Shown here piece after piece: positions 1 through 64,000 of a stretch of DNA of 64,000 nt (position 1 is the stretch's first letter; each line of letters opens with the position of its first letter). The notes below the pieces were generated by a model. It had not been told where the DNA came from. It saw nothing but the letters and a program-made list of their open reading frames with translations, and searched no databases. The position numbers were made by a program, and so were the translations under genes. Source of the DNA: Lachnospiraceae bacterium (GTDB lineage Bacteria > Bacillota > Clostridia > Lachnospirales > Lachnospiraceae); contig FZRB01000011.1 in assembly GCA_900199595.1 (NCBI GenBank), positions 62,001 to 126,000 of the forward strand, given 5' to 3'.

Positions 1-188
1 ATGATCTTAACTCAAATCTTGGAAATGAAGCTCCACAGATTAAGTACACAAAGAACTTTGGTACTTCTGCTACTAGTTTTGAGTGGGAGGTTTATGCTAA
101 TGCAGCAGGTAAGCCAATTATTGTTCTTAAACCAAATGCAGGTAGCAGTTTTGAGCTTCAGCCAGACATCGATGCATCATACAAGTAA
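1..188 (+). CDS. C-terminal end of a probable type IV pilin (partial)
   Basis: An open frame (codons from position 3) enters from the left edge and stops at TAA 186-188, giving the last 61 residues of a protein. The visible part is polar and contains EWEVYANAAGKP and a C-terminal region rich in Asn, Ser and Ala, as in globular ends of pilins. The N-terminus is outside the window, so the family is inferred mainly from the PilM/PilO and prepilin genes that follow. A strong hairpin lies 38 bases after the stop, so this gene probably ends its own transcript and could be the abundant major pilin. The overlapping ATG-initiated frame 1-204 is a shadow: it is leucine and methionine rich and unlike a real protein. 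Confidence 0.55.
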   Translation, partial: DLNSNLGNEAPQIKYTKNFGTSATSFEWEVYANAAGKPIIVLKPNAGSSFELQPDIDASYK

Positions 189-225
189 GATGTATTACAT
201 GTAGTTGATATAGTATAATAATATA

Positions 226-260
226 GGTAAGATTCTAAACTCGCCATTTAGAATCTTACC
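226..260 (+). terminator. Hairpin terminator after the pilin-like gene
   Basis: A perfect 14-bp stem (226-239 with 247-260) with a 7-base loop is followed by a short T-rich stretch (TTATTATA). It separates the upstream partial gene from the pilM operon. The weak T tract suggests partial read-through is possible. Confidence 0.7.
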
Positions 261-270
261 TTATTATAAG

Positions 271-297
271 AATTGCGCTTTGTAGCGCTTATATAAT
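271..297 (+). promoter_or_regulatory. Possible promoter of the pilM operon
   Basis: A perfect TATAAT lies at 292-297, just after the upstream terminator. No good -35 hexamer is at 17 bases; AATTGC at 271-276 is the nearest and gives a 15-base spacer. A small hairpin (GCGCT 275-279 with AGCGC 284-288) lies inside the spacer. Transcription from here would give a leader of about 170 bases before pilM. Confidence 0.35.
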
Positions 298-303
298 GTA
301 AAA

Positions 304-475
304 AATGTAACGAAAAAATGATCAGCGGTTTTTATTTCTTCCTTTACATAATTATTGTGCCTGGAACAACAATAATCTTAGTGCGGGATGCTTGTGTAAA
401 GGGGGTACAGCTGATCTGTAGAAAGGTTGTGAACCTTTAAATAGAAACTACTGATAAAATGAGGGAGGCTATAGA
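304..475 (+). other. Structured leader upstream of pilM, class unknown
   Basis: The 5' untranslated stretch before pilM has three consecutive hairpins: 351-358 with 369-376 (8 bp), TACAG 406-410 with CTGTA 416-420, and AAAGGTT 422-428 with AACCTTT 432-438. A purine-rich GAGGGAGG ribosome binding site follows. Pilus operons of Clostridia are often controlled by cyclic-di-GMP riboswitches, but I do not see the conserved cores of class I or II here. It could be a regulator-binding leader, an RNA of another class, or simply UTR. Confidence 0.3.
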
Positions 476-2074
476 ATGGCAAATAATAAAGTCTTATCAA
501 TAGACATTACTAATGAAAGTATAACTATTGTAGAGATCACCGCTTCACAGAAGAAGCAGACCTATATCCATAAGGTTCTTATCTTTGAGACGCCTGAGGA
601 TAGCTTTGAAGATGGTCAGATCAGAGATTTACAGCGTATAGCTACAGAGATCAGATCTCAGCTTAATGCTGCAGGAGTATCAAACAAGAATGCTATTTTT
701 GTTATGAACTCTACAAAGATTGTAAATAGAGAGGTTGTTATTCCTTTCGTTCCGGAGAAGAAGGTTGCTCCGCTTATTAATTCTAATGCTTCAGAGTACT
801 TCCCGGTTAATAATATCGAAGATTATGTAATAGCTAATACCGTACTTGAGTCATTTGTTGACGAAAATGGTGCTAAACAGCTTAGAGTTATGGCTGTTGC
901 TGCTCCTGAAACTATGGTAAGAAACTATTATGATCTTGCTCAGGCAGCTGGTCTTAAGGTTGTTAATATCGATTATATCGGTAATGCAATGCTTCAGCTT
1001 ATTAAGACTCAGACTACAGAGCAGTCTACTACAATGGTTATTCAGCTTGGATCAGAATCTACTGTACTTAATGTAGTTCATGGAGATAAGCTTTTACTTC
1101 AGAGAACTGTACCTTATGGTACAAATCCTGTTGTCAATGTTGTTATGCAGGAAAAGAATGTTGATGCTACAACAGCAATGACTATGCTTCAGAATGAAAG
1201 AATCATAACAGTTGATTTTGATGATAATGAAGCTACAGGGGCTTTCAGATATCTTATAAATAACATCGGACGTGTTATGGACTTCTATGCTTCAAAGAAT
1301 CCTGACAATCCGATAGATGATGTATTCCTTACAGGTGATGGAGCTCTTATAAGAGGAATAGATGGTCTTTTCAAGATACAGTTAAATGTTTCTACAAGAA
1401 TCATGGATAACCTCTACAATGTTAAGTTTGATCCATCTATAGATACAAGAATCTATAACCCTGTATACTTAATAGCTCCAATTGGTGGTGCTCTTAATCC
1501 TATGGGATTCCCTGTTGCTGGTGCTAAGGGTGGTGCAAAAGTATCAAGTGGCGGTGGTCTTGGACCATTTATTGCTATACTTGTTGTTTCTGCTCTTATA
1601 GCAGCTGGTGCTTCCTTCTACTTTATTAATCAATTAAATGTTTTAAACAATAAAAAAGCTTCTCTTGAAAGACAGATTGAGGAAAAACAGTATATCGAGC
1701 AGATAATTAATGAGAGAGATGCTGCAGAGGCCAGAGCTCTTGATGCAAAGGCTATGGATGATTCCACATATCAGCTTAATGAACAGGCTCTTGAATTTAT
1801 TGGAGAACTTGAGAGTAAGATTCCTTCAAACGTAGTTGTTCAGAGCTTTACTGCAAATGAGTCGTCTATAACTATACCATCTGTTGCACCAACTTATGAC
1901 GATATTGCTGATTTTATCATGCAGCTTAAGACTATTAAGTGCATAGATGATGTTTATGTATCAGGTGTTACTCTTAACACTACTGATGATGGAAATCAGT
2001 CTTATGCATTTACTGCAACTTGTGTATATAATAATCCTCATGCATCAACAGCGACTGATGCAGATGAAGAGTAG
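476..2074 (+). CDS. pilM: PilM-PilN fusion, type IV pilus assembly platform protein
   Basis: The protein has 532 residues. Residues 1 to about 345 look like the actin-like ATPase PilM (VLSIDITNESITIVEI near the start, later DDVFLTGDGALIRGI). A Gly-rich linker leads to one membrane segment at about 363-386. A coiled coil and a PilN-like periplasmic domain with SKIPSNVVVQSFTANES follow. PilM is normally cytoplasmic and about 350 residues, and binds the short cytoplasmic tail of a separate PilN; here both appear joined in one chain. The start is supported by GGGAGG 7-8 bases upstream. The next gene starts 14 bases after the stop and encodes a PilO-like partner, which fits an alignment subcomplex. 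No pilus ATPase or PilC is visible in the window, so those are probably further upstream. Confidence 0.85.
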   Translation: MANNKVLSIDITNESITIVEITASQKKQTYIHKVLIFETPEDSFEDGQIRDLQRIATEIRSQLNAAGVSNKNAIFVMNSTKIVNREVVIPFVPEKKVAPLINSNASEYFPVNNIEDYVIANTVLESFVDENGAKQLRVMAVAAPETMVRNYYDLAQAAGLKVVNIDYIGNAMLQLIKTQTTEQSTTMVIQLGSESTVLNVVHGDKLLLQRTVPYGTNPVVNVVMQEKNVDATTAMTMLQNERIITVDFDDNEATGAFRYLINNIGRVMDFYASKNPDNPIDDVFLTGDGALIRGIDGLFKIQLNVSTRIMDNLYNVKFDPSIDTRIYNPVYLIAPIGGALNPMGFPVAGAKGGAKVSSGGGLGPFIAILVVSALIAAGASFYFINQLNVLNNKKASLERQIEEKQYIEQIINERDAAEARALDAKAMDDSTYQLNEQALEFIGELESKIPSNVVVQSFTANESSITIPSVAPTYDDIADFIMQLKTIKCIDDVYVSGVTLNTTDDGNQSYAFTATCVYNNPHASTATDADEE

Positions 2075-2088
2075 GGAGGGGCATAGGT

Positions 2089-3216
2089 ATGAAAGATTCG
2101 GATAAGAAGATACTTATCGTGATTGCTGCAATTGGTATCTTAGTTGCTGCATTCATGCTGGTTATTAAACCAAAGAGACAAGAAATAAAGTCAGTTCAAA
2201 GCCAGATAATTGATCTTCAGGCAAGACTTGATGATCTTACAGCTAAGGAAGCGCAGAAAGATCAGTTTATTCAGGAAACAAAGGAATTCAATGAACAGTT
2301 TGATGAGATAGTTGCTAAATATCCTGCAGATCTCAATCAGGAATCAACAGTTATGTTTATGAAGGGTGTTGAAGAGGCTAATGAGTTTGTTAATGATTCT
2401 ATAGCTCTTCCTCGTGATACAGTATTTTATGTACTTGGTCAGGGCGAGATTTCAGCCAGAGATACAGTCGAAGTTGATGAAGAAGGAACTGAGCCTTATG
2501 TATGTAGTCAGGATGCTTATTCTATTGCATATAATGGTTCTTACAAAGGACTTAAGGATTATCTTGATTATATAGCAAATTATAAGTATAGAATGGCTAT
2601 ATCTTCTGTAGCTATTAACTATAATGCAGATGCTGCTAATCCTGTTGAAGAATGCGCTGGTAATATTATGCTTAATGCTTACGCAATTAGTGGACCGGAC
2701 AGAGTTGCTGATAAGCCAACTGTAAGCGTTAAGGAAGGTAAGGATAACATATTCTTTGGTGAGATCGGTGCTGCAGCAGGTGCTGCTGTTTCCTATGATT
2801 CAGATCAGGGAAATGGAATCGCTACAAATCATAACATAGTAATTCTTTTGAATAATGCTAATAATGATACTTCTTCAGGTATAATTGTTGCATCAAATGA
2901 GAGCAGTGAGGATACATATGTTTCTTCTTCTGCTAACAGTGTTCAGAATCTTGATATTCAGATTACTGAGGAAGATGGAAAGAAGTATATCACCTACTCT
3001 ATAGGTGCTGATTCTAAGAAATCAGAAATTCTTTCTTCAGATGTTACTATCTTTGTTAAGTCTTCAGCCAGAGTTGATTCTAATGACACAAACGGAGTTG
3101 ATGTAACTATTAATAACTCTACTGATTTAGGAGTATATATTAAGGTTTCAGATGATGATTCATCTAGTCCAAGATTTAATGTTAAATCAAAAACAGGAAC
3201 TGTTAAAGTTTATTAA
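2089..3216 (+). CDS. pilO: PilO-like type IV pilus inner membrane protein
   Basis: The 375-residue protein has a single N-terminal membrane segment (ILIVIAAIGILVAAFMLVI, about residues 8-26). A coiled coil (about 30-75) and a globular extracytoplasmic domain follow. This layout is that of PilO, the dimer partner of PilN in the alignment subcomplex. It is longer than usual PilO (about 200 residues): the last 160 residues form an extra Ser, Asp and Asn-rich beta-type region. GGGAGGGGC upstream of the ATG gives a good ribosome binding site, and the spacing to the PilM-PilN fusion shows co-transcription. The assignment rests on topology and context rather than on a strong motif. Confidence 0.7.
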   Translation: MKDSDKKILIVIAAIGILVAAFMLVIKPKRQEIKSVQSQIIDLQARLDDLTAKEAQKDQFIQETKEFNEQFDEIVAKYPADLNQESTVMFMKGVEEANEFVNDSIALPRDTVFYVLGQGEISARDTVEVDEEGTEPYVCSQDAYSIAYNGSYKGLKDYLDYIANYKYRMAISSVAINYNADAANPVEECAGNIMLNAYAISGPDRVADKPTVSVKEGKDNIFFGEIGAAAGAAVSYDSDQGNGIATNHNIVILLNNANNDTSSGIIVASNESSEDTYVSSSANSVQNLDIQITEEDGKKYITYSIGADSKKSEILSSDVTIFVKSSARVDSNDTNGVDVTINNSTDLGVYIKVSDDDSSSPRFNVKSKTGTVKVY

Positions 3217-3251
3217 TTACACGTATTCATAATGTGAGAATGGAGTGGTTG

Positions 3252-4901
3252 ATGATGTCTAAAAGAAATAACAAAGGTTTCAGCTTAATAGAACTTATTA
3301 TTGCTGTAGCTGTTTTGGCTCTTCTTGTATCACCAATCATTGCTCAGGTATTTCAGACAATACAGACAAGCTCAAGAGCTAAGGAAAGACAGTATGTAGT
3401 TGATAATGCTAACCTTGTTATTGAGTATTTTAAGGCTAATTCAATTAAAGATTTGACTTTTGACGGAGATAAGGGGGATGCTGTTACTATAAGCAGCCCC
3501 CCTGTATCTACGAAGGTAAATTGCGAGATCTTTGATGATTCTGGAGATACCGGCGTATCTGTGACTTATGATGTCACTGATTATGCACTTAGCAATGAAA
3601 CACTTGGTAGAGAGAACAATGTATATAGTCGTACAGTATCGATGGACAACTTAAGCAATAAACTTATGGAAAAAGGATATGACATGCGATATGATGTTGC
3701 ATCCGGTGAAGAAGGTGAACTTGAGTTAACTTCGGATAATACTGCTGTTAAGTATGATTCAAATAATCATATAGTTGCTGTACTTGCAAAAGTCAGAACT
3801 GAAAATTACATTGATCCTAACGAGGCTTCATTGGGTAATATCCAGGATATAGACGCAACAAAGATGGCAATTATAAAAGGAAATGCTATTGAGATGGACT
3901 TCCAGTTCCAGAAGAGCTTTGTTGGTAAGCTTGTCAATATCGTTTCTAAAAAGAAAAAGCAGTTAATCGCAAATGGAACTTATGATTATTATTCTGATAC
4001 TAATAACTTAAATGAAGCTTTTGATAGTATCAGACAGAATAATGATTTCTATAGATTAATTAAGCTTTCAGTTACTGCAAAAGAAGATGGCGGGGAGCCA
4101 GCATATTATGTAGTAAGATGTGATGTTTTCTATAAAGCTCAGTATACATTCCTTGATGACAGTTATAATGATGATTTCAGTTTTACTGTTTTCAATCAGA
4201 AGTTCTATACTGATGAATCTCCGGATGTATTCTTTATATATGAGCCGTTCATTAAGAAAACAGATGCAAATTACAGATCTTATGCAGCTAACGATTATAT
4301 AAGAGTTGTCAGTGATGATTATACTTCCGGAGCTAATGGTAAAGATCCTTCCAAGGTTTATCTTATAAAGGCTGATTCAACATGGGCTGAGAAGATAGTA
4401 GAAGGAAGAGCGATTGATGCGTCTGTTGCTGCAAAGGAAGCTGATCAGTACTTTAATTATTATCTGACAGAATCTGATGGTACAGGAGTACCGGTAAATA
4501 TTAATATATCTCAGATTGGAGATACTGTTTCTCCAACTCTTCCGTTACAGATAATTACCAATATTTCTTATATGAATGATGGTGGTAATAGAACTATCAA
4601 TAGTGATTACAGGTCGACTTCGGCATATCAGTTTACCACTAATGTTCCTACTGATTCGTTTATTCCTTCAATGGATCTTGGATTAAATCAAACATGTTAT
4701 GCTTATCCAGGTGGAGATAGTGATATTCATGGTATTGAAGAAATCACTTATCCTGATGGTTCTACAAAACAGGCTATTACTTATCCTTTGGATGATAAAC
4801 GTACAGAAGGCAGACTTTATTCTATTACCGTAAGATATGATAATACTACAAGACCTACTGATGCTACTTTATATTTTACCGGTGCAAAGGGGGCTGATTA
4901 A
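3252..4901 (+). CDS. Prepilin-like minor subunit, GspJ-like, 549 residues
   Basis: The N-terminus carries a class III prepilin signal: a short basic leader, then NNKG, cleavage after Gly9, and FSLIE with Glu at mature position +5. A hydrophobic helix of about 20 residues (IIAVAVLALLVSPIIAQVF) follows. The C-terminal ectodomain of about 500 residues is far larger than standard pseudopilins. I chose ATG 3252 because GGAG at 3242-3245 is 6 bases upstream; the in-frame GTG 3234 and ATG 3240 lie on or before this site, and ATG 3255 is also possible. It should be processed by a prepilin peptidase and enter the pilus as a minor subunit. The stop lies directly before the TTG start of the next gene. 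Confidence 0.8.
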   Translation: MMSKRNNKGFSLIELIIAVAVLALLVSPIIAQVFQTIQTSSRAKERQYVVDNANLVIEYFKANSIKDLTFDGDKGDAVTISSPPVSTKVNCEIFDDSGDTGVSVTYDVTDYALSNETLGRENNVYSRTVSMDNLSNKLMEKGYDMRYDVASGEEGELELTSDNTAVKYDSNNHIVAVLAKVRTENYIDPNEASLGNIQDIDATKMAIIKGNAIEMDFQFQKSFVGKLVNIVSKKKKQLIANGTYDYYSDTNNLNEAFDSIRQNNDFYRLIKLSVTAKEDGGEPAYYVVRCDVFYKAQYTFLDDSYNDDFSFTVFNQKFYTDESPDVFFIYEPFIKKTDANYRSYAANDYIRVVSDDYTSGANGKDPSKVYLIKADSTWAEKIVEGRAIDASVAAKEADQYFNYYLTESDGTGVPVNINISQIGDTVSPTLPLQIITNISYMNDGGNRTINSDYRSTSAYQFTTNVPTDSFIPSMDLGLNQTCYAYPGGDSDIHGIEEITYPDGSTKQAITYPLDDKRTEGRLYSITVRYDNTTRPTDATLYFTGAKGAD

Positions 4902-4902
4902 T

Positions 4903-7900
4903 TTGAAAACGATTTTTAATAAAATTAAAAATAGAATCAAAAATAACGGTTCTGGTCTTGTACTTGTAATTGTTGCATTAGGATTCGTTGGTATACTTAC
5001 AGGTGCTTTACTTACAGCTGTTGGTTATGTATATAAATTAAAGCTGTATGATTATAATGCAAAGAGTAATTTCTACTATCTTGAGCAGGCTATGGATGAG
5101 ATATATGCCGGCGTAGGTAGTCAGACAATGCTTGATATGCAGGAAGCATATGAGGAAACAAGAGAGAATATCATCAGTTATGATGTTGAAAAGAAAACAT
5201 ATATAAGTGATGATGATGATGTAGCTAATAAAAAGTTCAAAGATTTTTTCATGAAAAAGCTTACTTCCAGTACTTTTTATGCTATACAATATGATGATTC
5301 TGTAACACCTCCTCAGGTAGATGAGAATGCAGGAATAGTTAAAGCTATGAAGGGAATGATTTCTAATTCTTCTGTTAAGCTTGTTCCTGATAAGATGAGA
5401 ATTGTAAAGCTTGATCAGAATGGCGAGGTATATCGTGGTTCTACAGGTCAGGTTTTATCTAAGATTGTTATTAAGGATGTTACATTAAAAAGAACGGCTG
5501 AGTATAATCGTTCACAGGCAAAAGGAACATTTACTCAGACTATATCTTCAGATATAGAGATTTCCAGACCGGATTTTTATGTATCCTTTGATACATCAAA
5601 TTATGATTCTGATAATCTTTTTAGTTATTGTTTAGTAGCTGATTCAGGTGTTGAGATTAATGAGAATCCTGGTCAGATACTTACAATTAATGGTAATGTA
5701 TATGCTGCATCTGACTTTTATAACAAGACTTATAATAAATATGATGCTACTTCAGAAGGCCTTATTACAGAAGATGAATTTGAATTAACCGTAAAGGATT
5801 CAGATGGTAATGTTGTAAAGGATTCTGAAGGAAATGATGTTGTTAGAAAGTATAAGATGAATAAAGTTTCAAATTATACTTATGTGAATAGTGGTAGCAC
5901 AACCTTAAGAAATTCCTATAAGGAAGCTAAGGTTCCTAGTACAGATGGATATCTGTATGATGGATATGATGATAATAGTAAATATTCAGGTTTTTACATC
6001 GATGGTTCAAATGTCAATGTAATTGCAAATTACTTTGTTGTACCTGGTTCTATATCAGTTATGAATTCCGGTGATCTGTCTGTATATGGTCTTAACAATT
6101 CAACTATTGTTGAATCAAATGTATGGGCTGATGAGCTTGTTCTTGCCGGATATTCTTCAGAAGATGCTAATGGTAATAAGGTTGGTTCTTCTGCTACTAT
6201 AAACGCTAACTTATTCGTAAAGGATGATACACAGCTTGAGGCTGATTATTCAAAGTTTAAACTGAATGGTGGTTACTATGGTTATAGTAACAAAAATACA
6301 TCAGATAAGCGTGTATTTGTTCCTACAACAAAGAAGGATAAAAATAATTCCTACAATATATTCCAGCAGGTAACCAAGGATGGTGATGTTGAGAATAGAG
6401 GACACTATAACAGTAGTGCTATTGTTGTTAACTCAAAACATTCTGCTATAGATCTTACCACTACGAGAACACTTTATATAGCTGGTAGATCTTATATAGA
6501 GATGTCCAGACAAAAAGCTGATTCAGGTAGTGATGTAAATAAGACTTACACCGATGTTGACGGTATTGATTTTACAGCAAATGGAAAGCATTATACATAT
6601 GAATATGATGCTACTACTAATGACTATAAAACTGGTGAGTCTATATCTATTAAGAGTTCTCAGATTGCTTATAAGCCTCAGGGTGCTCCAAAGCCTGTAA
6701 ACGAGTATGGTGTTTTAATGCATAATGAAGCTCAGGCTGATCATTTTGTATGTGATATACCATCTGCTCTTGGTTCTTCCGCACTCTTTAAAAAGTATTT
6801 TGGAAGAAATGAAGCTGGTAATACTGTTGCAATCATTGGTAATATCCCTGTTATTTATAGAAATGAAGAAGTAAATAGAACAGATGGTACTACTAAGAGA
6901 GAAAAGATGTATTATATCGACTTCGATTATGTAGCTGATAAAGAGTTATATGATGATACTCGTATCAGCTTCCCAACTGGTGTTAATAAAGCAGATTATC
7001 TCAGAGCTTTATTTATTAAAGATTATTTTGATTATATAAATTATGTAGATATCTATAATGATACCGGTGTATATGGTGGAACAGCTATCTATACATATGT
7101 TCTTAATAATACTGATACAGACAATCTTGAAGATGATGACCTGCTAGATTTATTAAATGACGTAACATATTATGAAGATTATCTCGCAGGTGAGATAGCT
7201 CTTGCAGAACAGGATTCTAGTGTTTCATCCTACACAAGTGGTGTGCTTACTAATACAGGTAATTCTATAAAGAAGGTTGATGATGAGAATAAGTATATAG
7301 CTGATCTCGTTGGAACTACTGAAAAAGCTGATTTCAATGTAATTACTTCTCAGGAAAGTACACTTCAGTTTAAAGAAGCAACAGCTGCAGATTTCAATAA
7401 GATATATGATATTAGTTTATTAGGTGCTAGTTCTACATCTCGTAATACTGCATCCATAGCTAATGCTGAAGAGTTTACCAAAGCATTCCAGAAGCATTAT
7501 AATTATATCAAGTGGTCACTTGGTGATCTTGATGAAGCATCTGATGAAGCAGTTTTGGTTGATGAAATAGTTACTAAGAATGGTGAAGGTTCACTTACAC
7601 CTATTAACAGATTTATGAATTTTGATTACATAACTGATAATGATAGTCTTATGGGTGCTACTCCAGAAGCTACTGAAATCAATCCTCAGAATCTGGATCT
7701 TGGTACTTATAAAGTTTGGGTTTCTAACGGTGATGTTGAAATTACTGCAGAAGATATAGATAATCACTCAATTACAGGTATGATAATTGCAAAGGGTGAT
7801 GTATATTTCAAGACAGAAGCAGAGCTTAAAGATTCTCATCCTACATTAAGTGATAGTGAAATCAAAGATATGGTAGTAAACAGCTTTAACGGTATTATTA

Positions 7901-8220
7901 TTACCGGTGGTAAAGTATATGTTAACAATGATGTTACAAGTATAAGTGCTACTGATCTTTGTAAGAATATTATTAATTCATGTGTCACAGTTGCTTCTCA
8001 TGCAAATGATGAAAATCCTGATAATGATCCTGCTATTACAGCACTTAAATGGCAGGGTAGCAGAGCAGCCAGAGTTCTTTCACTTTTCAAGTCTTATGAA
8101 AGTCTTAGTAAAGAAGCTTTGGATGCTGAACCTGAAGGTGATGTAGATACAAAGAGTATAACAAATATTGATTATTCTGATGTTATTAGATATAACAACT
8201 GGATGAGAAATGTAGATTAG
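4903..8220 (+). CDS. Giant PilX/GspK-like minor pilin, 1105 residues
   Basis: The N-terminus is basic, then NNGSG, then a hydrophobic helix LVLVIVALGFVGILTGALL. This resembles PilX/GspK-type pilins, which lack the conserved Glu at +5, and that residue is absent here. GspK-type subunits cap the tip of pseudopili. The ectodomain is about 1060 residues, rich in Asp, Asn, Tyr, Ser and Thr, with beta-helix-like text (GDVEITAEDIDNHSITGMIIAKGDVYF is broken here only for description) and a bactofilin-like flavour near 380-450. The upstream ATG 4837 would overlap the previous gene by 65 bases, so I chose TTG 4903, preceded by a run AGGGGG at about 4888-4893. Function as a tip or adhesive subunit is inferred. 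Confidence 0.65.
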   Translation: MKTIFNKIKNRIKNNGSGLVLVIVALGFVGILTGALLTAVGYVYKLKLYDYNAKSNFYYLEQAMDEIYAGVGSQTMLDMQEAYEETRENIISYDVEKKTYISDDDDVANKKFKDFFMKKLTSSTFYAIQYDDSVTPPQVDENAGIVKAMKGMISNSSVKLVPDKMRIVKLDQNGEVYRGSTGQVLSKIVIKDVTLKRTAEYNRSQAKGTFTQTISSDIEISRPDFYVSFDTSNYDSDNLFSYCLVADSGVEINENPGQILTINGNVYAASDFYNKTYNKYDATSEGLITEDEFELTVKDSDGNVVKDSEGNDVVRKYKMNKVSNYTYVNSGSTTLRNSYKEAKVPSTDGYLYDGYDDNSKYSGFYIDGSNVNVIANYFVVPGSISVMNSGDLSVYGLNNSTIVESNVWADELVLAGYSSEDANGNKVGSSATINANLFVKDDTQLEADYSKFKLNGGYYGYSNKNTSDKRVFVPTTKKDKNNSYNIFQQVTKDGDVENRGHYNSSAIVVNSKHSAIDLTTTRTLYIAGRSYIEMSRQKADSGSDVNKTYTDVDGIDFTANGKHYTYEYDATTNDYKTGESISIKSSQIAYKPQGAPKPVNEYGVLMHNEAQADHFVCDIPSALGSSALFKKYFGRNEAGNTVAIIGNIPVIYRNEEVNRTDGTTKREKMYYIDFDYVADKELYDDTRISFPTGVNKADYLRALFIKDYFDYINYVDIYNDTGVYGGTAIYTYVLNNTDTDNLEDDDLLDLLNDVTYYEDYLAGEIALAEQDSSVSSYTSGVLTNTGNSIKKVDDENKYIADLVGTTEKADFNVITSQESTLQFKEATAADFNKIYDISLLGASSTSRNTASIANAEEFTKAFQKHYNYIKWSLGDLDEASDEAVLVDEIVTKNGEGSLTPINRFMNFDYITDNDSLMGATPEATEINPQNLDLGTYKVWVSNGDVEITAEDIDNHSITGMIIAKGDVYFKTEAELKDSHPTLSDSEIKDMVVNSFNGIIITGGKVYVNNDVTSISATDLCKNIINSCVTVASHANDENPDNDPAITALKWQGSRAARVLSLFKSYESLSKEALDAEPEGDVDTKSITNIDYSDVIRYNNWMRNVD

Positions 8221-8230
8221 GGGCGGTTGT

Positions 8231-8830
8231 ATGAAAAAATCTGTTTTCAAGGATTATAGTGGATATTCATTAATTGAAATGATAATTGTTATTGCAATAA
8301 TAGCCGTTACGGCAACTATGTCTTTAGTTTCTTTGACAATAATAAATTCTGCCAGAGCTAAAGATGCTGCAATAAAGTTTGATTCTGAGGTTGCTGAGCT
8401 TATTCAGAAGAATAAAAATATGACTCCGGGAGCGTCAGGGGATGGAAAGTATGGTTTGATGCTTTACTTTGATCCAACTGATGATAAGCTTAAGATGTCT
8501 CATCTTAGCTGTGAGCTTGACTCGGGTGATTATGTTTTTAGAGATGATGGCTCAGGATACCCTATATTCGATGAAACTTCTGAAATATCCAAGAGGGTTG
8601 ATGTAGAGTTTGATGGAACATATACCAGCTTCTTGCCTGGAAGTGCAGTTGAGTTTGATAGAACTTCGTTTAGACCATCTAATCCTAATGGAACAGGTGC
8701 TATATGTATTATGTTCGATAAACAGGGACATTGTATATCTGGATATGGTAAATATAGTTTTAAGAAAGTAAATGGTAATACTGTTTCAACAGTAACTATT
8801 AAACAAAATGGAAGCCATGAAGTTAGGTAG
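8231..8830 (+). CDS. Prepilin-like minor subunit, GspH-like, 199 residues
   Basis: A type IV prepilin signal is clear: MKKSVFKDYSG, cleavage after Gly11, then YSLIE with Glu at +5 and a hydrophobic helix MIIVIAIIAVTATMSLVSL. The size (199 residues) fits GspH/FimT-like minor pilins. It sits 10 bases after the giant GspK-like gene with a GGGGCGG ribosome binding site, so it is in the same operon. In type II secretion and type IV pili the H, I, J and K subunits form the initiation complex at the filament tip; this gene probably provides the H-like member. Confidence 0.8.
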   Translation: MKKSVFKDYSGYSLIEMIIVIAIIAVTATMSLVSLTIINSARAKDAAIKFDSEVAELIQKNKNMTPGASGDGKYGLMLYFDPTDDKLKMSHLSCELDSGDYVFRDDGSGYPIFDETSEISKRVDVEFDGTYTSFLPGSAVEFDRTSFRPSNPNGTGAICIMFDKQGHCISGYGKYSFKKVNGNTVSTVTIKQNGSHEVR

Positions 8831-8841
8831 AGAGGAGTGGT

Positions 8842-9948
8842 ATGGTTGTGATTTATCAGAATAATAATAAGGGTGTAACTCTTATTGAGTTGGTTGTTTC
8901 TCTTGCTATTCTTGCTTTACTTGCAACGGGAGTCATTGGTGTAATGAATTCCAATACTGTTGTATTTAGAAAGAATAAAACAGATATTGCCGTTCAGAAC
9001 TCTGCTCAGGAAACATATAATAAAATATATGAAGAGATAATGCAGGCCAAATATGTTTATATTGAAGGTTATCTGTTAGATTCAGATATTACTTTTTCAT
9101 CTACTAAGGTTGGAAACGATGTTTCTGTTAGCTATATTCCTGTAAAGCTTCTTCGCTCTTCCGATATTAATCTGATTAATTTGGCTAGTACATATCCGAG
9201 TTGTGAAGCTTATGTAGCTGAATTAGTTGGTGATACAATTACTGATAGAGAATTGGCAGCAACAAATCTTACTGCTTCATATAGTGATGATCAGTTAAAA
9301 CAGTTCAATACATTTTATAATTCAATCAGATATATGGATACTTATGAAGCATTGAGGTATGCTAGATTTGTAGATTATATAAGATTGACTTATGGATCTT
9401 CTGACTTAACAGCTTTTGATGATAGCAGTATTAAATCAGGTAGTATTTCTTCAGGTTTTGATTTTAAAAATATTGTAATTTCTAAAATAGTATTTCAGTA
9501 TTCTGTTCCATTGAACGAAAAGTTTGTAACTGATACTTCTAAGATTGATTACTATGAGTATACTACTGAATCGGTTGATGCTTTAGGAAATCCTGTAATT
9601 ACTACTCATAATGAAAAAGCAGATGATTATTGTGTTACGACATATGAATTTGTTGGACCGGAATCGGTTAGTGAAAACGCAAAGATGAAGGTTAATTATG
9701 AATATTATGCTATGGATAAGCTGAATTCTTCTAGCTATGCTGATAATGATGTTTTTGCTAAAACTCTTAATTATGTAAAAGCTGAATCTAGTGGTTCAAC
9801 TACTGTATTACCTGGTGTTGTATGTCAGATAGATGGTGAAAAGGATAGTATTAAGCTTGATTTATATTTTGCCGATAAGAGTATGACTTATACAGACAGA
9901 GGCATGATAGTTTTAAGAAATTCATATGTTTTACATGATGCTAATTAG
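8842..9948 (+). CDS. Prepilin-like minor subunit, GspI/GspJ-like, 368 residues
   Basis: The leader MVVIYQNNNKG is followed by VTLIE, with cleavage expected after Gly11 and Glu at +5, then a helix LVVSLAILALLATGVIGVM. The ectodomain of about 330 residues is polar and contains Tyr and Ser-rich stretches. AGAGGAG lies upstream of ATG 8842. It is the fourth prepilin-like gene in a row and lies 11 bases after the previous stop. Assignment to I or J class is uncertain because only the N-terminal motif can be read with confidence. Confidence 0.8.
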   Translation: MVVIYQNNNKGVTLIELVVSLAILALLATGVIGVMNSNTVVFRKNKTDIAVQNSAQETYNKIYEEIMQAKYVYIEGYLLDSDITFSSTKVGNDVSVSYIPVKLLRSSDINLINLASTYPSCEAYVAELVGDTITDRELAATNLTASYSDDQLKQFNTFYNSIRYMDTYEALRYARFVDYIRLTYGSSDLTAFDDSSIKSGSISSGFDFKNIVISKIVFQYSVPLNEKFVTDTSKIDYYEYTTESVDALGNPVITTHNEKADDYCVTTYEFVGPESVSENAKMKVNYEYYAMDKLNSSSYADNDVFAKTLNYVKAESSGSTTVLPGVVCQIDGEKDSIKLDLYFADKSMTYTDRGMIVLRNSYVLHDAN

Positions 9949-9965
9949 AAAGGAAAGATGAAAAT

Positions 9966-12900
9966 ATGAAAAGGATAAGTAAAAAGTTAATAATTTCATT
10001 AGCTGCGCTTCTGTTTATATCGCTTTCATCATTTGCAATGCTTTCCTATACATTAGCTGATGAGATTAACGGAGCAAATGACAAAAAAGTAGCTACTGCA
10101 ACAGATGCTGTAGCAGTTGCTAAAAAAGTTGGTGCAGATAATAGTTCTAATAAAGTATATACACAGATCGATAGAATTATTGAAAATTCTAATGATGCCA
10201 GTGCTAAAGATCCTATATATCACATTATTGAGATTACCTCAGGAAGTAAATCTTCCTTAGAAAAATTAGTAAGTGATGGTGTATTTAAAAATCTTGTAAT
10301 TGATGGCTATAGAAGCATCGAGGCTGTACTCAAGGATGGTTCTGCAGAATATAAATCATATAGTGTTGCAACTGATGATTCTGATGATATAGTTGCTGCT
10401 ATAAAAGGTGCAGATTTTATATATGTTCATAACGATCCTAATAGTATGTATAGTAATACAGTAGATTTTAGTAATGATGTTAAAGAGGCGCTTGATGCTG
10501 CAGCTACTGTAAATTATAAGCCTTTTATAATCGACAGCTTTGTTAGAACTTATAATATTTCTCAGGGCGGTACAAATACATATAATTCTATGCTGGCTAA
10601 TGATATTCCAACAAAGTATTATAAGTATCCTTGGCCTAATACACTTAGTCTTGCTGATTTTATGACACTTAAATCAACTACAGCTTTCTATATTCCAATT
10701 CATGGAAATACAGCAAAGGCTTCTGTTTGGGAAAAGTATGAAAAGAGTCCTGATTCTGCAACATATGCTGATGATAAATATTATTATGTTGCTAAGGTGC
10801 TTACAATTAATGTATCAAGCACTACAATGACAGATAAAATGAAGAGTGGTATACCAACTGCTGATATAACTGCTCCTACAGATCTGGCTGATGGCGTAAC
10901 AATGGATACAACCGGCGTTAAGGCCTTCAGTAATACTTCCGATCTTTATAAGAACGGTTACAATAAGGTTGAGAAGAAACCTGATTATATAAAGTTTGAC
11001 AGAGTAGCAGCAGATGCTGATTTATCTTCATATGATTTGTCAACTTATGATTTTATTGTACTTGAAGGTGATTTAAATAATAAGACAATTGGTAAAGATA
11101 CATATAATAGTATCATAGCAGCAGCTAAATCGAATGTGCATATATTATTTGATAGTGCACTTTCTGTTAAGGCAAATATTGATGTTATAATTGATAACCC
11201 AGCTCCTGCTTATGCATATGTGTTAGATAAGGTTGCTACTTCTTCAGGTATTGCAAGATATGGTAATGTTCTTGTATGTGACTCTGTGAAAATGGAGCAG
11301 TATGCAAGTGCAACAAAGCCTAAATCTGTTAATGATATTGCTCAGATTATTATAAATGGTAGATTCCGTGGTTATGATGGATTTAACAGTGGAGATGGTA
11401 CATCAAATATTTATACAGTACTTGAGATAGAGCCGTCTTATCCTATAGATTATAAGCTTGCTAAGGCATTCTATAATAATAAAACCTATGATGCTGTGGA
11501 TAAGTCGTTCACCTATGATGGTCAAACTAAGACATTTTTAGAAGAGTCTGGTAGATCCTCAAAAGTTTTATTTGATGATTATAAGGAATATAGTTTTTAT
11601 TATTTACGATCTGATGATGTATATAACTATAATGAACAGATTACGTCAAGTGATGATATATCTATAGATAATGGTGTAACAGCTATATCATCTTATGAAA
11701 CTCAGGCCGATTATGATAAGGCAGTCGCTGACACACAGAAAGAGAATACTTCTCTATTACATGACTATTATAATTGGACTGTTACAAAGGCTAAGATAGC
11801 TCATGCTAAGGGTGTGAAGGGTACAGAAGTAAAGATTGTTCATATGTCATCTGCTGAGTTCAATTCTTCAAGGCTTAATTCATTAGATGGATATGATGCA
11901 ATATATATCGGTGGTGATACTAGCGGTATTAAGGTATCCGACAGATGGCAGAATAATAGTAAATACACTATGTATTATACTGATGGTGATGATAATACTA
12001 CTATTGCTCAGTCTAATGGTGCATTCAGAAGTAATGATATCAGTAATCAGAAGCTTGAAGAACTTAAAAAGTATGCTGCTTCACTTCCTGTTATTGTTGA
12101 TAAGTCTGTAACTGATGCAATAACTGCTGGAAATGGTATATCTCCTGATACAAATATGTATAAGTTTGTTACATCTATCAAAGATGGTGCTTATACTTTA
12201 TGGGGATTTGATTCCAGTCAGACTATTAAGGTAGTTAATGAAGGCGAATATGGTAATCCTATAAATAATTATGCAACTATCTTTAATAATAAGACTATTA
12301 CAGAAGATTATTTAGGTAATTCTAATGAAGCATTTATAAATAGTAATCCTACTATGGATGAGAATACTCTTGCTGATCTTCTTAAGCGTGAAAGACCAAG
12401 AGCGGTATTTACAAAGATGCCTATTATTTATAGAGATTTAGGTGATGACAGAGAAGATTACTGGATTACAAAAGATGATTTTGTATGGAATTATGAAGTT
12501 CAAAATGCTACAGATGTAACAGCTAAGCTCTATGTTGATGAGAATGCTGATGGTCAGTTTGATGATACTGAGGAAAGAGGTAGTGCATCAGGAGCTAAGG
12601 CAACACTTAAGCCAAAGGCTAGTACCTGGGTTGGTGATGATTACTATGGACCGATCTATTGGAAGGTTGTAGTAACTAATAATGCTACCAAGACATCTAC
12701 TTCTTATACAGGTATGTCAAAGATTAAGAAGAGACCTGAACAGGAAAAGATGAAGGTTGATCTTCTTGAGATTCAGCCTTGTGTAAGTGGTGGTGATAAC
12801 GGTTCTCAGACACTTACTCTTTGTACAGAATGCCAGATGGGACGTTGTAACTTCATGGATGCTGGTAATATATATGTTACTGTTAACCAGGGTAAATATA

Positions 12901-15557
12901 GTAACGCTGTACTTAAGAATATTTCAGGAAGCTTTAGAGATACGGGATGGAGTCCTAGTAATGTAAATGGTACATCGCTAAATCTTCTAAAACTTAGTGA
13001 TTATACTCCGGAGACTATTACTGTGTATTATCAGAATACAAGTGGTCCTGTTACAAATGGTGGAAATGACTACTATGTAACTCAGAATTTAAGTGAGGGT
13101 GGTACTATATCATTAAGTAACTGTAATTCTGGTGTGTTAAAAGTTGGAAATCATTCCGGAAAAACCCTTAGAGTTACATCTGGTGGTACTACTTTATCAG
13201 GTACAGAGGTTTCTATTACTGTAGCAGCTGATGGAATTGTAAAAATTCAATTCCCTAGTACTCATACTGAGTCTGGAACTACTACTAAGAAGTATATTAT
13301 TGATTATCTTCCAAATGCTGATGATACTTATAATTATAAGACACATGGTAATGTTTTAGGTATTCATGAACATAAGTTTGGTATAGTTGAATATATGGAT
13401 CATGAAACCAGATCGGCAAATAAGAATGCCACAGGAGAGAACCTCGAAGGTCTGGACGATGTTAACTCCAATCTGTTCCTTAACTTCCAGGATGATTATG
13501 ATGTAGATACTACTATATGGTCAGTTGAACAGTATCAGGATTGGTGCTCAACCGTTAATAATCTTTATGCCGGATTATCTGCTGATGAGATAGAGGCTAA
13601 GAAGGAAACCTTCAGTCAGGCAGCTAGTGCTTATAAGAACTATTATGATTGTATGGTTGAAGTTATTAATGGAATATACTTCACTAATGATTCTCAGATT
13701 TCAGCTGCTGTTAAGCAGGAATTTGTTGACTTCCTTAGAGGAAAGGATTCTTCAGGAAATACGGTTTCACCTGCATTATCACTTGGAGCTTCTTTCTCCG
13801 ATAATAAACTTACATATAAGTCTAATCCTTCTGTTGCTGATGTTGAAGCTATGCTTAAAGCTTTTGCAAAGGCTGGTGAAAACTGTGATAAATGTATTAA
13901 TGAAAACAGAGATTCATGGAAAAATGATGGAAAGCTTAAAGAAGTAAATACTGATGAGCAGATTCAGAGAGAATTTGATTATCTTGCTGATCCTAGTGTG
14001 AAATATGATGATAAGGCTTACTACTTTATCTATTCACTTTATGCAACAGGAGATGAGAAGGTGACTCCTACATTTACTCCATATTATGTAGTATGGAGAG
14101 ATGCTAAGATACTTGAACAGTTCTTCCATTATGAATACATGGAGAATAATCTTCGTGCATCAGTATTCTATGGTGAAAATGCTTCTTCATCTAATTTAGG
14201 TAAATTTGATCTTAGTAATGCATTTAACTGTATAGTACTTGGTGCTGCTGAAGGATTTGGTGGTAAGGATATTAATACACTTGGTTGTCAGACTTTACTC
14301 GACTATATCGATCAGGATGGTCATCTAATTCTTTTCCATGATTCTTTGGTTGTTAAGGGTACTAACGGTAATACAGAAACAATGACAAATATGCTTAGTG
14401 AATCATTTGGTCAGGCTAAGGTTTCTGATACTGCTAAGAAGAAAAATGGATTCAGTGTTACTGCTAGATCGTTGCTATATAAAGAAAAAGATGCTTCAGA
14501 TCAAAAGTATTATAATCCTATTCAAAAATATGTATTCTTTGATTGGGAGCGAGAAACAAACCTACAAACTAATCATGGTGCTCATGATGTAAGAAAATCA
14601 ATACATGGTACTGGAGATTCACCTGCTATGTCTGATAAGGCTAATCAGGTTAATGAGGGTGTAATTACTATATATCCGTTTAACATCAAGCCTTTACTTC
14701 AGATAAGTCCTACTTCAGCATCTGGTTATACTTCAAATGTTGATGAAAAAGAAGTTGTTGTATACTATACTGTATCTGGTGGTACTAATGGTACATATTC
14801 AAGTATGTTTGTTTCTAATCCTAATGATGGTGCAAATAACTACTTCTTGTATCAGTATCATAATGTAACCTATACAGGTGCAGGTCATACTCTTATTACC
14901 GGTTTAGGTAGACAGAATAATGATGAGAGAAAACTCTTTATCAATGTTATTCTTAATGCAGCACGTAAGAGTACAGTTGGTCCTTCACTTTCATTACATG
15001 ACTTTGATTCAATGATTGTATATGATGCAGAAGGAAAAGTAGTAGATGATAAGAGAACCAATAAGGTTATTAAGATAGCAGATGATGCTAATCAGGAATC
15101 TGAGAACGCTGTTGATAAGGATGATTACATGACATATGTAAGTTCAACAGAAGATGTTCCTACATTTACATTCTATCCTACAGCACCAAGCGGTGTTAAG
15201 AAGATCAGAATCTGGTATGATGTTGATAATAATGGAATGGATGAAAAGAATGTCTTCAATGATCCTGACGATGGTGGTGAAGATGTAATGATTTACGAGA
15301 TTGATAGTGACCTCGAAGCTAATGGAATCGCAAGCGAGAAGCTGAAGAAGATTTCAAATGAAACCGGACCGGTAACATGTTTAGATCCTGTTACTATAAA
15401 TGGTGTAGTTTCTACAAAGCTTAATCTTAAGCCTTCATACTTTACTGGTACAAATAACGTAGCTTATATCTGTGTTGAAATGACAGATGGTAAGGGTAAG
15501 ACAGTTGTTAAGAATATACGTATACAGCTTAAAGAAGAGTTGTTAGATCTTAACTAA
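9966..15557 (+). CDS. Giant secreted protein of the pilus locus, 1863 residues
   Basis: A Sec signal peptide is visible (MKRISKKL, then a hydrophobic core to about residue 30, ending near TLADE). The mature protein is about 1830 residues, acidic and rich in Asp, Asn, Ser, Thr and Tyr. Motifs of the type YHIIEIT, YTVLEIEPSYP and DLLEIQP recur at the starts of probable domains, as I recall for DUF5057-type clostridial proteins; that family name is from memory and unverified. A Cys-rich patch CTECQMGRC lies near residue 955. No LPXTG sorting signal or C-terminal membrane anchor is present. It is the last gene of the minor pilin operon, 17 bases after the previous stop, and is followed by a terminator. 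A role as pilus tip, adhesin or secreted cargo is inference. Confidence 0.65.
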   Translation: MKRISKKLIISLAALLFISLSSFAMLSYTLADEINGANDKKVATATDAVAVAKKVGADNSSNKVYTQIDRIIENSNDASAKDPIYHIIEITSGSKSSLEKLVSDGVFKNLVIDGYRSIEAVLKDGSAEYKSYSVATDDSDDIVAAIKGADFIYVHNDPNSMYSNTVDFSNDVKEALDAAATVNYKPFIIDSFVRTYNISQGGTNTYNSMLANDIPTKYYKYPWPNTLSLADFMTLKSTTAFYIPIHGNTAKASVWEKYEKSPDSATYADDKYYYVAKVLTINVSSTTMTDKMKSGIPTADITAPTDLADGVTMDTTGVKAFSNTSDLYKNGYNKVEKKPDYIKFDRVAADADLSSYDLSTYDFIVLEGDLNNKTIGKDTYNSIIAAAKSNVHILFDSALSVKANIDVIIDNPAPAYAYVLDKVATSSGIARYGNVLVCDSVKMEQYASATKPKSVNDIAQIIINGRFRGYDGFNSGDGTSNIYTVLEIEPSYPIDYKLAKAFYNNKTYDAVDKSFTYDGQTKTFLEESGRSSKVLFDDYKEYSFYYLRSDDVYNYNEQITSSDDISIDNGVTAISSYETQADYDKAVADTQKENTSLLHDYYNWTVTKAKIAHAKGVKGTEVKIVHMSSAEFNSSRLNSLDGYDAIYIGGDTSGIKVSDRWQNNSKYTMYYTDGDDNTTIAQSNGAFRSNDISNQKLEELKKYAASLPVIVDKSVTDAITAGNGISPDTNMYKFVTSIKDGAYTLWGFDSSQTIKVVNEGEYGNPINNYATIFNNKTITEDYLGNSNEAFINSNPTMDENTLADLLKRERPRAVFTKMPIIYRDLGDDREDYWITKDDFVWNYEVQNATDVTAKLYVDENADGQFDDTEERGSASGAKATLKPKASTWVGDDYYGPIYWKVVVTNNATKTSTSYTGMSKIKKRPEQEKMKVDLLEIQPCVSGGDNGSQTLTLCTECQMGRCNFMDAGNIYVTVNQGKYSNAVLKNISGSFRDTGWSPSNVNGTSLNLLKLSDYTPETITVYYQNTSGPVTNGGNDYYVTQNLSEGGTISLSNCNSGVLKVGNHSGKTLRVTSGGTTLSGTEVSITVAADGIVKIQFPSTHTESGTTTKKYIIDYLPNADDTYNYKTHGNVLGIHEHKFGIVEYMDHETRSANKNATGENLEGLDDVNSNLFLNFQDDYDVDTTIWSVEQYQDWCSTVNNLYAGLSADEIEAKKETFSQAASAYKNYYDCMVEVINGIYFTNDSQISAAVKQEFVDFLRGKDSSGNTVSPALSLGASFSDNKLTYKSNPSVADVEAMLKAFAKAGENCDKCINENRDSWKNDGKLKEVNTDEQIQREFDYLADPSVKYDDKAYYFIYSLYATGDEKVTPTFTPYYVVWRDAKILEQFFHYEYMENNLRASVFYGENASSSNLGKFDLSNAFNCIVLGAAEGFGGKDINTLGCQTLLDYIDQDGHLILFHDSLVVKGTNGNTETMTNMLSESFGQAKVSDTAKKKNGFSVTARSLLYKEKDASDQKYYNPIQKYVFFDWERETNLQTNHGAHDVRKSIHGTGDSPAMSDKANQVNEGVITIYPFNIKPLLQISPTSASGYTSNVDEKEVVVYYTVSGGTNGTYSSMFVSNPNDGANNYFLYQYHNVTYTGAGHTLITGLGRQNNDERKLFINVILNAARKSTVGPSLSLHDFDSMIVYDAEGKVVDDKRTNKVIKIADDANQESENAVDKDDYMTYVSSTEDVPTFTFYPTAPSGVKKIRIWYDVDNNGMDEKNVFNDPDDGGEDVMIYEIDSDLEANGIASEKLKKISNETGPVTCLDPVTINGVVSTKLNLKPSYFTGTNNVAYICVEMTDGKGKTVVKNIRIQLKEELLDLN

Positions 15558-15566
15558 TAAGATTAA

Positions 15567-15599
15567 ATCCCCTCAGTTCTATGAACTGGGGGGATGATG
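15567..15599 (+). terminator. Terminator of the pilus operon
   Basis: A 13-bp stem with one G-U pair (15567-15579 with 15583-15595) and a TAT loop lies 10 bases after the stop of the giant secreted protein gene. It is followed by GATGTTTTG, a modest T tract. Confidence 0.75.
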
Positions 15600-15643
15600 T
15601 TTTGTAGGATATTAAGTATTTGATATATTTATTTTATAAATCA

Positions 15644-15680
15644 AAAAAATAGCCTTCCGCAATTGGAAGACTATTTTTCT
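15644..15680 (-). terminator. efp: Terminator of efp, probably bidirectional
   Basis: On the minus strand the hairpin arms are AAAAATAG plus CTTCC pairing with GGAAG plus CTATTTTT with one mismatch, and the 3' arm runs into TTTTTTT. It lies about 40 bases after the efp stop. A-rich and T-rich flanks on both sides would also allow it to work for the plus-strand pilus operon. Confidence 0.75.
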
Positions 15681-15718
15681 ATATTGTATTTAATAATATT
15701 TGTTGATTAAGTTATTAA

Positions 15719-16276
15719 CTATGCTCTTGAAACATATTCTCCTGTACGTGTATCTATCTTTATTGAATCACCCTGATTTACAAAGAGAGGTACCTGAAGA
15801 GTAGCACCTGTCTCAACTGTACAAGGCTTTGTAGCGTTGGTAGCTGTATTACCTGCTACACCTGGTTCACATTCTGTTACTTCAAGAACAACGTTGATAG
15901 GTGGCTCAATAGTAAATACTTCGCCGTTATGTGAGTGAAGCTTACATACTTCATTTTCCTTTACGAACTTCATATCATCACCGATGATTTTCTCACTTAC
16001 AGGAATCATATCATATGTTTCAGGGTTCATGAAGTAGAAGAGCTCGCCATCCTTATATGAATAAGTCATATCTTTCTTTTCTATATGAGCTGTCTCAAAC
16101 TTCTCTGTAGGTCTGAATGTTCTTTCAACAACACCACCGTTCTTGATATTCTTAAGCTTAGCTCTTACAAAAGCAGCTCCCTTACCCGGTTTAACATGCA
16201 TGAATTCAATTATCTGGAATATACTGCCTTCGATTTCTACAGTAACACCATTTCTAAAATCTCCTGCTGATATCAT
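15719..16276 (-). CDS. efp: Translation elongation factor P
   Basis: The 185-residue protein matches EF-P in length and text: [10 protein letters not shown] at the start, the domain I loop [15 protein letters not shown], and a C-terminal domain ending [13 protein letters not shown] binds between the P and E sites and relieves stalling at consecutive prolines. The loop tip residue that is modified in many bacteria is Lys32 here, so modification by a lysine-directed route is possible. I chose ATG 16276 rather than the ORF-opening ATG 16291, because the bases of that earlier ATG (ATGGAGGAAATC) form the ribosome binding site. The gene stands alone, with its own promoter and terminator, between the pilus and glycan loci. 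Confidence 0.97.
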
Positions 16277-16303
16277 TTTGATTTCCTCCATTTAATATTT
16301 TAG

Positions 16304-16324
16304 ATTCTTCGCTGCGCTTAGAAT
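16304..16324 (-). repeat. REP-like imperfect palindrome, copy 1
   Basis: A 21-base hairpin-forming element lies in the efp leader with ATTCT/AGAAT outer arms. On the minus strand it matches 53982-54002 (plus strand) at 18 of 21 positions. Such short dispersed palindromes resemble REP-type elements or mobile regulatory hairpins. Confidence 0.45.
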
Positions 16325-16361
16325 TACTTTGCGATATATAGCTCAGAACGACATTGCGTTT

Positions 16362-16390
16362 ATTTTAACTTATTGTTAATTATTTTTCAA
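16362..16390 (-). promoter_or_regulatory. efp: Sigma-A promoter of efp
   Basis: Read on the minus strand, TTGAAA (16390-16385) and TAAAAT (16367-16362) are separated by 17 bases. The start of transcription would be near 16355, giving a leader of about 80 bases that contains the REP-like hairpin. Confidence 0.65.
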
Positions 16391-16420
16391 CTGTTTTATT
16401 AGTTCCTCAAAACAAACTCC

Positions 16421-16449
16421 TTTAATTTATTACATTTATTTGATATAAT
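16421..16449 (+). promoter_or_regulatory. Promoter of the glycan locus (first YfhO gene)
   Basis: A perfect TATAAT at 16444-16449 has a weak TTTAAT at 16421-16426 with a 17-base spacer. It is divergent from the efp promoter. The ATG at 16448 overlaps this -10 box, which argues that translation starts downstream. Confidence 0.5.
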
Positions 16450-16486
16450 GACTATTATTATTTGTTATGGAAGTGGATTGTTTATT

Positions 16487-19165
16487 GTGAGTGAAATGAC
16501 TGAAAAATTAAATAAAAGAATTGCTTTTGGATTTGCTGATTGGGTTTACAAAAATTATACATGGATATGTAGCTCACTGATCACAGCTTTTTTTATGTTT
16601 GGTTTTATGAAATATTTTAAGGTTTCTCCATTTGGTTTTAATACCTTTAATAATTCTGACTGTTTTCACCAGATTTATCCTATGCTGGCTGTACTACATG
16701 ATAAGCTTAGAAGTGGAGAAAGTCTGTTTTACTATTGGAACAGTGGTCTTGGAGGAGATTTTCTTCCTACATATTTTTATTATATTTCTTCACCTTTAAA
16801 TCTTTTAGTATATTTTATTGATAAGTCTGATATAGATGGGTTTATATGTATTCTTGTTGCTGTAAAAACGATTATTTCATCAGGAACTTTTGGATACTTT
16901 TTATCGAGAAAAAATGGCTTTGTTTGTAATAGTGTTTTTTATGTAGCCTTATCATGTGCATATGCACTTAGTAATTATATGAGTGGATATTATTTGGACT
17001 TAATGTGGCTGGATACTATCATGGTTTTTCCACTTATTATTCTTGGCTATAACAGAATGATTAAAGAACACAAACCTATGTTATATATTATTTCATTGGC
17101 ATACAGCTTATTCTGTAATTATTATATATCTTATATTGTTTGTGTTTTTCTTATTATCTGGTTCTTAATAGATGATCATAAAAGCCCAAAGAATTTTTTC
17201 TTTAATGGTCTTCGTTTTGCATTGTTTTCTATTCTTTCAGCTGCTATGGTAGCTGTACCTCTAATTACTTCATACATTGGTATTACTAAAACTATTTCCA
17301 ATGATGAAAGTATAGTATCTCATTCGTGGTATGGAAATATATTTTTTGTTCTGAGAAATGTTTTTATTTTTTCTAATCCAATTTCAACCTCTTATTTGCC
17401 GAATGTTGCAAATCTTTATTGTGGTTCATTTTGTATATTATTTGTATTTTCTTATATTTTTATAAAGAATGGAAATTTTCTTTCAAAAGTTAAAAGATTA
17501 TGTTTGCTGATTTTATTGATAATAAGTATGAATGAGACTGTGTTAAACTTCATATGGCATGGTTTTCATATTCAGCATAGTGTGCCTAATAGGTTCTCAT
17601 TTCTTTATATCTTTTTGGTTTTGCTAATATCATCAGAGGTTTTTGATTTTCTTTCAGATAAAAAATCTGTTAAAGAAGCTCTTCCAACAATTATTGGAAC
17701 AGGTTTTTCATTAGTTTTTTCTTTTGTTAGTTATTTTTTTGTGGATTATGATAGTTTTTTATCTTCACACCATGTATTACTATTATCTTTAGTTTTATTT
17801 TTTCTATATGAAATTTTGCTGCTTTCTCAGTTTTCAAGAGAACAGATTAAAAAGCTCGGAAGGATTATTATATCCGTTTTAATGCTTCTTGAGATATTAA
17901 TTAATGCAGTTTTTTCATATAAAATTAGTTTAGATCAATTAAGCTTTGCAAATGAATTTATTAATTATTTTGATAGTATTATAAGTCATGTTGAAACTAA
18001 TGATGATGAAATGTTTTACCGTTCAGAGGTTGCTGACGGAGTGATAGATAATGAAAATGCATATCATGGAATAAAAGGAATAGGTTCTTTTAATAGTACA
18101 TCAAATAAAGATTTTAATGTTTTTTTATATTTTTTTGGACATCATACATGGAAAAATAGGATTCATAACAGCCAGATTTCTGAGTATATTAATAGTATAT
18201 GTGGGGTTAAATACATATATAGTATAGAAGCTAATAAAGATTATGATGATTTTTTGTCATATAATGTTGTATATAGAGAAAATAGTATAAAAGTTATTAA
18301 AAATGAAGATGCTTTGTCTCTTGGATTTGGAGTTAGTAATAGAATTAGAGACTATAAATTAGATTATGTTTATGATTTAGAAGAAGAAATAAATGGATTT
18401 GTACAAAAAACAGCTATAGAAAAGGATATTATAAAAGAGATTATTCCTAATTATGATGTTTCCGTATATGGTTGCGAAATTGAGAATGGAGATAAAGATT
18501 ATTTAAATTTTAAATATAAAAATCTTGGAAATGAAAAAAATATAGTCATTTCATATATAGTAGAAGACGATGGACAATACTATATGGATACCCGAGAAAA
18601 TAATGAAGATATGATTACCTATAAAGTAAATGATGAAATAATAAGACAGAGTATATGGTTAACTAATGGTATCAGTCGTCTTGGAAAATTAAAAAAAGGT
18701 GATAAGGTTGAATTAATAATTTCTGATAATACCGGAAAATCATATCAGGCTAATGATAATATATCAGAGGTAAATGTGTTTACTTACATAATAGATGAAA
18801 AAGCTGTCCACGAATATGCTGAAAGTTTAAAGCATAATCAACTGCAGTTAAAAGCGTTTTCAGATGCCGAGTTCTCGGGAAGTGTAAATCTTGATAAGGA
18901 TCAGCTGTTATTCCTGTCCATCCCGTATGATAAAGGCTGGCATGTATATGAAAACGGTAAAGAAATAAAAACAGAAAAGCTGGCTGATACATTCCTGGGA
19001 GTAGATCTTGGTGAGGGAAATCATGAATTAACATTTAAGTTTGTTCCGGAAGGGTTGTATATAAGTTTATTTATTTCAGTGGTAGCATGGATTAGTTTTA
19101 TCATTCTTATAGTATTAATGAAGAGACAATATCAGAAGAAACAAACTGGTGAATCAAAAGAGTAA
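16487..19165 (+). CDS. YfhO-family GT-C membrane glycosyltransferase, copy 1
   Basis: The 892-residue protein has about 12 or 13 membrane helices in its first two thirds, an extracytoplasmic domain, and a final helix near the C-terminus (ISLFISVVAWISFIILIVLM). The text WNSGLGGDFLPTYFYY near residue 85 and the late YDKGWHVYENGKEI are typical of YfhO proteins. These transfer sugars from undecaprenyl phosphate to wall polymers, such as lipoteichoic acid GlcNAc addition in Bacillus and Listeria. The long ORF opens at ATG 16448, but this overlaps a -10 box and has no ribosome binding site; GTG 16487 has GGAAGTGG about 10 bases upstream, and ATG 16496 is a further option. Base composition changes near 18.8 kb (see findings). 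Confidence 0.8.
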   Translation: MSEMTEKLNKRIAFGFADWVYKNYTWICSSLITAFFMFGFMKYFKVSPFGFNTFNNSDCFHQIYPMLAVLHDKLRSGESLFYYWNSGLGGDFLPTYFYYISSPLNLLVYFIDKSDIDGFICILVAVKTIISSGTFGYFLSRKNGFVCNSVFYVALSCAYALSNYMSGYYLDLMWLDTIMVFPLIILGYNRMIKEHKPMLYIISLAYSLFCNYYISYIVCVFLIIWFLIDDHKSPKNFFFNGLRFALFSILSAAMVAVPLITSYIGITKTISNDESIVSHSWYGNIFFVLRNVFIFSNPISTSYLPNVANLYCGSFCILFVFSYIFIKNGNFLSKVKRLCLLILLIISMNETVLNFIWHGFHIQHSVPNRFSFLYIFLVLLISSEVFDFLSDKKSVKEALPTIIGTGFSLVFSFVSYFFVDYDSFLSSHHVLLLSLVLFFLYEILLLSQFSREQIKKLGRIIISVLMLLEILINAVFSYKISLDQLSFANEFINYFDSIISHVETNDDEMFYRSEVADGVIDNENAYHGIKGIGSFNSTSNKDFNVFLYFFGHHTWKNRIHNSQISEYINSICGVKYIYSIEANKDYDDFLSYNVVYRENSIKVIKNEDALSLGFGVSNRIRDYKLDYVYDLEEEINGFVQKTAIEKDIIKEIIPNYDVSVYGCEIENGDKDYLNFKYKNLGNEKNIVISYIVEDDGQYYMDTRENNEDMITYKVNDEIIRQSIWLTNGISRLGKLKKGDKVELIISDNTGKSYQANDNISEVNVFTYIIDEKAVHEYAESLKHNQLQLKAFSDAEFSGSVNLDKDQLLFLSIPYDKGWHVYENGKEIKTEKLADTFLGVDLGEGNHELTFKFVPEGLYISLFISVVAWISFIILIVLMKRQYQKKQTGESKE

Positions 19166-19189
19166 TGAATACATACCGGGTGATTTAAT

Positions 19190-21793
19190 ATGCATTTTGA
19201 TAAAGAAAAAGATAATAATAGAATTAATAAAGTGGTTACAGATAATTATGTGTATTTAGTAACTGCTTTTATATCTATATTTGTTTTGATTATATGTTGT
19301 ATGATAACAAAGTCTGTTCCATATGGAGATAATTTTCCTATAAAGGGAAACGGGTATCTGCAGGATTATGCTCAGTTTTTTAAAGCTGTAAATGATATAA
19401 AGAGTTCAAAAAGTCTGGGATTAATTGATTATACCGGAGGTCTTGTATCTGATAATTATGGGGGGAAATCTACTTCAATTACATTTTATATAACTAGACC
19501 ATGGTTATATATAGTATATTTTCTTACACCTGAAGCACTTTATGAAGTTGTTTTTGCATTATACTATTATATTTACTTTATCATATCAGGTCCGATTTTT
19601 ATTTATTTCCTTACTCACAGATTATCCGGAAAACGACTGGAAAAGAATGATAAAAGACTTATATTATTAGGCCTGGCATATGGGCTTTCTTCTTATGCCA
19701 TAAGTTATTTTGTTTACTGTAATTTCCGGTTTTTAGTTTTTACTCCTATTATTTTATTAGGGGTTGAAAAGCTTATTTATGAAAAGAAAGTAATTCTTTA
19801 TATCATATCACTGTTCTATTGCATGATATCTGAGGCATATTATGCATTTATACTCTGTGTTTTTGTTGGTATTTATTTCGTTGTAATAGAAAATGAAATG
19901 AATAAATCCGGATTAAAAGACTTTATAAGATTTATTCTGTCTTCTATTTGTGCAGCAGGCTTATCAGCATTTTTCCTGATTCCATATTATTTTAGGATAA
20001 AGAACTCACCTTATTTAAGCTTCGATGATACTAGTCCATCATTATTTGGGTGGTTTGGAAATATATTATTACCATTATCTGATTATAGAGTTGCAAAAGA
20101 GGCTTTATGGACGAGTAATACAAACTATAGAGCAAATATATATGTTGGAATGCTTGTTATCTTACTGTTTCCGCTTTATTTCTTTATTAAGGATATCAAG
20201 CTTTTTCAAAGGATTAAAACAATTGTTGTTTTATTGTTGCTTTACTTTGCTTTTGATAATCAGTTTTTAAACTATATATTCCATGGTTTTCATTTCCAGT
20301 GGCAGACACCTAATCGTTTTGCTTTTTTCTTTATATTCTTAATTTTGGTCTGCTTTTATGATGTGTTAATCAGATTAGATGACTTTTCTACAAAAAAAAT
20401 ACTAGGCTGTGCTTTATGTTCAGGTGCAGTTATGATTCTTTCGTATATAATTGCATTTTATAAAAATGTGGATGATAAAGGATTAATAGCTTTTATACCA
20501 TCGGCTGTTTGTATAGCAGTTTATTGCTTGGCAGTTATAGTGTTATCGAAAAAAAGACAGAAATTGTTTGAAAAAACTATATTTATCCTTATGCTTATTG
20601 AACTGATAATCAGTGGTTGTTTTTCTCTGAAATTCTGTCTGGGTGATTCTGAAATACTATCCGAGGAAGCCAAAATAGAGAATATAAAGATTATTTCTCA
20701 ATCCTATGAAGATATGAAAGATTCTTTTGTTATTACTGAAAGACCTGGAGAATACTTTGATCAGAACTTTGCTTATTTATCAGGAGTTAATTCAATAAGC
20801 TATTATACTTCAGCAAGTTTTAGCCAGCAGATGGATATTCTTTACAGATGGGGAATTCTGTTTTCAAAGAATGTCATATATTATTCTAAAGGATCTCCAT
20901 TGGCAGATATGATGCTTCATGTAAAGTATCATATAGCAGATTCTACAGATGTTTTAAAACTATCCCCATATCAGCCTATAGCTGAACTAAATGGTTTATA
21001 TTTATGTGAGAATCAGTATTCTCTGCCGTTAGGTGTATATTTTGATAAAAACGAAAAGTTAGATGAGTGGAATACTACAGCTGAATCATATAGAAATTAT
21101 AGCTCTGCGTTTGAGAGAGATAATGAGTTTGCATCCTGCTTTGGCGTTGGTAAGATATATGATACCTTTATTGTGAGTGAAGCAACTGATCAAATGAATG
21201 TTAATGATTCTTATTATACAAAGGAGGAAAATGCAGACGGAACAGGGGGCTGTCTTTATACATTTTATATAGGACAGGACACGGGAGGGAAGATTTACTT
21301 TCCTATTGCTCAGGCGCTTGAATATGTTGGTGAGTCTAAAAAAGGCGAAAATGATATTCTTTATTTATATACTCCACAACAGATTAGTATTGATAATGAT
21401 GGGGCGCTTGAATTAGGCGTATGGAATGAAGAGAATTTCAGTGAACTGTATAAATGTCTTAGTAAACAGACTATGAAGGATTATACGTATGGTTCGGATT
21501 ATATATCAGGACATGTAGATGTTTCCGGTGAAGGAATTTTATATATGGCAATGCCTAATCTTCCGGGGTTTAAGGCTTATGTAAATGGAAAAGAATATGC
21601 TATAGAAAAATACATGGATGGAGTAGGTCTGAGACTTGATAAAGGATCATATGATATAAAGATAAAGTATGTTCCTCAGGGAAAGTATTTAGGAATTATA
21701 GTTTCAGTCGTTTTCGCTGTAATATTGTTATTTTATTATATAGTTTTAATAAAAAAAACAAAAAATTCTGGTCATGAAATTAGTGTGGGTTAA
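19190..21793 (+). CDS. YfhO-family GT-C membrane glycosyltransferase, copy 2
   Basis: The 867-residue protein has the same layout as its neighbour: an N-terminal membrane helix after a basic cytoplasmic start, a multi-helix membrane body, an extracytoplasmic domain, and a last helix (YLGIIVSVVFAVILLFYYIVL). NYIFHGFHFQWQTPNRFAFFF matches the LNFIWHGFHIQHSVPNRFSF region of copy 1 when aligned, so the two are distant paralogs, not recent duplicates. MPNLPGFKAYVNGKEY near the end parallels the first copy. It starts 24 bases after copy 1 and is likely in the same operon. Both probably use a lipid-linked sugar made by the CsbB/GtrB-like enzyme downstream; acceptors are unknown. Confidence 0.8.
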   Translation: MHFDKEKDNNRINKVVTDNYVYLVTAFISIFVLIICCMITKSVPYGDNFPIKGNGYLQDYAQFFKAVNDIKSSKSLGLIDYTGGLVSDNYGGKSTSITFYITRPWLYIVYFLTPEALYEVVFALYYYIYFIISGPIFIYFLTHRLSGKRLEKNDKRLILLGLAYGLSSYAISYFVYCNFRFLVFTPIILLGVEKLIYEKKVILYIISLFYCMISEAYYAFILCVFVGIYFVVIENEMNKSGLKDFIRFILSSICAAGLSAFFLIPYYFRIKNSPYLSFDDTSPSLFGWFGNILLPLSDYRVAKEALWTSNTNYRANIYVGMLVILLFPLYFFIKDIKLFQRIKTIVVLLLLYFAFDNQFLNYIFHGFHFQWQTPNRFAFFFIFLILVCFYDVLIRLDDFSTKKILGCALCSGAVMILSYIIAFYKNVDDKGLIAFIPSAVCIAVYCLAVIVLSKKRQKLFEKTIFILMLIELIISGCFSLKFCLGDSEILSEEAKIENIKIISQSYEDMKDSFVITERPGEYFDQNFAYLSGVNSISYYTSASFSQQMDILYRWGILFSKNVIYYSKGSPLADMMLHVKYHIADSTDVLKLSPYQPIAELNGLYLCENQYSLPLGVYFDKNEKLDEWNTTAESYRNYSSAFERDNEFASCFGVGKIYDTFIVSEATDQMNVNDSYYTKEENADGTGGCLYTFYIGQDTGGKIYFPIAQALEYVGESKKGENDILYLYTPQQISIDNDGALELGVWNEENFSELYKCLSKQTMKDYTYGSDYISGHVDVSGEGILYMAMPNLPGFKAYVNGKEYAIEKYMDGVGLRLDKGSYDIKIKYVPQGKYLGIIVSVVFAVILLFYYIVLIKKTKNSGHEISVG

Positions 21794-21844
21794 TCCTAAA
21801 ATAATATGAGAAGTAATTGTTTTTTTAGTATATAAAGTTGGTTA

Positions 21845-21873
21845 TTGTTTTTTACATATATAAAGGATACAAT
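21845..21873 (+). promoter_or_regulatory. Candidate promoter of the CMP-sugar gene block
   Basis: TTGTTT (21845-21850) and TACAAT (21868-21873) are 17 bases apart in the 138-base gap before the TPP enzyme gene. A 6-bp inverted repeat (ATTATC 21893-21898, GATAAT 21906-21911) lies in the predicted leader. The rest of the gap is AT-rich and featureless. Confidence 0.45.
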
Positions 21874-21931
21874 ACTATTTGATAGATAAACAATTATCAG
21901 GAATCGATAATATATAATATGGTGGTTAAGT

Positions 21932-23743
21932 ATGAAAAAAAGACTTGCTGATGTGGTAGTGGATACATTAATAAAATTAAATATTAATACATGTTTTTCG
22001 GTTGTGGGTGGGGGATCAATGCATTTAAATAATGCGTTTGCTTTGAAAAAAAATCAAATAAATACCATCTATAATCATCATGAGCAAGCTTGTACTATGG
22101 CTGCAGAAGGATATGCTAGGTATTCTGGAGGTATAGCGGCAGTTTGTGTGACCAGTGGTCCTGGAGGCACCAATGCAATTAATGGTGTTCAGAGTGCCTG
22201 GGTTGATAGTATACCTATGATAGTTTTTTCGGGGCATCCTAGATATGAGACTACTGTAACTGCATCAGGTTTGAACTTACGCGTTAGAGGAGTTCAAGAG
22301 AATGATATAATTAGTATGGTAAGTTCTATTACTAAGTATGCAAAAACTGTGCTTGATCCTAAGAGTATTGTATATGAAATAGAAAAAGCTATTAGTATAG
22401 CTATGGATGGAAGACGAGGACCTGTTTGGTTAAGTGTTCCGTTGGATATACAAGGAGCGTTAGTTGAGGAAGATGAACTATATGAATATATAGAAAAGGA
22501 TAATTCTGAATATTATGTTGAACATGTAAAAGACAATTATTTGGATAAACTGCAATATTTTATTAACCAATCTAAACGTCCATGTATACTTACTGGGTCT
22601 GGTATAAGAACCGGTGCTGCGGAAAGTTTATTTAGACAGTTTATGTCGGGTATAAATGTTCCTGTTGTGGGAGGTGCACAACAGGCTGATATAAACTATA
22701 ATGGAGAAAATAACTATTATGGTTTATCCGGTTCGATTGGTCCTAGAACGGGAAATTATATTCTTTACAATGCTGATTTAATAATAGTTTTAGCTAATAG
22801 TCTTTCGTTTAATCAGACAGGAAATGCGGTATCGGATTTTGTTCCTAATGCGAAAATAGTTATGATTAACGCTGAGGAAGATGAGGCAAAAAAAGATGGG
22901 CTGCACGTTGATTTGAATATTGTTTGTGATATTAAAGAATTTTTTGAAAAAGCTATAGATTATAATCTAACTATCAATGCTTCACAGGAATGGATTAATC
23001 AATGTAATAATATTTTCAAGGCAAATATTAAGTATGAAATGTTAGTTCGTCACGGAGAATTAAACGATTCTGAGAGGGTTCCTGCATTGTTATTTTGGAA
23101 AGAGTTTATGAAAAAAGTCCAGAAAAATGCAGTTATTAATCTTGGAAACAGCTGCTCAGTTCATGGTATCTTACAAGAGGGGGCTGATTATGCTGATCAA
23201 AGAATAATGGTAAATTATAATTGTGGATCTATGGGCGCTGATATACCTAATGCTATAGGTTCTACTGTTACAAGTATTGATTTACCGCATTATTGCGTTA
23301 CTGGTGAAGGATCCGTAATGATGAATATCCAAGAGTTTCAAACTATTTATCATTACAAGTTGCCTATAAAAACAGTTATTTTTAATAATAATGGATATGG
23401 AGCAATTAGGAATACTTGTGAAAGCTTTTTTAATGGCTTCTATAATGGATGTACTCCGGAAAGTGGTATCAGTTTTCCAGATATTAGTGATGTTGCAAAA
23501 GCATTTAAGATACCTTATAAGGTTTGCAGAAATGTAGGTGAATTACATGATTCTTTAGATTGGATTGTAAATTATGAGGGATACTGCATTTTGGAAATAT
23601 ATGAGATACTTGATGAAATAAGAGGTCCTAAGCTTGTTTCCAGAATGGATGAAAATGGTGTGTTTTATACTCCGCCAGTTTACGATCTTAGTCCTGTTGT
23701 GGATGAAAAAACAATTCGTAATTACATAGATAATCTAGAATAG
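21932..23743 (+). CDS. Acetolactate synthase-like TPP enzyme of the glycan locus
   Basis: The 603-residue protein has the three-domain layout of thiamine-diphosphate enzymes. The cofactor-activating Glu51 is in NHHEQACTMAAEGYAR. SGPGGTNAINGVQSAWVDSIPM follows near 75-100, and the C-terminal TPP/Mg motif runs from GEGSVMMNIQEF to NNNGYG about 28 residues on. It resembles IlvB but differs from the true IlvB at the right edge, and no small regulatory subunit gene is adjacent. Related enzymes in polysaccharide loci, such as YerE, attach a two-carbon unit from pyruvate to a keto-sugar to make branched sugars. Its place before a CMP-sugar synthetase and NeuB homolog suggests a sugar substrate rather than branched-chain amino acid synthesis. 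The exact reaction cannot be read from sequence. Confidence 0.8.
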   Translation: MKKRLADVVVDTLIKLNINTCFSVVGGGSMHLNNAFALKKNQINTIYNHHEQACTMAAEGYARYSGGIAAVCVTSGPGGTNAINGVQSAWVDSIPMIVFSGHPRYETTVTASGLNLRVRGVQENDIISMVSSITKYAKTVLDPKSIVYEIEKAISIAMDGRRGPVWLSVPLDIQGALVEEDELYEYIEKDNSEYYVEHVKDNYLDKLQYFINQSKRPCILTGSGIRTGAAESLFRQFMSGINVPVVGGAQQADINYNGENNYYGLSGSIGPRTGNYILYNADLIIVLANSLSFNQTGNAVSDFVPNAKIVMINAEEDEAKKDGLHVDLNIVCDIKEFFEKAIDYNLTINASQEWINQCNNIFKANIKYEMLVRHGELNDSERVPALLFWKEFMKKVQKNAVINLGNSCSVHGILQEGADYADQRIMVNYNCGSMGADIPNAIGSTVTSIDLPHYCVTGEGSVMMNIQEFQTIYHYKLPIKTVIFNNNGYGAIRNTCESFFNGFYNGCTPESGISFPDISDVAKAFKIPYKVCRNVGELHDSLDWIVNYEGYCILEIYEILDEIRGPKLVSRMDENGVFYTPPVYDLSPVVDEKTIRNYIDNLE

Positions 23744-23745
23744 GT

Positions 23746-24687
23746 ATGAAAATGAAGAAACTAAGTATTGTTATAGCGTGTTTTAATGAAGTGGGAAATG
23801 TCGAGGAATTGACAGAAAGAATTCAGAATGTAATGAGTAAAGAAACTGATTATGAGTATGAAATAATCTTTTGTGATAATGACTCTTCAGATGGAACGCA
23901 AGATAAATTAAGAAAATTAGCAAAAAGGGATAAAAGAATAAAGGTAATACTAAATAATCGTAATTATGGTCCCATGAGATCTCCAAAGAATGCATTTAGA
24001 CATATTACTGGAGATGTTGAGCTCTTACTTGCTGCCGATTTACAAGATCCTCCTGAATTAATTCCTGAATTCCTAAGAGCGTGGGAAGAAGGATATAAGT
24101 TGGTTTATGGACAAAAGGTCTCTAGTGATGAAGGAGTTATTAAATATGGGTTTAGATCTTTATTCTATAATATTATAAATTCATTTTCAGAAACTCCCCA
24201 GTATAAGCATATATCCGGTATATCTTTAAATGACAGAGAAGTGTTAGAGATAATGCTTAATGCAGATGAGGATATGGAGTTTAGATATCTTTTGCCTGAA
24301 ATGGGGTATCCTGTAAAGCTTATTCAGTATAAACAACAAAAACGTAAAAGTGGTAAATCAAGCTATAATTTAAAAAGGTATTTGAATTTTGCGTTAGATT
24401 CTCTTACATCTACATCAACTGTTCCACTTCGAGTAGCTACTATTCTTGGATTAATTATGGCTTTTATTTTCTTTTTAATAGGTGTTGGTTATTTGATATA
24501 TAAGCTTATTTATTGGGATGAGTTTTCAGTTGGAACAGCTCCTTTAGTTATTGGAATGTTTTTTTGGAGTTCAATTCAGTTAGTTTTTGTGGGGCTTTTA
24601 GGTGAATATGTAGGAGCTATTCTTAGGAAAGTAACTAAAACAATTCCTGTTATTGAGAAGGAATTAATTAATTTTGATGAGGATTAG
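23746..24687 (+). CDS. CsbB/GtrB-like polyprenyl-phosphate glycosyltransferase
   Basis: The 313-residue protein is a family 2 glycosyltransferase (SIVIACFNEVGNVEELTERI at the start, DNDSSDGTQDKL, then AADLQDPPELI with the catalytic metal-binding Asp pair). Two C-terminal membrane helices follow (about 228-250 and 265-290, the second before LGEYVGAILRKV). This is the build of CsbB, GtrB and ArnC, which load a sugar onto undecaprenyl phosphate on the inner face. Together with a YfhO-type transferase it would form the known Gram-positive glycosylation route. It begins 3 bases after the TPP enzyme stop, with only a weak ribosome binding site, so translational coupling is likely. The separate flippase (GtcA-like) is not visible in the window. 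Confidence 0.85.
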   Translation: MKMKKLSIVIACFNEVGNVEELTERIQNVMSKETDYEYEIIFCDNDSSDGTQDKLRKLAKRDKRIKVILNNRNYGPMRSPKNAFRHITGDVELLLAADLQDPPELIPEFLRAWEEGYKLVYGQKVSSDEGVIKYGFRSLFYNIINSFSETPQYKHISGISLNDREVLEIMLNADEDMEFRYLLPEMGYPVKLIQYKQQKRKSGKSSYNLKRYLNFALDSLTSTSTVPLRVATILGLIMAFIFFLIGVGYLIYKLIYWDEFSVGTAPLVIGMFFWSSIQLVFVGLLGEYVGAILRKVTKTIPVIEKELINFDED

Positions 24688-24693
24688 TAAATT

Positions 24694-26292
24694 ATGGGTG
24701 TAACTGCTATTATCCCCGCGAGAGCGGCTTCCAAAAGTATACCAAATCAGAATGTTAGAATTGTTGCAGGACATCCATTGGTTTATTATTCTATTATGAA
24801 GGCAAAAAAATCAAGATATATTGATAGAGTTATTGTAACAACAGATTCAGAGGATATTGGTATAATAGCAAATCAATTGGGGGTTGAATTATGGAAAAGG
24901 AGTGATGCTCTAAGTCGTGACGATGTTACTATTGATGCAGTTGTATATGATGTTGTGAAGAATTGTGTTGATAGCGAATATATTGTTACGTTACAACCTA
25001 CGTCCCCTTTATTAAGTGTAGATACTTTAGATAATGCTTTTGAGTATTGTTTTGAAAAAAAACTTGATTCACTGGTTGCTGTAATTAATGATCAAAGATA
25101 TTCATGGGTTATAGATGATAATAAAAGAATTCCAAATTATACAAGACGTGTTAATAGAGAGGAATTACCTAAGAATTATTTGGAATCGGGTGCATTTCTT
25201 ATATCTAAAACTTGTATAGTATCACAAGAATCAAGAATTGGAGATAATACAGATATATATGAGATTCCTAGGATTGAGTCATATGGTATAGATTCGTTTG
25301 AAAATTTACAGATAGTTAAGTATATTTTACAAAGTAAAAAAACGGCAATTTATGTGAATGGAAATAATATGATGGGTATGGGACATATCTACAGATCGCT
25401 TGAAATTGCGGATGAATTGTACTCAAAGCCGGATATTATTTATAATTCGAGTATTACGGATGTTTCAGTTTTTGGTAGTACTACGCATACTTTAATAAAG
25501 GTAGATGATGAAGAGGAATTAATCAATAAGTGCAAAAGTGAACAGTATGAACTATTTATTAACGATGTTTTAGATACTTCTATTGATTATATGAATAGAC
25601 TTAGGGATGTCTTGCCACATACTAAAATTGTTAATTTTGAAGATGCTGGGGATGGGATTCTGAAAGCAGATGTTGTATTTAATGCGTTATATAATGAAAG
25701 AGTACTACCTTATGTATATTCTGGAGAAAAATACTTTATAATTGGGCGCAGATTTCTATACTATGAGCCAATAAAAATAAAGGATAAGGTAAAAAATGTT
25801 TTTATTTCTTTTGGTGGTGCAGATCCAAGCAATTACACTGAAAGATTATTAAAAATAGTAAGTAAAGAAAATTATAGCAATGTGAATTTTATTGTTGTTG
25901 TTGGAAGAGCCAATAAGAATTATAAAAAGCTTTTGCGATACTCCAATAAAAATATAAAGATAGAGTATGATGTAACTAATATGCCAGAGTTAATGTCTAA
26001 ATGTGATTTTGCTATCACTTCAAGAGGACGTACAGGATTTGAGTTAGCTTATTTAGGCATACCAACAATCGCAATAGCTCAGAATCATAGAGAAGAAATG
26101 CATAGTTTTGTTTCTAATGAGAATGGGTTTTCGTATATTGGTCTTAATCCATCAGATAGTATAATAGAGAGCAATCTTCAGGTTTATATAAATATGTCTA
26201 TGGAAGTAAGGCTGGAGTATCAAAAAAAATTATTATCACATGATTTAAGAAGTGGCAGAACTCGAGTGATGGGATTAATTAACTATATATAA
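24694..26292 (+). CDS. CMP-sugar synthetase fused to PseG-like hydrolase
   Basis: The 532-residue protein has two domains. Residues 1 to about 225 are a NeuA/PseF/LegF-type cytidylyltransferase (IIPARAASKSIPNQNV, TLQPTSPLL, LPKNYLESGAFLIS). Residues about 230-532 resemble PseG, a UDP-sugar hydrolase of the GT-B fold: GMGHIYRSLEIADEL holds the conserved GxGHxxR with the catalytic His, and SFGGADPSNYTERLL and the C-terminal SRGRTGFELAYLGIPTI region fit nucleotide binding. PseG releases UDP to give the free sugar that a NeuB-type enzyme condenses with PEP, and the N-terminal half then activates the product with CTP. The next gene is exactly such a NeuB homolog. PseB, PseC and PseH counterparts are absent, so the sugar is unlikely to be plain pseudaminic acid. 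Confidence 0.85.
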   Translation: MGVTAIIPARAASKSIPNQNVRIVAGHPLVYYSIMKAKKSRYIDRVIVTTDSEDIGIIANQLGVELWKRSDALSRDDVTIDAVVYDVVKNCVDSEYIVTLQPTSPLLSVDTLDNAFEYCFEKKLDSLVAVINDQRYSWVIDDNKRIPNYTRRVNREELPKNYLESGAFLISKTCIVSQESRIGDNTDIYEIPRIESYGIDSFENLQIVKYILQSKKTAIYVNGNNMMGMGHIYRSLEIADELYSKPDIIYNSSITDVSVFGSTTHTLIKVDDEEELINKCKSEQYELFINDVLDTSIDYMNRLRDVLPHTKIVNFEDAGDGILKADVVFNALYNERVLPYVYSGEKYFIIGRRFLYYEPIKIKDKVKNVFISFGGADPSNYTERLLKIVSKENYSNVNFIVVVGRANKNYKKLLRYSNKNIKIEYDVTNMPELMSKCDFAITSRGRTGFELAYLGIPTIAIAQNHREEMHSFVSNENGFSYIGLNPSDSIIESNLQVYINMSMEVRLEYQKKLLSHDLRSGRTRVMGLINYI

Positions 26293-26305
26293 GAGGGTAT
26301 ATATT

Positions 26306-27346
26306 ATGAATAAACCATATATTATTGCCGAAATAGGAGTAAATTATTACGATACAGCTAAGGCCATGGGGATTACGCCTTTAGAAGCAGCAAAGCTATA
26401 CATTGATGAAGCTTTTTCTGCAGGGATTGATTGTGCCAAATTTCAATCATATAAAGCTAATACAATTGTATCAAAGAATTCTCCAGCATATTGGGATACA
26501 AGTAAGGAACCTACTAAAACTCAATATGAACTTTTTCAAAAATTTGATAGTTTTGGCGAGAAAGAATACAGTGAATTAAGTGATTATTGCCATAGTAAAG
26601 GAATGGATTTTACATCTACACCTTTTGATTATGCTTCTGCAGATTATTTGTATGAATTAGTGGATTTTTATAAGATTTCGTCTTCTGATCTTAGTAATAT
26701 TCCATTTATTAAATATATAGGAGAAAAGGGGAAGAAGGTAATAATATCAGTTGGTGCATCATATTTATATGAAGTTGATGAGGCTGTAAGAGCTCTAAAC
26801 GATGTTGGTTGTTTTGATATAGGATTACTTCACTGTGTATTATCGTATCCCACAGTACCCGAAAATGCTAATCTTAGAGTGATTAAGACATTAAAGTCAA
26901 TATATCCGGAATATAAAATAGGGTTTAGTGATCATGTTGCTCCGGACGATTGTATGACAACATTAACTACTGCATTTATTATGGGGGCTGAAATAATTGA
27001 AAAGCATTTTACATTAGATAAGTCTTTGAAAGGAAATGATCATTATCATTCGGGTGATCCAGAGGATTTTAAAAAAGCTATAAAGAATTTTATATTAATA
27101 GATAAATTGATGGGAGATCCACAAAAGACTGTTTTACCGTGTGAAGAAATTCCTAGGCGTGAAGCACGACGATCTTTGGTTGTGTTGAAGGATATGAAAG
27201 CAGGAGATATTATAACAGATAGTGATGTCATGGCAAAACGTCCGGGAACAGGAATATCTCCCAAATATACAGATATTGTTATTGGTAGAATCTTAAAGAA
27301 TGATATTAAAGAGGATACAATTCTTAATTGGGATATGCTGCTATAG
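26306..27346 (+). CDS. NeuB/SpsE-family ulosonic acid synthase
   Basis: The 346-residue protein matches the sialic, legionaminic and pseudaminic acid synthase family. PYIIAEIGVNYYDTAKAMG is the N-terminal TIM-barrel signature. FTSTPFDYASADYLYEL and FYKISSSDLSNIPFI are core strands, and GFSDHVAPDD and EIIEKHFTLDKSLKGNDH hold metal and PEP-binding residues. The last 60 residues (RRSLVVLKDMKAGDIITDSDVMAKRPGTG) form the SAF antifreeze-like domain. The enzyme would condense phosphoenolpyruvate with an aldose or N-acyl hexosamine. Usual members have AEIGxNHxG; here the His is replaced by Tyr (VNYYD), hinting at a different sugar. It is preceded by GAGGG and lies 13 bases after the CMP-synthetase fusion. 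Confidence 0.88.
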   Translation: MNKPYIIAEIGVNYYDTAKAMGITPLEAAKLYIDEAFSAGIDCAKFQSYKANTIVSKNSPAYWDTSKEPTKTQYELFQKFDSFGEKEYSELSDYCHSKGMDFTSTPFDYASADYLYELVDFYKISSSDLSNIPFIKYIGEKGKKVIISVGASYLYEVDEAVRALNDVGCFDIGLLHCVLSYPTVPENANLRVIKTLKSIYPEYKIGFSDHVAPDDCMTTLTTAFIMGAEIIEKHFTLDKSLKGNDHYHSGDPEDFKKAIKNFILIDKLMGDPQKTVLPCEEIPRREARRSLVVLKDMKAGDIITDSDVMAKRPGTGISPKYTDIVIGRILKNDIKEDTILNWDMLL

Positions 27347-27373
27347 TTATAACTATGGTGTTATGGTGAAAAG

Positions 27374-28261
27374 ATGGAAAAAGTAGTTATTACAGGGGCA
27401 AATGGATTTTTGGGAAGTAATCTCGTAAAGTCTATGCTTGATGATGGATATTTTGTTTATGCGGTTATAAATTCTAATAATGATAATCTAGTAGATATAA
27501 AGTCAGAGAATCTAATTATTACTGATGATATAGATAGCGTGAAAGGTGCTGTTGATATTTTTTTTCATTTCGCGTGGGTAGGTAATTCCGGCTTGGCTAG
27601 GGCAGACGTTTCATTACAGCAAAAGAATATTATATATTCATGCAATATGTTAAATGTGGCAAATAAATTAAAGTGTAAAAAGTTCTTTTTTGCCGGAAGT
27701 GTGATGGAGTACGAGGCTTTTACTTCAATATCTATTGATTCATTAAAACCGGGATTGGGTAATATATACAGTGCTTCTAAATTAACTGCTGATATATATT
27801 TAAAAACATTATCTACTCAATTGGGTATTAATTATATTAGTTTTCTTATTTCTAATATTTATGGTCCGGGAGAAAAAAATCAGCGGTTGATTTATTCATC
27901 AATTAATAAAATAATTAAAGGTGAAAAAACTGCTTTTACAGATGGAAAACAAAAATATGATTTTATTTATATAAAGGACGCTATAAATAAGTTTGTAATT
28001 ATTGCAAAGTATGGTACGGAAGGTTCGTATTACATCGGTAATCCTACACAAAAACAATTGAGAGATTATATAGTTGAGATGGGAAGTGTTCTAGGAATTG
28101 ACGAAAATAATATGGGAATAGGTGATTTAGGTGAATCAACACAGATTATCGATTATGATATGATTGATACGGATCGGTTTGAACGAGAATTTGAATATAG
28201 AAATACGGTTGGTTTTAAAGATGGTATAAGAAATACAGTTAATTATATAAAGGGTTGTTAG
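27374..28261 (+). CDS. NAD-dependent epimerase/dehydratase (SDR) of the glycan locus
   Basis: The 295-residue extended SDR has the nucleotide-binding GANGFLG at the N-terminus, and the catalytic Tyr and Lys in YSASK after a Ser in FAGSVMEY. FLISNIYGPGEKNQRLI is the substrate-loop region typical of sugar epimerases and dehydratases. The family converts 4-keto or 4-hydroxy nucleotide sugars, but the precise substrate cannot be told. It ends 3 bases before the ATG of the RmlC-like gene. Confidence 0.8.
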   Translation: MEKVVITGANGFLGSNLVKSMLDDGYFVYAVINSNNDNLVDIKSENLIITDDIDSVKGAVDIFFHFAWVGNSGLARADVSLQQKNIIYSCNMLNVANKLKCKKFFFAGSVMEYEAFTSISIDSLKPGLGNIYSASKLTADIYLKTLSTQLGINYISFLISNIYGPGEKNQRLIYSSINKIIKGEKTAFTDGKQKYDFIYIKDAINKFVIIAKYGTEGSYYIGNPTQKQLRDYIVEMGSVLGIDENNMGIGDLGESTQIIDYDMIDTDRFEREFEYRNTVGFKDGIRNTVNYIKGC

Positions 28262-28263
28262 GT

Positions 28264-28833
28264 ATGAATAGTTTTAGATTTGAAAAACTTGATATTGATG
28301 GTGTTTGGTTGATTCATCCTTTTCAATATGAAGATGATAGAGGTGTATTTATAAAGGATTTTGATTCGCGAGTTTTTATTGATAATGGGCTTGGTAATAT
28401 AACTTTTAAAGAAGAGTTTTATAGTTTGTCCCATAAAAATGTGATCCGTGGTCTTCATTTTCAAACACTAAGACCACAATCAAAGATTGTATCTTGCATT
28501 TCTGGGTGTATATTTGATGTAATCGTTGACTTAAGAAGGGATTCGAGTACATTTGGTCAATATATTCATGTTGAATTGTCTGACAAGAATCATGATAGTG
28601 TTTTTATTCCCAAAGGATGTGCACATGGTTTTTTATCATTAAATGATAATACAGTGACCTACTATAAATGCGATGATGATTATTTGCAGAATAATGACTC
28701 TACAATCAAATGGAATGATCCGGATATAGGTATACTATGGCCACTGGATGATGTTGATAAAGTTATAATGAGTGATAGAGATATAAATGCGATGTCTTTT
28801 AAGAATTTTATTGATAGTTATGGAGGCTTATAG
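28264..28833 (+). CDS. RmlC/RfbC-like dTDP-4-keto-sugar epimerase
   Basis: The 189-residue cupin matches dTDP-4-dehydrorhamnose 3,5-epimerase: GVWLIHPFQYEDDRGVFIKDF at the start, NVIRGLHFQ with the active-site His, KIVSCISGCIFDVIVDLRRDS, and IPKGCAHGFLSLNDN. Members epimerize C3, C5 or both in 4-keto-6-deoxy sugars. No RmlA, RmlB or RmlD lies beside it, so it may act on a locally made sugar rather than for rhamnose. The start is ATG 28264, with AAAGGG nine bases upstream; the ORF can be opened at TTG 28255 inside the previous gene, but this has no spacing for a ribosome binding site. Confidence 0.85.
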   Translation: MNSFRFEKLDIDGVWLIHPFQYEDDRGVFIKDFDSRVFIDNGLGNITFKEEFYSLSHKNVIRGLHFQTLRPQSKIVSCISGCIFDVIVDLRRDSSTFGQYIHVELSDKNHDSVFIPKGCAHGFLSLNDNTVTYYKCDDDYLQNNDSTIKWNDPDIGILWPLDDVDKVIMSDRDINAMSFKNFIDSYGGL

Positions 28834-28834
28834 T

Positions 28835-29884
28835 ATGGATATTGTTAGAGAGTATAAACCTTTATTGTATGGAGATGAGACTCCTTTTTTTTCTATTATT
28901 ATTGTTTCCTACAATTATGAAAAAACTATTCTGAGAGCTTTAGAAGCTATTAAGAATCAGACGTATGATAAATATCAAATAGTTTTAGTTGATAATGGAT
29001 CTACTGATAATACTAATGAAATAATTCAAAAGTTTATACAAAATAATAAAGATTTATATATTACCCATATTATAATTGAAAAAAATGAAGGTTTACCAAA
29101 GGGAAGAAATCTTGGAATTAAAAATGCATGTGGTAAATATTTAATTTTTAACGATGCTGATGATTGGATGGATAGAAGATTTCTTGAAATAATATATAAA
29201 GCATCACGAAATGGGTGTGCAGATAGGATTAGTGTTCAGTTTAGAGATGTTTCACCCGAAGGAAAGGTTCTTCAGGTTAGAAATTATGTAAAAGGAATGT
29301 CGCCATGGTATATTACCTTATTACAAGGTAATGCGTTTAGACGTGATATATTTGTTAAAAATAATATATTGGTTCCTGATACATTTGAGGATGATTTATA
29401 TATATCATTACAGGTTTTAGGTCATGCAAAGAGGTGCGTGATAGTACGTAAAACGCTATATAATTATTATGTAAATAATAATTCTACGTCCGGAATTAAT
29501 TCTATAACAGAAAAAGAGAGAATAGGTGCTATTTTAGATGATGTGATAAATTGTGTGGATCCTGTTCGAAGGATAGTATCACACAATAATTGGGAATATT
29601 TGGAATATCAAATGATAAAGTGTTATTATAACCTGATTTTTAACTACAATCGGAATAGATCTTATAAGGATATTTCGGATGTATATCATTATTTAAATAA
29701 TAAAATAAAAAAATATGATGCTAATTATTTAAATAATAAAAAAATTAAGTTATCTTTTAATGGAGACAGGATTTATGGTCGGTTGTTAACATATTTTTTT
29801 GTGTTATCAGAAAGACTTCATGTTATGGTTCCCATTTTATGGATGTATATATTTTTATCTAAAATATTATATTTCAATGTTTGA
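28835..29884 (+). CDS. Family 2 glycosyltransferase (A-type)
   Basis: The 349-residue protein has a GT2 GT-A domain: FFSIIIVSYNYEKTILRALE, VDNGSTDNTNEII, then GLPKGRNLGI and FNDADDWM, the last holding the metal-binding DxD-like acidic cluster. The C-terminal 140 residues are Asn, Tyr and Lys-rich and probably helical, ending in a hydrophobic stretch (PILWMYIFLSKILYF). ATG 28835 has GGAGG eight bases upstream and starts 1 base after the previous stop; the longer ORF start at 28787 lies inside the RmlC-like gene. It most likely adds one sugar of the repeat unit or of a lipid-linked intermediate. This gene has the most AT-rich stretches of the window. Confidence 0.85.
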   Translation: MDIVREYKPLLYGDETPFFSIIIVSYNYEKTILRALEAIKNQTYDKYQIVLVDNGSTDNTNEIIQKFIQNNKDLYITHIIIEKNEGLPKGRNLGIKNACGKYLIFNDADDWMDRRFLEIIYKASRNGCADRISVQFRDVSPEGKVLQVRNYVKGMSPWYITLLQGNAFRRDIFVKNNILVPDTFEDDLYISLQVLGHAKRCVIVRKTLYNYYVNNNSTSGINSITEKERIGAILDDVINCVDPVRRIVSHNNWEYLEYQMIKCYYNLIFNYNRNRSYKDISDVYHYLNNKIKKYDANYLNNKKIKLSFNGDRIYGRLLTYFFVLSERLHVMVPILWMYIFLSKILYFNV

Positions 29885-29931
29885 TTATATCTAAGCTTAT
29901 TATGTTTAGCCAGTATTTATGAGGATATAAA

Positions 29932-30852
29932 ATGAAAAAGCTTATAATTGGTCGTAATGGATTTGTTGGGAAGAATCTAGGTGAGTTTTTTAATGATGCT
30001 CATATAATAGGTAGTTCTGAATTAAATCTTCTTTCAGAAACAGCTGTTATGGACTTTTTTAAAAATGAGTATTTTGATATTGTTATCAATACCGCCGTTT
30101 ATAATCCGAGAAATGAAAAGAATAAAGAAGGATCTTCGACTGAAATAGAATTAGAAAATGATCTTCGTATGTTTCATAATATTGCGAGATGTCATGATTT
30201 ATATGGTAAGATGATTTACTTTGGATCCGGTGCAGAATATGATAAAAGATATCCTATATGTTCTGTTACTGAAGAGGATTTGATTGATAGTAAAAGTGGC
30301 AGCTGTAGTAATTTATTACCGGAAAGTCAGTACGGGCTGGCAAAGTATATTATTGGTCGTGAAATAGAGTCAGGAATATATGGGGCAGATAACATATATA
30401 ATCTGAGGATATTTGGGTTGTTTGGCAAATATGAAAACTGGAAATCTACATTTATTTCCGGAGCTTGTTGCAAGGCTATGAAGGGAATTCCTATTACTAT
30501 CCGCCAAAACGTCTTTTTTGATTATCTTTATATAAATGACTTTTGTGAGATGATACATAGGTTTATACAAATAGAAAAACCAAAGTACCATACTTATAAT
30601 ATTACCTCGGGAAGAAGAGTTTCTCTTACTGAATTAGCAGAAATAGTTAATAGAGTTAGTGGGAAAGATGTACCGGTCATTATTTGCAAGGATGGACTGG
30701 CAAATGAATATACTTCTTCTAATCAGAGATTACTATCTGAAATCGGTGATGTTGACTTTACATCATTTGAGGATGCTATAGCTGACTTATATGGTTATTA
30801 TAAGTCGATAGAAGAGGATATAGACTTATATTCATTATTATATCAGGCTTAG
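29932..30852 (+). CDS. NAD-dependent sugar epimerase/reductase (SDR)
   Basis: The 306-residue SDR starts MKKLIIGRNGFVGKNL (GxxGxxG form), has VINTAVYNPRNE, and carries the catalytic YGLAK after FGSGAEYD. FDYLYINDFCEMIHRFI and YNITSGRRVSLTELAEIVN are typical of GDP-fucose synthase or RmlD-like enzymes. A reductase role on a 4-keto sugar is plausible. GAGG precedes the ATG. It is the last gene of the glycan cluster and is followed by a palindrome at 30892. Confidence 0.8.
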   Translation: MKKLIIGRNGFVGKNLGEFFNDAHIIGSSELNLLSETAVMDFFKNEYFDIVINTAVYNPRNEKNKEGSSTEIELENDLRMFHNIARCHDLYGKMIYFGSGAEYDKRYPICSVTEEDLIDSKSGSCSNLLPESQYGLAKYIIGREIESGIYGADNIYNLRIFGLFGKYENWKSTFISGACCKAMKGIPITIRQNVFFDYLYINDFCEMIHRFIQIEKPKYHTYNITSGRRVSLTELAEIVNRVSGKDVPVIICKDGLANEYTSSNQRLLSEIGDVDFTSFEDAIADLYGYYKSIEEDIDLYSLLYQA

Positions 30853-30890
30853 TTTTGTTTTATTAGAAATAGAGCGAGTCAAGAACTAAT

Positions 30891-30917
30891 AGGTGTCAAA
30901 AGGTACTTTTGACACCT
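30891..30917 (+). repeat. Dispersed palindrome family A, copy 1 (terminator-like)
   Basis: Arms GGTGTCAAAA and TTTTGACACC with a GGTAC loop form a perfect 10-bp stem, extended to 11 by flanking A and T. The 25-base core is identical to 40537-40561. Here it is followed by AACAAATTTTTATAT, so it may work as the terminator of the glycan operon. Confidence 0.8.
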
Positions 30918-30952
30918 TAACAAATTTTTATATATAAAGGATTATTTATCAC

Positions 30953-32929
30953 ATGAAAACAAATGGATTAAAGAGTTTATTATTATTACTGATTATATGC
31001 GTTACTTTTTTTTCAAATAATAACGTAGTAGAAACACATGCAGAATCCCAAGGGGGTTCTGTTATTATTTATAACTATCTTACCTGCAGAAACAGATCGG
31101 ATACGGTTAAGCATATGATCAGAGAGATTGATGATCAGGACAAGGGAATTATTTTTACAATAACAGTAAGTGTAAAGCTTCCGTCAGGAACATGGAATCA
31201 GGACCCGATAACTACTATATCAAAGACTGATGGGATTGCTGATATAAATAACGGTAAGGTTAATGCCTCTTATTCAGGTGGTAAGTATAAATACTATGTT
31301 AAGGCATATGCAAATCAGGCTTTAGAATTATCGGGTATCCCAGAAGGGAGTAAGGTAACATGCAATGCTCCTCAGAATATTTATAAGGATGCCTCTCAGA
31401 CAGTAACCTCATCTGTAATAGCTCTATCTGCATTTAATAATGCTAACACTAATTATAAAGATATTAGCGTATCTGCTACAAAACCAAGTGAGTGTTATCT
31501 ATATTATGATTATAAAGCTGGATCTATTGAGATAGAACAGCAAAAAGATGCTGAGGGAAAGGATCTTCCTGATAATTTAGCGGTGAATTATGTTGTTACA
31601 TTTACAGGCAGCGGAAGTATAAAAGACTATAAGGACAGACAGATTTCAACAGCTGATAAAAAGTATTCGGCAGTATTTGCATATGATAGTAGTGCCGGTA
31701 AATATGTAGCACAGCTTCATATGTCAATAACGGGAAAAGAAAGCGCTAAGATCGACTTTATTCCTGCTGATACTGAATATACTATAGAGGTTGAAGACAA
31801 TGAGTATTATTTACTGACGGGAATAGAAGGGCAAAATGGCAAAATAGAAAAAGAAAAAGATGTAAATCATCTTTCAATCTATTCATATCATGGTTCTGAG
31901 GAAAATGCTGTTGCGACAATCAGATATGATGGTAAGAAAATAGTTACTACACCGACACCTACGGCAACAATGCAGCCTACAGCGACAGCTACCCCTACGA
32001 TTACTTTGGCTCCTACCGCGACAAAAACTCCAGCAGTGAATCCAACGGCGACAAATGCACCGTCATCAATTGCTACACCAACGAAAGTACCAGCTGTGAA
32101 CCCAACGGCGACAAATGCACCGTCATCAACTGCTACACCAACGAAAGTACCGGCAGTGAACCCAACGGCAACAAATGCACCGTCATCAACTGCTACACCA
32201 ACGAAAGTACCGGCAGTGAACCCTACAGCAACAAACGCTCCTGTAGCAACAAATACTCCGGCAGTGAATCCAACAGCTACTAACGTGCCAGAAGCAACTC
32301 CTACAGCGACAAATGTGTCAACAGCCACTCCGGAAGGGATAGAGACTCCATATGTAAAGCCTACGGCTACAAAGACTCCGGATGTTATACCAGTTGATCC
32401 TATTGTGACGAAAGAACCATCTGCGACACCTTATGTTACGGAAAACCCAAGTGTTACTCCTAACCCAACTTCAGATGTATCTGAACAATCATCCGGATAT
32501 TTGAAGAAGAATACAGTCATCAAATCAAAGAAGGGTATATTTGTTGTAATTGGAAAAGGTAAGGTGGCATTTAATAAACCGGTTAACAAAAAGGTGAAGT
32601 CTGTATCAATTCCTAAATCAATTAAATGCAAGGGAAAAGAATACATAGTTACAGAAATCAGTGCCAATGCATTTAAGGGATGTAAGAAGCTGAAAACAGT
32701 CACCATTTCAAAAAACATAAATAAGATTGGTAAAAAGGCATTCTACGGTTGTAAGAAACTAAAAACTGTAAAGATAAAAACAACCAAGCTCAAAAAGGGT
32801 AGTATTGGTAAGAAGGCTTTCTCAAATATATATAAAAAGCCTGTGTTTAAGTGCCCTAAGAAGAAACTGAAGGTTTATAAAAAGTTAATCAAGAAATCCG
32901 GGGCAGCTAAATCAAGTAAGTATAAGTAA
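30953..32929 (+). CDS. Secreted protein with Pro/Thr repeats and BspA-like end
   Basis: The 658-residue protein begins with a Sec signal peptide (MKTNGLKSLLLLLIICVTFF, cut near HAES). An N-terminal beta-rich region (about 35-325) has Ig-like or Cna-B-like text such as EYTIEVEDNEYYLLTGIEG. Residues about 330-500 are a Thr/Pro/Ala low-complexity spacer holding three identical-length repeats of PTATNAPSSTATPTKVPAVN. The C-terminal region (about 515-650) is very Lys-rich and carries leucine-rich repeats of BspA type (ISANAFKGCKKLKTVTI, KKAFYGCKKLKTVKI). No LPXTG motif or anchor is seen; the basic end could bind anionic wall polymers. It is likely a surface-displayed binding protein, but no ligand can be assigned. 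Confidence 0.75.
   Translation: MKTNGLKSLLLLLIICVTFFSNNNVVETHAESQGGSVIIYNYLTCRNRSDTVKHMIREIDDQDKGIIFTITVSVKLPSGTWNQDPITTISKTDGIADINNGKVNASYSGGKYKYYVKAYANQALELSGIPEGSKVTCNAPQNIYKDASQTVTSSVIALSAFNNANTNYKDISVSATKPSECYLYYDYKAGSIEIEQQKDAEGKDLPDNLAVNYVVTFTGSGSIKDYKDRQISTADKKYSAVFAYDSSAGKYVAQLHMSITGKESAKIDFIPADTEYTIEVEDNEYYLLTGIEGQNGKIEKEKDVNHLSIYSYHGSEENAVATIRYDGKKIVTTPTPTATMQPTATATPTITLAPTATKTPAVNPTATNAPSSIATPTKVPAVNPTATNAPSSTATPTKVPAVNPTATNAPSSTATPTKVPAVNPTATNAPVATNTPAVNPTATNVPEATPTATNVSTATPEGIETPYVKPTATKTPDVIPVDPIVTKEPSATPYVTENPSVTPNPTSDVSEQSSGYLKKNTVIKSKKGIFVVIGKGKVAFNKPVNKKVKSVSIPKSIKCKGKEYIVTEISANAFKGCKKLKTVTISKNINKIGKKAFYGCKKLKTVKIKTTKLKKGSIGKKAFSNIYKKPVFKCPKKKLKVYKKLIKKSGAAKSSKYK
32041..32220 (+). 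repeat. Three tandem 60-base repeats in the Pro/Thr spacer
   Basis: Three units of exactly 60 bases (32041-32100, 32101-32160, 32161-32220) differ at only a few positions. Degenerate partial copies flank them on both sides. Each encodes 20 residues. Such repeats change copy number by slippage or recombination. Confidence 0.95.
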
Positions 32930-32981
32930 TACTCAACCAGAAGAATTGTCTTAATCAATTATTAGAATCGAGGTATATATC

Positions 32982-33440
32982 ATGTTAGAAGTAGGAACTA
33001 AGGCTCCGGATTTTAATCTTCCGGATCAGAATGGGGATTTTCACAAGCTTTCTGATTATCTGGGTCAGAAGGTAATATTGTATTTTTATCCGAAGGATAG
33101 TACTCCGGGCTGTACGAAGCAGGCCTGCAGTTTTGGTGAGCTGATGCCGCAGTTTAAGGAAAAGGGTGCAGTGATTCTCGGTGTCAGTAAGGATTCTGTT
33201 GCATCTCATAAGAGGTTTGAAGAGAAGTACGGGCTTCCTTTCACACTTCTTTCTGATACTGAGAGGGTTGTGATAGAGGCTTATGATGTGTGGAAGGAAA
33301 AGAAGAATTACGGAAAGGTCTCTATGGGAGTAGTCAGGTCCACTTATCTGATTGATGAGACCGGTGTCATTGTAAAGGCCTTTGGAAATGTGAAGGCAGC
33401 GGAAAATCCTTCTCAGATGCTGGAAGAGTTAGATCAATGA
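32982..33440 (+). CDS. bcp: Thioredoxin-dependent peroxiredoxin Bcp
   Basis: The 152-residue protein matches the Bcp/PrxQ family: KAPDFNLPDQNG, then YFYPKDSTPGCTKQAC with the peroxidatic Cys44 and a resolving Cys49 five residues on. GVSKDSVASHKRF and STYLIDETGVI complete the fold. It reduces hydroperoxides using thioredoxin. The ribosome binding site is GAGG, 10 bases upstream. Its 3' end overlaps the next gene by 4 bases (ATGA), so the two are translationally coupled. Confidence 0.95.
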   Translation: MLEVGTKAPDFNLPDQNGDFHKLSDYLGQKVILYFYPKDSTPGCTKQACSFGELMPQFKEKGAVILGVSKDSVASHKRFEEKYGLPFTLLSDTERVVIEAYDVWKEKKNYGKVSMGVVRSTYLIDETGVIVKAFGNVKAAENPSQMLEELDQ

Positions 33441-34057
33441 ATGATTATTATACAAACAATGACGTGAATGATAGCTATAATAATAGCTATTATGAAAATA
33501 AGGAACAGCCTCATGAATATTACTCCAATCAGGATGGGATATCTGAGGCGGACCTTGTAAATAAGAATATAGTATCGAGGATTAATAAGCCTCGGCTGAT
33601 CGTTCATATATTCGGGCTTCTGATTCCTTTGTTCTTTTATTTGATGTTCTACAGGTTTATTCAGGCCTTTAAGGAAGAGGGACGTATCATTGTCTGGTTT
33701 CTGGTTGGCATATTTCTGTTCTTTCTGTTTTTCTTCATAGTAAATGTGGGCAAGAAGATTGAAGTGTTAGACAGGAGCATCATAATTACTAAATGTTTTG
33801 TTTCGAGTACTGTAATAAGCATTAATAATATAACTAAATGCGAAGTAATTACCGGACTCACTTCCCACGGACGATATTATACTGAACACTATAATAAGAT
33901 CGTGCTGCATTATACTTATGAGGGGGCAAAAAAGAAGGTTGATATAACTGATAATCTGTACACCGGATGGAATGAAATTGTCAGGTATATGGATTATTAT
34001 GGGAAATGTGAATTCAGGGATGGACGGAACTGGTTATCACGGTTATTTGATAACTAG
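33437..34057 (+). CDS. Small membrane protein of unknown function
   Basis: The 206-residue protein has a polar Asn/Tyr-rich N-terminus (NDYYTNNDVNDSYNNSYYEN), two membrane helices (about 58-77 and 88-106), and a soluble C-terminal half. That half reads KKIEVLDRSIIITKCFVSSTVISINNITKCEV, which resembles a PH-like beta domain. I do not recognise a named family. The 4-base overlap with bcp indicates co-expression. Confidence 0.6.
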   Translation: MNDYYTNNDVNDSYNNSYYENKEQPHEYYSNQDGISEADLVNKNIVSRINKPRLIVHIFGLLIPLFFYLMFYRFIQAFKEEGRIIVWFLVGIFLFFLFFFIVNVGKKIEVLDRSIIITKCFVSSTVISINNITKCEVITGLTSHGRYYTEHYNKIVLHYTYEGAKKKVDITDNLYTGWNEIVRYMDYYGKCEFRDGRNWLSRLFDN

Positions 34058-34096
34058 CCGCTTAATAGAAGAAAATATAATTTTGGAGGACGTAAT

Positions 34097-35902
34097 ATGC
34101 AGGCAATTATTCTTGCAGCCGGAATGGGAAAGCGTCTCAAGGAGCTGACACGAAATAATACCAAATGTATGGTAAAGGTAAATGGTGTCACTCTGATAGA
34201 CAGGATGCTGCATCAGATAGATAAGCATTCCTTATCCAGAATAGTTATTGTTGTTGGATATGAAGGGCAGAAGCTTATCGATTATATAGGAACGCTGGAT
34301 ATAAAAACTCCTATAGTTTATGTGGAAAACAGTATATATGACAAGACTAATAACATATATTCACTTGCGCTGGCAAAGGATTATCTGACAAAGGAGGATA
34401 CGCTTCTTTTTGAGTCAGATATTATTTTTGAGGATTCTGTTCTGGAGGAGCTTTTATCAGATCCAAGGGATACCCTTGCTCTGGTAGACAAATACGAACC
34501 ATGGATGGACGGAACCTGCGTAAAGCTTGCACAGGATGACAGCATAGCACAGTTTGTTCCGGGAAAACAGTTCGACTACAGTGAAACAGATGAATATTAT
34601 AAAACAGTAAATATATATAAGTTCAGCAGGGAATTTTCCCAGTCACATTATGTGCCGTTTCTTGATGCTTATCAGAAGGCACTGGGCGAAAATGAATACT
34701 ATGAGCAGGTGCTTCGAGTAATCACTATGCTTGATGCTCCTGCTATAAGAGGAAAAAGATTAACCGGGCAGAGGTGGTATGAGATCGATGACATCCAGGA
34801 TCTGGATATAGCTGAGTCACTTTTTGCTGAGGATGATGAGAGAATCAATCTTATACACAGCAGATATGGAGGTTTCTGGCGCTATCCAAAGCTTCTGGAC
34901 TTCTGTTATCTGGTTAATCCCTATTATCCACCAAAGAAGCTTAAGGATGAACTTAAGGCAAGCTTTGATGTTCTGCTTACTGAGTACCCCAGCGGCATGA
35001 AGGTTAACAGCCTTCTGGCTGCAAAGAACTTCGGTGTTCATCAGGAAAATATCCTGGTGGGAAATGGAGCGGCCGAGCTTATCAAATCCCTTATGAATCA
35101 TTTGTCCGGAGTAACGGGATTCATAAGGCCTACATTTGAGGAGTACCCTAACAGATATGCTGTAGATAGTTCTGTTTATTTTGTTCCAGATAACAAAGAT
35201 TATTCATATACTGCAGATGATCTGATAGATTTCTTTGATGATAAATCTATCGATAATCTGGTTGTGGTTAATCCTGATAATCCTTCAGGAAACTATATAA
35301 CAAAGAAGGGTATTTTGAGGCTGGTTGAATGGGCTGCGGCTAAAGGAATCAAGCTTCTGATAGATGAATCATTTGTAGATTTTGCGGATGAAGAGGATAA
35401 TTCGCTTATTGATCAGAAGATTCTTGATGCTAATTCACACCTTTTTGTAATGAAAAGCATATCCAAGTCTTATGGAGTTCCGGGACTCCGTCTGGGCGTC
35501 CTTGCGTCAGGTGATACCGAAACTGTGGCGTTAATGAAGAAGGATGTGGCTATATGGAATATTAATTCCTTCGCTGAGTATTATATGCAGATTGAAGAAA
35601 AGTATAAAAAAGATTACGCCGCAGGTCTTGTCAGATACAGGCAGGAGAGGAAGAGATTTGTTGACAGGCTTTCCACTGTAAAGGGTCTCAGGGTGATTCC
35701 TTCCCAGGCTAATTTTGTAATGGTAGAGCTTGATTCGAAAATGTCACCAAGAGAGCTTCTGAAAGTAATGCTCGTGAAGCATAACATACTTATAAAAGAA
35801 CTGACGGGTAAAACAAATGGAGGAAATTATCTGAGATTTGCCATCAGGGATGAAAAGGATAATGACAAGCTGGTTGATGCACTGATTGAAGAATTATCAT
35901 AG
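34097..35902 (+). CDS. Fused cytidylyltransferase and PLP aminotransferase
   Basis: The 601-residue protein joins two enzymes. Residues 1 to about 245 are a LicC/PntC-like nucleotidyltransferase (AIILAAGMGKRLKELT, KCMVKVNGVTLIDRML, ENSIYDKTNNIYSL, LLFESDIIFED). Residues about 255-601 are a fold-type I aminotransferase of the HisC/CobD kind: ENILVGNGAAELIKSL, VVNPDNPSGNYI, LLIDESFVDF, and the PLP-binding Lys457 in KSISKSYGVPGLRLG. The likely logic is that the C-terminal half aminates a phosphorylated keto or aldehyde compound and the N-terminal half activates the amino phosphate as a CDP ester. PntC fused to an aminotransferase is known for aminoethylphosphonate, but no PEP mutase is near. The next gene is a TagF-like transferase, 17 bases on. 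Confidence 0.82.
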   Translation: MQAIILAAGMGKRLKELTRNNTKCMVKVNGVTLIDRMLHQIDKHSLSRIVIVVGYEGQKLIDYIGTLDIKTPIVYVENSIYDKTNNIYSLALAKDYLTKEDTLLFESDIIFEDSVLEELLSDPRDTLALVDKYEPWMDGTCVKLAQDDSIAQFVPGKQFDYSETDEYYKTVNIYKFSREFSQSHYVPFLDAYQKALGENEYYEQVLRVITMLDAPAIRGKRLTGQRWYEIDDIQDLDIAESLFAEDDERINLIHSRYGGFWRYPKLLDFCYLVNPYYPPKKLKDELKASFDVLLTEYPSGMKVNSLLAAKNFGVHQENILVGNGAAELIKSLMNHLSGVTGFIRPTFEEYPNRYAVDSSVYFVPDNKDYSYTADDLIDFFDDKSIDNLVVVNPDNPSGNYITKKGILRLVEWAAAKGIKLLIDESFVDFADEEDNSLIDQKILDANSHLFVMKSISKSYGVPGLRLGVLASGDTETVALMKKDVAIWNINSFAEYYMQIEEKYKKDYAAGLVRYRQERKRFVDRLSTVKGLRVIPSQANFVMVELDSKMSPRELLKVMLVKHNILIKELTGKTNGGNYLRFAIRDEKDNDKLVDALIEELS

Positions 35903-35919
35903 AGGATAGGTAAATATAA

Positions 35920-37134
35920 ATGTTTCTATACATAGACCCCGGTACCGGGAGCATGCTTTTTACAATATTAATAGGTCTTTTTGGAACTGCTACTTATTTC
36001 TTCAGGAATCTGATCATGAAGCTTAAATTCTCTTCACATGGAAAGGTTGAAGTGGAGGATAAGCTTCCGCTGGTTATTTTTTCTGATCATAAGAGATATT
36101 GGAATGTATTTGAGCCGATATGTAATGAACTGGAAAAGCGTAAGATTAAGTGCGTATACATGACTGAATCTGAGGATGATCCTGTTCTAAGTAAGGACTA
36201 TGAATATATAGAAGGAAGATTTATCGGATCCGGTAATAAGGCGTACGCAAAGTTAAATGTACTGCGTGCGAAGATACTGCTTTCTACAACTCCGAGTCTG
36301 GACGTATTTCAATGGAAACGGTCGAAGGATGTGGAGTACTATGTTCACATACCTCATGCATCAAGTGACATTTCCATCTATAAAATGTTTGGTATTGATT
36401 ATTATGATTCAATCCTGCTTTCCGGCGAATATCAGGGAGACCAGATAAGGCAGCTTGAGGAGAAGAGACGCCTCCCGGCTAAAGAGATAGAATATGTCGG
36501 TATTCCATATTTTGATGAGATGAAGAAGAGACTGGATGAGGAAAAGAAGACTGATAAAGAACTATCTACAAGAACTGTTCTTCTTGCTCCATCCTGGGGA
36601 CCTAACAGTATTCTGAATCGGTTTGGTGCGGATTTTATCAAACGTCTGATTGATACGGGCTATAAGGTAATCGTCAGACCACATCCTCAGAGCTACACTT
36701 CCGAAAAGGAAATGATCGATAAATTGAAATCAGAGTTTTCTGAAAGTGATATGTTCAAATGGAACAGTGACAATGATAATTTCAATGTACTTAATGAATC
36801 GGATATACTTATCTCTGATTTTTCAGGTGTAATATTTGACTATGCGCTTGTGTATGATAAGCCGGTTATATATGCACAGGCAGAGTTTGATTCTTCGACC
36901 TATGATGCAGCGTGGATAGATGACGAGCTGTGGACATTTAAGGTGCTGCCGACTATAGGAAGGGAGCTTTCTGAGGAAGATTTCTCTGATATGAAGAAGA
37001 TAATAGATGAATGTATAGCCAGTGAAGAGTATCAGGCCGGCCGAGACAAGGCGAGAGAAGAGACCTGGATGTATCCGGGCGAAGGCGCAGTCCGGGTAGT
37101 AGATTATCTGGAAAAAAAGCTGAGTGCTGAATAG
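35920..37134 (+). CDS. CDP-glycerol glycerophosphotransferase family protein
   Basis: The 404-residue protein has an N-terminal membrane segment (FLYIDPGTGSMLFTILIGLF) and a TagB/TagF-type GT-B transferase domain. Typical marks are KILLSTTPSLDVFQ, YYVHIPHASSDIS (an HxxH-like motif), VLLAPSWGPNSIL, VIVRPHPQSY and LISDFSGVIFDYALV. Family members move glycerol-, ribitol- or other polyol-phosphates from a CDP carrier onto wall polymers. Following the fused cytidylyltransferase-aminotransferase, it may use the CDP-activated amino compound that the fusion makes. It is a single-domain size, unlike the bigger TagF polymerases, so it could add one residue only. Confidence 0.82.
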   Translation: MFLYIDPGTGSMLFTILIGLFGTATYFFRNLIMKLKFSSHGKVEVEDKLPLVIFSDHKRYWNVFEPICNELEKRKIKCVYMTESEDDPVLSKDYEYIEGRFIGSGNKAYAKLNVLRAKILLSTTPSLDVFQWKRSKDVEYYVHIPHASSDISIYKMFGIDYYDSILLSGEYQGDQIRQLEEKRRLPAKEIEYVGIPYFDEMKKRLDEEKKTDKELSTRTVLLAPSWGPNSILNRFGADFIKRLIDTGYKVIVRPHPQSYTSEKEMIDKLKSEFSESDMFKWNSDNDNFNVLNESDILISDFSGVIFDYALVYDKPVIYAQAEFDSSTYDAAWIDDELWTFKVLPTIGRELSEEDFSDMKKIIDECIASEEYQAGRDKAREETWMYPGEGAVRVVDYLEKKLSAE

Positions 37135-37203
37135 TTGATAATTCAGTTTGATATATGAAGTATTAGAAAAGAAGTGATATTTATAAAGTAAGAGGGAAGT
37201 AAA

Positions 37204-38178
37204 ATGCAATTAAAAAAGGTTGAACCTGCAGAGGAACAAAAGAGTAACAGTGAGGGAATGCCAGGATCGGGGATTGTTGATAGCGCGGTTCAGGAAAGCG
37301 GCGCACCAAGCAATAATGAGTTCTTCAATCCGGAGCTGGAGTTTGATCCGATAGGAGACGGGATATTCGATACACCGAAGGTGACTACTACACCAAACGA
37401 TCCATATAATACCGTGGTGAATGATCCATATAATACCGGTGCAAACAATACATACAATACCGGTGCAAACAATGCATACAATACCGGAATAAACAATACA
37501 TACAATACCGGTATGAATAATACATACAACACAGGTATGAATAGTACATATTCAGGAGGTACAAACTCTCCATATAGCAGCTCAAATACCAATAACTATT
37601 ATACTAATACCAATACAAATGGATCATATGGAAATGGTACAAATAATAATGCAGGTGCGCCTTATAATTCAAATGAAAATGATAAATATGATCCATCCAC
37701 CCATCCACGTAAGCTGACTAAGAAGGAATTCTTTGACAGTCCTAGAAACCGTAAGGACAGGGACAGAATAATCATCAGTGCCATAGTCGTTATCGCTACG
37801 GCTATTTTTGACGTTATAAGAACAGATTTCTGGCTGTCAGCCTTAAAGAAGCAGATAGACTTTGTTAATGATATGTCAGAACAGCTCGGCATGTCAGAAT
37901 ATGTGATAGACACCCAGAAGATAATGACCACACAGATTATAGTTTCTGTAATCCTGGTTGCATTGGGACTGGGTATACTTATACTTAAGAGCAGAGCCTG
38001 TGCTGTTGCGGGATTTGTACTTACAGTAATTAATTTTGTGTCAACATTAAGGTCAGTTCACCAGTTCAAATGGTACTGGGCCATGATCGCATTTGTCTAT
38101 GCCATCGCAGCTACTTTCAGCTTCGCAAGCAACTGGAAGGATTACGAAGAAAATGGTGACTGGAAACGGGAATGGTAA
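37204..38178 (+). CDS. Asn/Thr-repeat membrane protein of unknown function
   Basis: The 324-residue protein has a disordered N-terminal region holding repeats of YNTGANNT type (about residues 65-117), followed by a Ser/Asn/Thr/Gly-rich stretch. Residues about 190-324 hold four membrane helices (starting RIIISAIVVIATAIFDVI, then IIVSVILVALGLGILIL, VAGFVLTVINFV, AMIAFVYAIAATFSF). GAGGGAAG precedes the ATG. No family is recognised. Similar proteins with a glutamine, asparagine or tyrosine-rich cytoplasmic tail before a small membrane domain are common in Lachnospiraceae. Confidence 0.6.
   Translation: MQLKKVEPAEEQKSNSEGMPGSGIVDSAVQESGAPSNNEFFNPELEFDPIGDGIFDTPKVTTTPNDPYNTVVNDPYNTGANNTYNTGANNAYNTGINNTYNTGMNNTYNTGMNSTYSGGTNSPYSSSNTNNYYTNTNTNGSYGNGTNNNAGAPYNSNENDKYDPSTHPRKLTKKEFFDSPRNRKDRDRIIISAIVVIATAIFDVIRTDFWLSALKKQIDFVNDMSEQLGMSEYVIDTQKIMTTQIIVSVILVALGLGILILKSRACAVAGFVLTVINFVSTLRSVHQFKWYWAMIAFVYAIAATFSFASNWKDYEENGDWKREW
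37407..37550 (+). repeat. Six tandem 24-base repeats
   Basis: Six consecutive units of 24 bases run from 37407 to 37550, with the middle four closest to each other (CAATACCGGTGCAAACAATA-type). Each codes for 8 residues of the form YNTGxNNx. The frame is kept because the unit is a multiple of three. Confidence 0.9.
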
Positions 38179-38189
38179 CGAAACATTGT

Positions 38190-38218
38190 TTGCTTTTTAT
38201 ATGCATACAAGGTATAAT
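38190..38218 (+). promoter_or_regulatory. Sigma-A promoter of the asp23-nusB operon
   Basis: A perfect TATAAT (38213-38218) and TTGCTT (38190-38195) are separated by 17 bases. Transcription would start near 38225, giving a leader of about 45 bases before the Asp23-family gene. Confidence 0.65.
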
Positions 38219-38270
38219 TGACTATGTATGTGAAATTCACTTGGAATCATAACAGGGAGGATTTATACCC

Positions 38271-38651
38271 ATGGCTGATAATAATAAAGAAAACAAATAC
38301 GTTCTTGATAATGGCAGTAACGAAGGCATCATTCAGATAGCTGATGATGTGGTTTCCAGCATAGTCGGACTGGCGGTTACCGAGGTTGACGGTGTGTCCA
38401 AGCTTACCGGTGATATAACCAGAGAAATCATTTCAAAGCTTGGAAAGAATAACCTGTCAAAGGGCATTAAAGTTACCTATGAAGAGGATTCTGTCAGTGT
38501 GGATGTATCTGTCTGCGTTAAGTTCGGATATAACATAGTTGAAGTTTCAAAGGCAGTCCAGGATAAGGTTAAGCAGTCACTGCTTACTATGACCGGCCTT
38601 AAGTGCTCTGTGGTCAATGTAAGAGTATCAAATATCGATTTCACTGAATAA
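38271..38651 (+). CDS. Asp23/Gls24 family envelope-associated protein
   Basis: The 126-residue protein matches the Asp23/Gls24 (AMAP) family in its core: IIQIADDVVSSIVGLAVTEVDGV, then VSVDVSVCVKFGYNIVEVSKAVQDKV, and a C-terminal VVNVRVSNIDF. Family members sit at the membrane and are linked to cell envelope stress. GGGAGG lies 12 bases upstream of the ATG. In many Clostridia this gene precedes nusB, as it does here. Confidence 0.92.
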   Translation: MADNNKENKYVLDNGSNEGIIQIADDVVSSIVGLAVTEVDGVSKLTGDITREIISKLGKNNLSKGIKVTYEEDSVSVDVSVCVKFGYNIVEVSKAVQDKVKQSLLTMTGLKCSVVNVRVSNIDFTE

Positions 38652-38682
38652 TAAAATCATATACTAATGAGGTGATTAATAA

Positions 38683-39093
38683 ATGACCAGACACGAACTG
38701 AGAGAAGCAATCTTCAAAACTATTTTTCAGATGCCGTTTTTTGATGAAGGCATTCCTGAGCTGAATGGTGATGAGGGCTTTATATCAGAATTCATAGAAG
38801 AGTACAATCCTTCTGATAAGGATAAGGTTTACATAATATTAAAGATCAGGGGCATTTCTGATAATCTGTCTTCCATAGATGATAAAATCGAGAAAAACAG
38901 CAATGGCTGGAAGTTGTCAAGAATCGGAAAGACTGAGCTTGCAATTTTAAGAGTTGCAGTTTATGAGATCCTGTATGACAGCGACATACCTGATAAGGTT
39001 GCTATCAATGAAGCAGTGGAGCTGTCGAAGGAATATGCTGATGAAAAATCATCTGCATTTGTAAATGGAGTTCTGTCGGGACTTGTTCTATGA
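38683..39093 (+). CDS. nusB: Transcription antitermination factor NusB
   Basis: The 136-residue all-helical protein has NusB marks: MTRHELREAIFKTIFQM at the N-terminus, and the C-terminal WKLSRIGKTELAILRVAVYEI, PDKVAINEAVELSKEYA and SSAFVNGVLSGL. With NusE it binds boxA of rRNA leaders to allow antitermination. AGGTG lies upstream. Its last 4 bases (ATGA) overlap the xseA start, a coupled arrangement. Confidence 0.95.
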   Translation: MTRHELREAIFKTIFQMPFFDEGIPELNGDEGFISEFIEEYNPSDKDKVYIILKIRGISDNLSSIDDKIEKNSNGWKLSRIGKTELAILRVAVYEILYDSDIPDKVAINEAVELSKEYADEKSSAFVNGVLSGLVL

Positions 39094-40277
39094 AATATTA
39101 CACTGTCGGACAAATTAATACATATATCAAAAATATAATTGAAAGTGATTATCTCTTAAAAAACCTGATAATAAAGGGCGAGGTATCCAATTGTAAATAT
39201 CATAGCATGGGGCATATTTATTTTTCCTTAAAGGATGAGAATGGCTCCATGCCTTCAGTTATGTTTAAGGGAAATGTACCCTCAGGCCTTAAGTTTCGTC
39301 TGGAGGATGGCCAGAGTGTTTTTGTTCAGGGCTCGATCAGTGTTTATGAGAGAGATGGACGTTATCAGCTCTACGCCAGAAAGATCGTTCAGGATGAAGA
39401 TACAAAAGGAAAGCTTTTTGCTGAATATGAAAAGCTGAAACAGAGGCTGTATGAAGAGGGGCTTTTTGATTTTGAAGTAAAGAAAAAGATTCCTGAATTT
39501 CCACGTAAGGTCGGAATAGTAACGGCTCAGACAGGAGCGGCTATTCAGGATATCATGAATATAGCTAAGAGACGTAATCCATACGTACAGCTGATTCTTT
39601 ATCCTGCCAAGGTTCAGGGAGAGGGGGCAGCTGAGACAATAGCCCGGGGTATCAGAAAGCTTGATACAATGGGGCTGGATACGATCATAGTCGGAAGGGG
39701 CGGCGGCTCCATAGAAGACCTGTGGGCATTCAATGAGGAAATAGTGGCACGGACCATATACGAAGCAAAAACGCCGATCATTTCCGGAACAGGTCATGAG
39801 GTGGATAATACCATAGCGGACTATGTGGCAGACCTGAGAGCTCCCACACCGTCAGCAGCGGCGGAGCTTGCCATACCAGATGTTATGTCAACCATACGGA
39901 ATGTCAGTTCACTCAGACTTCAGCTGGACAGAAGCATAAACAATAAAGTTCAGGAGCATAAATCAAAACTCCAGAATCTGAGACTTCGTCTGGATGCTAA
40001 GAGTCCTGAGAAAATGCTTCGGGACAGACAGCAGTATCTGGTAAGTCTGACGGATGGTTTACATAATTCTATGATGAATAAATTCAATTCATATCAGAGA
40101 CGCTTTGAAGTATCAGTGGCAAGACTGGATGGTCTTTCTCCTACAGCCAAGCTTAAGGGAGGCTTCGGATATGTTGAGGCAGGAGATAAACCACTTACAT
40201 CAGTGAAGCAGGTGAAGAGTGGAGATATAGTTAACATAACTATTAGTGATGGAAGTCTTAAAACAATTGTACAGTGA
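39090..40277 (+). CDS. xseA: Exodeoxyribonuclease VII large subunit
   Basis: The 395-residue protein starts with the OB-fold domain (YTVGQINTYIKNIIESD, LIIKGEVSNCKYHSMGHIYFSLKDE). The catalytic core holds FPRKVGIVTAQTGAAIQDI, VQGEGAAETIARGI, VGRGGGSIEDLWAFNEE and ISGTGHEVDNTIADYVADLR, followed by a coiled-coil C-terminal region. It forms a complex with many XseB subunits and degrades single-stranded DNA. It overlaps nusB by 4 bases and lies 28 bases before xseB. The usual length is about 400-450 residues, so this is complete. Confidence 0.97.
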   Translation: MKYYTVGQINTYIKNIIESDYLLKNLIIKGEVSNCKYHSMGHIYFSLKDENGSMPSVMFKGNVPSGLKFRLEDGQSVFVQGSISVYERDGRYQLYARKIVQDEDTKGKLFAEYEKLKQRLYEEGLFDFEVKKKIPEFPRKVGIVTAQTGAAIQDIMNIAKRRNPYVQLILYPAKVQGEGAAETIARGIRKLDTMGLDTIIVGRGGGSIEDLWAFNEEIVARTIYEAKTPIISGTGHEVDNTIADYVADLRAPTPSAAAELAIPDVMSTIRNVSSLRLQLDRSINNKVQEHKSKLQNLRLRLDAKSPEKMLRDRQQYLVSLTDGLHNSMMNKFNSYQRRFEVSVARLDGLSPTAKLKGGFGYVEAGDKPLTSVKQVKSGDIVNITISDGSLKTIVQ

Positions 40278-40305
40278 TGATAAATCACATAAAGAGGATA
40301 ATATA

Positions 40306-40524
40306 ATGCCTAGCAAAACAAAGAAAGAATCGGAAGAAAAGGAATTTGATATAGAGAAAGCTCTGGCGCGTCTCGAGGAGATAAATCAGGAGCTTGCCAA
40401 GTCCGGCACTACTTTAAAGGACTCCATGGCTCTTTATAAAGAAGGAGTTGAGCTTGCCGAGAAGTGCAAGGTGAGTCTTGAGGGTGTGGAGAAAGAAATA
40501 CAGATACTGTCGGCAGATGAATGA
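40306..40524 (+). CDS. xseB: Exodeoxyribonuclease VII small subunit
   Basis: The 72-residue helical protein has the XseB signature: FDIEKALARLEEINQELAKS, then LKDSMALYKEGVELAEKCK. The ORF extends upstream to 40246, inside xseA, but ATG 40306 with GAGG eight bases before is the clear start. An unusual Lys/Glu-rich dozen residues precede the family core. It is followed within 13 bases by the dispersed palindrome at 40537. Confidence 0.95.
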   Translation: MPSKTKKESEEKEFDIEKALARLEEINQELAKSGTTLKDSMALYKEGVELAEKCKVSLEGVEKEIQILSADE

Positions 40525-40535
40525 TTTATGTCATA

Positions 40536-40562
40536 GGGTGTCAAAAGGTACTTTTGACACCC
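40536..40562 (+). repeat. Dispersed palindrome family A, copy 2
   Basis: The 25-base core (40537-40561) is identical to 30892-30916, here with an extra G-C pair at the ends. It lies between xseB and ispA and has no T tract after it (CACATCATG), so it is a poor terminator on the plus strand. The rest of the gap, to 40667, is AT-rich without a clear promoter. Confidence 0.8.
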
Positions 40563-40667
40563 ACATCATGTTATTACATAATAGACATTACAAGACATTA
40601 AAATACTTTACAATACATGAAAATATATTACATGAATATAGTTTAAATGATATTACGGGGATTTGAT

Positions 40668-41615
40668 ATGCAGCTTGCGGATATAAATAAATACATAGAA
40701 GATGTCATCAGAGAGTCACTTCCTGATGCCAGTGCTTATCCCTCACATATAGTTGAGGCTATGAATTATGCGATGACGGCCGGTGGGAAGAGGATACGTC
40801 CCACACTTATGTATCTTACATATATGGCTTTTGCTGAGTCGTCAATTAAGGATGTAAGAAACAATAATTATAATGCATTAAATAGTTTAGAAGATTTAGA
40901 TATAGTAGTAAGACCTTTTCTGGCTGCTATAGAAATGATTCATACACATTCTCTGATTCATGATGATCTTCCGGCACTTGATAACGATTCTCTCAGACGT
41001 GGACGACCTACGGTTCATGTTCAGTTTGATGAATCAACTGCCATACTTGCAGGAGATGCGCTTCTTAATAATGCATATGAAGTGATTTCGGAAGGACTTG
41101 TTTCCATTCAAAAGGAATTTAAAGATTCATATTTCAACGCATTTAACATACTAAGCAGAAAAACCGGTAAAAATGGTATGCTTGGCGGTCAGGGACTGGA
41201 TGTAGAGTTATCCGGTTCGAAGATAACTAATGAACAGAGAGACTATATATACGAGAAGAAAACCTCTGCGCTTATTGAAGCTCCGCTTATGATCGGTGCT
41301 GTTCTTGCAGGGGCAGATAATGAAAAGGTTCAGAAGCTGGAAGAAGCCGGACGTTCCATAGGCTTTGCTTTCCAGGTTCAGGATGATATCCTTGATGCAG
41401 TAGGTGATGCTGAGAAGCTCGGTAAGGAAGTGCATCAGGATGAAAGAAATGAAAAGAATACTTTTGTTTCAGAGTATGGAATAGATGCTTCGAGGAAATT
41501 TGTGAAAAATGAATCCGAGAAGGCAGTCGGGATTATCAGTGAGGTTGTTCCTGAAAACGAATATAGAGGGCTGCTGACAGATCTGATCGAGAGTATGATT
41601 ATGAGAGAAAAATAA
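40668..41615 (+). CDS. ispA: Polyprenyl (farnesyl/geranyl) diphosphate synthase
   Basis: The 315-residue protein has both Asp-rich motifs of short-chain prenyl synthases: HDDLPALDNDSLRRGRPTVH and QVQDDILDAVGD. TAGGKRIRP near residue 40 binds IPP, and GGQGLDVE is the expected central motif. It extends dimethylallyl diphosphate with IPP to farnesyl diphosphate, feeding undecaprenyl phosphate synthesis. I chose ATG 40668 with GGGG seven bases upstream rather than the ORF opening at 40647. A loop of about 20 residues (SSIKDVRNNNYNALNSLEDL) is inserted near residue 60 compared with the usual form. Confidence 0.95.
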   Translation: MQLADINKYIEDVIRESLPDASAYPSHIVEAMNYAMTAGGKRIRPTLMYLTYMAFAESSIKDVRNNNYNALNSLEDLDIVVRPFLAAIEMIHTHSLIHDDLPALDNDSLRRGRPTVHVQFDESTAILAGDALLNNAYEVISEGLVSIQKEFKDSYFNAFNILSRKTGKNGMLGGQGLDVELSGSKITNEQRDYIYEKKTSALIEAPLMIGAVLAGADNEKVQKLEEAGRSIGFAFQVQDDILDAVGDAEKLGKEVHQDERNEKNTFVSEYGIDASRKFVKNESEKAVGIISEVVPENEYRGLLTDLIESMIMREK

Positions 41616-41659
41616 CTAATTTTCTCGATGAAAAAGCAAGGTTGAAAGAAGGACATAAG

Positions 41660-43594
41660 TTGGATATCCTTGATAGAATAAATAAAGAAAATGATATAAA
41701 GCAGATAGACGCTGCGGATCTGCCGGAGCTTGCAACGGAGATAAGAGCATTTATTATCGACAGTGTAAGCAGGACGGGAGGACATCTCGCTTCCAATCTG
41801 GGTGCTGTGGAGCTTACTATGGCTCTTCACAGATGCATGAATCTTCCTGAGGATAAGATTATCTTTGACGTGGGGCACCAGGCCTACACACATAAGATCC
41901 TTACCGGTCGAAAGAATGAATTCTACAAGCTTAGGCAGTTCGGTGGAATCAGCGGTTTCCCAAAGGCATCGGAGTCTGATTGTGACGCATTTAACACAGG
42001 TCACAGTTCGACTTCTATTTCTGCTGCTCTGGGAATGGCAAAGGCGAGAGAACTTAAGGGTACAAATGAACGTATAGCGGTTGTGATCGGAGATGGCTCC
42101 ATGACCGGTGGTATGGTATTTGAGGCTCTGGATCAGCTGTCACTTCTCAAGTCAGGCTGTCTTATCGTTCTCAATGATAATGAGATGTCTATTTCCGAAA
42201 ATGTAGGCGGGCTTTCAAGCAGTCTCAGCCGTTTTCGTGTCGGAAAGTCATATAATGAATTGAAGTCAAATGTAGAGAATGCTCTCCTGGATATTCCGAG
42301 TGTTGGTAAGAAAATGGCCAAGGGAATCAAGCGTTCCAAGGACTCCATCAAGAATCTCCTTGTACCCGGAACCATATTCGGAGATATGGGACTTACCTAT
42401 GTAGGACCTATAGACGGTCATGATACAGAAGCAATGACCGAAATCTTCGAGGACGCATTTGAACTGAACAGGCCGGTTATTGTTCATGTGAAAACTGTGA
42501 AGGGTAAGGGCTATAAGATAGCTGAAAGGTATCCTGAGCATTTTCATGGAGTTGGACCTTTTGATGTAAATAACGGTCATGCTTTGAATAAGAAAAAAGG
42601 ACCGAGCTATACAGATATTTTTTCAAAGAAGCTTGTGGAAATGGGAACTAAGAATAAAGATATAGTTGCTATTACCGCAGCTATGGCAGGCGGAACAGGC
42701 GTGAGGGCTTTTCAGAAGCAATTCCCGGACAGGACTTTTGATGTGGGAATAGCAGAACAGCATGCGCTGACATTTGCGGCCGGGCTGGCAAAGGGCGGAC
42801 TCATTCCCTTTGTTGCGATATACAGCTCATTTCTTCAGAGAGGCTACGATCAGCTGCTCCACGATGTATGTCTTCAGAAGCTTCATGTTGTTGTTATGAT
42901 AGACAGATCCGGAATCGTAGGCGAGGACGGGGAGACCCACAGCGGTATCTATGATACTGCCTACCTGAGAAGTATTCCGAATCTCACAGTGATAGCTCCA
43001 AAGGGAGCGAAGGAGCTTGAAGAGGCTATGGACTATGCACTGGGATTTGATGGACCTATAGCTATCAAATACCCTAAAGGGCTGGCCTATACCGGGCTCG
43101 ATGACAGAAGCGTTCAGTTTATAGAAGGTCGTTCAGAGGTGATTAATTTCAGCTCTCAGGTCGGGAAAACTGATGTGAAGAGCCTGGCTATAATCGCAGT
43201 CGGAAATATGGTCGAGACCGCTGTAGGTATCAGAGACAGGCTTAAGGCTGAGAAGAATTATGAACCTGAGCTTATAAGTATAAGATTTATAAATCCTCTT
43301 GATAAAGAGAGAATACAGGAAACTATAAGAGACTTTGATGTGATTGCGGTTATCGAAGAATCCATCGCAAGAGGCAGCATCGGGGAAGCAGTGGGATATG
43401 AGATGGCAAAGATCGGTGTAGTTACTGATGATTCTTCTGAGAATCAGTTGGAAAAACAGTCTTCAGTCGATACGAAACTGCTGCATTTCTGTATAAATCA
43501 GGAAACTCTGCAGCATGGAAGTGTGAGACGGATCAGAGAGACCATCGGACTGGATGCTGACAGTATATATGATAATATTATTAAACATTTATAG
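41660..43594 (+). CDS. dxs: 1-deoxy-D-xylulose-5-phosphate synthase
   Basis: The 644-residue TPP enzyme makes DXP from pyruvate and glyceraldehyde 3-phosphate, the first step of the MEP pathway. Diagnostic text includes SRTGGHLASNLGAVELT, DVGHQAYTHKILTGR, the TPP-binding GDGSMTGGMVFEAL to NDNEMSIS, and DRSGIVGEDGETHSGI with GIAEQHA in the transketolase-like half. No ATG is present near the start; TTG 41660 has GAAGGA six bases upstream and gives the usual LDILDRIN beginning. TTG 41642 is possible but badly spaced. It lies next to ispA, so prenyl precursor supply is clustered. TTG initiation may hold the enzyme level down. Confidence 0.95.
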   Translation: MDILDRINKENDIKQIDAADLPELATEIRAFIIDSVSRTGGHLASNLGAVELTMALHRCMNLPEDKIIFDVGHQAYTHKILTGRKNEFYKLRQFGGISGFPKASESDCDAFNTGHSSTSISAALGMAKARELKGTNERIAVVIGDGSMTGGMVFEALDQLSLLKSGCLIVLNDNEMSISENVGGLSSSLSRFRVGKSYNELKSNVENALLDIPSVGKKMAKGIKRSKDSIKNLLVPGTIFGDMGLTYVGPIDGHDTEAMTEIFEDAFELNRPVIVHVKTVKGKGYKIAERYPEHFHGVGPFDVNNGHALNKKKGPSYTDIFSKKLVEMGTKNKDIVAITAAMAGGTGVRAFQKQFPDRTFDVGIAEQHALTFAAGLAKGGLIPFVAIYSSFLQRGYDQLLHDVCLQKLHVVVMIDRSGIVGEDGETHSGIYDTAYLRSIPNLTVIAPKGAKELEEAMDYALGFDGPIAIKYPKGLAYTGLDDRSVQFIEGRSEVINFSSQVGKTDVKSLAIIAVGNMVETAVGIRDRLKAEKNYEPELISIRFINPLDKERIQETIRDFDVIAVIEESIARGSIGEAVGYEMAKIGVVTDDSSENQLEKQSSVDTKLLHFCINQETLQHGSVRRIRETIGLDADSIYDNIIKHL

Positions 43595-43618
43595 ATAGAA
43601 AAAGGAAACTAAGAAACT

Positions 43619-44458
43619 ATGAAAAAACGTCTGGATATTTTACTGGTTGAAAAAGGTCTTGCAGAGTCCCGTGAAAAGGCAAAAACAATCATAATGTCCG
43701 GAATAGTATATGTTGACGGTGAGAAGGAAGACAAGGCAGGGAGTACATTTCCGGAAGAAGCTGATATAGAAGTCAGAGGAAAGACTCTCCGTTATGTAAG
43801 TCGTGGAGGTCTTAAGCTTGAAAAGGCTATGACCAGTTTCCCCATAGAGCTTAACGGAAAGGTTTGTATGGATGTAGGGGCATCCACCGGAGGATTTACG
43901 GACTGCATGCTTCAGAATGGAGCCGTCAAGGTTTACAGCGTTGATGTGGGACACGGTCAGCTGGCATGGAGTCTCAGAAATGATCCACGCGTCGTTTGTA
44001 TGGAAAAAACAAATATAAGATATGTGAAGCCTGAGGATATAGAGGAGCCTGTATCTTTTGCATCTGTGGATGTTTCATTTATATCACTCTCGAAGGTGCT
44101 TCCGCCGCTCCGTGAGCTTATGACAGAGGATGCAGAGTGCGTCTGCCTGATCAAGCCTCAGTTTGAAGCCGGGCGTGAGAAGGTCGGCAAGAAGGGTGTG
44201 GTAAGAGAAAAGAGCACACATATCGAAGTAATAGAAAATGTACTTGAGTTTACTAAGAATTCAGGCTTCGAGGTACTTGGACTGGACTATTCTCCAATCA
44301 AAGGACCGGAGGGTAATATCGAGTATCTGATGTATATCAGGAAGACGGCTGAGCATGACAGCCTTGAACCTGAAAATACAGAAAGCAGTAAATTGTCAGA
44401 CGATGAGATCAGAAGAATAAAGAGTCTGGTGGATAGTAGTCATGAAGAATTAAAGTGA
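43619..44458 (+). CDS. tlyA: TlyA family rRNA 2'-O-methyltransferase
   Basis: The 279-residue protein has an N-terminal S4 RNA-binding domain (KRLDILLVEKGLAESREKAK, GIVYVDG) and an FtsJ-like SAM domain with DVGASTGGFTDCMLQNGA. SVDVGHGQLAWSLRNDPRV and FASVDVSFISLSKVLPPL follow, then IKPQFEAGREKVGKKGVVR. In mycobacteria TlyA methylates 16S and 23S rRNA and affects capreomycin response. It is a fixed member of the dxs-to-recN cluster. A Ser/Glu-rich tail of about 35 residues extends beyond the family core. Confidence 0.94.
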   Translation: MKKRLDILLVEKGLAESREKAKTIIMSGIVYVDGEKEDKAGSTFPEEADIEVRGKTLRYVSRGGLKLEKAMTSFPIELNGKVCMDVGASTGGFTDCMLQNGAVKVYSVDVGHGQLAWSLRNDPRVVCMEKTNIRYVKPEDIEEPVSFASVDVSFISLSKVLPPLRELMTEDAECVCLIKPQFEAGREKVGKKGVVREKSTHIEVIENVLEFTKNSGFEVLGLDYSPIKGPEGNIEYLMYIRKTAEHDSLEPENTESSKLSDDEIRRIKSLVDSSHEELK

Positions 44459-44480
44459 CGGTCTGATTAAGGGTGTTTGT

Positions 44481-45335
44481 ATGAAGAATTGCAGAAGCTT
44501 TGTTGTGATTTCAAATGAAATAAAGGATGTCGGTCTTAAGTTTTCAAAACAGGCCGGTGAGCTGATAACAAGGAAAGGCGGCGAGGTAAGATTCCATGAG
44601 GGAATCAATACTGAACCTGCAGATGATCTGTTTGATGCTGCGGATGCTGTTATTGTAATGGGCGGAGACGGCACCATGCTCAGAGTCGCTCATATGCTTA
44701 AGGGTAAGAGTATTCCGGTTATCGGAGTTAATCTCGGCAAGGTCGGATTTCTCACAGAAGCCGTTGCTGATGAGATGGAAAATGTAATCGACAGGCTGAT
44801 ATCCGGTGATTATAAGGTGGAAGAGCGTATGATGCTGAAAGGTTCAGTCACTCAGGCTGATTCCGGTAAGGATCATGAGGCTGTATCCTATGCCCTGAAT
44901 GATATTGTTCTCGCAAGAAAGAGCGCCCTAAGACTTATTACGGTTGAAATATATGTAAATGGTAATTATTTTGATACATGTGAAGCAGACGGTATCATGG
45001 TTTCCACTCCCACAGGATCGACAGGTTATAATCTTTCGGCAGGTGGTCCTATAGTAAAGGGAGATGCAAGGCTTATGGTACTTACCCCTATATCTCCATT
45101 TTCTCTTTCAAGAAGAAGTGTGATCTTCGGTGCCGAAGACACTATAACCATGAAAATTCTGAAGATGAGAGAAGACGCACTTAGCAGCGGACTATGTTCT
45201 TTTGATGGTGCCGATACCTATGATATGGAGGTGGGCAGCAGTGTGGAGATAAGTGTGTCACCGTATATTTTCACTATTATTAAACTGGACGATGCCAGCC
45301 TGTACGAAATCCTTAGAAAAAAAATCGGAGGGTGA
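44481..45335 (+). CDS. nadK: NAD kinase
   Basis: The 284-residue protein carries the NAD kinase signature VIVMGGDGTMLRVAHM and the second motif DGIMVSTPTGSTGYNLSAGGPI. GVNLGKVGFLTEA lies between them. It phosphorylates NAD to NADP using ATP or polyphosphate. It follows tlyA by 22 bases. The recN ribosome binding site and first bases overlap its 3' end, and the usual argR gene between nadK and recN is absent. Confidence 0.96.
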   Translation: MKNCRSFVVISNEIKDVGLKFSKQAGELITRKGGEVRFHEGINTEPADDLFDAADAVIVMGGDGTMLRVAHMLKGKSIPVIGVNLGKVGFLTEAVADEMENVIDRLISGDYKVEERMMLKGSVTQADSGKDHEAVSYALNDIVLARKSALRLITVEIYVNGNYFDTCEADGIMVSTPTGSTGYNLSAGGPIVKGDARLMVLTPISPFSLSRRSVIFGAEDTITMKILKMREDALSSGLCSFDGADTYDMEVGSSVEISVSPYIFTIIKLDDASLYEILRKKIGG

Positions 45336-45343
45336 GGCAATAT

Positions 45344-47014
45344 ATGCTTTTAAATCTACACATAATGAATCTTGCTCTTATAGATGAGCTTGATATAGAT
45401 TTCAGTAATGGACTGAATATACTTACTGGTGAAACCGGTGCAGGAAAGTCCATTATAATCGGTTCAATCGGTATTGGACTTGGGGGACGTTTTGATTCGT
45501 CCCTGCTTCGTGATGCAGAAAAGGATGGACTGGTTGAACTTGTTTTTTCAGTAGACAATGATGTTGTTAATGAGTTATGTAAACTAGAGATAGATGCTCA
45601 GGATGGCGAGGTTGTCATTTCACGAAGATGCACCAACGGCAGAACTGTCAACAGGATTAATGATGCTACTGTAACTCTTGCAAAGCTTAAGGCAGTCAGT
45701 GAATGTCTTATAAGTCTTCATGCCCAGCATGAGCAGAGAACCCTGCTTAAGGCATCAAAGCATCTGGAACTGGTGGACAGCTATTCGTCAGCAGCGCCAA
45801 AGCTGAAGGAAGAAGTAAGAGAGCTTTACGCTACATTTAGAGAAATAACCGAGAAGCTGGACGGTATGAGTCTGAATGAGCAGGAGAGAATCAAAAGGCT
45901 TGATTATATACGCTATGAGATAAATGACATTGAAAGCGCGAGATTATCTGTCGGCGAGGATACGGAGCTTGAAGCTCTTTATAAAAAGGTGAGCTCTGCT
46001 CAGGAGATAGCCGAGATCGTATCTGAGGTAATGCAGCTGGTGGGTACTGAAAGAGATGATTCTGCCGGAAGCAGGATATCAAGAGCTGTCAGAGTGTCTC
46101 AGGAGCTGACAAAGCTTGACAGTGATTCCGAAAAAATCGTAAGCATGCTGCTGGATATCGAAGGTCTGACAAATGATTTCATGGCTGAACTCAGCGAATA
46201 TGCAGCTGATATGGAGTTCGAGCCGGAGACACTTCGGGAAACAGAGGAAAGACTTAATCTCATTAATACTCTTAAATCAAGATATGGCAGGACCATTGAG
46301 GATATAATTGAGTCCTGTGATAATCTGAAAAAAGAGGAAGAGGAACTTGCTTCCTACGATGAGGTAATTGCCGGGCTTCAGAAGAAGAAGTCAGAGGTTT
46401 ATAGTGACTTAAAGAAAAAATGTGATGCGCTTTCAAAGGAAAGAAAGAAGGCTGCAAAGAAGCTTTGTTCAGACATTTCCGATGCAATGAAAGAGCTTAA
46501 TTTCAATGATGTCAGATTTGACATGACATTTGACGAGACAGAACCGGGAGCAAATGGAATCGATAAAGCGGAGTTTATTATTTCCACAAATATCGGTGAA
46601 GCCATGAGACCGCTGGTGGATACTGCTTCAGGTGGTGAGCTGTCACGTATCATGCTTGCCATTAAGTCAGTGGTTTCAGAAGCAGATGATACACCTACAC
46701 TAATATTTGACGAGATAGATGTGGGAATCAGCGGCATAACAGCTGAGAAAGTGGGCAGGATGATGCATAAGCTGGGAGAGAAGAGACAGGTTATAGCAAT
46801 AACACACCTTCCTCAGATAGCGGCTATGGCAGATTCGGCTTATGTGATCAGGAAAGAGGTTGTGGGCAGCAAGACACTGACTGATATAAAACGCCTGAAT
46901 GAAGAGGGACGCGTATGCGAGCTCGCCAGACTGCTTGGCGGCGAAAGTGTCACCGACAACATACTTCAGGCGGCACGGGAGCTGTTGGAGAATAATAGAA
47001 AAGGTGACAGTTGA
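45344..47014 (+). CDS. recN: DNA repair protein RecN
   Basis: The 556-residue SMC-like protein has LHIMNLALIDELDIDFSNGLN, Walker A GETGAGKS, and a central coiled coil (about 150-370). The C-terminal lobe holds DTASGGELSRIMLAIK and Walker B LIFDEIDVGISG, then QVIAITHLPQIAAMAD. RecN acts early in double-strand break repair. ATG 45344 is chosen because it follows GGAGGGTGAGG; the ORF can open at GTG 45332 within nadK. The stop codon lies inside the 5' arm of a terminator-like palindrome. Confidence 0.96.
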   Translation: MLLNLHIMNLALIDELDIDFSNGLNILTGETGAGKSIIIGSIGIGLGGRFDSSLLRDAEKDGLVELVFSVDNDVVNELCKLEIDAQDGEVVISRRCTNGRTVNRINDATVTLAKLKAVSECLISLHAQHEQRTLLKASKHLELVDSYSSAAPKLKEEVRELYATFREITEKLDGMSLNEQERIKRLDYIRYEINDIESARLSVGEDTELEALYKKVSSAQEIAEIVSEVMQLVGTERDDSAGSRISRAVRVSQELTKLDSDSEKIVSMLLDIEGLTNDFMAELSEYAADMEFEPETLRETEERLNLINTLKSRYGRTIEDIIESCDNLKKEEEELASYDEVIAGLQKKKSEVYSDLKKKCDALSKERKKAAKKLCSDISDAMKELNFNDVRFDMTFDETEPGANGIDKAEFIISTNIGEAMRPLVDTASGGELSRIMLAIKSVVSEADDTPTLIFDEIDVGISGITAEKVGRMMHKLGEKRQVIAITHLPQIAAMADSAYVIRKEVVGSKTLTDIKRLNEEGRVCELARLLGGESVTDNILQAARELLENNRKGDS

Positions 47015-47038
47015 ACCAGGTTCAAATTGTCATCTTTT
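47005..47038 (+). terminator. recN terminator, palindrome family B copy 1
   Basis: Arms 47005-47015 and 47021-47032 pair with one G-U and one bulged A around a CCAGG loop, followed by TCTTTT. The structure covers the recN stop codon (47012-47014). It shares most bases with the palindrome at 56416. Confidence 0.75.
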
Positions 47039-47053
47039 GAAGGGGATTACTAA

Positions 47054-48007
47054 ATGATAGAAACTATTGCAAGGGTTAACCTCATGGTAAATGAGGTTCT
47101 CAAGATAAAGAAGAACAGACTTACTCCGGATGTTCTGACGGGGAACGAACGCCGGCTTAGTCTTGTTTCAGGAATTTACGGTGATGAGCTTCAGGGACAG
47201 TTTGTCTGCTATGAGGTCATCAGAAGAATAAAGGAAAACTACAGATGCCTTAAGGGAATAGTGGATATATATCCGGCCATCAATCCACTGGCTATGGAAG
47301 CAAAGACCAGAGAGATTCCGGGTTCAGAGCTGGATATGAACGAGCTTTTCCCGGGGGCAAAGAGCGGTGCCATAGGTGAGTACGCTGCGAACTGCGTTAT
47401 AGAGGATCTCTTAAGCAGTGCTGATGGTCCGAAGACAGAATTCTGTCTGGATATTCACGGCAGCAATATGTACCTGAATGAGATCCTTCAGATAAGAATG
47501 AATGATGATGTGATCGATCAGGTCATGCCCTATGCTTCAAAGCTGAATACTGATATGATATGGATTCATCCTTCTACACAGGTTAAGGATGGAAGTCTGG
47601 TTTACGAGCTCAATCAGAGAGGTGTCGCTGCCTGTGTTACGGAATCTACTTCGGCATACAGGATAAGCCAGACCTATGGAAACAGACTTGTAGACGGTAT
47701 ATTTGCCGTGATGAAATTCATGGATATCTGGGATGGTGAGGTACCACATATAAAGGGACCTGTGGTTGCTTATGACAGTCAGGTGACTTATATCAATTCC
47801 GAGACCAGTGGAATATTTATTCCAAATGTAAAGCTTAACGAAAGGGTGGATGCCGGTATGAAGATCGGCAAAGTTGTAGATGTCCTGACAGGATCTGATC
47901 AGGAAATCGTTTACGCACCTAAGAGCGGAATGGTAAGTGGTATCAGAGAATATCCTTCTATCGAGGTCGGATCACTTCTGGCAAGAATCGTGGGAGGTGA
48001 ATCATGA
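47054..48007 (+). CDS. AstE/aspartoacylase-like protein, altered metal site
   Basis: The 317-residue protein matches the succinylglutamate desuccinylase/aspartoacylase group of M14-like zinc enzymes. The zinc motif, normally GxHGxE, reads SGIYGDELQG, with Tyr42 in place of His and Glu45 kept. The second His (LDIHGSNM) and a catalytic-type Glu (CVTESTSAY) are present. The C-terminal 80 residues form a barrel-sandwich domain (YAPKSGMVSGIREY). The role is unknown: probably hydrolysis of an amide, or a non-catalytic partner. It overlaps the next gene by 4 bases, and that gene encodes a more degenerate relative. AGGGG precedes the ATG. Confidence 0.78.
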   Translation: MIETIARVNLMVNEVLKIKKNRLTPDVLTGNERRLSLVSGIYGDELQGQFVCYEVIRRIKENYRCLKGIVDIYPAINPLAMEAKTREIPGSELDMNELFPGAKSGAIGEYAANCVIEDLLSSADGPKTEFCLDIHGSNMYLNEILQIRMNDDVIDQVMPYASKLNTDMIWIHPSTQVKDGSLVYELNQRGVAACVTESTSAYRISQTYGNRLVDGIFAVMKFMDIWDGEVPHIKGPVVAYDSQVTYINSETSGIFIPNVKLNERVDAGMKIGKVVDVLTGSDQEIVYAPKSGMVSGIREYPSIEVGSLLARIVGGES

Positions 48008-48963
48008 GACAAAAGATAATTTTTTCCTATGAGACACCCTTCAGCGGTGAGCATAATATATATGGATTTGTATATGGAGCAGGAACATATTCTGAACCGT
48101 TAGAGGCAGAAAAGAGTGCGGCGATAGTCGGTGCCATGAGAGGAAATGAGCATCAGCAGCTTTATATATGTTCAAAGCTTTCTCAGAGACTGTCAATCCT
48201 TGAAGAAGAAGGAGAGATAGTTCCAGGTAAGTCTGTTATGATCATTCCTACAGTTAATTATAGTGCCCTCAATGCAAGCCACAAATACTGGCTGTCTGAT
48301 GATTCAGATATTAACAGAGAATTTCCCGGCAACCCCGAAGGTCCGGCAACCAGCCGTCTGGCGTACAGTCTGCTTGAAGAGCTTAGAACCTATGCCTATG
48401 GAATTCAGTTCCCGTCATATTATATGAGAGGAAGATTCATTCCCCATGTAAGAATGATGAAGACCGGTCATGAGAGTACGAATCTGGCAAATCTGTTTGG
48501 TCTGCCATTTGTCATGATCAACAATGTCCGCTCCTTCGATACCGGTACGCTGAATTATAACTGGCAGATATCCGGAACTGAGGCATTTTCCCTTTATTCC
48601 GGTGGTACAAGCCGTATAAATGAAGAATATGCCGAGATGGCGGTAAGCGCCGTTCTCAGATTTCTTTCCAGAATGGGAATAATAAAGTATAATAGCATGG
48701 GCGGTAATATATCCACAGTCATGGATGAGGATGAAATGGAGTCGGTTAAGTCCGATGCCGCCGGCTTCTTCAGAAGACTCACAAATGTGAATCGCGAGGT
48801 AAGAAGAGGAGACCTGCTGGGAGAGATAATCGATCCAATGGACGGACATATACTTAGTGAAATCAAGGCACCGTGCGATGGAATCATATTCTATATGCAG
48901 GACGCACCTCTGATATACCAGAATGTGATTCTGCTGAGAATAATTAAGAAGATACACAAATAA
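48004..48963 (+). CDS. AstE/aspartoacylase-like protein, likely non-catalytic paralog
   Basis: The 319-residue protein is related to its neighbour in layout. The zinc motif reads GAMRGNEHQQ, with Arg46 instead of His. The Asp-x-His motif region appears as IQFPSYYMRG, so the second His is also lost. FGLPFVMINNVRSF and the C-terminal barrel-sandwich region (SEIKAPCDGIIFY) are preserved. The 4-base ATGA overlap with the first gene indicates equal production of both subunits. It is probably a pseudo-enzyme that pairs with the first protein, but a different metal set is possible. Confidence 0.72.
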   Translation: MRQKIIFSYETPFSGEHNIYGFVYGAGTYSEPLEAEKSAAIVGAMRGNEHQQLYICSKLSQRLSILEEEGEIVPGKSVMIIPTVNYSALNASHKYWLSDDSDINREFPGNPEGPATSRLAYSLLEELRTYAYGIQFPSYYMRGRFIPHVRMMKTGHESTNLANLFGLPFVMINNVRSFDTGTLNYNWQISGTEAFSLYSGGTSRINEEYAEMAVSAVLRFLSRMGIIKYNSMGGNISTVMDEDEMESVKSDAAGFFRRLTNVNREVRRGDLLGEIIDPMDGHILSEIKAPCDGIIFYMQDAPLIYQNVILLRIIKKIHK

Positions 48964-49023
48964 ATAACACCTGATCATCTGAAGGATTAGGTGGATATAT
49001 ATATAAATAAAGAGGAGAATATC

Positions 49024-52000
49024 ATGAGCGTAAGAAGAATCTACGTAGAGAAAAGACCTGACTATGCAGTTCGTGCTGACGAGCTGACAAATGAATTCAG
49101 GAATTACCTGTCACTTTCAGACGTAAAGGTCAGAGAGCTTGTAAGGTATGATGTGGAAAATCTGACAGACGAGGTTTTTGAGGAGGCTATAGTTACTGTA
49201 TTTTCAGAGCCTCCGGTAGATATTGTTTATAAGGAGGAATTTCCTTATACAGAAGATGAATTTGTTTTCTCTGTAGAATTTCTTCCGGGACAGTTCGATC
49301 AGAGAGCTGACTCAGCTGAGCAGTGTGTAAAGCTTCTGGATGACTCATCAGAGCCTATCATCAGATCAGCTGTTACATATGCAGTTTCAGGTACACTCAC
49401 TGAAGAGGATAAGAAGACTATAGAGGCTTATGTTATAAACCCTGTAGAGTCAAGACTTGACAATAATGCTAAGCCAGAGACTTTAGTTGCTGTATATGAT
49501 GAGCCTGATGATGTAAAGGTAATGGATGGCTTCTGCACTATGGCAGAGGATGATTTCAAGGCTCTTTATGACAGCCTTGGACTTGCCATGACATTTAAGG
49601 ATTTCCATCATATAAGAAATTATTTCACGGCTGAAGAGCATAGAGATCCAACCATGACTGAAATCAGAGTTCTGGATACCTACTGGTCAGATCACTGCCG
49701 TCACACTACATTTGCCACAGAGCTTACAAGCATCAAGTTCGATGAAGGTAAATATAAGGAAGCAATTGAGGGTACATTTAAGAAATATCTGGCAGATGCT
49801 GCTGAGATAAATGCGGGCAGAGACGATAAGTTCACCTGCCTTATGGACATCGCTCTCATGGGTATGAAGAAGCTCCGCAAGGACGGAAAGCTTGAAGACC
49901 TGGATGAGTCTGATGAGATAAATGCATGTACCATAGTTGTTCCGCTTAATATAAAGAATGAGGATGGAAAGGTTGTTACTGAGGACTGGCTTATATCCTT
50001 CAAGAACGAAACTCATAACCATCCTACAGAGATAGAGCCATTCGGTGGCGCTGCTACATGTCTCGGTGGTGCCATAAGAGATCCACTGTCAGGCAGAACC
50101 TATGTATATCAGGCTATGCGTGTTACAGGTGCAGCTGATCCTACAAAGTCACTTAAGGAGACACTTGCAAACAAGCTTCCACAGCGTAAGATCGTTACAA
50201 CAGCTGCAAAGGGATATTCTTCCTACGGTAACCAGATCGGTCTTGCAACCGGTCTTGTTCAGGAAGTTTATCATCCGAACTATGTGGCTAAGAGAATGGA
50301 AATCGGTGCCGTTATCGGTGCAGCTCCGAAGGATAATGTAAAGAGACTTTCTTCTGATCCGGGGGATGTGATCATCCTTCTCGGCGGTCGTACAGGACGT
50401 GACGGCTGCGGTGGTGCAACCGGTTCTTCAAAGGCTCATAATTCAGAGTCACTTGAGACCTGTGGTGCTGAAGTTCAGAAGGGAAATGCGCCAACAGAGC
50501 GTAAACTGCAGAGACTTTTCCGTCGCCCTGAAGTTACAACTCTTATTAAGAAATGTAACGACTTCGGTGCAGGTGGTGTATCTGTTGCCATCGGTGAGCT
50601 GGCAGACGGTCTTGATGTAAATCTTGATCTGGTACCAAAGAAGTATGCAGGTCTTGACGGAACTGAGCTTGCTATATCAGAGTCTCAGGAGAGAATGGCA
50701 CTTGTTGTTGATGCTGCAGATGCAGATAAGCTTCTTGACTATGCAAGAGAAGAGAACCTTGAGGCTGTTAAGGTTGCTACAGTTACAGAGGAGCCTCGTC
50801 TCGTTCTTAAATGGCGTGGAAAGAAGATAGTAGATATAAGCAGAGCATTCTTAAATACAAACGGTGCTCATCAGGAAACAACTGCTGAAGTAGAGATGCC
50901 TGATGAAACAGTTAAGCCTTTTGCAGGTATTGATGCTGAAGGCAGCACAGAAACCTACAGCAATGCAGGTGCAGATGTAAGAACTAAATGGCTGGACATC
51001 ATGTCTGACCTTAACGTTGCTTCAGAGCGTGGACTTGTTGAGATGTTCGACTCCACCATCGGAGCAAATACAGTAACTATGCCTTACGGCGGGCGTTATC
51101 AGTTATCGCCTATGCAGACAATGGTTGCTACAGTTCCTATGCTTGGAAAGAGAACCACTGACAGCGTAAGTATGATGAGCTATGGCCTTGATCCATATCT
51201 CCTCAGCTGGAGTCCATATCACGGTGCTGTTTATGCTGTAATCGATTCAGTTGCAAAGATAGCTGCAGCAGGTGGTGATGTATCTAAGATAAGACTTACC
51301 TTCCAGGAATATTTCGAGAGAATGACAGAGGATGCTACACGCTGGGGCAAGCCGCTTTCAGCACTTCTAGGAGCTTACTCAGCTCAGCTGGGACTTGGAC
51401 TTCCTTCAATTGGTGGTAAGGACAGTATGTCAGGTTCCTTTAATGAGATAGATGTACCTCCAACACTCTGTTCATTTGCAGTAGACATGAACACTGTTGA
51501 GAACGTAGTTACAAGTGAATTAAAGAAGGCCGGAAATGTATTGGTTAAGCTTGACATAGATAAGGATGAATTTGATCTTCCTGTATACTCAGATGTTCTT
51601 GATAAGTATGCAAAGGTAAGAAAAGCAGTTGAAGCAGGACTTGTTCAGAGCGCATTTGCTGTTGGATTCGGTGGTATCATCGAAGCAGTCAGCAAGATGG
51701 CATTTGGTAACAAGCTTGGTGTGACTATAGATGACAAGGTTGTATCAGAGGCAGAGCTTGGACGTAAGGATTACGGTTCAATCATCATGGAAGTTAGTCC
51801 TGAAGACCTTAAGGCTCTCGGACTTCCTGCAGTTGTTATAGGTACAGTTACTGATGATGCAAGATTCATCTACGGAAAGACAAAGCTTTCAGTTGATGAA
51901 GTTATCGAGGCTTGGACAGGAAGACTTAAGAAGGTATTCTCTACAGACAGCGGAGTTCTTCCAAGATTCAAGAATCATGCTGAGGACTATAAGAAGGCTA

Positions 52001-52914
52001 TTAAGTCAGGAACAGATGAGTCAGAGCTGAAGGCAAGATATAATCCTTCGCTTACAGGTTATGAAGGTGGTATCTATGATGCAAAGTCCATCTATGTATG
52101 TAAGAACAAGGTTGCAAAGCCTAAGGTGTTTATCCCTGTATTCCCTGGTACAAACTGCGAGTACGACAGTGCAAGAGCATTTGAGAGAGCAGGAGCTGAA
52201 GCTGAGGTTATAGTTCTTAACAACATGGACGCTCAGGGTATCAGAGATAGTGTAGACGCATTTACCAAGGCTATCAGCCAGGCACAGATCGTAATGTTCC
52301 CTGGTGGATTCTCAGGTGGTGATGAGCCGGATGGTTCAGGTAAATTTATTGCGACTACATTTAGAAATGAAAAGATAAAAGAAGAGATGATGAAGCTCCT
52401 TAATGAGAGAGACGGACTAGTACTTGGTATCTGTAACGGATTCCAGGCACTTATCAAGCTCGGTCTTGTACCTACAGGCAAGATAGTTGAGCAGTCAGAG
52501 AACAGCCCGACACTTGCACGTAACTCTATAGGACGTCATCAGTCTCGTATAGCATATACAAAGGTTGTTTCAAACAAGAGCCCATGGCTTAAGAAGGCTG
52601 TGCTTGGCGGAGTTTATTCAATTCCTATATCTCATGGTGAAGGAAGATTCGTTGCCAAGGATGAGTGGCTGAGACAGCTCTTTGAGAATGGTCAGGTAGC
52701 TACACAGTACGTTGATGCAGACGGAAATCTCACAATGGATGAGGATTACAACATCAATGGTTCATACATGGCTATCGAGGGTATCACAAGTCCTGACGGA
52801 AGAGTGCTTGGTAAGATGGGACACTCAGAGAGACGCGACAGAAGCACATATCTGAATATCAGTGGTGATAAAGACCAGAAGATATTTGAGTCAGGTGTTG
52901 AATACTTCAAGTAA
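49024..52914 (+). CDS. purL: Phosphoribosylformylglycinamidine synthase (large, single-chain)
   Basis: The 1296-residue protein fuses the PurS-like, PurL and PurQ parts of FGAM synthase, step four of purine synthesis. Visible marks are DTYWSDHCRHTTF, NHPTEIEPFGGAATCLGGAI, GGRTGRDGCGGATGSS, and in the C-terminal glutaminase FPGGFSGGDEPDGSG, the nucleophile Cys in GICNGFQALIKLGL, and SHGEGRF. ATG 49024 with GAGGAG six bases upstream is the start; the ORF can open at 48991 but without a ribosome binding site. No other pur gene is adjacent and no purine riboswitch is seen in the short upstream gap. Confidence 0.97.
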   Translation: MSVRRIYVEKRPDYAVRADELTNEFRNYLSLSDVKVRELVRYDVENLTDEVFEEAIVTVFSEPPVDIVYKEEFPYTEDEFVFSVEFLPGQFDQRADSAEQCVKLLDDSSEPIIRSAVTYAVSGTLTEEDKKTIEAYVINPVESRLDNNAKPETLVAVYDEPDDVKVMDGFCTMAEDDFKALYDSLGLAMTFKDFHHIRNYFTAEEHRDPTMTEIRVLDTYWSDHCRHTTFATELTSIKFDEGKYKEAIEGTFKKYLADAAEINAGRDDKFTCLMDIALMGMKKLRKDGKLEDLDESDEINACTIVVPLNIKNEDGKVVTEDWLISFKNETHNHPTEIEPFGGAATCLGGAIRDPLSGRTYVYQAMRVTGAADPTKSLKETLANKLPQRKIVTTAAKGYSSYGNQIGLATGLVQEVYHPNYVAKRMEIGAVIGAAPKDNVKRLSSDPGDVIILLGGRTGRDGCGGATGSSKAHNSESLETCGAEVQKGNAPTERKLQRLFRRPEVTTLIKKCNDFGAGGVSVAIGELADGLDVNLDLVPKKYAGLDGTELAISESQERMALVVDAADADKLLDYAREENLEAVKVATVTEEPRLVLKWRGKKIVDISRAFLNTNGAHQETTAEVEMPDETVKPFAGIDAEGSTETYSNAGADVRTKWLDIMSDLNVASERGLVEMFDSTIGANTVTMPYGGRYQLSPMQTMVATVPMLGKRTTDSVSMMSYGLDPYLLSWSPYHGAVYAVIDSVAKIAAAGGDVSKIRLTFQEYFERMTEDATRWGKPLSALLGAYSAQLGLGLPSIGGKDSMSGSFNEIDVPPTLCSFAVDMNTVENVVTSELKKAGNVLVKLDIDKDEFDLPVYSDVLDKYAKVRKAVEAGLVQSAFAVGFGGIIEAVSKMAFGNKLGVTIDDKVVSEAELGRKDYGSIIMEVSPEDLKALGLPAVVIGTVTDDARFIYGKTKLSVDEVIEAWTGRLKKVFSTDSGVLPRFKNHAEDYKKAIKSGTDESELKARYNPSLTGYEGGIYDAKSIYVCKNKVAKPKVFIPVFPGTNCEYDSARAFERAGAEAEVIVLNNMDAQGIRDSVDAFTKAISQAQIVMFPGGFSGGDEPDGSGKFIATTFRNEKIKEEMMKLLNERDGLVLGICNGFQALIKLGLVPTGKIVEQSENSPTLARNSIGRHQSRIAYTKVVSNKSPWLKKAVLGGVYSIPISHGEGRFVAKDEWLRQLFENGQVATQYVDADGNLTMDEDYNINGSYMAIEGITSPDGRVLGKMGHSERRDRSTYLNISGDKDQKIFESGVEYFK

Positions 52915-52967
52915 TAGTTGGTAAGGTAAAGTATTTTGGGGTTGCATTGTTAATATTGAAATAAGAA

Positions 52968-52997
52968 GCCCCAACAGTTGCCGCTGTTGGGGTTTTT
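52968..52997 (+). terminator. purL: Terminator of purL
   Basis: A perfect 9-bp GC-rich stem (CCCCAACAG 52969-52977 with CTGTTGGGG 52984-52992) with a 6-base loop is followed directly by TTTTT. This is a textbook intrinsic terminator. Confidence 0.95.
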
Positions 52998-53020
52998 ACA
53001 AGCAATTTAGGTGATAAATA

Positions 53021-53971
53021 ATGGAAATACAAGATATACGTAAACTGTACACCAGGGTGCTGGATAATATCCGCACTGTCATGATAGGAAGCGAGGAGGT
53101 TTTCTCCCTCGTCTTCTCGGCAATGCTTTCCGGGGGCCATGTGCTCCTGGAGGATATGCCGGGTACAGGAAAGACTACCATGGCAAAGTGCATAGCAGAC
53201 AGCATAGATTCATCCTTTAAGAGAGTTCAGTTTACACCGGATCTTATGCCGCAGGATATAACAGGACTCAATATCTATAGTCAGAAATCAGAGGAATTCG
53301 AATTCATTCCCGGACCGGTATTTACAAATATACTTCTGGCTGATGAGATAAACAGAGCTACACCAAGAACACAGGCAGCTCTTCTTGAGGCTATGGAGGA
53401 ACGCTCCGTAACAGTAGACGGAAAGAGCAGAGAGCTTGAAAAACCGTTTGTTGTTATAGCGACTGAAAATCCGGTAGAGACCACCGGTACATTTCCGCTT
53501 CCTGAAGCACAGCTGGATAGATTTATGGTGAAGCTTACCATGGGTGATATATCAGTTGATGATGAGGTAAAGATTCTCGAAAGGTTTATTTTAGAATCTC
53601 CGGAAAAAGAGATAAAGCCTGTAGTAAAGGCTGAGGAAATAGTAGAAGCCGGACAGGTAATAAAGACTGTTACTGTCAATAAGGTTGTTATGAATTATAT
53701 AGTCAGCATTTCAGATGCTACCAGAAATTCCTCAAAGCTGTTCTCCGGCGTAAGTCCGAGAGCGTCTCTCAATCTTATGAGAATGGCCCAGAGTTTTGCT
53801 GCTATATCGGGGCGTGAATATGTGATTCCGGATGATGTAAGATATCTGGCTCCTTTTGTATTCTCACATAGAATCATAACCAGCTCCGGTATTTCAAATC
53901 TCAATGAGACAAGAGATATAATCAGGGAAATTATAGCTACAGTTGATGTTCCTGTTGAGGAATGGAAGTAA
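53021..53971 (+). CDS. MoxR family AAA+ ATPase
   Basis: The 316-residue ATPase has Walker A in EDMPGTGKTTMAK, Walker B in LLADEINRATP, and the sensor text QAALLEAMEERSVTVDG and VIATENPVETTGTFPLPEAQLDRF. VSPRASLNLMRMAQSFA lies in the C-terminal lid. MoxR proteins act as chaperones that help activate or assemble a partner complex. Here the partners are the DUF58 and membrane protein genes that follow. A ribosome binding site AGGTG lies upstream. It starts 24 bases after the purL terminator, so its promoter overlaps that region or lies further upstream. Confidence 0.93.
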   Translation: MEIQDIRKLYTRVLDNIRTVMIGSEEVFSLVFSAMLSGGHVLLEDMPGTGKTTMAKCIADSIDSSFKRVQFTPDLMPQDITGLNIYSQKSEEFEFIPGPVFTNILLADEINRATPRTQAALLEAMEERSVTVDGKSRELEKPFVVIATENPVETTGTFPLPEAQLDRFMVKLTMGDISVDDEVKILERFILESPEKEIKPVVKAEEIVEAGQVIKTVTVNKVVMNYIVSISDATRNSSKLFSGVSPRASLNLMRMAQSFAAISGREYVIPDDVRYLAPFVFSHRIITSSGISNLNETRDIIREIIATVDVPVEEWK

Positions 53972-53981
53972 TTTTCATTTC

Positions 53982-54002
53982 ATTCTTAGCTAAGCGAAGA
54001 AT
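53982..54002 (+). repeat. REP-like imperfect palindrome, copy 2
   Basis: The arms ATTCTT and AAGAAT form a hairpin around AGCTAAGCG. It matches the minus strand of 16304-16324 at 18 of 21 positions. A second CGAAGAAT follows at about 54016, within the 74-base gap between the MoxR and DUF58 genes. Confidence 0.45.
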
Positions 54003-54045
54003 CCTTTCAGGTACAACGAAGAATTCCGTTAGTAAGGTATAAAGT

Positions 54046-55164
54046 ATGAAGATCATCGCAGCAATTCTTATGCTTGCAACTATATACTATATCCAGAATT
54101 ATCTTTTCAGAAAAAACTGGTTCAAGAATCTCGATCTGAACATGGGCTTCAGCCGGGATTACATAGAGTGCGGGGAGAGAGCGGACCTTGTTGAGGTTAT
54201 TACCAATGACAAGTTCCTGCCTCTTCCTTCTTTTAATTTAAAGTTTTCAGTGGACAAGAGCCTTTTGTTTGATAATACCCACAACAGCTCGGTTACGGAT
54301 TACTATCATAAAAATGAAGTTTTTTCTGTTATGGGACATCAGAGAGTAACAAGGAAGCTTTCCTTTATGGGAACCAAACGTGGTGTTTATTCTGTACAGA
54401 GTGCAAATTATATAGTTCATGATTATTTCATGGTAAAGCTGTATGCAGGTAAGATGAGAAATACTGACGCTATCTATGTTTTCCCGAAGAAGATTACCAC
54501 AGACAGCTTCCGGCTCATGTTCAAGGGACTTGTGGGAGAGCTGGAAACAAGAAGAAATATAATCGAAGACAGTATGTCCTTCAGAGGTATCAGAGAGTAT
54601 CAGCCCTTTGATCCGTACAGGAGCATTAACTGGAAACAGAGTGCCAAGGCCGGTGAACTCATGGTTAATATGAGGGGCTTCACTACTGATTCACGTGTTC
54701 ACATCATGCTGAATCTGGATAGTGATAATATGATAGAAACAGATAAACTGCTTGAGGAGGCCATATCCCTTACAAGCAGCTTCGCACGACAGTTTATTAA
54801 AGAGGCCGTAAATGTATCGGTCATTACCAATGCAGTTGATGCGAGTAATAATCCTCTTCCGGTAATAGGTGAGGGCGCTGAGCTGAAGCATGGTATAACC
54901 ATAGACAGAATGCTTACTGAGATAAAGGGTTCCCAGGGAAAGGACTCCTTTATTAAGCTGCTTAATGATGAGATAAACAGTTTCAGCAGAGACAATCTGT
55001 ATCTGATAATAAGTCCTTATGCCAAGGATGATCTTATTCAGTTTCTGGATATTATAGAGAAGAAGGGCGGAGCAGTTCGTCTGATCGTTCCTTACTATGA
55101 TGAATATCCATTTGTAAAAAATCGCTCCTATGCCGATGGATGGGAGGTGCCGATAAATGTATAA
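54046..55164 (+). CDS. DUF58 domain protein
   Basis: The 372-residue protein has two N-terminal hydrophobic stretches (IIAAILMLATIYYIQNYL is the clearest), a beta-rich middle, and the DUF58 signature DPYRSINWKQSAKAGELMVN near residue 190. A von Willebrand A-like fold follows (VHIMLNLDSDN as the metal site region). DUF58 proteins travel with MoxR ATPases and a transglutaminase-like membrane protein. Its 3' end overlaps the next gene by 8 bases. Confidence 0.9.
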   Translation: MKIIAAILMLATIYYIQNYLFRKNWFKNLDLNMGFSRDYIECGERADLVEVITNDKFLPLPSFNLKFSVDKSLLFDNTHNSSVTDYYHKNEVFSVMGHQRVTRKLSFMGTKRGVYSVQSANYIVHDYFMVKLYAGKMRNTDAIYVFPKKITTDSFRLMFKGLVGELETRRNIIEDSMSFRGIREYQPFDPYRSINWKQSAKAGELMVNMRGFTTDSRVHIMLNLDSDNMIETDKLLEEAISLTSSFARQFIKEAVNVSVITNAVDASNNPLPVIGEGAELKHGITIDRMLTEIKGSQGKDSFIKLLNDEINSFSRDNLYLIISPYAKDDLIQFLDIIEKKGGAVRLIVPYYDEYPFVKNRSYADGWEVPINV

Positions 55165-56410
55165 ATGGTTGGGCAGAATCAGAAGAGTACTCAGACTTAT
55201 ATATGAGTTTTTCTTTATTGTTTTAATAATAAATCTGGGGATATGTCTTTCCGGAAGTGATATGATGAGCCTAGAGGCTCTTGCAGTTCTCGCAGGTCTT
55301 CTTGTTGTATCTTATATAGCCCGGGATCTTCTTTCCCATGCAATCTCATTATTCATAGTACATGTTATATTGGGTGTGATAGTATTTTTTATTCTCCCGG
55401 ATATCTATATGAAGATAATACTTGATATAGCATTGTTTGGGATATTTATTGATGGCGCCATGTATATGAAGAGAGGCTTCATGATAAAGCGTGCATTTGA
55501 TGCACCCGGGGATGTATTGATCTTAGGAATCGCAGTATCTATGCTTGCTGCATATCTGAAGAATAATGATCTTCAGATGTTTGGTTATGTAGCATCAATT
55601 ATCATGCTGGTAGATTATCTGATAAGTTTATATATCGAAGGGCTGGATGGATATCTGGTATTAAACAGAAATATAATCGGTCTTCCAATGAATCAGATGA
55701 TTTCGATTAACAGCATAGTGGTTACCACGGTAATAGCTATAATTATAGTTATGATAATACTCGCAGATTTTCTGGGACTTCCTAAGGTGATAGCCGGATT
55801 TTTTATAGCTTTACTCGGTATACTGAAAATTCTTGTGATAATATTTGATCTGTTCTTCAGACTGATATTCAGCTTATTTGATACTTCAAATATGAATATG
55901 CAGCAGGGGGCGAGACAAATAGAAGAAATAGCTGAAAATGATGGTATCCTCTCAAAGATAGGATATTTTATTATTGTTGCTGTGATCCTTTCTCTGGCAG
56001 TTTATATACTTATCCGCTTGTGCAGATTTATAATCAAATGGCTTATATCCAAGCAGGACAGAGGATATGAGATGACGGAGAATATTAATACAAAGAAAAA
56101 GAAGAGACTGGAAAAGGCTCACATCGAAAAAGCAGAAAATTATGGTATTAATTCCTTCGAGCAGAAAGCCAGACGTATATACAAAAAGAAAGTTCTTTCC
56201 TTCAGGAGATTCTTCCTGCCGGACAGAACCGATACAGCCGGTGATATAGAGACTGCCATGATGAAGTTTCTGCCTGAGGATGAAGTAAAGATAGAAGAAG
56301 AATTGAAAGAAAATGAAAATAAAGAAACTCTTACAGAAATGTATGAAGCTGTGAGATACGGAAACAAAGTTCCCGACAGAAATTATCTTCGCAAGATGAA
56401 GCAGCTATAA
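55157..56410 (+). CDS. Membrane protein with DUF4129-like C-terminus
   Basis: The 417-residue protein has about eight membrane helices in residues 10-300 and a charged cytoplasmic tail. The tail ends in LTEMYEAVRYGNKVPDRNYL, which resembles the YExxRYG motif at the end of DUF4129 or TgpA-type proteins. No transglutaminase Cys-His-Asp core is visible, unlike the third gene of the usual MoxR-DUF58 operon. Its start overlaps the DUF58 gene by 8 bases. It probably works with the MoxR and DUF58 proteins on an envelope process not yet defined. Confidence 0.65.
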   Translation: MYKWLGRIRRVLRLIYEFFFIVLIINLGICLSGSDMMSLEALAVLAGLLVVSYIARDLLSHAISLFIVHVILGVIVFFILPDIYMKIILDIALFGIFIDGAMYMKRGFMIKRAFDAPGDVLILGIAVSMLAAYLKNNDLQMFGYVASIIMLVDYLISLYIEGLDGYLVLNRNIIGLPMNQMISINSIVVTTVIAIIIVMIILADFLGLPKVIAGFFIALLGILKILVIIFDLFFRLIFSLFDTSNMNMQQGARQIEEIAENDGILSKIGYFIIVAVILSLAVYILIRLCRFIIKWLISKQDRGYEMTENINTKKKKRLEKAHIEKAENYGINSFEQKARRIYKKKVLSFRRFFLPDRTDTAGDIETAMMKFLPEDEVKIEEELKENENKETLTEMYEAVRYGNKVPDRNYLRKMKQL

Positions 56411-56452
56411 AAAAATGACACTTTGAATCAGGTTCAAAGTGTCATCTTTTTT
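56410..56452. terminator. Bidirectional terminator, palindrome family B copy 2
   Basis: A perfect 12-bp stem (56416-56427 with 56433-56444) and TCAGG loop has an A run before and TCTTTTTT after. It serves both the MoxR operon on the plus strand and pta on the minus strand. It is a near-copy of the palindrome at 47005. Confidence 0.9.
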
Positions 56453-56490
56453 ATGAAAACCACTATTGTTGTTTTTTAATTCTTGTTGTT

Positions 56491-57492
56491 TTACTGCTCA
56501 TTATCTACTGCTGTAGCAGCGGTGATAAGTGCCATTGAGTAAACCTCTGATGCTGTACATCCTCTGGACAGATCGTTGATTGGTGAATTAAGTCCGAGAA
56601 GGATTGGTCCGTACGCTTCAAAGTTACCCATTCTCTGAGCTATCTTGTAGCCGATATTTCCGGCATTGATGTTAGGGAAGATAAATGTATTAGCATGTCC
56701 TGCAACTGGTGAGTTAGGGAACTTCTTCTTTGCAACGTTAGGTGAAACAGCAGCGTCGAACTGCATCTCGCCATCGATTGGAACATCAGGAAGAAGCTTC
56801 TTTGTTCTTTCGCATGCATTTCTCATCTTTGTGATTGACTCATCCTTTGCAGAACCGTTTGTTGAGAAGCTAAGGAATGCAACCTTAGGATCAGCACCAA
56901 ATGTCTTTGCGCACTTGATTGTCTCAACTGCAACTTCTACAAGCTCATCCTCTGTAGGATCAATTATGATACCGCAGTCTGCCATTGCAAGAATTTCGTT
57001 CTGACCTGTAGCACCCGGACGAACAAGGATGAAGCATGAAGAAACGATCTTGTTGCCTGGCTTTGTTTTAACAAGCTGGAATGCAGGACGAACAGTATCA
57101 GCTGTAGAGTAGGTAGCACCACCGAGAAGGCAGTCAGCATATCCCATGGTTACAAGCATTGTTCCAAAGTAGTTGCTCTTTGAGAGGAATTCTCTTGCAG
57201 TCTCTTCTGTAGCACCCTTGTGCTTACGAATCTCTACGAATTTCTCAACCATCTTATCAAAATCTTCAAAGTTGTTAGGATCTATGATCCTAGCTCCTCT
57301 GATATTAAAACCGCTTTCCTCAGCTATCTGATGAACCTCATCAGGATTACCAACAAGGATAGGTGTAAGGAAATTACTTGCAAGAAGTCTTGAAGCAGCT
57401 TCAAGGATTCTTGGATCATTTCCCTCGGTGAAAACTATTGTCTTAGGACTCTTCTTGAGCTTTTCGATAACTTGACCAAAAAAACCAATCAT
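56491..57492 (-). CDS. pta: Phosphate acetyltransferase
   Basis: The 333-residue protein matches the single-domain Pta of Firmicutes: TIVFTEGNDPRILEAASRLL at the start, LLGGATYSTADTVRPAFQLV, and the C-terminal PNINAGNIGYKIAQRMGNFEAYGPILLGLN. It interconverts acetyl-CoA and acetyl phosphate in acetate formation. The start is ATG 57492, because GAGGT lies nine bases upstream; the ORF opening GTG at 57507 is part of that site. No ackA gene is adjacent, which is less common. It is convergent with the MoxR operon and divergent from the Memo gene. Confidence 0.96.
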   Translation of the reverse strand: MIGFFGQVIEKLKKSPKTIVFTEGNDPRILEAASRLLASNFLTPILVGNPDEVHQIAEESGFNIRGARIIDPNNFEDFDKMVEKFVEIRKHKGATEETAREFLSKSNYFGTMLVTMGYADCLLGGATYSTADTVRPAFQLVKTKPGNKIVSSCFILVRPGATGQNEILAMADCGIIIDPTEDELVEVAVETIKCAKTFGADPKVAFLSFSTNGSAKDESITKMRNACERTKKLLPDVPIDGEMQFDAAVSPNVAKKKFPNSPVAGHANTFIFPNINAGNIGYKIAQRMGNFEAYGPILLGLNSPINDLSRGCTASEVYSMALITAATAVDNEQ

Positions 57493-57562
57493 TTTTATAT
57501 ACCTCACTTTATTATATGATATTTGTCCGAAGTTGTTTCGGGCATAAAAAACTCTGCCATCT

Positions 57563-57591
57563 ATCTTATAACTTTATTAGAAAAATGTAAA
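57563..57591 (-). promoter_or_regulatory. pta: Candidate sigma-A promoter of pta
   Basis: On the minus strand TTTACA (57591-57586) and TAAGAT (57568-57563) are 17 bases apart. Transcription would start near 57556 and give a leader of about 60 bases. A TATAAT at 57516-57511 lies too close to the start codon to be used well. Confidence 0.5.
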
Positions 57592-57660
57592 GTGAGATAA
57601 TAAAAAAATAGTGCCGGGTTTGATAATAAAAAATAGTTGTAAAAGCTATGTAGAAGGGTT

Positions 57661-57701
57661 ACTATTCACGTTAAAGGTACTTATTAGCTATCGTGAATAG
57701 T
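57661..57701 (+). promoter_or_regulatory. Perfect inverted repeat before the Memo-AMMECR1 gene
   Basis: ACTATTCACG (57661-57670) and CGTGAATAGT (57692-57701) are perfect 10-base inverted repeats with a 21-base centre. The right arm ends three bases before the AAGGAGG ribosome binding site. It could be an operator for a dimeric regulator, or a leader hairpin. No T tract follows, so it is not a terminator. Confidence 0.55.
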
Positions 57702-57717
57702 GTTAAGGAGGTTTATT

Positions 57718-59157
57718 ATGGGGATTTTAGCAGGTTTTGTGGTGCCGCATCCACCTATGATCGTTCCTGATGTCGGACGGGGGAGTGAGGCCCGGATTAA
57801 GGAAACTGCAGAGGCTTATGAACAGGTTGCAAGAGAAATCGCACTTCTTAAGCCGGATACTATTATTATAACCAGTCCGCATACTACTATGTATTCAAAC
57901 TATTTTCATATATCTCCGGGTAAAGGAGCAAAGGGAGATCTGGGGGATTTCAGGGCTCCGAAGGTTAAGTTCGATGAAGAATATGATTATGAATTGGTAA
58001 ACAGATTGGTTGACATAACATACAATGCTGGATTTCCTGCCGGTATAGAAGGTGAGCGTGAAAAGAGGCTGGATCATGGGACTATGGTTCCTCTTTACTT
58101 TATCAGAAAGTTCTATGGAAAAGGAAAGATAGTCAGAATAGGTCTGTCGGGACTTTCGCTTATCGATCATTATCAGCTGGGTATTTATATAAAAAATGTA
58201 GTAAATGAACTCGGTAGAAGAGCTGTATTTGTGGCCAGCGGTGACCTGTCGCATAAGCTGCAGGAGTATGGACCCTACGGCTATGCACCGGAAGGTCCTT
58301 TATATGATGATCGGATCATGGACACTCTCGGAAGGGCAGCATTTGGAGAAATGCTGGAGTTTGATGAAGAGTTCTGTGACAAAGCGGCAGAGTGCGGACA
58401 CAGATCCTTTGTAATTATGTCCGGTGCCTTTGATGGGGTAAATGTAAAGTCAAAGGTTTATTCTCATCAGGATGTAACTGGAGTTGGATACGGAGTGTGT
58501 TCCATTTATCCGATAGCCGAAGATGATTATAATGAAGAAAACAAGAATGATGAGAACAAGAAGGCTGAAGACAGATGCTTCCTGGATAAGTTTCTTGCTA
58601 AATTAGAGGAAGATAAATCCAGATCAGATGGCTATGTGAAGCTTGCACGTGCTTCGCTTGAAAGCTACATAATAAATAAAAAGAAGCTTCGTCTTCTGGA
58701 TGATATACCTTCTGAAATAATGAGCGAACTTCCAAGGGAAGCATTTGAGAAACAGGCGGGAGCATTTGTATCAATTCATAAAAACGGAGAGCTCCGGGGC
58801 TGTATAGGAACCATAGCTCCGACCACAGAATGTGTGGCGGAAGAAATAATCAATAATGCTATAAGTGCATCCACAAGAGATCCGAGATTCGATGCAATAA
58901 CCGAAGATGAGCTGAAATGGCTTGAAATAAATGTAGATATTCTGGGAGAGCCGGAAGACATCGACGGCCCTGATGAACTGGACGTAAAAAGATATGGAGT
59001 AATAGTAAGCTGCGGAATGAGAAGAGGACTGCTGCTTCCTGATCTCGAGGGTGTGGATGATGTGGAGACTCAGATTTCCATCGCCATGAGAAAAGGCGGC
59101 ATAAAACCTACGGACAATTACACGCTCCAGAGATTTGAGGTCGTAAGACATAGATAA
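57718..59157 (+). CDS. Fused Memo-like and AMMECR1-like protein (AmmeMemoRadiSam)
   Basis: The 479-residue protein joins two domains. Residues 1 to about 265 are the Memo/dioxygenase-like part (LAGFVVPHPPMIVPDVGRG, TSPHTTMYSNYFHISPG, FVASGDLSHKL), a fold related to LigB class III extradiol dioxygenases. Residues about 295-479 are AMMECR1-like (GAFVSIHKNGELRGCIGTIAP with the conserved LRGCIG, then STRDPRF). These are the B and A proteins of the AmmeMemoRadiSam system, whose biochemical role is not established, and the third member, a radical SAM enzyme, is next. ATG 57718 has AAGGAGG six bases upstream; the GTG 57700 opening precedes it. Confidence 0.92.
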   Translation: MGILAGFVVPHPPMIVPDVGRGSEARIKETAEAYEQVAREIALLKPDTIIITSPHTTMYSNYFHISPGKGAKGDLGDFRAPKVKFDEEYDYELVNRLVDITYNAGFPAGIEGEREKRLDHGTMVPLYFIRKFYGKGKIVRIGLSGLSLIDHYQLGIYIKNVVNELGRRAVFVASGDLSHKLQEYGPYGYAPEGPLYDDRIMDTLGRAAFGEMLEFDEEFCDKAAECGHRSFVIMSGAFDGVNVKSKVYSHQDVTGVGYGVCSIYPIAEDDYNEENKNDENKKAEDRCFLDKFLAKLEEDKSRSDGYVKLARASLESYIINKKKLRLLDDIPSEIMSELPREAFEKQAGAFVSIHKNGELRGCIGTIAPTTECVAEEIINNAISASTRDPRFDAITEDELKWLEINVDILGEPEDIDGPDELDVKRYGVIVSCGMRRGLLLPDLEGVDDVETQISIAMRKGGIKPTDNYTLQRFEVVRHR

Positions 59158-59179
59158 GTATTGCAGAAGGGAGAATATA

Positions 59180-60103
59180 ATGGCTGAGTGCAAGGTATGC
59201 TTCAGACACTGTGATATAAAGGAAGGTCAGCTGGGATTCTGCGGAGCCAGAACCTGCAGTAATGGAGAAGTTATAGCTAATAATTATGGAAAAGTTACTG
59301 CCATAGCTCTTGATCCCATAGAGAAAAAACCTCTTTCGAGATTCAATCCCGGAAGCATGATTCTTTCTGTTGGAAGCTATGGATGTAATCTGAGATGTCC
59401 CTTCTGTCAGAATTATGATATCTCCTGGTCAGAGGGGACTATGGAGCTTGCTAGGAAGCTACTGAATGATAAAGATAAAACTGATGATGATTCCGGTTAC
59501 GCGGATGTATATGAAGACAGAATTGATGTTATATCTCCCGAGTATCTTGCAGACCTCGCCGGGTTCTACAAAAAGGATGGAAATATAGGAGTCGCATTTA
59601 CCTATAATGAACCCATGATAGGCTATGAGTTTGTCAGAGATACAGCAAGGCTTGTATCAGAGAAAGGGATGAAAAATGTGCTGGTCTCAAATGGTACTGC
59701 AGAACTGGAAGTGCTTGAGGAGATTCTGCCATATATCGATGCAATGAATATAGACCTGAAGGGTTTTACGGACGAGTATTACCGAGATCTTCTGGGTGGA
59801 AACAGAAAGATGGTTATGGATTTCATTGAGAGGGCAGTGAAGGATTGTCATGTAGAGCTGACCACGCTTATTATTCCGGGAGAGAATGACAGTGAAGAGG
59901 AAATGAGAGAGCTCTCATCCTGGGTAGCTTCTCTTAAAGACCATAAAGGAAGTACAATAGGAAGAGATATTCCTCTTCATATTTCCAGGTTCTTCCCACG
60001 CTTTAAGATGACAGACAGAAATGCAACGGATGTGAAGAAGGTTTACAGACTGGTAGAGATCGCCCGTGAAAATCTAAAATATGTTTATACAGGCAACTGC
60101 TGA
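59180..60103 (+). CDS. AmmeMemoRadiSam system radical SAM enzyme
   Basis: The 307-residue protein has the radical SAM cluster motif GCNLRCPFCQNYDIS (Cys69, Cys73, Cys76). An N-terminal Cys-rich segment (CKVCFRHCDIKEGQLGFCGARTC) probably holds a second metal site. FTYNEPMIGYEFVRDTARL, NIDLKGFTDEYYRDLLGG and ELTTLIIPGENDSEEEM match the PflA-like subgroup found with Memo and AMMECR1. It lies 22 bases after the fused Memo-AMMECR1 gene with GGGAG upstream. Its substrate is unknown; the pairing suggests one pathway or one modification target. Confidence 0.92.
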   Translation: MAECKVCFRHCDIKEGQLGFCGARTCSNGEVIANNYGKVTAIALDPIEKKPLSRFNPGSMILSVGSYGCNLRCPFCQNYDISWSEGTMELARKLLNDKDKTDDDSGYADVYEDRIDVISPEYLADLAGFYKKDGNIGVAFTYNEPMIGYEFVRDTARLVSEKGMKNVLVSNGTAELEVLEEILPYIDAMNIDLKGFTDEYYRDLLGGNRKMVMDFIERAVKDCHVELTTLIIPGENDSEEEMRELSSWVASLKDHKGSTIGRDIPLHISRFFPRFKMTDRNATDVKKVYRLVEIARENLKYVYTGNC

Positions 60104-60137
60104 TAAAGTCAGAAGCTATTAATCATTATAATTTATT

Positions 60138-60166
60138 TTGATAATACATCTTAAATATGTTAAAAT
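60138..60166 (+). promoter_or_regulatory. Sigma-A promoter before the small membrane protein and ilv genes
   Basis: TTGATA (60138-60143) and TAAAAT (60161-60166) are separated by 17 bases; each hexamer matches consensus at 5 of 6 positions. The predicted leader to the next gene is about 115 bases and contains a 15-codon ORF at 60202-60249. Confidence 0.65.
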
Positions 60167-60201
60167 AAGCTTTAATTGTTTTTTTGATATGTATTGATGA
60201 T

Positions 60202-60249
60202 ATGAGAATTGCTGCTGATATCATGAACGGTCGCAAGGTTGCTGACTGA
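60202..60249 (+). other. Possible leader ORF of 15 codons
   Basis: ATG 60202 to TGA 60247-60249 encodes MRIAADIMNGRKVAD. It lies within the leader after the promoter at 60138. There is no clear ribosome binding site and no run of Ile, Leu or Val codons, so it does not look like a classical ilv attenuator peptide. It may be chance or a fragment of an older gene. Confidence 0.2.
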
Positions 60250-60288
60250 CATAAAACTTAGAATGATTATACAAAAGAGGTTTACATA

Positions 60289-60834
60289 ATGTTGATAAGA
60301 TATTTGATGATGATTGTGGATTTTGTCTTTTTCAGATACAGCAGACCGCTTACATATCTGCTGGTGGCAGTAATCGGAATCATCCTGTCAAAGAAATCCG
60401 GAAAAGCTGATTCAGTAAGAATCGGCGGAGCATGTGTGCTGCTTGCAGCGGCCTTCGCAGCAGAATATTTTCTGCCGCTTCTCATGTCGAAAAGCATGAA
60501 TCAGACGGTGTATTTTATAGTTTTGTTTGGAAGCTATATCATAAGATATGCTGCAATGATAATTGCATTAAAAATCTTCTGTGGATATAAGCTTACTAAA
60601 ATGGTCGGATTTCTTTTTATCATCGCAATCGTAGTATGCTTTTTCTACTGCCTGTTCCGCGTACGCGTAATCTTCGGAATCGGCAGCTTTGTAAATGGAA
60701 TTGATAAAGGAACTTCATTTTTGATGGCATTTTTCAATAATGAAAAGGCACTCAACTTTGTCAGCATTCTGCTGTCACTGGTTCCACCGATTTCCTTATG
60801 TATAGACGGATTTTTGACAATAAAAAAAGATTAA
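60289..60834 (+). CDS. Small polytopic membrane protein of unknown function
   Basis: The 181-residue protein is almost wholly hydrophobic with about five membrane helices (PLTYLLVAVIGIILS, IGGACVLLAAAFAAEYFL, TVYFIVLFGSYIIRYAAMII, GFLFIIAIVVCFFYCLF, and a last one near 160-175). No family is recognised. AGAGG lies eight bases before the ATG. It is 40 bases upstream of ilvD in the same direction and could be co-transcribed with it, but the functional link is unclear. Confidence 0.6.
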   Translation: MLIRYLMMIVDFVFFRYSRPLTYLLVAVIGIILSKKSGKADSVRIGGACVLLAAAFAAEYFLPLLMSKSMNQTVYFIVLFGSYIIRYAAMIIALKIFCGYKLTKMVGFLFIIAIVVCFFYCLFRVRVIFGIGSFVNGIDKGTSFLMAFFNNEKALNFVSILLSLVPPISLCIDGFLTIKKD

Positions 60835-60874
60835 GATTTCTCAGAGGTCTTTAAAAGAAAAGGAGTGAATTATT

Positions 60875-62545
60875 ATGCAGAGTGATAACATGAAATGTGG
60901 TCTTCAGCAGGCACCGGCTCGTTCTCTTCTGAACGCACTTGGATACACTGCAGAAGAAATCAGAAAACCTATGGTTGGTATCGTATGTTCTTACAATGAA
61001 ATCGTACCCGGACATATGAACCTTGATAAGATAGCTGAGGCTGTTAAGCTTGGCGTTGCTGAAGCAGGCGGAACACCTGTTATGTTCCCGGCAATCGCTG
61101 TCTGCGACGGAATTGCCATGGGTCATATAGGTATGAAGTACAGTCTTGTTACAAGAGATCTGATAGCAGATTCTACAGAGGCTATGGCTATCGCACATCA
61201 GTTTGACGCTCTGGTCATGATACCTAACTGTGATAAAAATGTACCCGGTCTTCTTATGGCTGCAGCAAGAGTTAATATACCGACTGTATTTGTATCAGGC
61301 GGTCCTATGCTTGCAGGTCATATACACGGAAGAAAGAGAAGTCTTTCCTCCATGTTTGAAGCAGTCGGAGAGCGTACTGCCGGAAAGATAGATGATGCCG
61401 AAGTTCTGGAGTTTGAAGAGAAGGTTTGTCCTACCTGTGGTTCATGCTCAGGTATGTACACAGCTAATTCCATGAACTGTCTTACAGAAGTTCTCGGTAT
61501 GGGACTTCCAGGAAATGGAACCATCCCTGCAGTTTATTCTGAAAGACTTCGTCTGGCTAAGAAGGCAGGCTATGCTGTAATGGATATGCTGGAGAAGAAT
61601 ATACGTCCTCGTGATATCATCACAAAGGATGCTATCCTCAATGCCCTTACAGTAGATATGGCACTTGGATGCTCTACTAATTCCATGCTTCATCTTCCTG
61701 CAATCGCACATGAGATAGGATTTGATTTCGATATCTCATTTGCAAATCCAATAAGTGAGAAGACTCCGAACCTTTGTCATCTCGCACCTGCAGGTCCTAC
61801 ATATATGGAAGATCTGAATGAGGCAGGTGGTGTGTATGCCGTCATCAACGAGCTCTGTGAGCTCGGCCTTATAAAAGAAGACTGCATGACAGTAACCGGT
61901 AAGACAATCGGTGAAGCAGTTAAGAATGCAGTCAATAGAAATCCTGAGGTCATAAGACCTACTGATAATCCATATTCAAAGACAGGCGGACTTGCTGTCC
62001 TTAAGGGTAACCTTGCACCGGACGGATCCGTAGTAAAGCGTTCAGCTGTTGTTCCTGAAATGCTTAAGCATGAAGGACCGGCAAGAGTCTTTGATTCAGA
62101 AGAGGATGCAATCGCTGCAATCCTTGGTGGTAAGATAGTTGACGGAGATGTTGTAGTTATCCGTTACGAAGGTCCTAAGGGTGGCCCTGGTATGAGAGAG
62201 ATGCTTAATCCAACATCTGCTATAGCAGGTATGGGACTTGGTTCAACAGTTGCTCTTATTACAGACGGACGTTTCTCAGGCGCAAGCCGTGGAGCTTCCA
62301 TCGGACATGTATCTCCTGAAGCAGCAGTAGGCGGACCTATCGCACTTGTAGAAGAGGGCGATATGATTGAGATAGATATAAATAATTATTCTATTACACT
62401 TAAGGTAAGTGATGAGGAACTGGCTAAGCGTAAGGCAACATGGACACCTCGTGAGCCAAAGGTAACAACAGGTTATCTTGCACGTTATGCGTCCATGGTT
62501 ACCAGTGGAAACCGCGGTGCCATCCTTGAAATTCCGAAGAATTAA
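60875..62545 (+). CDS. ilvD: Dihydroxy-acid dehydratase
   Basis: The 556-residue protein matches IlvD in length and motifs: [35 protein letters not shown] and [19 protein letters not shown] with the iron-sulfur ligands. [19 protein letters not shown] and [15 protein letters not shown] lie in the C-terminal domain. It converts dihydroxy acids to the keto acids of valine and isoleucine synthesis, in the cytoplasm. AAAGGAG lies upstream, and ilvB follows after 26 bases, so the two form an operon. No T-box leader is present just before ilvD. Confidence 0.97.
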
Positions 62546-62571
62546 TCAATTAAATAAAGGAGTGAAATGTT

Positions 62572-64000
62572 ATGCAGTTAACAGGTTCGCAGATTGTTAT
62601 TGAATGTTTAAAAGAACAGGGAGTAGATACCGTATTCGGTTATCCCGGTGGAGCTATATTGAATATTTATGATGAATTATATAAGCATAGTGATGAGATA
62701 ACTCATATCTTAACTTCCCATGAGCAGGGCGCCAGCCATGCTGCAGACGGATATGCAAGAGCAACAGGGAAGGTTGGAGTATGCTTCGCAACTTCAGGTC
62801 CCGGTGCAACAAATCTTGTCACCGGAATTGCGACAGCTTATATGGATTCTATCCCGATGGTAGCAATTACAGCTAACGTAGGCGTTGCCATGCTTGGTAA
62901 GGACAGCTTCCAGGAAGTAGATATATCAGGAGTTGTTATGCCGGTTACAAAGCATAGCTTCATAGTTAAAAATGTGCATGAGCTTGCCAATACCATGAGA
63001 CGTGCATTTACCATTGCTAAGTCCGGACGTCCTGGTCCTGTTCTTATAGATATAACCAAGGATGTTACAGCAGCCAAGGCAGATTACACACCTAAGAAGC
63101 CTGCTGCAATAAAGAGAGTAACTGAGACCATAAAGGATGAGGATATTGATATAGCGATTGATATGATCAATAATTCCAAGAAGCCTTACTTCCTTGTTGG
63201 TGGTGGTGTTATAACCTCAGGGGCAAGTGCTGAACTTGCTAAGCTGGTTAAGAAGATTGATGCACCTGTATGCGATACTCTGATGGGCAAGGGGGCTTAT
63301 GATGGAACCAAGCCTAACTATACAGGTATGATCGGTATGCACGGAACCAAGGTTTCGAATCTCGGTGTTAATAGGGCTGACCTTCTGATAGTAGTAGGTG
63401 CAAGATTCTCAGACAGAGTTATCGGTGATGCGTCTACATTTGCCAAGAATGCAAAGATACTTCATATCGATATAGATGCAGCTGAAATCAACAAGAATAT
63501 TGACGTTGATGCAAAGATAGTAGGCGATGCAAAAGAGATTCTTAAGAGACTTAATGCCGGCGTAAAGGCATCTAAGAAGGCTAAGTGGAATGCCGAGATC
63601 AAGAAGCTCATAGATGAGAATCCTATGGAGTATGATATGAAACATCTCACAGGTCCGGCCATCATAAATAAGATATATGAGGAGACCAAGGGAAAGGCTA
63701 TTATCACAACAGATGTAGGACAGCATCAGATGTGGGCTGCTCAGTACTATAAATTCAAGGAGCCAAGACATCTGCTTACATCAGGTGGTCTGGGGACCAT
63801 GGGTTATGGACTTGGTGCTGCTATAGGAGCCAAGGTAGGATGTCCTGATAAGATAGTAGTAAATGTAGCCGGAGACGGTTGCTTCAGAATGAACATGAAC
63901 GAGATAGCAACTGCAGCAAGAGAAGACATTCATGTAATTGAAGTTGTTATCAATAACCATGTTCTTGGTATGGTTCGTCAGTGGCAGACACTTTTCTACG
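62572..64000 (+). CDS. ilvB: Acetolactate synthase large subunit (3' end outside window)
   Basis: The first 476 residues are present and the frame is still open at the right edge. The text is that of catalytic AHAS: LTGSQIVIECLKEQGVDTVFGYPGGAILNIYD (given here as family start), the TPP-activating Glu in SHEQGASHAADGYARATG, SGPGATNLVTGIATAYMDS, GKDSFQEVDISGV, and AGDGCFRMNMNEIATA at the TPP/Mg site. Full members have about 550-570 residues, so about 80-90 are missing. AAAGGAG precedes ATG 62572. It is distinct from the sugar-locus TPP enzyme at 21932 and should serve branched-chain amino acid synthesis with ilvD. Confidence 0.96.
   Translation, partial: MQLTGSQIVIECLKEQGVDTVFGYPGGAILNIYDELYKHSDEITHILTSHEQGASHAADGYARATGKVGVCFATSGPGATNLVTGIATAYMDSIPMVAITANVGVAMLGKDSFQEVDISGVVMPVTKHSFIVKNVHELANTMRRAFTIAKSGRPGPVLIDITKDVTAAKADYTPKKPAAIKRVTETIKDEDIDIAIDMINNSKKPYFLVGGGVITSGASAELAKLVKKIDAPVCDTLMGKGAYDGTKPNYTGMIGMHGTKVSNLGVNRADLLIVVGARFSDRVIGDASTFAKNAKILHIDIDAAEINKNIDVDAKIVGDAKEILKRLNAGVKASKKAKWNAEIKKLIDENPMEYDMKHLTGPAIINKIYEETKGKAIITTDVGQHQMWAAQYYKFKEPRHLLTSGGLGTMGYGLGAAIGAKVGCPDKIVVNVAGDGCFRMNMNEIATAAREDIHVIEVVINNHVLGMVRQWQTLFY

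Follow-up and report, generated by a model that had tools for sequence, protein, structure and literature searches.

This gene block most likely directs the synthesis of at least two separate surface sugars, one branched and one sialic-acid-like, and not of a single branched sialic-acid-like sugar. It lies within a window of 64,000 nucleotides (the whole stretch of DNA that was analysed), and we consider it probable that it forms a composite surface-glycan locus of three modules, as laid out in Table 1. The gene families, the operon of RfbF, RfbG and RfbH and the gene associations were computed directly, and so was the separate occurrence of modules 1 and 2; computed searches for the known precursor genes found none in the genomes searched. 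The genes named in the initial annotation were all borne out as intact open reading frames, with agreeing Pfam and NCBIfam families; the module 3 glycosyltransferase probably starts near 28835, as judged by eye on the sequence. A second genome of the same genus (G160) keeps the genes for the TPP enzyme, SDR2, GtrB, the fused CMP-synthetase/PseG protein (NeuA-PseG) and NeuB, with other genes interspersed. A defence-gene scan of two proteins gave no match.

Table 1. Genes of the locus and its flanks, with positions in the window.
Feature	Position	Strand	Evidence
YfhO family membrane protein, candidate transferase of GT-C type with a lipid-linked sugar donor (predicted role)	16448..19165	+	PF09586 E 5.9e-128
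YfhO family membrane protein no. 2 (predicted role)	19190..21793	+	PF09586 E 3.2e-75
TPP enzyme, YerE-like ThDP (module 1)	21932..23743	+	TPP_enzyme N, M, C domains; 8rph best PDB match
GtrB/ArnC-like polyprenyl-phosphate glycosyltransferase (GT2)	23746..24687	+	PF00535; PgfS-/ArnC-like NCBIfam models below cut-off
Fused CMP-nonulosonate synthetase and PseG-like nucleotide-sugar hydrolase (module 2)	24694..26292	+	PseF-like half TIGR03584 4.1e-27, PseG-like half TIGR03590 1.1e-32
NeuB, distinct clade (module 2)	26306..27346	+	PF03102, SAF domain
SDR1, extended SDR (module 3)	27374..28261	+	PF01370 2.7e-34
RmlC, NDP-4-keto-6-deoxyhexose 3,5-epimerase (module 3)	28255..28833	+	TIGR01221 190.8 bits
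GT2 glycosyltransferase (module 3)	28787..29884	+	PF00535 5.1e-31
SDR2, extended SDR, TPP-enzyme partner, beyond the block first annotated	29932..30852	+	YxxxK at 134-138

The TPP enzyme had been described as acetolactate-synthase-like, of the kind seen in branched-sugar pathways, and this description was sharpened by comparison with known structures. The JanthE entry 8rph scored 300.5 bits (2.5e-88), compared with 196 bits for the best acetolactate synthase chain, which places the enzyme closer to the YerE-like JanthE than to acetolactate synthase. Given this best match, and scores of 262.8 and 249.1 bits against cut-offs of 738 and 538.35, we rejected the idea of a housekeeping acetolactate synthase. 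Glu51 is retained (HHEQA), and the ThDP motif reads GEG, not GDG. Most relatives carry GDG, and JanthE carries CDG according to PMC12247030; as GEG is shared by 7 of 86 homologues, it was dropped as a sign of decay. The protein is expected to be a sugar-branching enzyme that places an acyl branch onto a CDP-4-keto-3,6-dideoxy sugar.

RfbF, RfbG and RfbH, the CDP-4-keto-3,6-dideoxyglucose genes that a YerE-like enzyme would need, are present in the genome. They are contiguous as an operon (G000:C7:51919-55168) on the same contig, approximately 29 kb upstream and 6.8-10.1 kb before the start of the window, and score 387, 415.8 and 710.1 bits against NCBI cut-offs of 300.25, 278.45 and 423. All three are also present in G160. 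RfbH was detected in 63 of 71 genomes with a TPP relative, compared with 36 of 228 without one, and in 39 of the 47 genomes searched from the TPP scan, i.e., the genomes of 47 of the best 79 of 544 TPP loci. Amongst sampled genomes with the close TPP subfamily, NeuB was found in 5/5 and RfbH in 4/5, the exception being G251 (79% complete), which gave no RfbH match.

In all six close TPP copies, including that of the window, an SDR2-type gene is found no more than about 7 kb from the TPP gene. Across 79 TPP places, in a count that took NeuB places from genomes with a TPP match and may have missed weak NeuB genes, NeuB lay within 12 kb of 6/6 copies scoring above 500 bits, of 0/49 copies at 340-500 bits among the NeuB matches listed, and of at least 6 of the 24 below 340 bits. 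Amongst the best 79 of 544 TPP loci, a set obtained from an alignment whose six rows all sit near NeuB, the 69 of at least 12 kb were counted, with a gene being scored as present anywhere in the locus. NeuB was present in 33 of the 36 SDR2-type loci but in just 11 of the 33 others, and these more distant relatives without SDR2 had RfbH in 25 of 33; a GtrB-type protein was found in 17/36 and 18/33, respectively. The gene labels in these locus counts, as in those for the NeuB cassette, the SDR1-RmlC-GT2 triple and the NeuB tree, are best BLAST matches to reference proteins from the loci, and weak labels may err. At two loci, the TPP enzyme and SDR2 adjoin other nonulosonic genes, all of them above cut-offs, namely PseB, PseC, PseF, PseI and PseG (L149) or NeuC, LegC and NeuB (L033). 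Because the TPP enzyme tracks RfbH and the SDR, and adjoins ordinary legionaminic or pseudaminic genes elsewhere, we do not place it in the NeuB route, to which it had been assigned together with RmlC and an SDR.

The NeuB/NeuA-PseG pair, in turn, forms a two-gene cassette in 12/12 other Lachnospirales carrier genomes, and in none of the stretches read from them did TPP or RmlC accompany it. A TPP relative was present elsewhere in the genome in three of these (G004, G079, G193), the TPP search having covered 4/12, and the cassette genome G293 gave no TPP match at E<=1e-60. Looking for the same gene set elsewhere, as had been recommended, thus revealed modules that occur apart in other genomes and left a single pathway unsupported. 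NeuB of the window (PF03102 241.4 bits; SAF domain PF08666 47.8 bits) fell below the equivalog cut-offs, its highest score being 284.8 of 399.65 bits for the Neu5Ac synthase model TIGR03569, followed by 211 of 340.25 bits for pseudaminic synthase. Both halves of the fusion were likewise below NCBI cut-offs, the PseG half reaching 113.8 of the 153.55 bits set for the PseG equivalog, and the pair of the carrier genome G656 also fell below the curated cut-offs. In the fusion, His231, which aligns with His17 of 3hbm, a residue that we take to be the catalytic His of a PseG-type hydrolase, is invariant in 13/13 aligned fusions, as is Asn464. A NeuB tree, built without rows shorter than 300 aa and without L136, L164 and L170 (same contigs as L032, L036 and L037), yielded a clade of 17 with support of 100/100, in which all 17 members carry a GVN[YF]Y motif and GxNHxG is altered.

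The reported lack of PseB, PseC and NeuC in the block was extended by domain-profile searches to the whole genome and to G160, in neither of which NeuC, PseB, PseC, LegB or LegC was found. The NeuC/WecB family PF02350 gave no match above its 30.6-bit cut-off in these two genomes of the genus, and a 28.8-bit match in the window's own genome (C16) was rejected as a hidden NeuC because a CDP-glycerol glycerophosphotransferase domain is located there (PF04464, 130.9 bits). Matches to the PseB-type family PF02719 were partial only, peaking at 49.5 bits in the window's genome and at 58.4 bits in G160, and several were RmlB or RfbG. In each of the two genomes, the model-spanning DegT matches were RfbH and a single DesI-like aminotransferase. 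When reference proteins were compared with the loci fetched around hits, those for LegB, LegC, PseB and PseC matched paralogues best (22-32% identity), those for LegB and LegC matched just paralogues among the PF16363 and PF01041 hits (22-31%), and those for NeuC and PglD had no match. Of the two findings that the initial annotation had named as refuting its proposal, one was borne out, in that the TPP enzyme most likely acts in another route, and the other was not, as those missing nonulosonic genes that were looked for did not turn up in the rest of the genome. Since no characterised nonulosonic route that was tested explains the NeuB/NeuA-PseG pair in this genome, an undescribed ulosonic acid remains a plausible product, as first suggested; the accompanying idea of a branched product from a single route is unsupported.

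A bolder reading, somewhat less likely than not, is that NeuB and the fusion suffice by themselves as a two-gene route to a nonulosonic acid not described before. In it, the PseG domain would cleave some common nucleotide sugar without 2-epimerisation, this NeuB clade would condense the sugar with PEP, and the product would be combined with a branched CDP-sugar in one surface glycan in the genus of the window. Candidate substrates of the PseG domain would be, e.g., a UDP-hexose or UDP-HexNAc; the product would lack a 7-amino group and might have an unusual C5 configuration. Module 2 could instead make a nonulosonate of an ordinary kind (Neu5Ac, Kdn or one related to Leg or Pse) from a precursor that is scavenged or supplied by unrecognised enzymes, e.g., ManNAc via amino-sugar catabolism. 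This is somewhat unlikely given the missed NeuB, PseF and PseG cut-offs, in the G656 pair as well, and the separate NeuB clade with its altered GxNHxG motif, even though the top NeuB model is that of Neu5Ac synthase and both genomes encode a DesI-like sugar aminotransferase. Within the NeuB clade, the loci L143 and L145 also have a DegT aminotransferase, a PglD-like protein and a LegB-like protein close by, and SpsG of B. subtilis is needed for legionaminic acid according to PMC7439481. On the other hand, no DegT protein matched at E<=1e-30 in G656, a 98% complete carrier of the cassette, which makes a product of legionaminic or pseudaminic type unlikely in that genome.

Two further explanations would join the TPP enzyme to the nonulosonic route. 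The Leg and Pse routes pass through 4-keto intermediates, and action of the TPP enzyme on one of these, or on the product of the route, would give branched Leg, Pse or other nonulosonates depending on the genome. Proximity of the close TPP subfamily to NeuB in 6/6 copies, across differing nonulosonic gene sets, speaks for this view; the frequency of RfbH in genomes with a TPP relative, and the presence at L149 and L033 of the aminotransferase expected to use the 4-keto group, adjoining the TPP enzyme, make it improbable. Quite improbable, too, is the single pathway first proposed. On that view, with the genes seen since, a branched CDP-sugar made by RfbF, RfbG, RfbH, the TPP enzyme and SDR2 would be cut by PseG, condensed with PEP by NeuB and activated with CMP to yield a branched ulosonic acid. 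Several observations do count against separate modules: gene order is interleaved in the window (TPP, GtrB, NeuA-PseG, NeuB) and in L032, and L141 has a contiguous SDR2-TPP-NeuA-PseG-NeuB run, as a single pathway would; the RfbFGH genes lie outside the TPP operon here; the close TPP subfamily is linked to NeuB no less strongly than to RfbH; and two near-complete genomes of the genus gave no alternative route to a NeuB precursor. We nevertheless rejected the single branched-ulosonate pathway because its modules stand apart in other genomes, with the cassette occurring without TPP in the 12 stretches, G293 giving no TPP match at all at the threshold used, the TPP/SDR2 pair accompanying near-complete Leg and Pse sets, and the distant TPP relatives having RfbH more often than NeuB. 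No title among the literature matches listed joins a nonulosonic acid with an acetolactate-synthase-like enzyme or with yersiniose. Finally, a decaying locus with no product would fit the Asp to Glu change in the ThDP motif and the separation of RfbFGH from the rest, but is very improbable given the intact reading frames, the GEG motif of other homologues and the genes retained by G160.

The remaining genes of the block make up the proposed third module. RmlC exceeded the TIGR01221 cut-off of 155.75 bits, and the SDR1-RmlC-GT2 order recurs in one relative (L145) at 53/59/55% identity. An RmlC that scores above the dTDP-rhamnose epimerase cut-off, within a recurring triple, was not accepted as proof of a nonulosonic step. 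RmlA and RmlB are encoded elsewhere in the genome, on C10, C11 and C34.

For the three-module locus, the reactions, product structures and branch length are inferences from this gene content, as are the acceptor, the sequence of transfer steps and the substrate on which the PseG domain acts. Module 1 would make a yersiniose-like sugar, a CDP-linked C4-branched 3,6-dideoxyhexose: CDP-4-keto-3,6-dideoxyglucose would come from RfbF, RfbG and RfbH, the TPP enzyme would attach to its C4 the acyl unit left by decarboxylation of a 2-keto acid, and SDR2 would reduce the new ketone. GtrB would then place the sugar onto undecaprenyl phosphate, so that it can be exported and passed on by a YfhO protein. 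In module 2, a CMP-nonulosonate route, the PseG domain would free a sugar from its nucleotide, NeuB would join it to PEP and the cytidylyltransferase domain of the same fusion would activate the product. Module 3 is predicted to build and transfer a 6-deoxyhexose by means of SDR1, RmlC and the GT2 enzyme.

Co-encoded branched-sugar and nonulosonic genes were seen mostly in gut and rumen bacteria, at times adjoining flagellin genes. That sugars of these two kinds, YerE-type branched ones and nonulosonic acids, are encoded together time and again points to a surface glycan of a little-studied type. Module 1 resembles the YerE/yersiniose A pathway (JanthE, ErwE) in its ThDP family, its RfbF/RfbG/RfbH partners and an SDR near the TPP gene; it differs in having a TPP subfamily with its own SDR2, NeuB in most SDR2-type loci counted, a detached RfbFGH operon and the GEG motif. 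Module 3 shares RmlC with the dTDP-L-rhamnose route, here grouped with SDR1 and GT2. With the legionaminic, pseudaminic and sialic routes, module 2 has in common NeuB with its SAF domain, a CMP-synthetase domain and a PseG-type domain with the His kept; unlike in those routes, PseB/LegB, PseC/LegC and NeuC were not found in the two genomes tested, the CMP-synthetase and PseG are fused, the NeuB clade is separate and scores lie below curated cut-offs. SpsG of B. subtilis is presumably a PseG-type protein, and we know of no NeuC in the sps pathway; with this precedent, and with PseB and PseC not found, the PseG domain was not regarded as proof of pseudaminic acid. The legionaminic pathway proposed for B. 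subtilis in PMC7439481 comprises SpsM, SpsC, SpsD, SpsG, SpsE and SpsF, of which SpsM, SpsC and SpsD supply the precursor, whereas no such enzymes were recognised here. The sialic-acid-like part is thus noteworthy for a NeuB clade whose partner fuses an activating with a hydrolysing domain and for which no precursor enzymes were recognised in the genomes tested; if the cassette takes a common nucleotide sugar as its substrate, its route to a sialic-acid-like sugar would be far shorter than those known to us.

The initial annotation had read positions 21932-29884 as a single route to a new, possibly branched, ulosonic acid. Every open reading frame it listed proved to be unbroken and to encode the expected domains. 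Here we treat these genes and their partners as three modules, i.e., the TPP enzyme with a second SDR (SDR2), GtrB and RfbF/RfbG/RfbH; NeuB with a fused NeuA-PseG protein; and a first SDR (SDR1) with RmlC and a GT2 protein. The window corresponds to G000:C7:62001-126000; its genome comprises 3.49 Mb in 47 contigs, with completeness given as 100%, and the records nearest to the window in a related-locus scan (best 79 of 544) came from a goat-omasum Eubacterium MAG and Lachnospiraceae.

Features of the sugar locus and of related loci (window positions, unless preceded by G000:C7, the window's own contig, or by an L-number, a fetched locus)
Feature	Position	Setting
RfbF/RfbG/RfbH operon	G000:C7:51919-55168	contiguous, about 29 kb upstream of the TPP gene
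Type IV pilus type genes (PilM/PilN, N-methylation-motif proteins, T2SSE, T2SSF)	476-9948 and L108:15458-19576	flanking the sugar locus
Two YfhO membrane proteins	16448-21793	upstream of the sugar block
TPP enzyme	21932-23743	
ThDP motif of the TPP enzyme (residues 458-460)	23303-23311	
SDR2	29932-30852	just beyond the end initially annotated
Protein of secreted appearance, bearing long Pro/Thr repeats and a BspA-type LRR	30953-32929	adjoining the sugar genes
Nucleotidyltransferase fused to a CobD/HisC-like aminotransferase	34097-37134	adjoining a CDP-glycerol glycerophosphotransferase-like protein
MBOAT-like, DltD-like, Gfo/Idh-like oxidoreductase and PtmA-like SDR genes (by eye)	L032:2152-6841	between NeuA-PseG and NeuB in G160, a same-genus genome
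TPP, NeuB, KdsC-like HAD and PtmA- or Gfo/Idh-like proteins	L035:2942-10801	

When compared with solved structures, the TPP enzyme matched 8rph best (300.5 bits, as against 196 bits for the top acetolactate synthase chain), a structure described in passages of PMC12188165 as JanthE, a YerE-like enzyme. According to passages of PMC12247030, YerE decarboxylates pyruvate in yersiniose A synthesis and transfers the activated acetaldehyde to a cytidine-diphosphate compound, YerE-like enzymes accept 2-keto acids of differing lengths, and an in silico study yielded more than 200 of them, with product structures known for a minority. Relatives of the TPP enzyme at E<=1e-60 were present in 71 of the 299 genomes of the family, and RfbH accompanied them in 63 of these 71 genomes versus 36 of the 228 without a relative (Fisher p ~9e-30, kinship uncorrected). 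The window's own genome encodes glucose-1-phosphate cytidylyltransferase, CDP-glucose 4,6-dehydratase and RfbH in one operon, all three above curated cut-offs; in G160, RfbF adjoins SDR2 and the TPP gene, and the contig also encodes RfbG and RfbH. RfbF, RfbG and RfbH would be predicted to supply CDP-4-keto-3,6-dideoxyglucose, on C4 of which the TPP enzyme may place a branch, with SDR2 as the putative reductase of the branched sugar and GtrB, together with a YfhO protein, as candidates for lipid-carrier transfer to an external acceptor, perhaps a pilus. The ThDP motif reads GEG, not GDG, as it does in 7 of 86 homologous TPP proteins, a further 7 being unreadable by pattern. In Eubacterium plexicaudatum ASF492, the TPP gene of the close subfamily appears as a pair of open reading frames (L214).

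Among the NeuB matches listed, NeuB lay within 12 kb of all six TPP genes scoring above 500 bits, none of the 49 at 340-500 bits and 6 of the 24 weaker ones. An SDR2-type protein accompanies the close TPP copies: in the window it is separated from the TPP gene by 6.2 kb, and at 36-59% identity it recurs in L032, L033, L034, L036 and L037. A GTDB genome scan was performed with a six-row TPP alignment, all rows of which are near NeuB; its best 79 of 544 loci came from Lachnospiraceae, other Bacillota, Alphaproteobacteria, Gastranaerophilales, Endomicrobium, a Legionella MAG, a Synergistaceae, a Spirochaetales MAG and methanogen-related archaea. Across the 69 of these 79 loci that span at least 12 kb, NeuB was found in 33/36 with an SDR2-type protein versus 11/33 without, and RfbH within the locus in 16/36 versus 25/33; RfbH was present in the genomes of 39 of the 47 TPP loci searched. 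Close TPP genes also occur without NeuB in the locus, e.g., in L137, L138 and L139 (65, 58 and 56% identity), and L137 and L139 carry SDRs that look PseB-like by eye.

Beside the TPP/SDR2 pair, L149 encodes PseB, PseC, PseF, PseI and PseG, all above cut-offs, and L033 encodes NeuC, LegC and NeuB above cut-offs with a LegB-like protein below its own. The nonulosonic sets being near-complete, the pair is not required to substitute a nonulosonic step in these loci. Beyond L036 and L037, the contigs carry flagellin and further genes of flagellar appearance (judged by eye), suggesting that flagellin is glycosylated in these genomes. The extra genes of L032 suggest additional modification of the G160 sugar. 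L160, L171 and L183 share the gene content of L035, possibly reflecting a Kdn-like or phosphorylated route. In another group, from Bacillota and a Synergistaceae (L178, L180, L182, L185, L186, L187 and L191), TPP (38-43% identity), NeuB, NeuC and SDR genes stand in series, with RfbH in the locus; L187 and L180 contain flagellin-like genes.

NeuB relatives at E<=1e-80 were found in 13 of the 392 genomes of the order, counting the window. In the 12 other carriers, NeuB lay near a fused NeuA-PseG protein of 527-555 aa (adjacent in 10, one gene apart in 2), and neither a TPP enzyme nor a gene labelled NeuC or LegC was found in these cassette stretches (4.9 to 20 kb). Four of the 12 carriers were covered by the TPP search at E<=1e-60, which gave no match in G293 and one elsewhere in the genome in G004, G079 and G193. 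The stretches do contain DegT proteins with 31 and 27% identity to that of L145 (L233 and L236), SDRs with 25-28% identity to LegB (L229 and L236) and, in L237, a protein resembling PseB/FnlA. In a 57-row NeuB tree, the window fell within a 17-member clade (support 100/100), in which no locus had a gene labelled NeuC. NeuA-PseG is fused in 15/17 of these loci (14 labelled by script; in L032 four genes intervene), and PseG is separate in the other two. All 17 clade members have GVN[YF]Y[DE] near the N-terminus, and outside the clade (40 rows) NHxG occurs in 31/31 readable sequences, 9 being unreadable by pattern. In the fusion, the Asn of AQN and the His that corresponds to His17 of 3hbm in the alignment, which we take to be catalytic residues, were invariant in 13/13 aligned rows. 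The fusion and NeuB would together convert a nucleotide sugar to a CMP-nonulosonate.

As to the precursor, no protein of the window's genome or G160 exceeded the Epimerase_2 cut-off, and PF02719 gave partial SDR matches only; the sole Epimerase_2 match just below cut-off was a CDP-glycerol glycerophosphotransferase. Among loci fetched around search matches, the best matches to LegB, LegC, PseB and PseC were paralogues (22-32% identity). Model-spanning DegT matches in each of the two genomes were RfbH and one DesI-like protein; the latter could in principle be a source of dTDP-Qui4N. Of the 12 other carriers of the cassette, G656 (98% complete) and G572 (79%) had no DegT match at E<=1e-30, making a Leg- or Pse-type 4-amino sugar unlikely as precursor in G656. 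The other 10 had 1 to 8 matches each, and in L143 and L145, both of the NeuB clade, DegT aminotransferase, PglD-like and LegB-like proteins lie near NeuB, so that a diamino sugar may be the precursor in part of the clade.

The SDR1-RmlC-GT2 order is repeated at the left end of L145 (53, 59 and 55% identity), followed by RfbF and a LegB-type gene. The window's RmlC exceeds the dTDP-4-dehydrorhamnose 3,5-epimerase cut-off, and copies of RmlA and RmlB occur at other sites in the genome. We read this module as a separate 6-deoxyhexose unit, which would be the source of a third sugar; an AscE-like role in a CDP pathway is a possible alternative.

Given the flanking pilus type genes, and similar ones seen by eye beside the TPP loci L137 and L145, the glycan of the locus may decorate a pilus. 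The repeat-bearing LRR protein is a possible glycosylation target, and the fused nucleotidyltransferase is perhaps part of a phospho-amino-alcohol decoration unit.

In the open-access PMC literature, mostly judged on titles and abstract starts, we found neither the repeated YerE-like/NeuB pairing nor the orphan NeuB/NeuA-PseG clade. Pseudaminic flagellar glycosylation has been reported in Clostridium (PMC13317340), in a text that contains none of the terms acetolactate, thiamine, CDP-glucose, Lachnospir- or yersiniose. Taken separately, YerE-like pathways and NeuB pathways are each of already known kinds.
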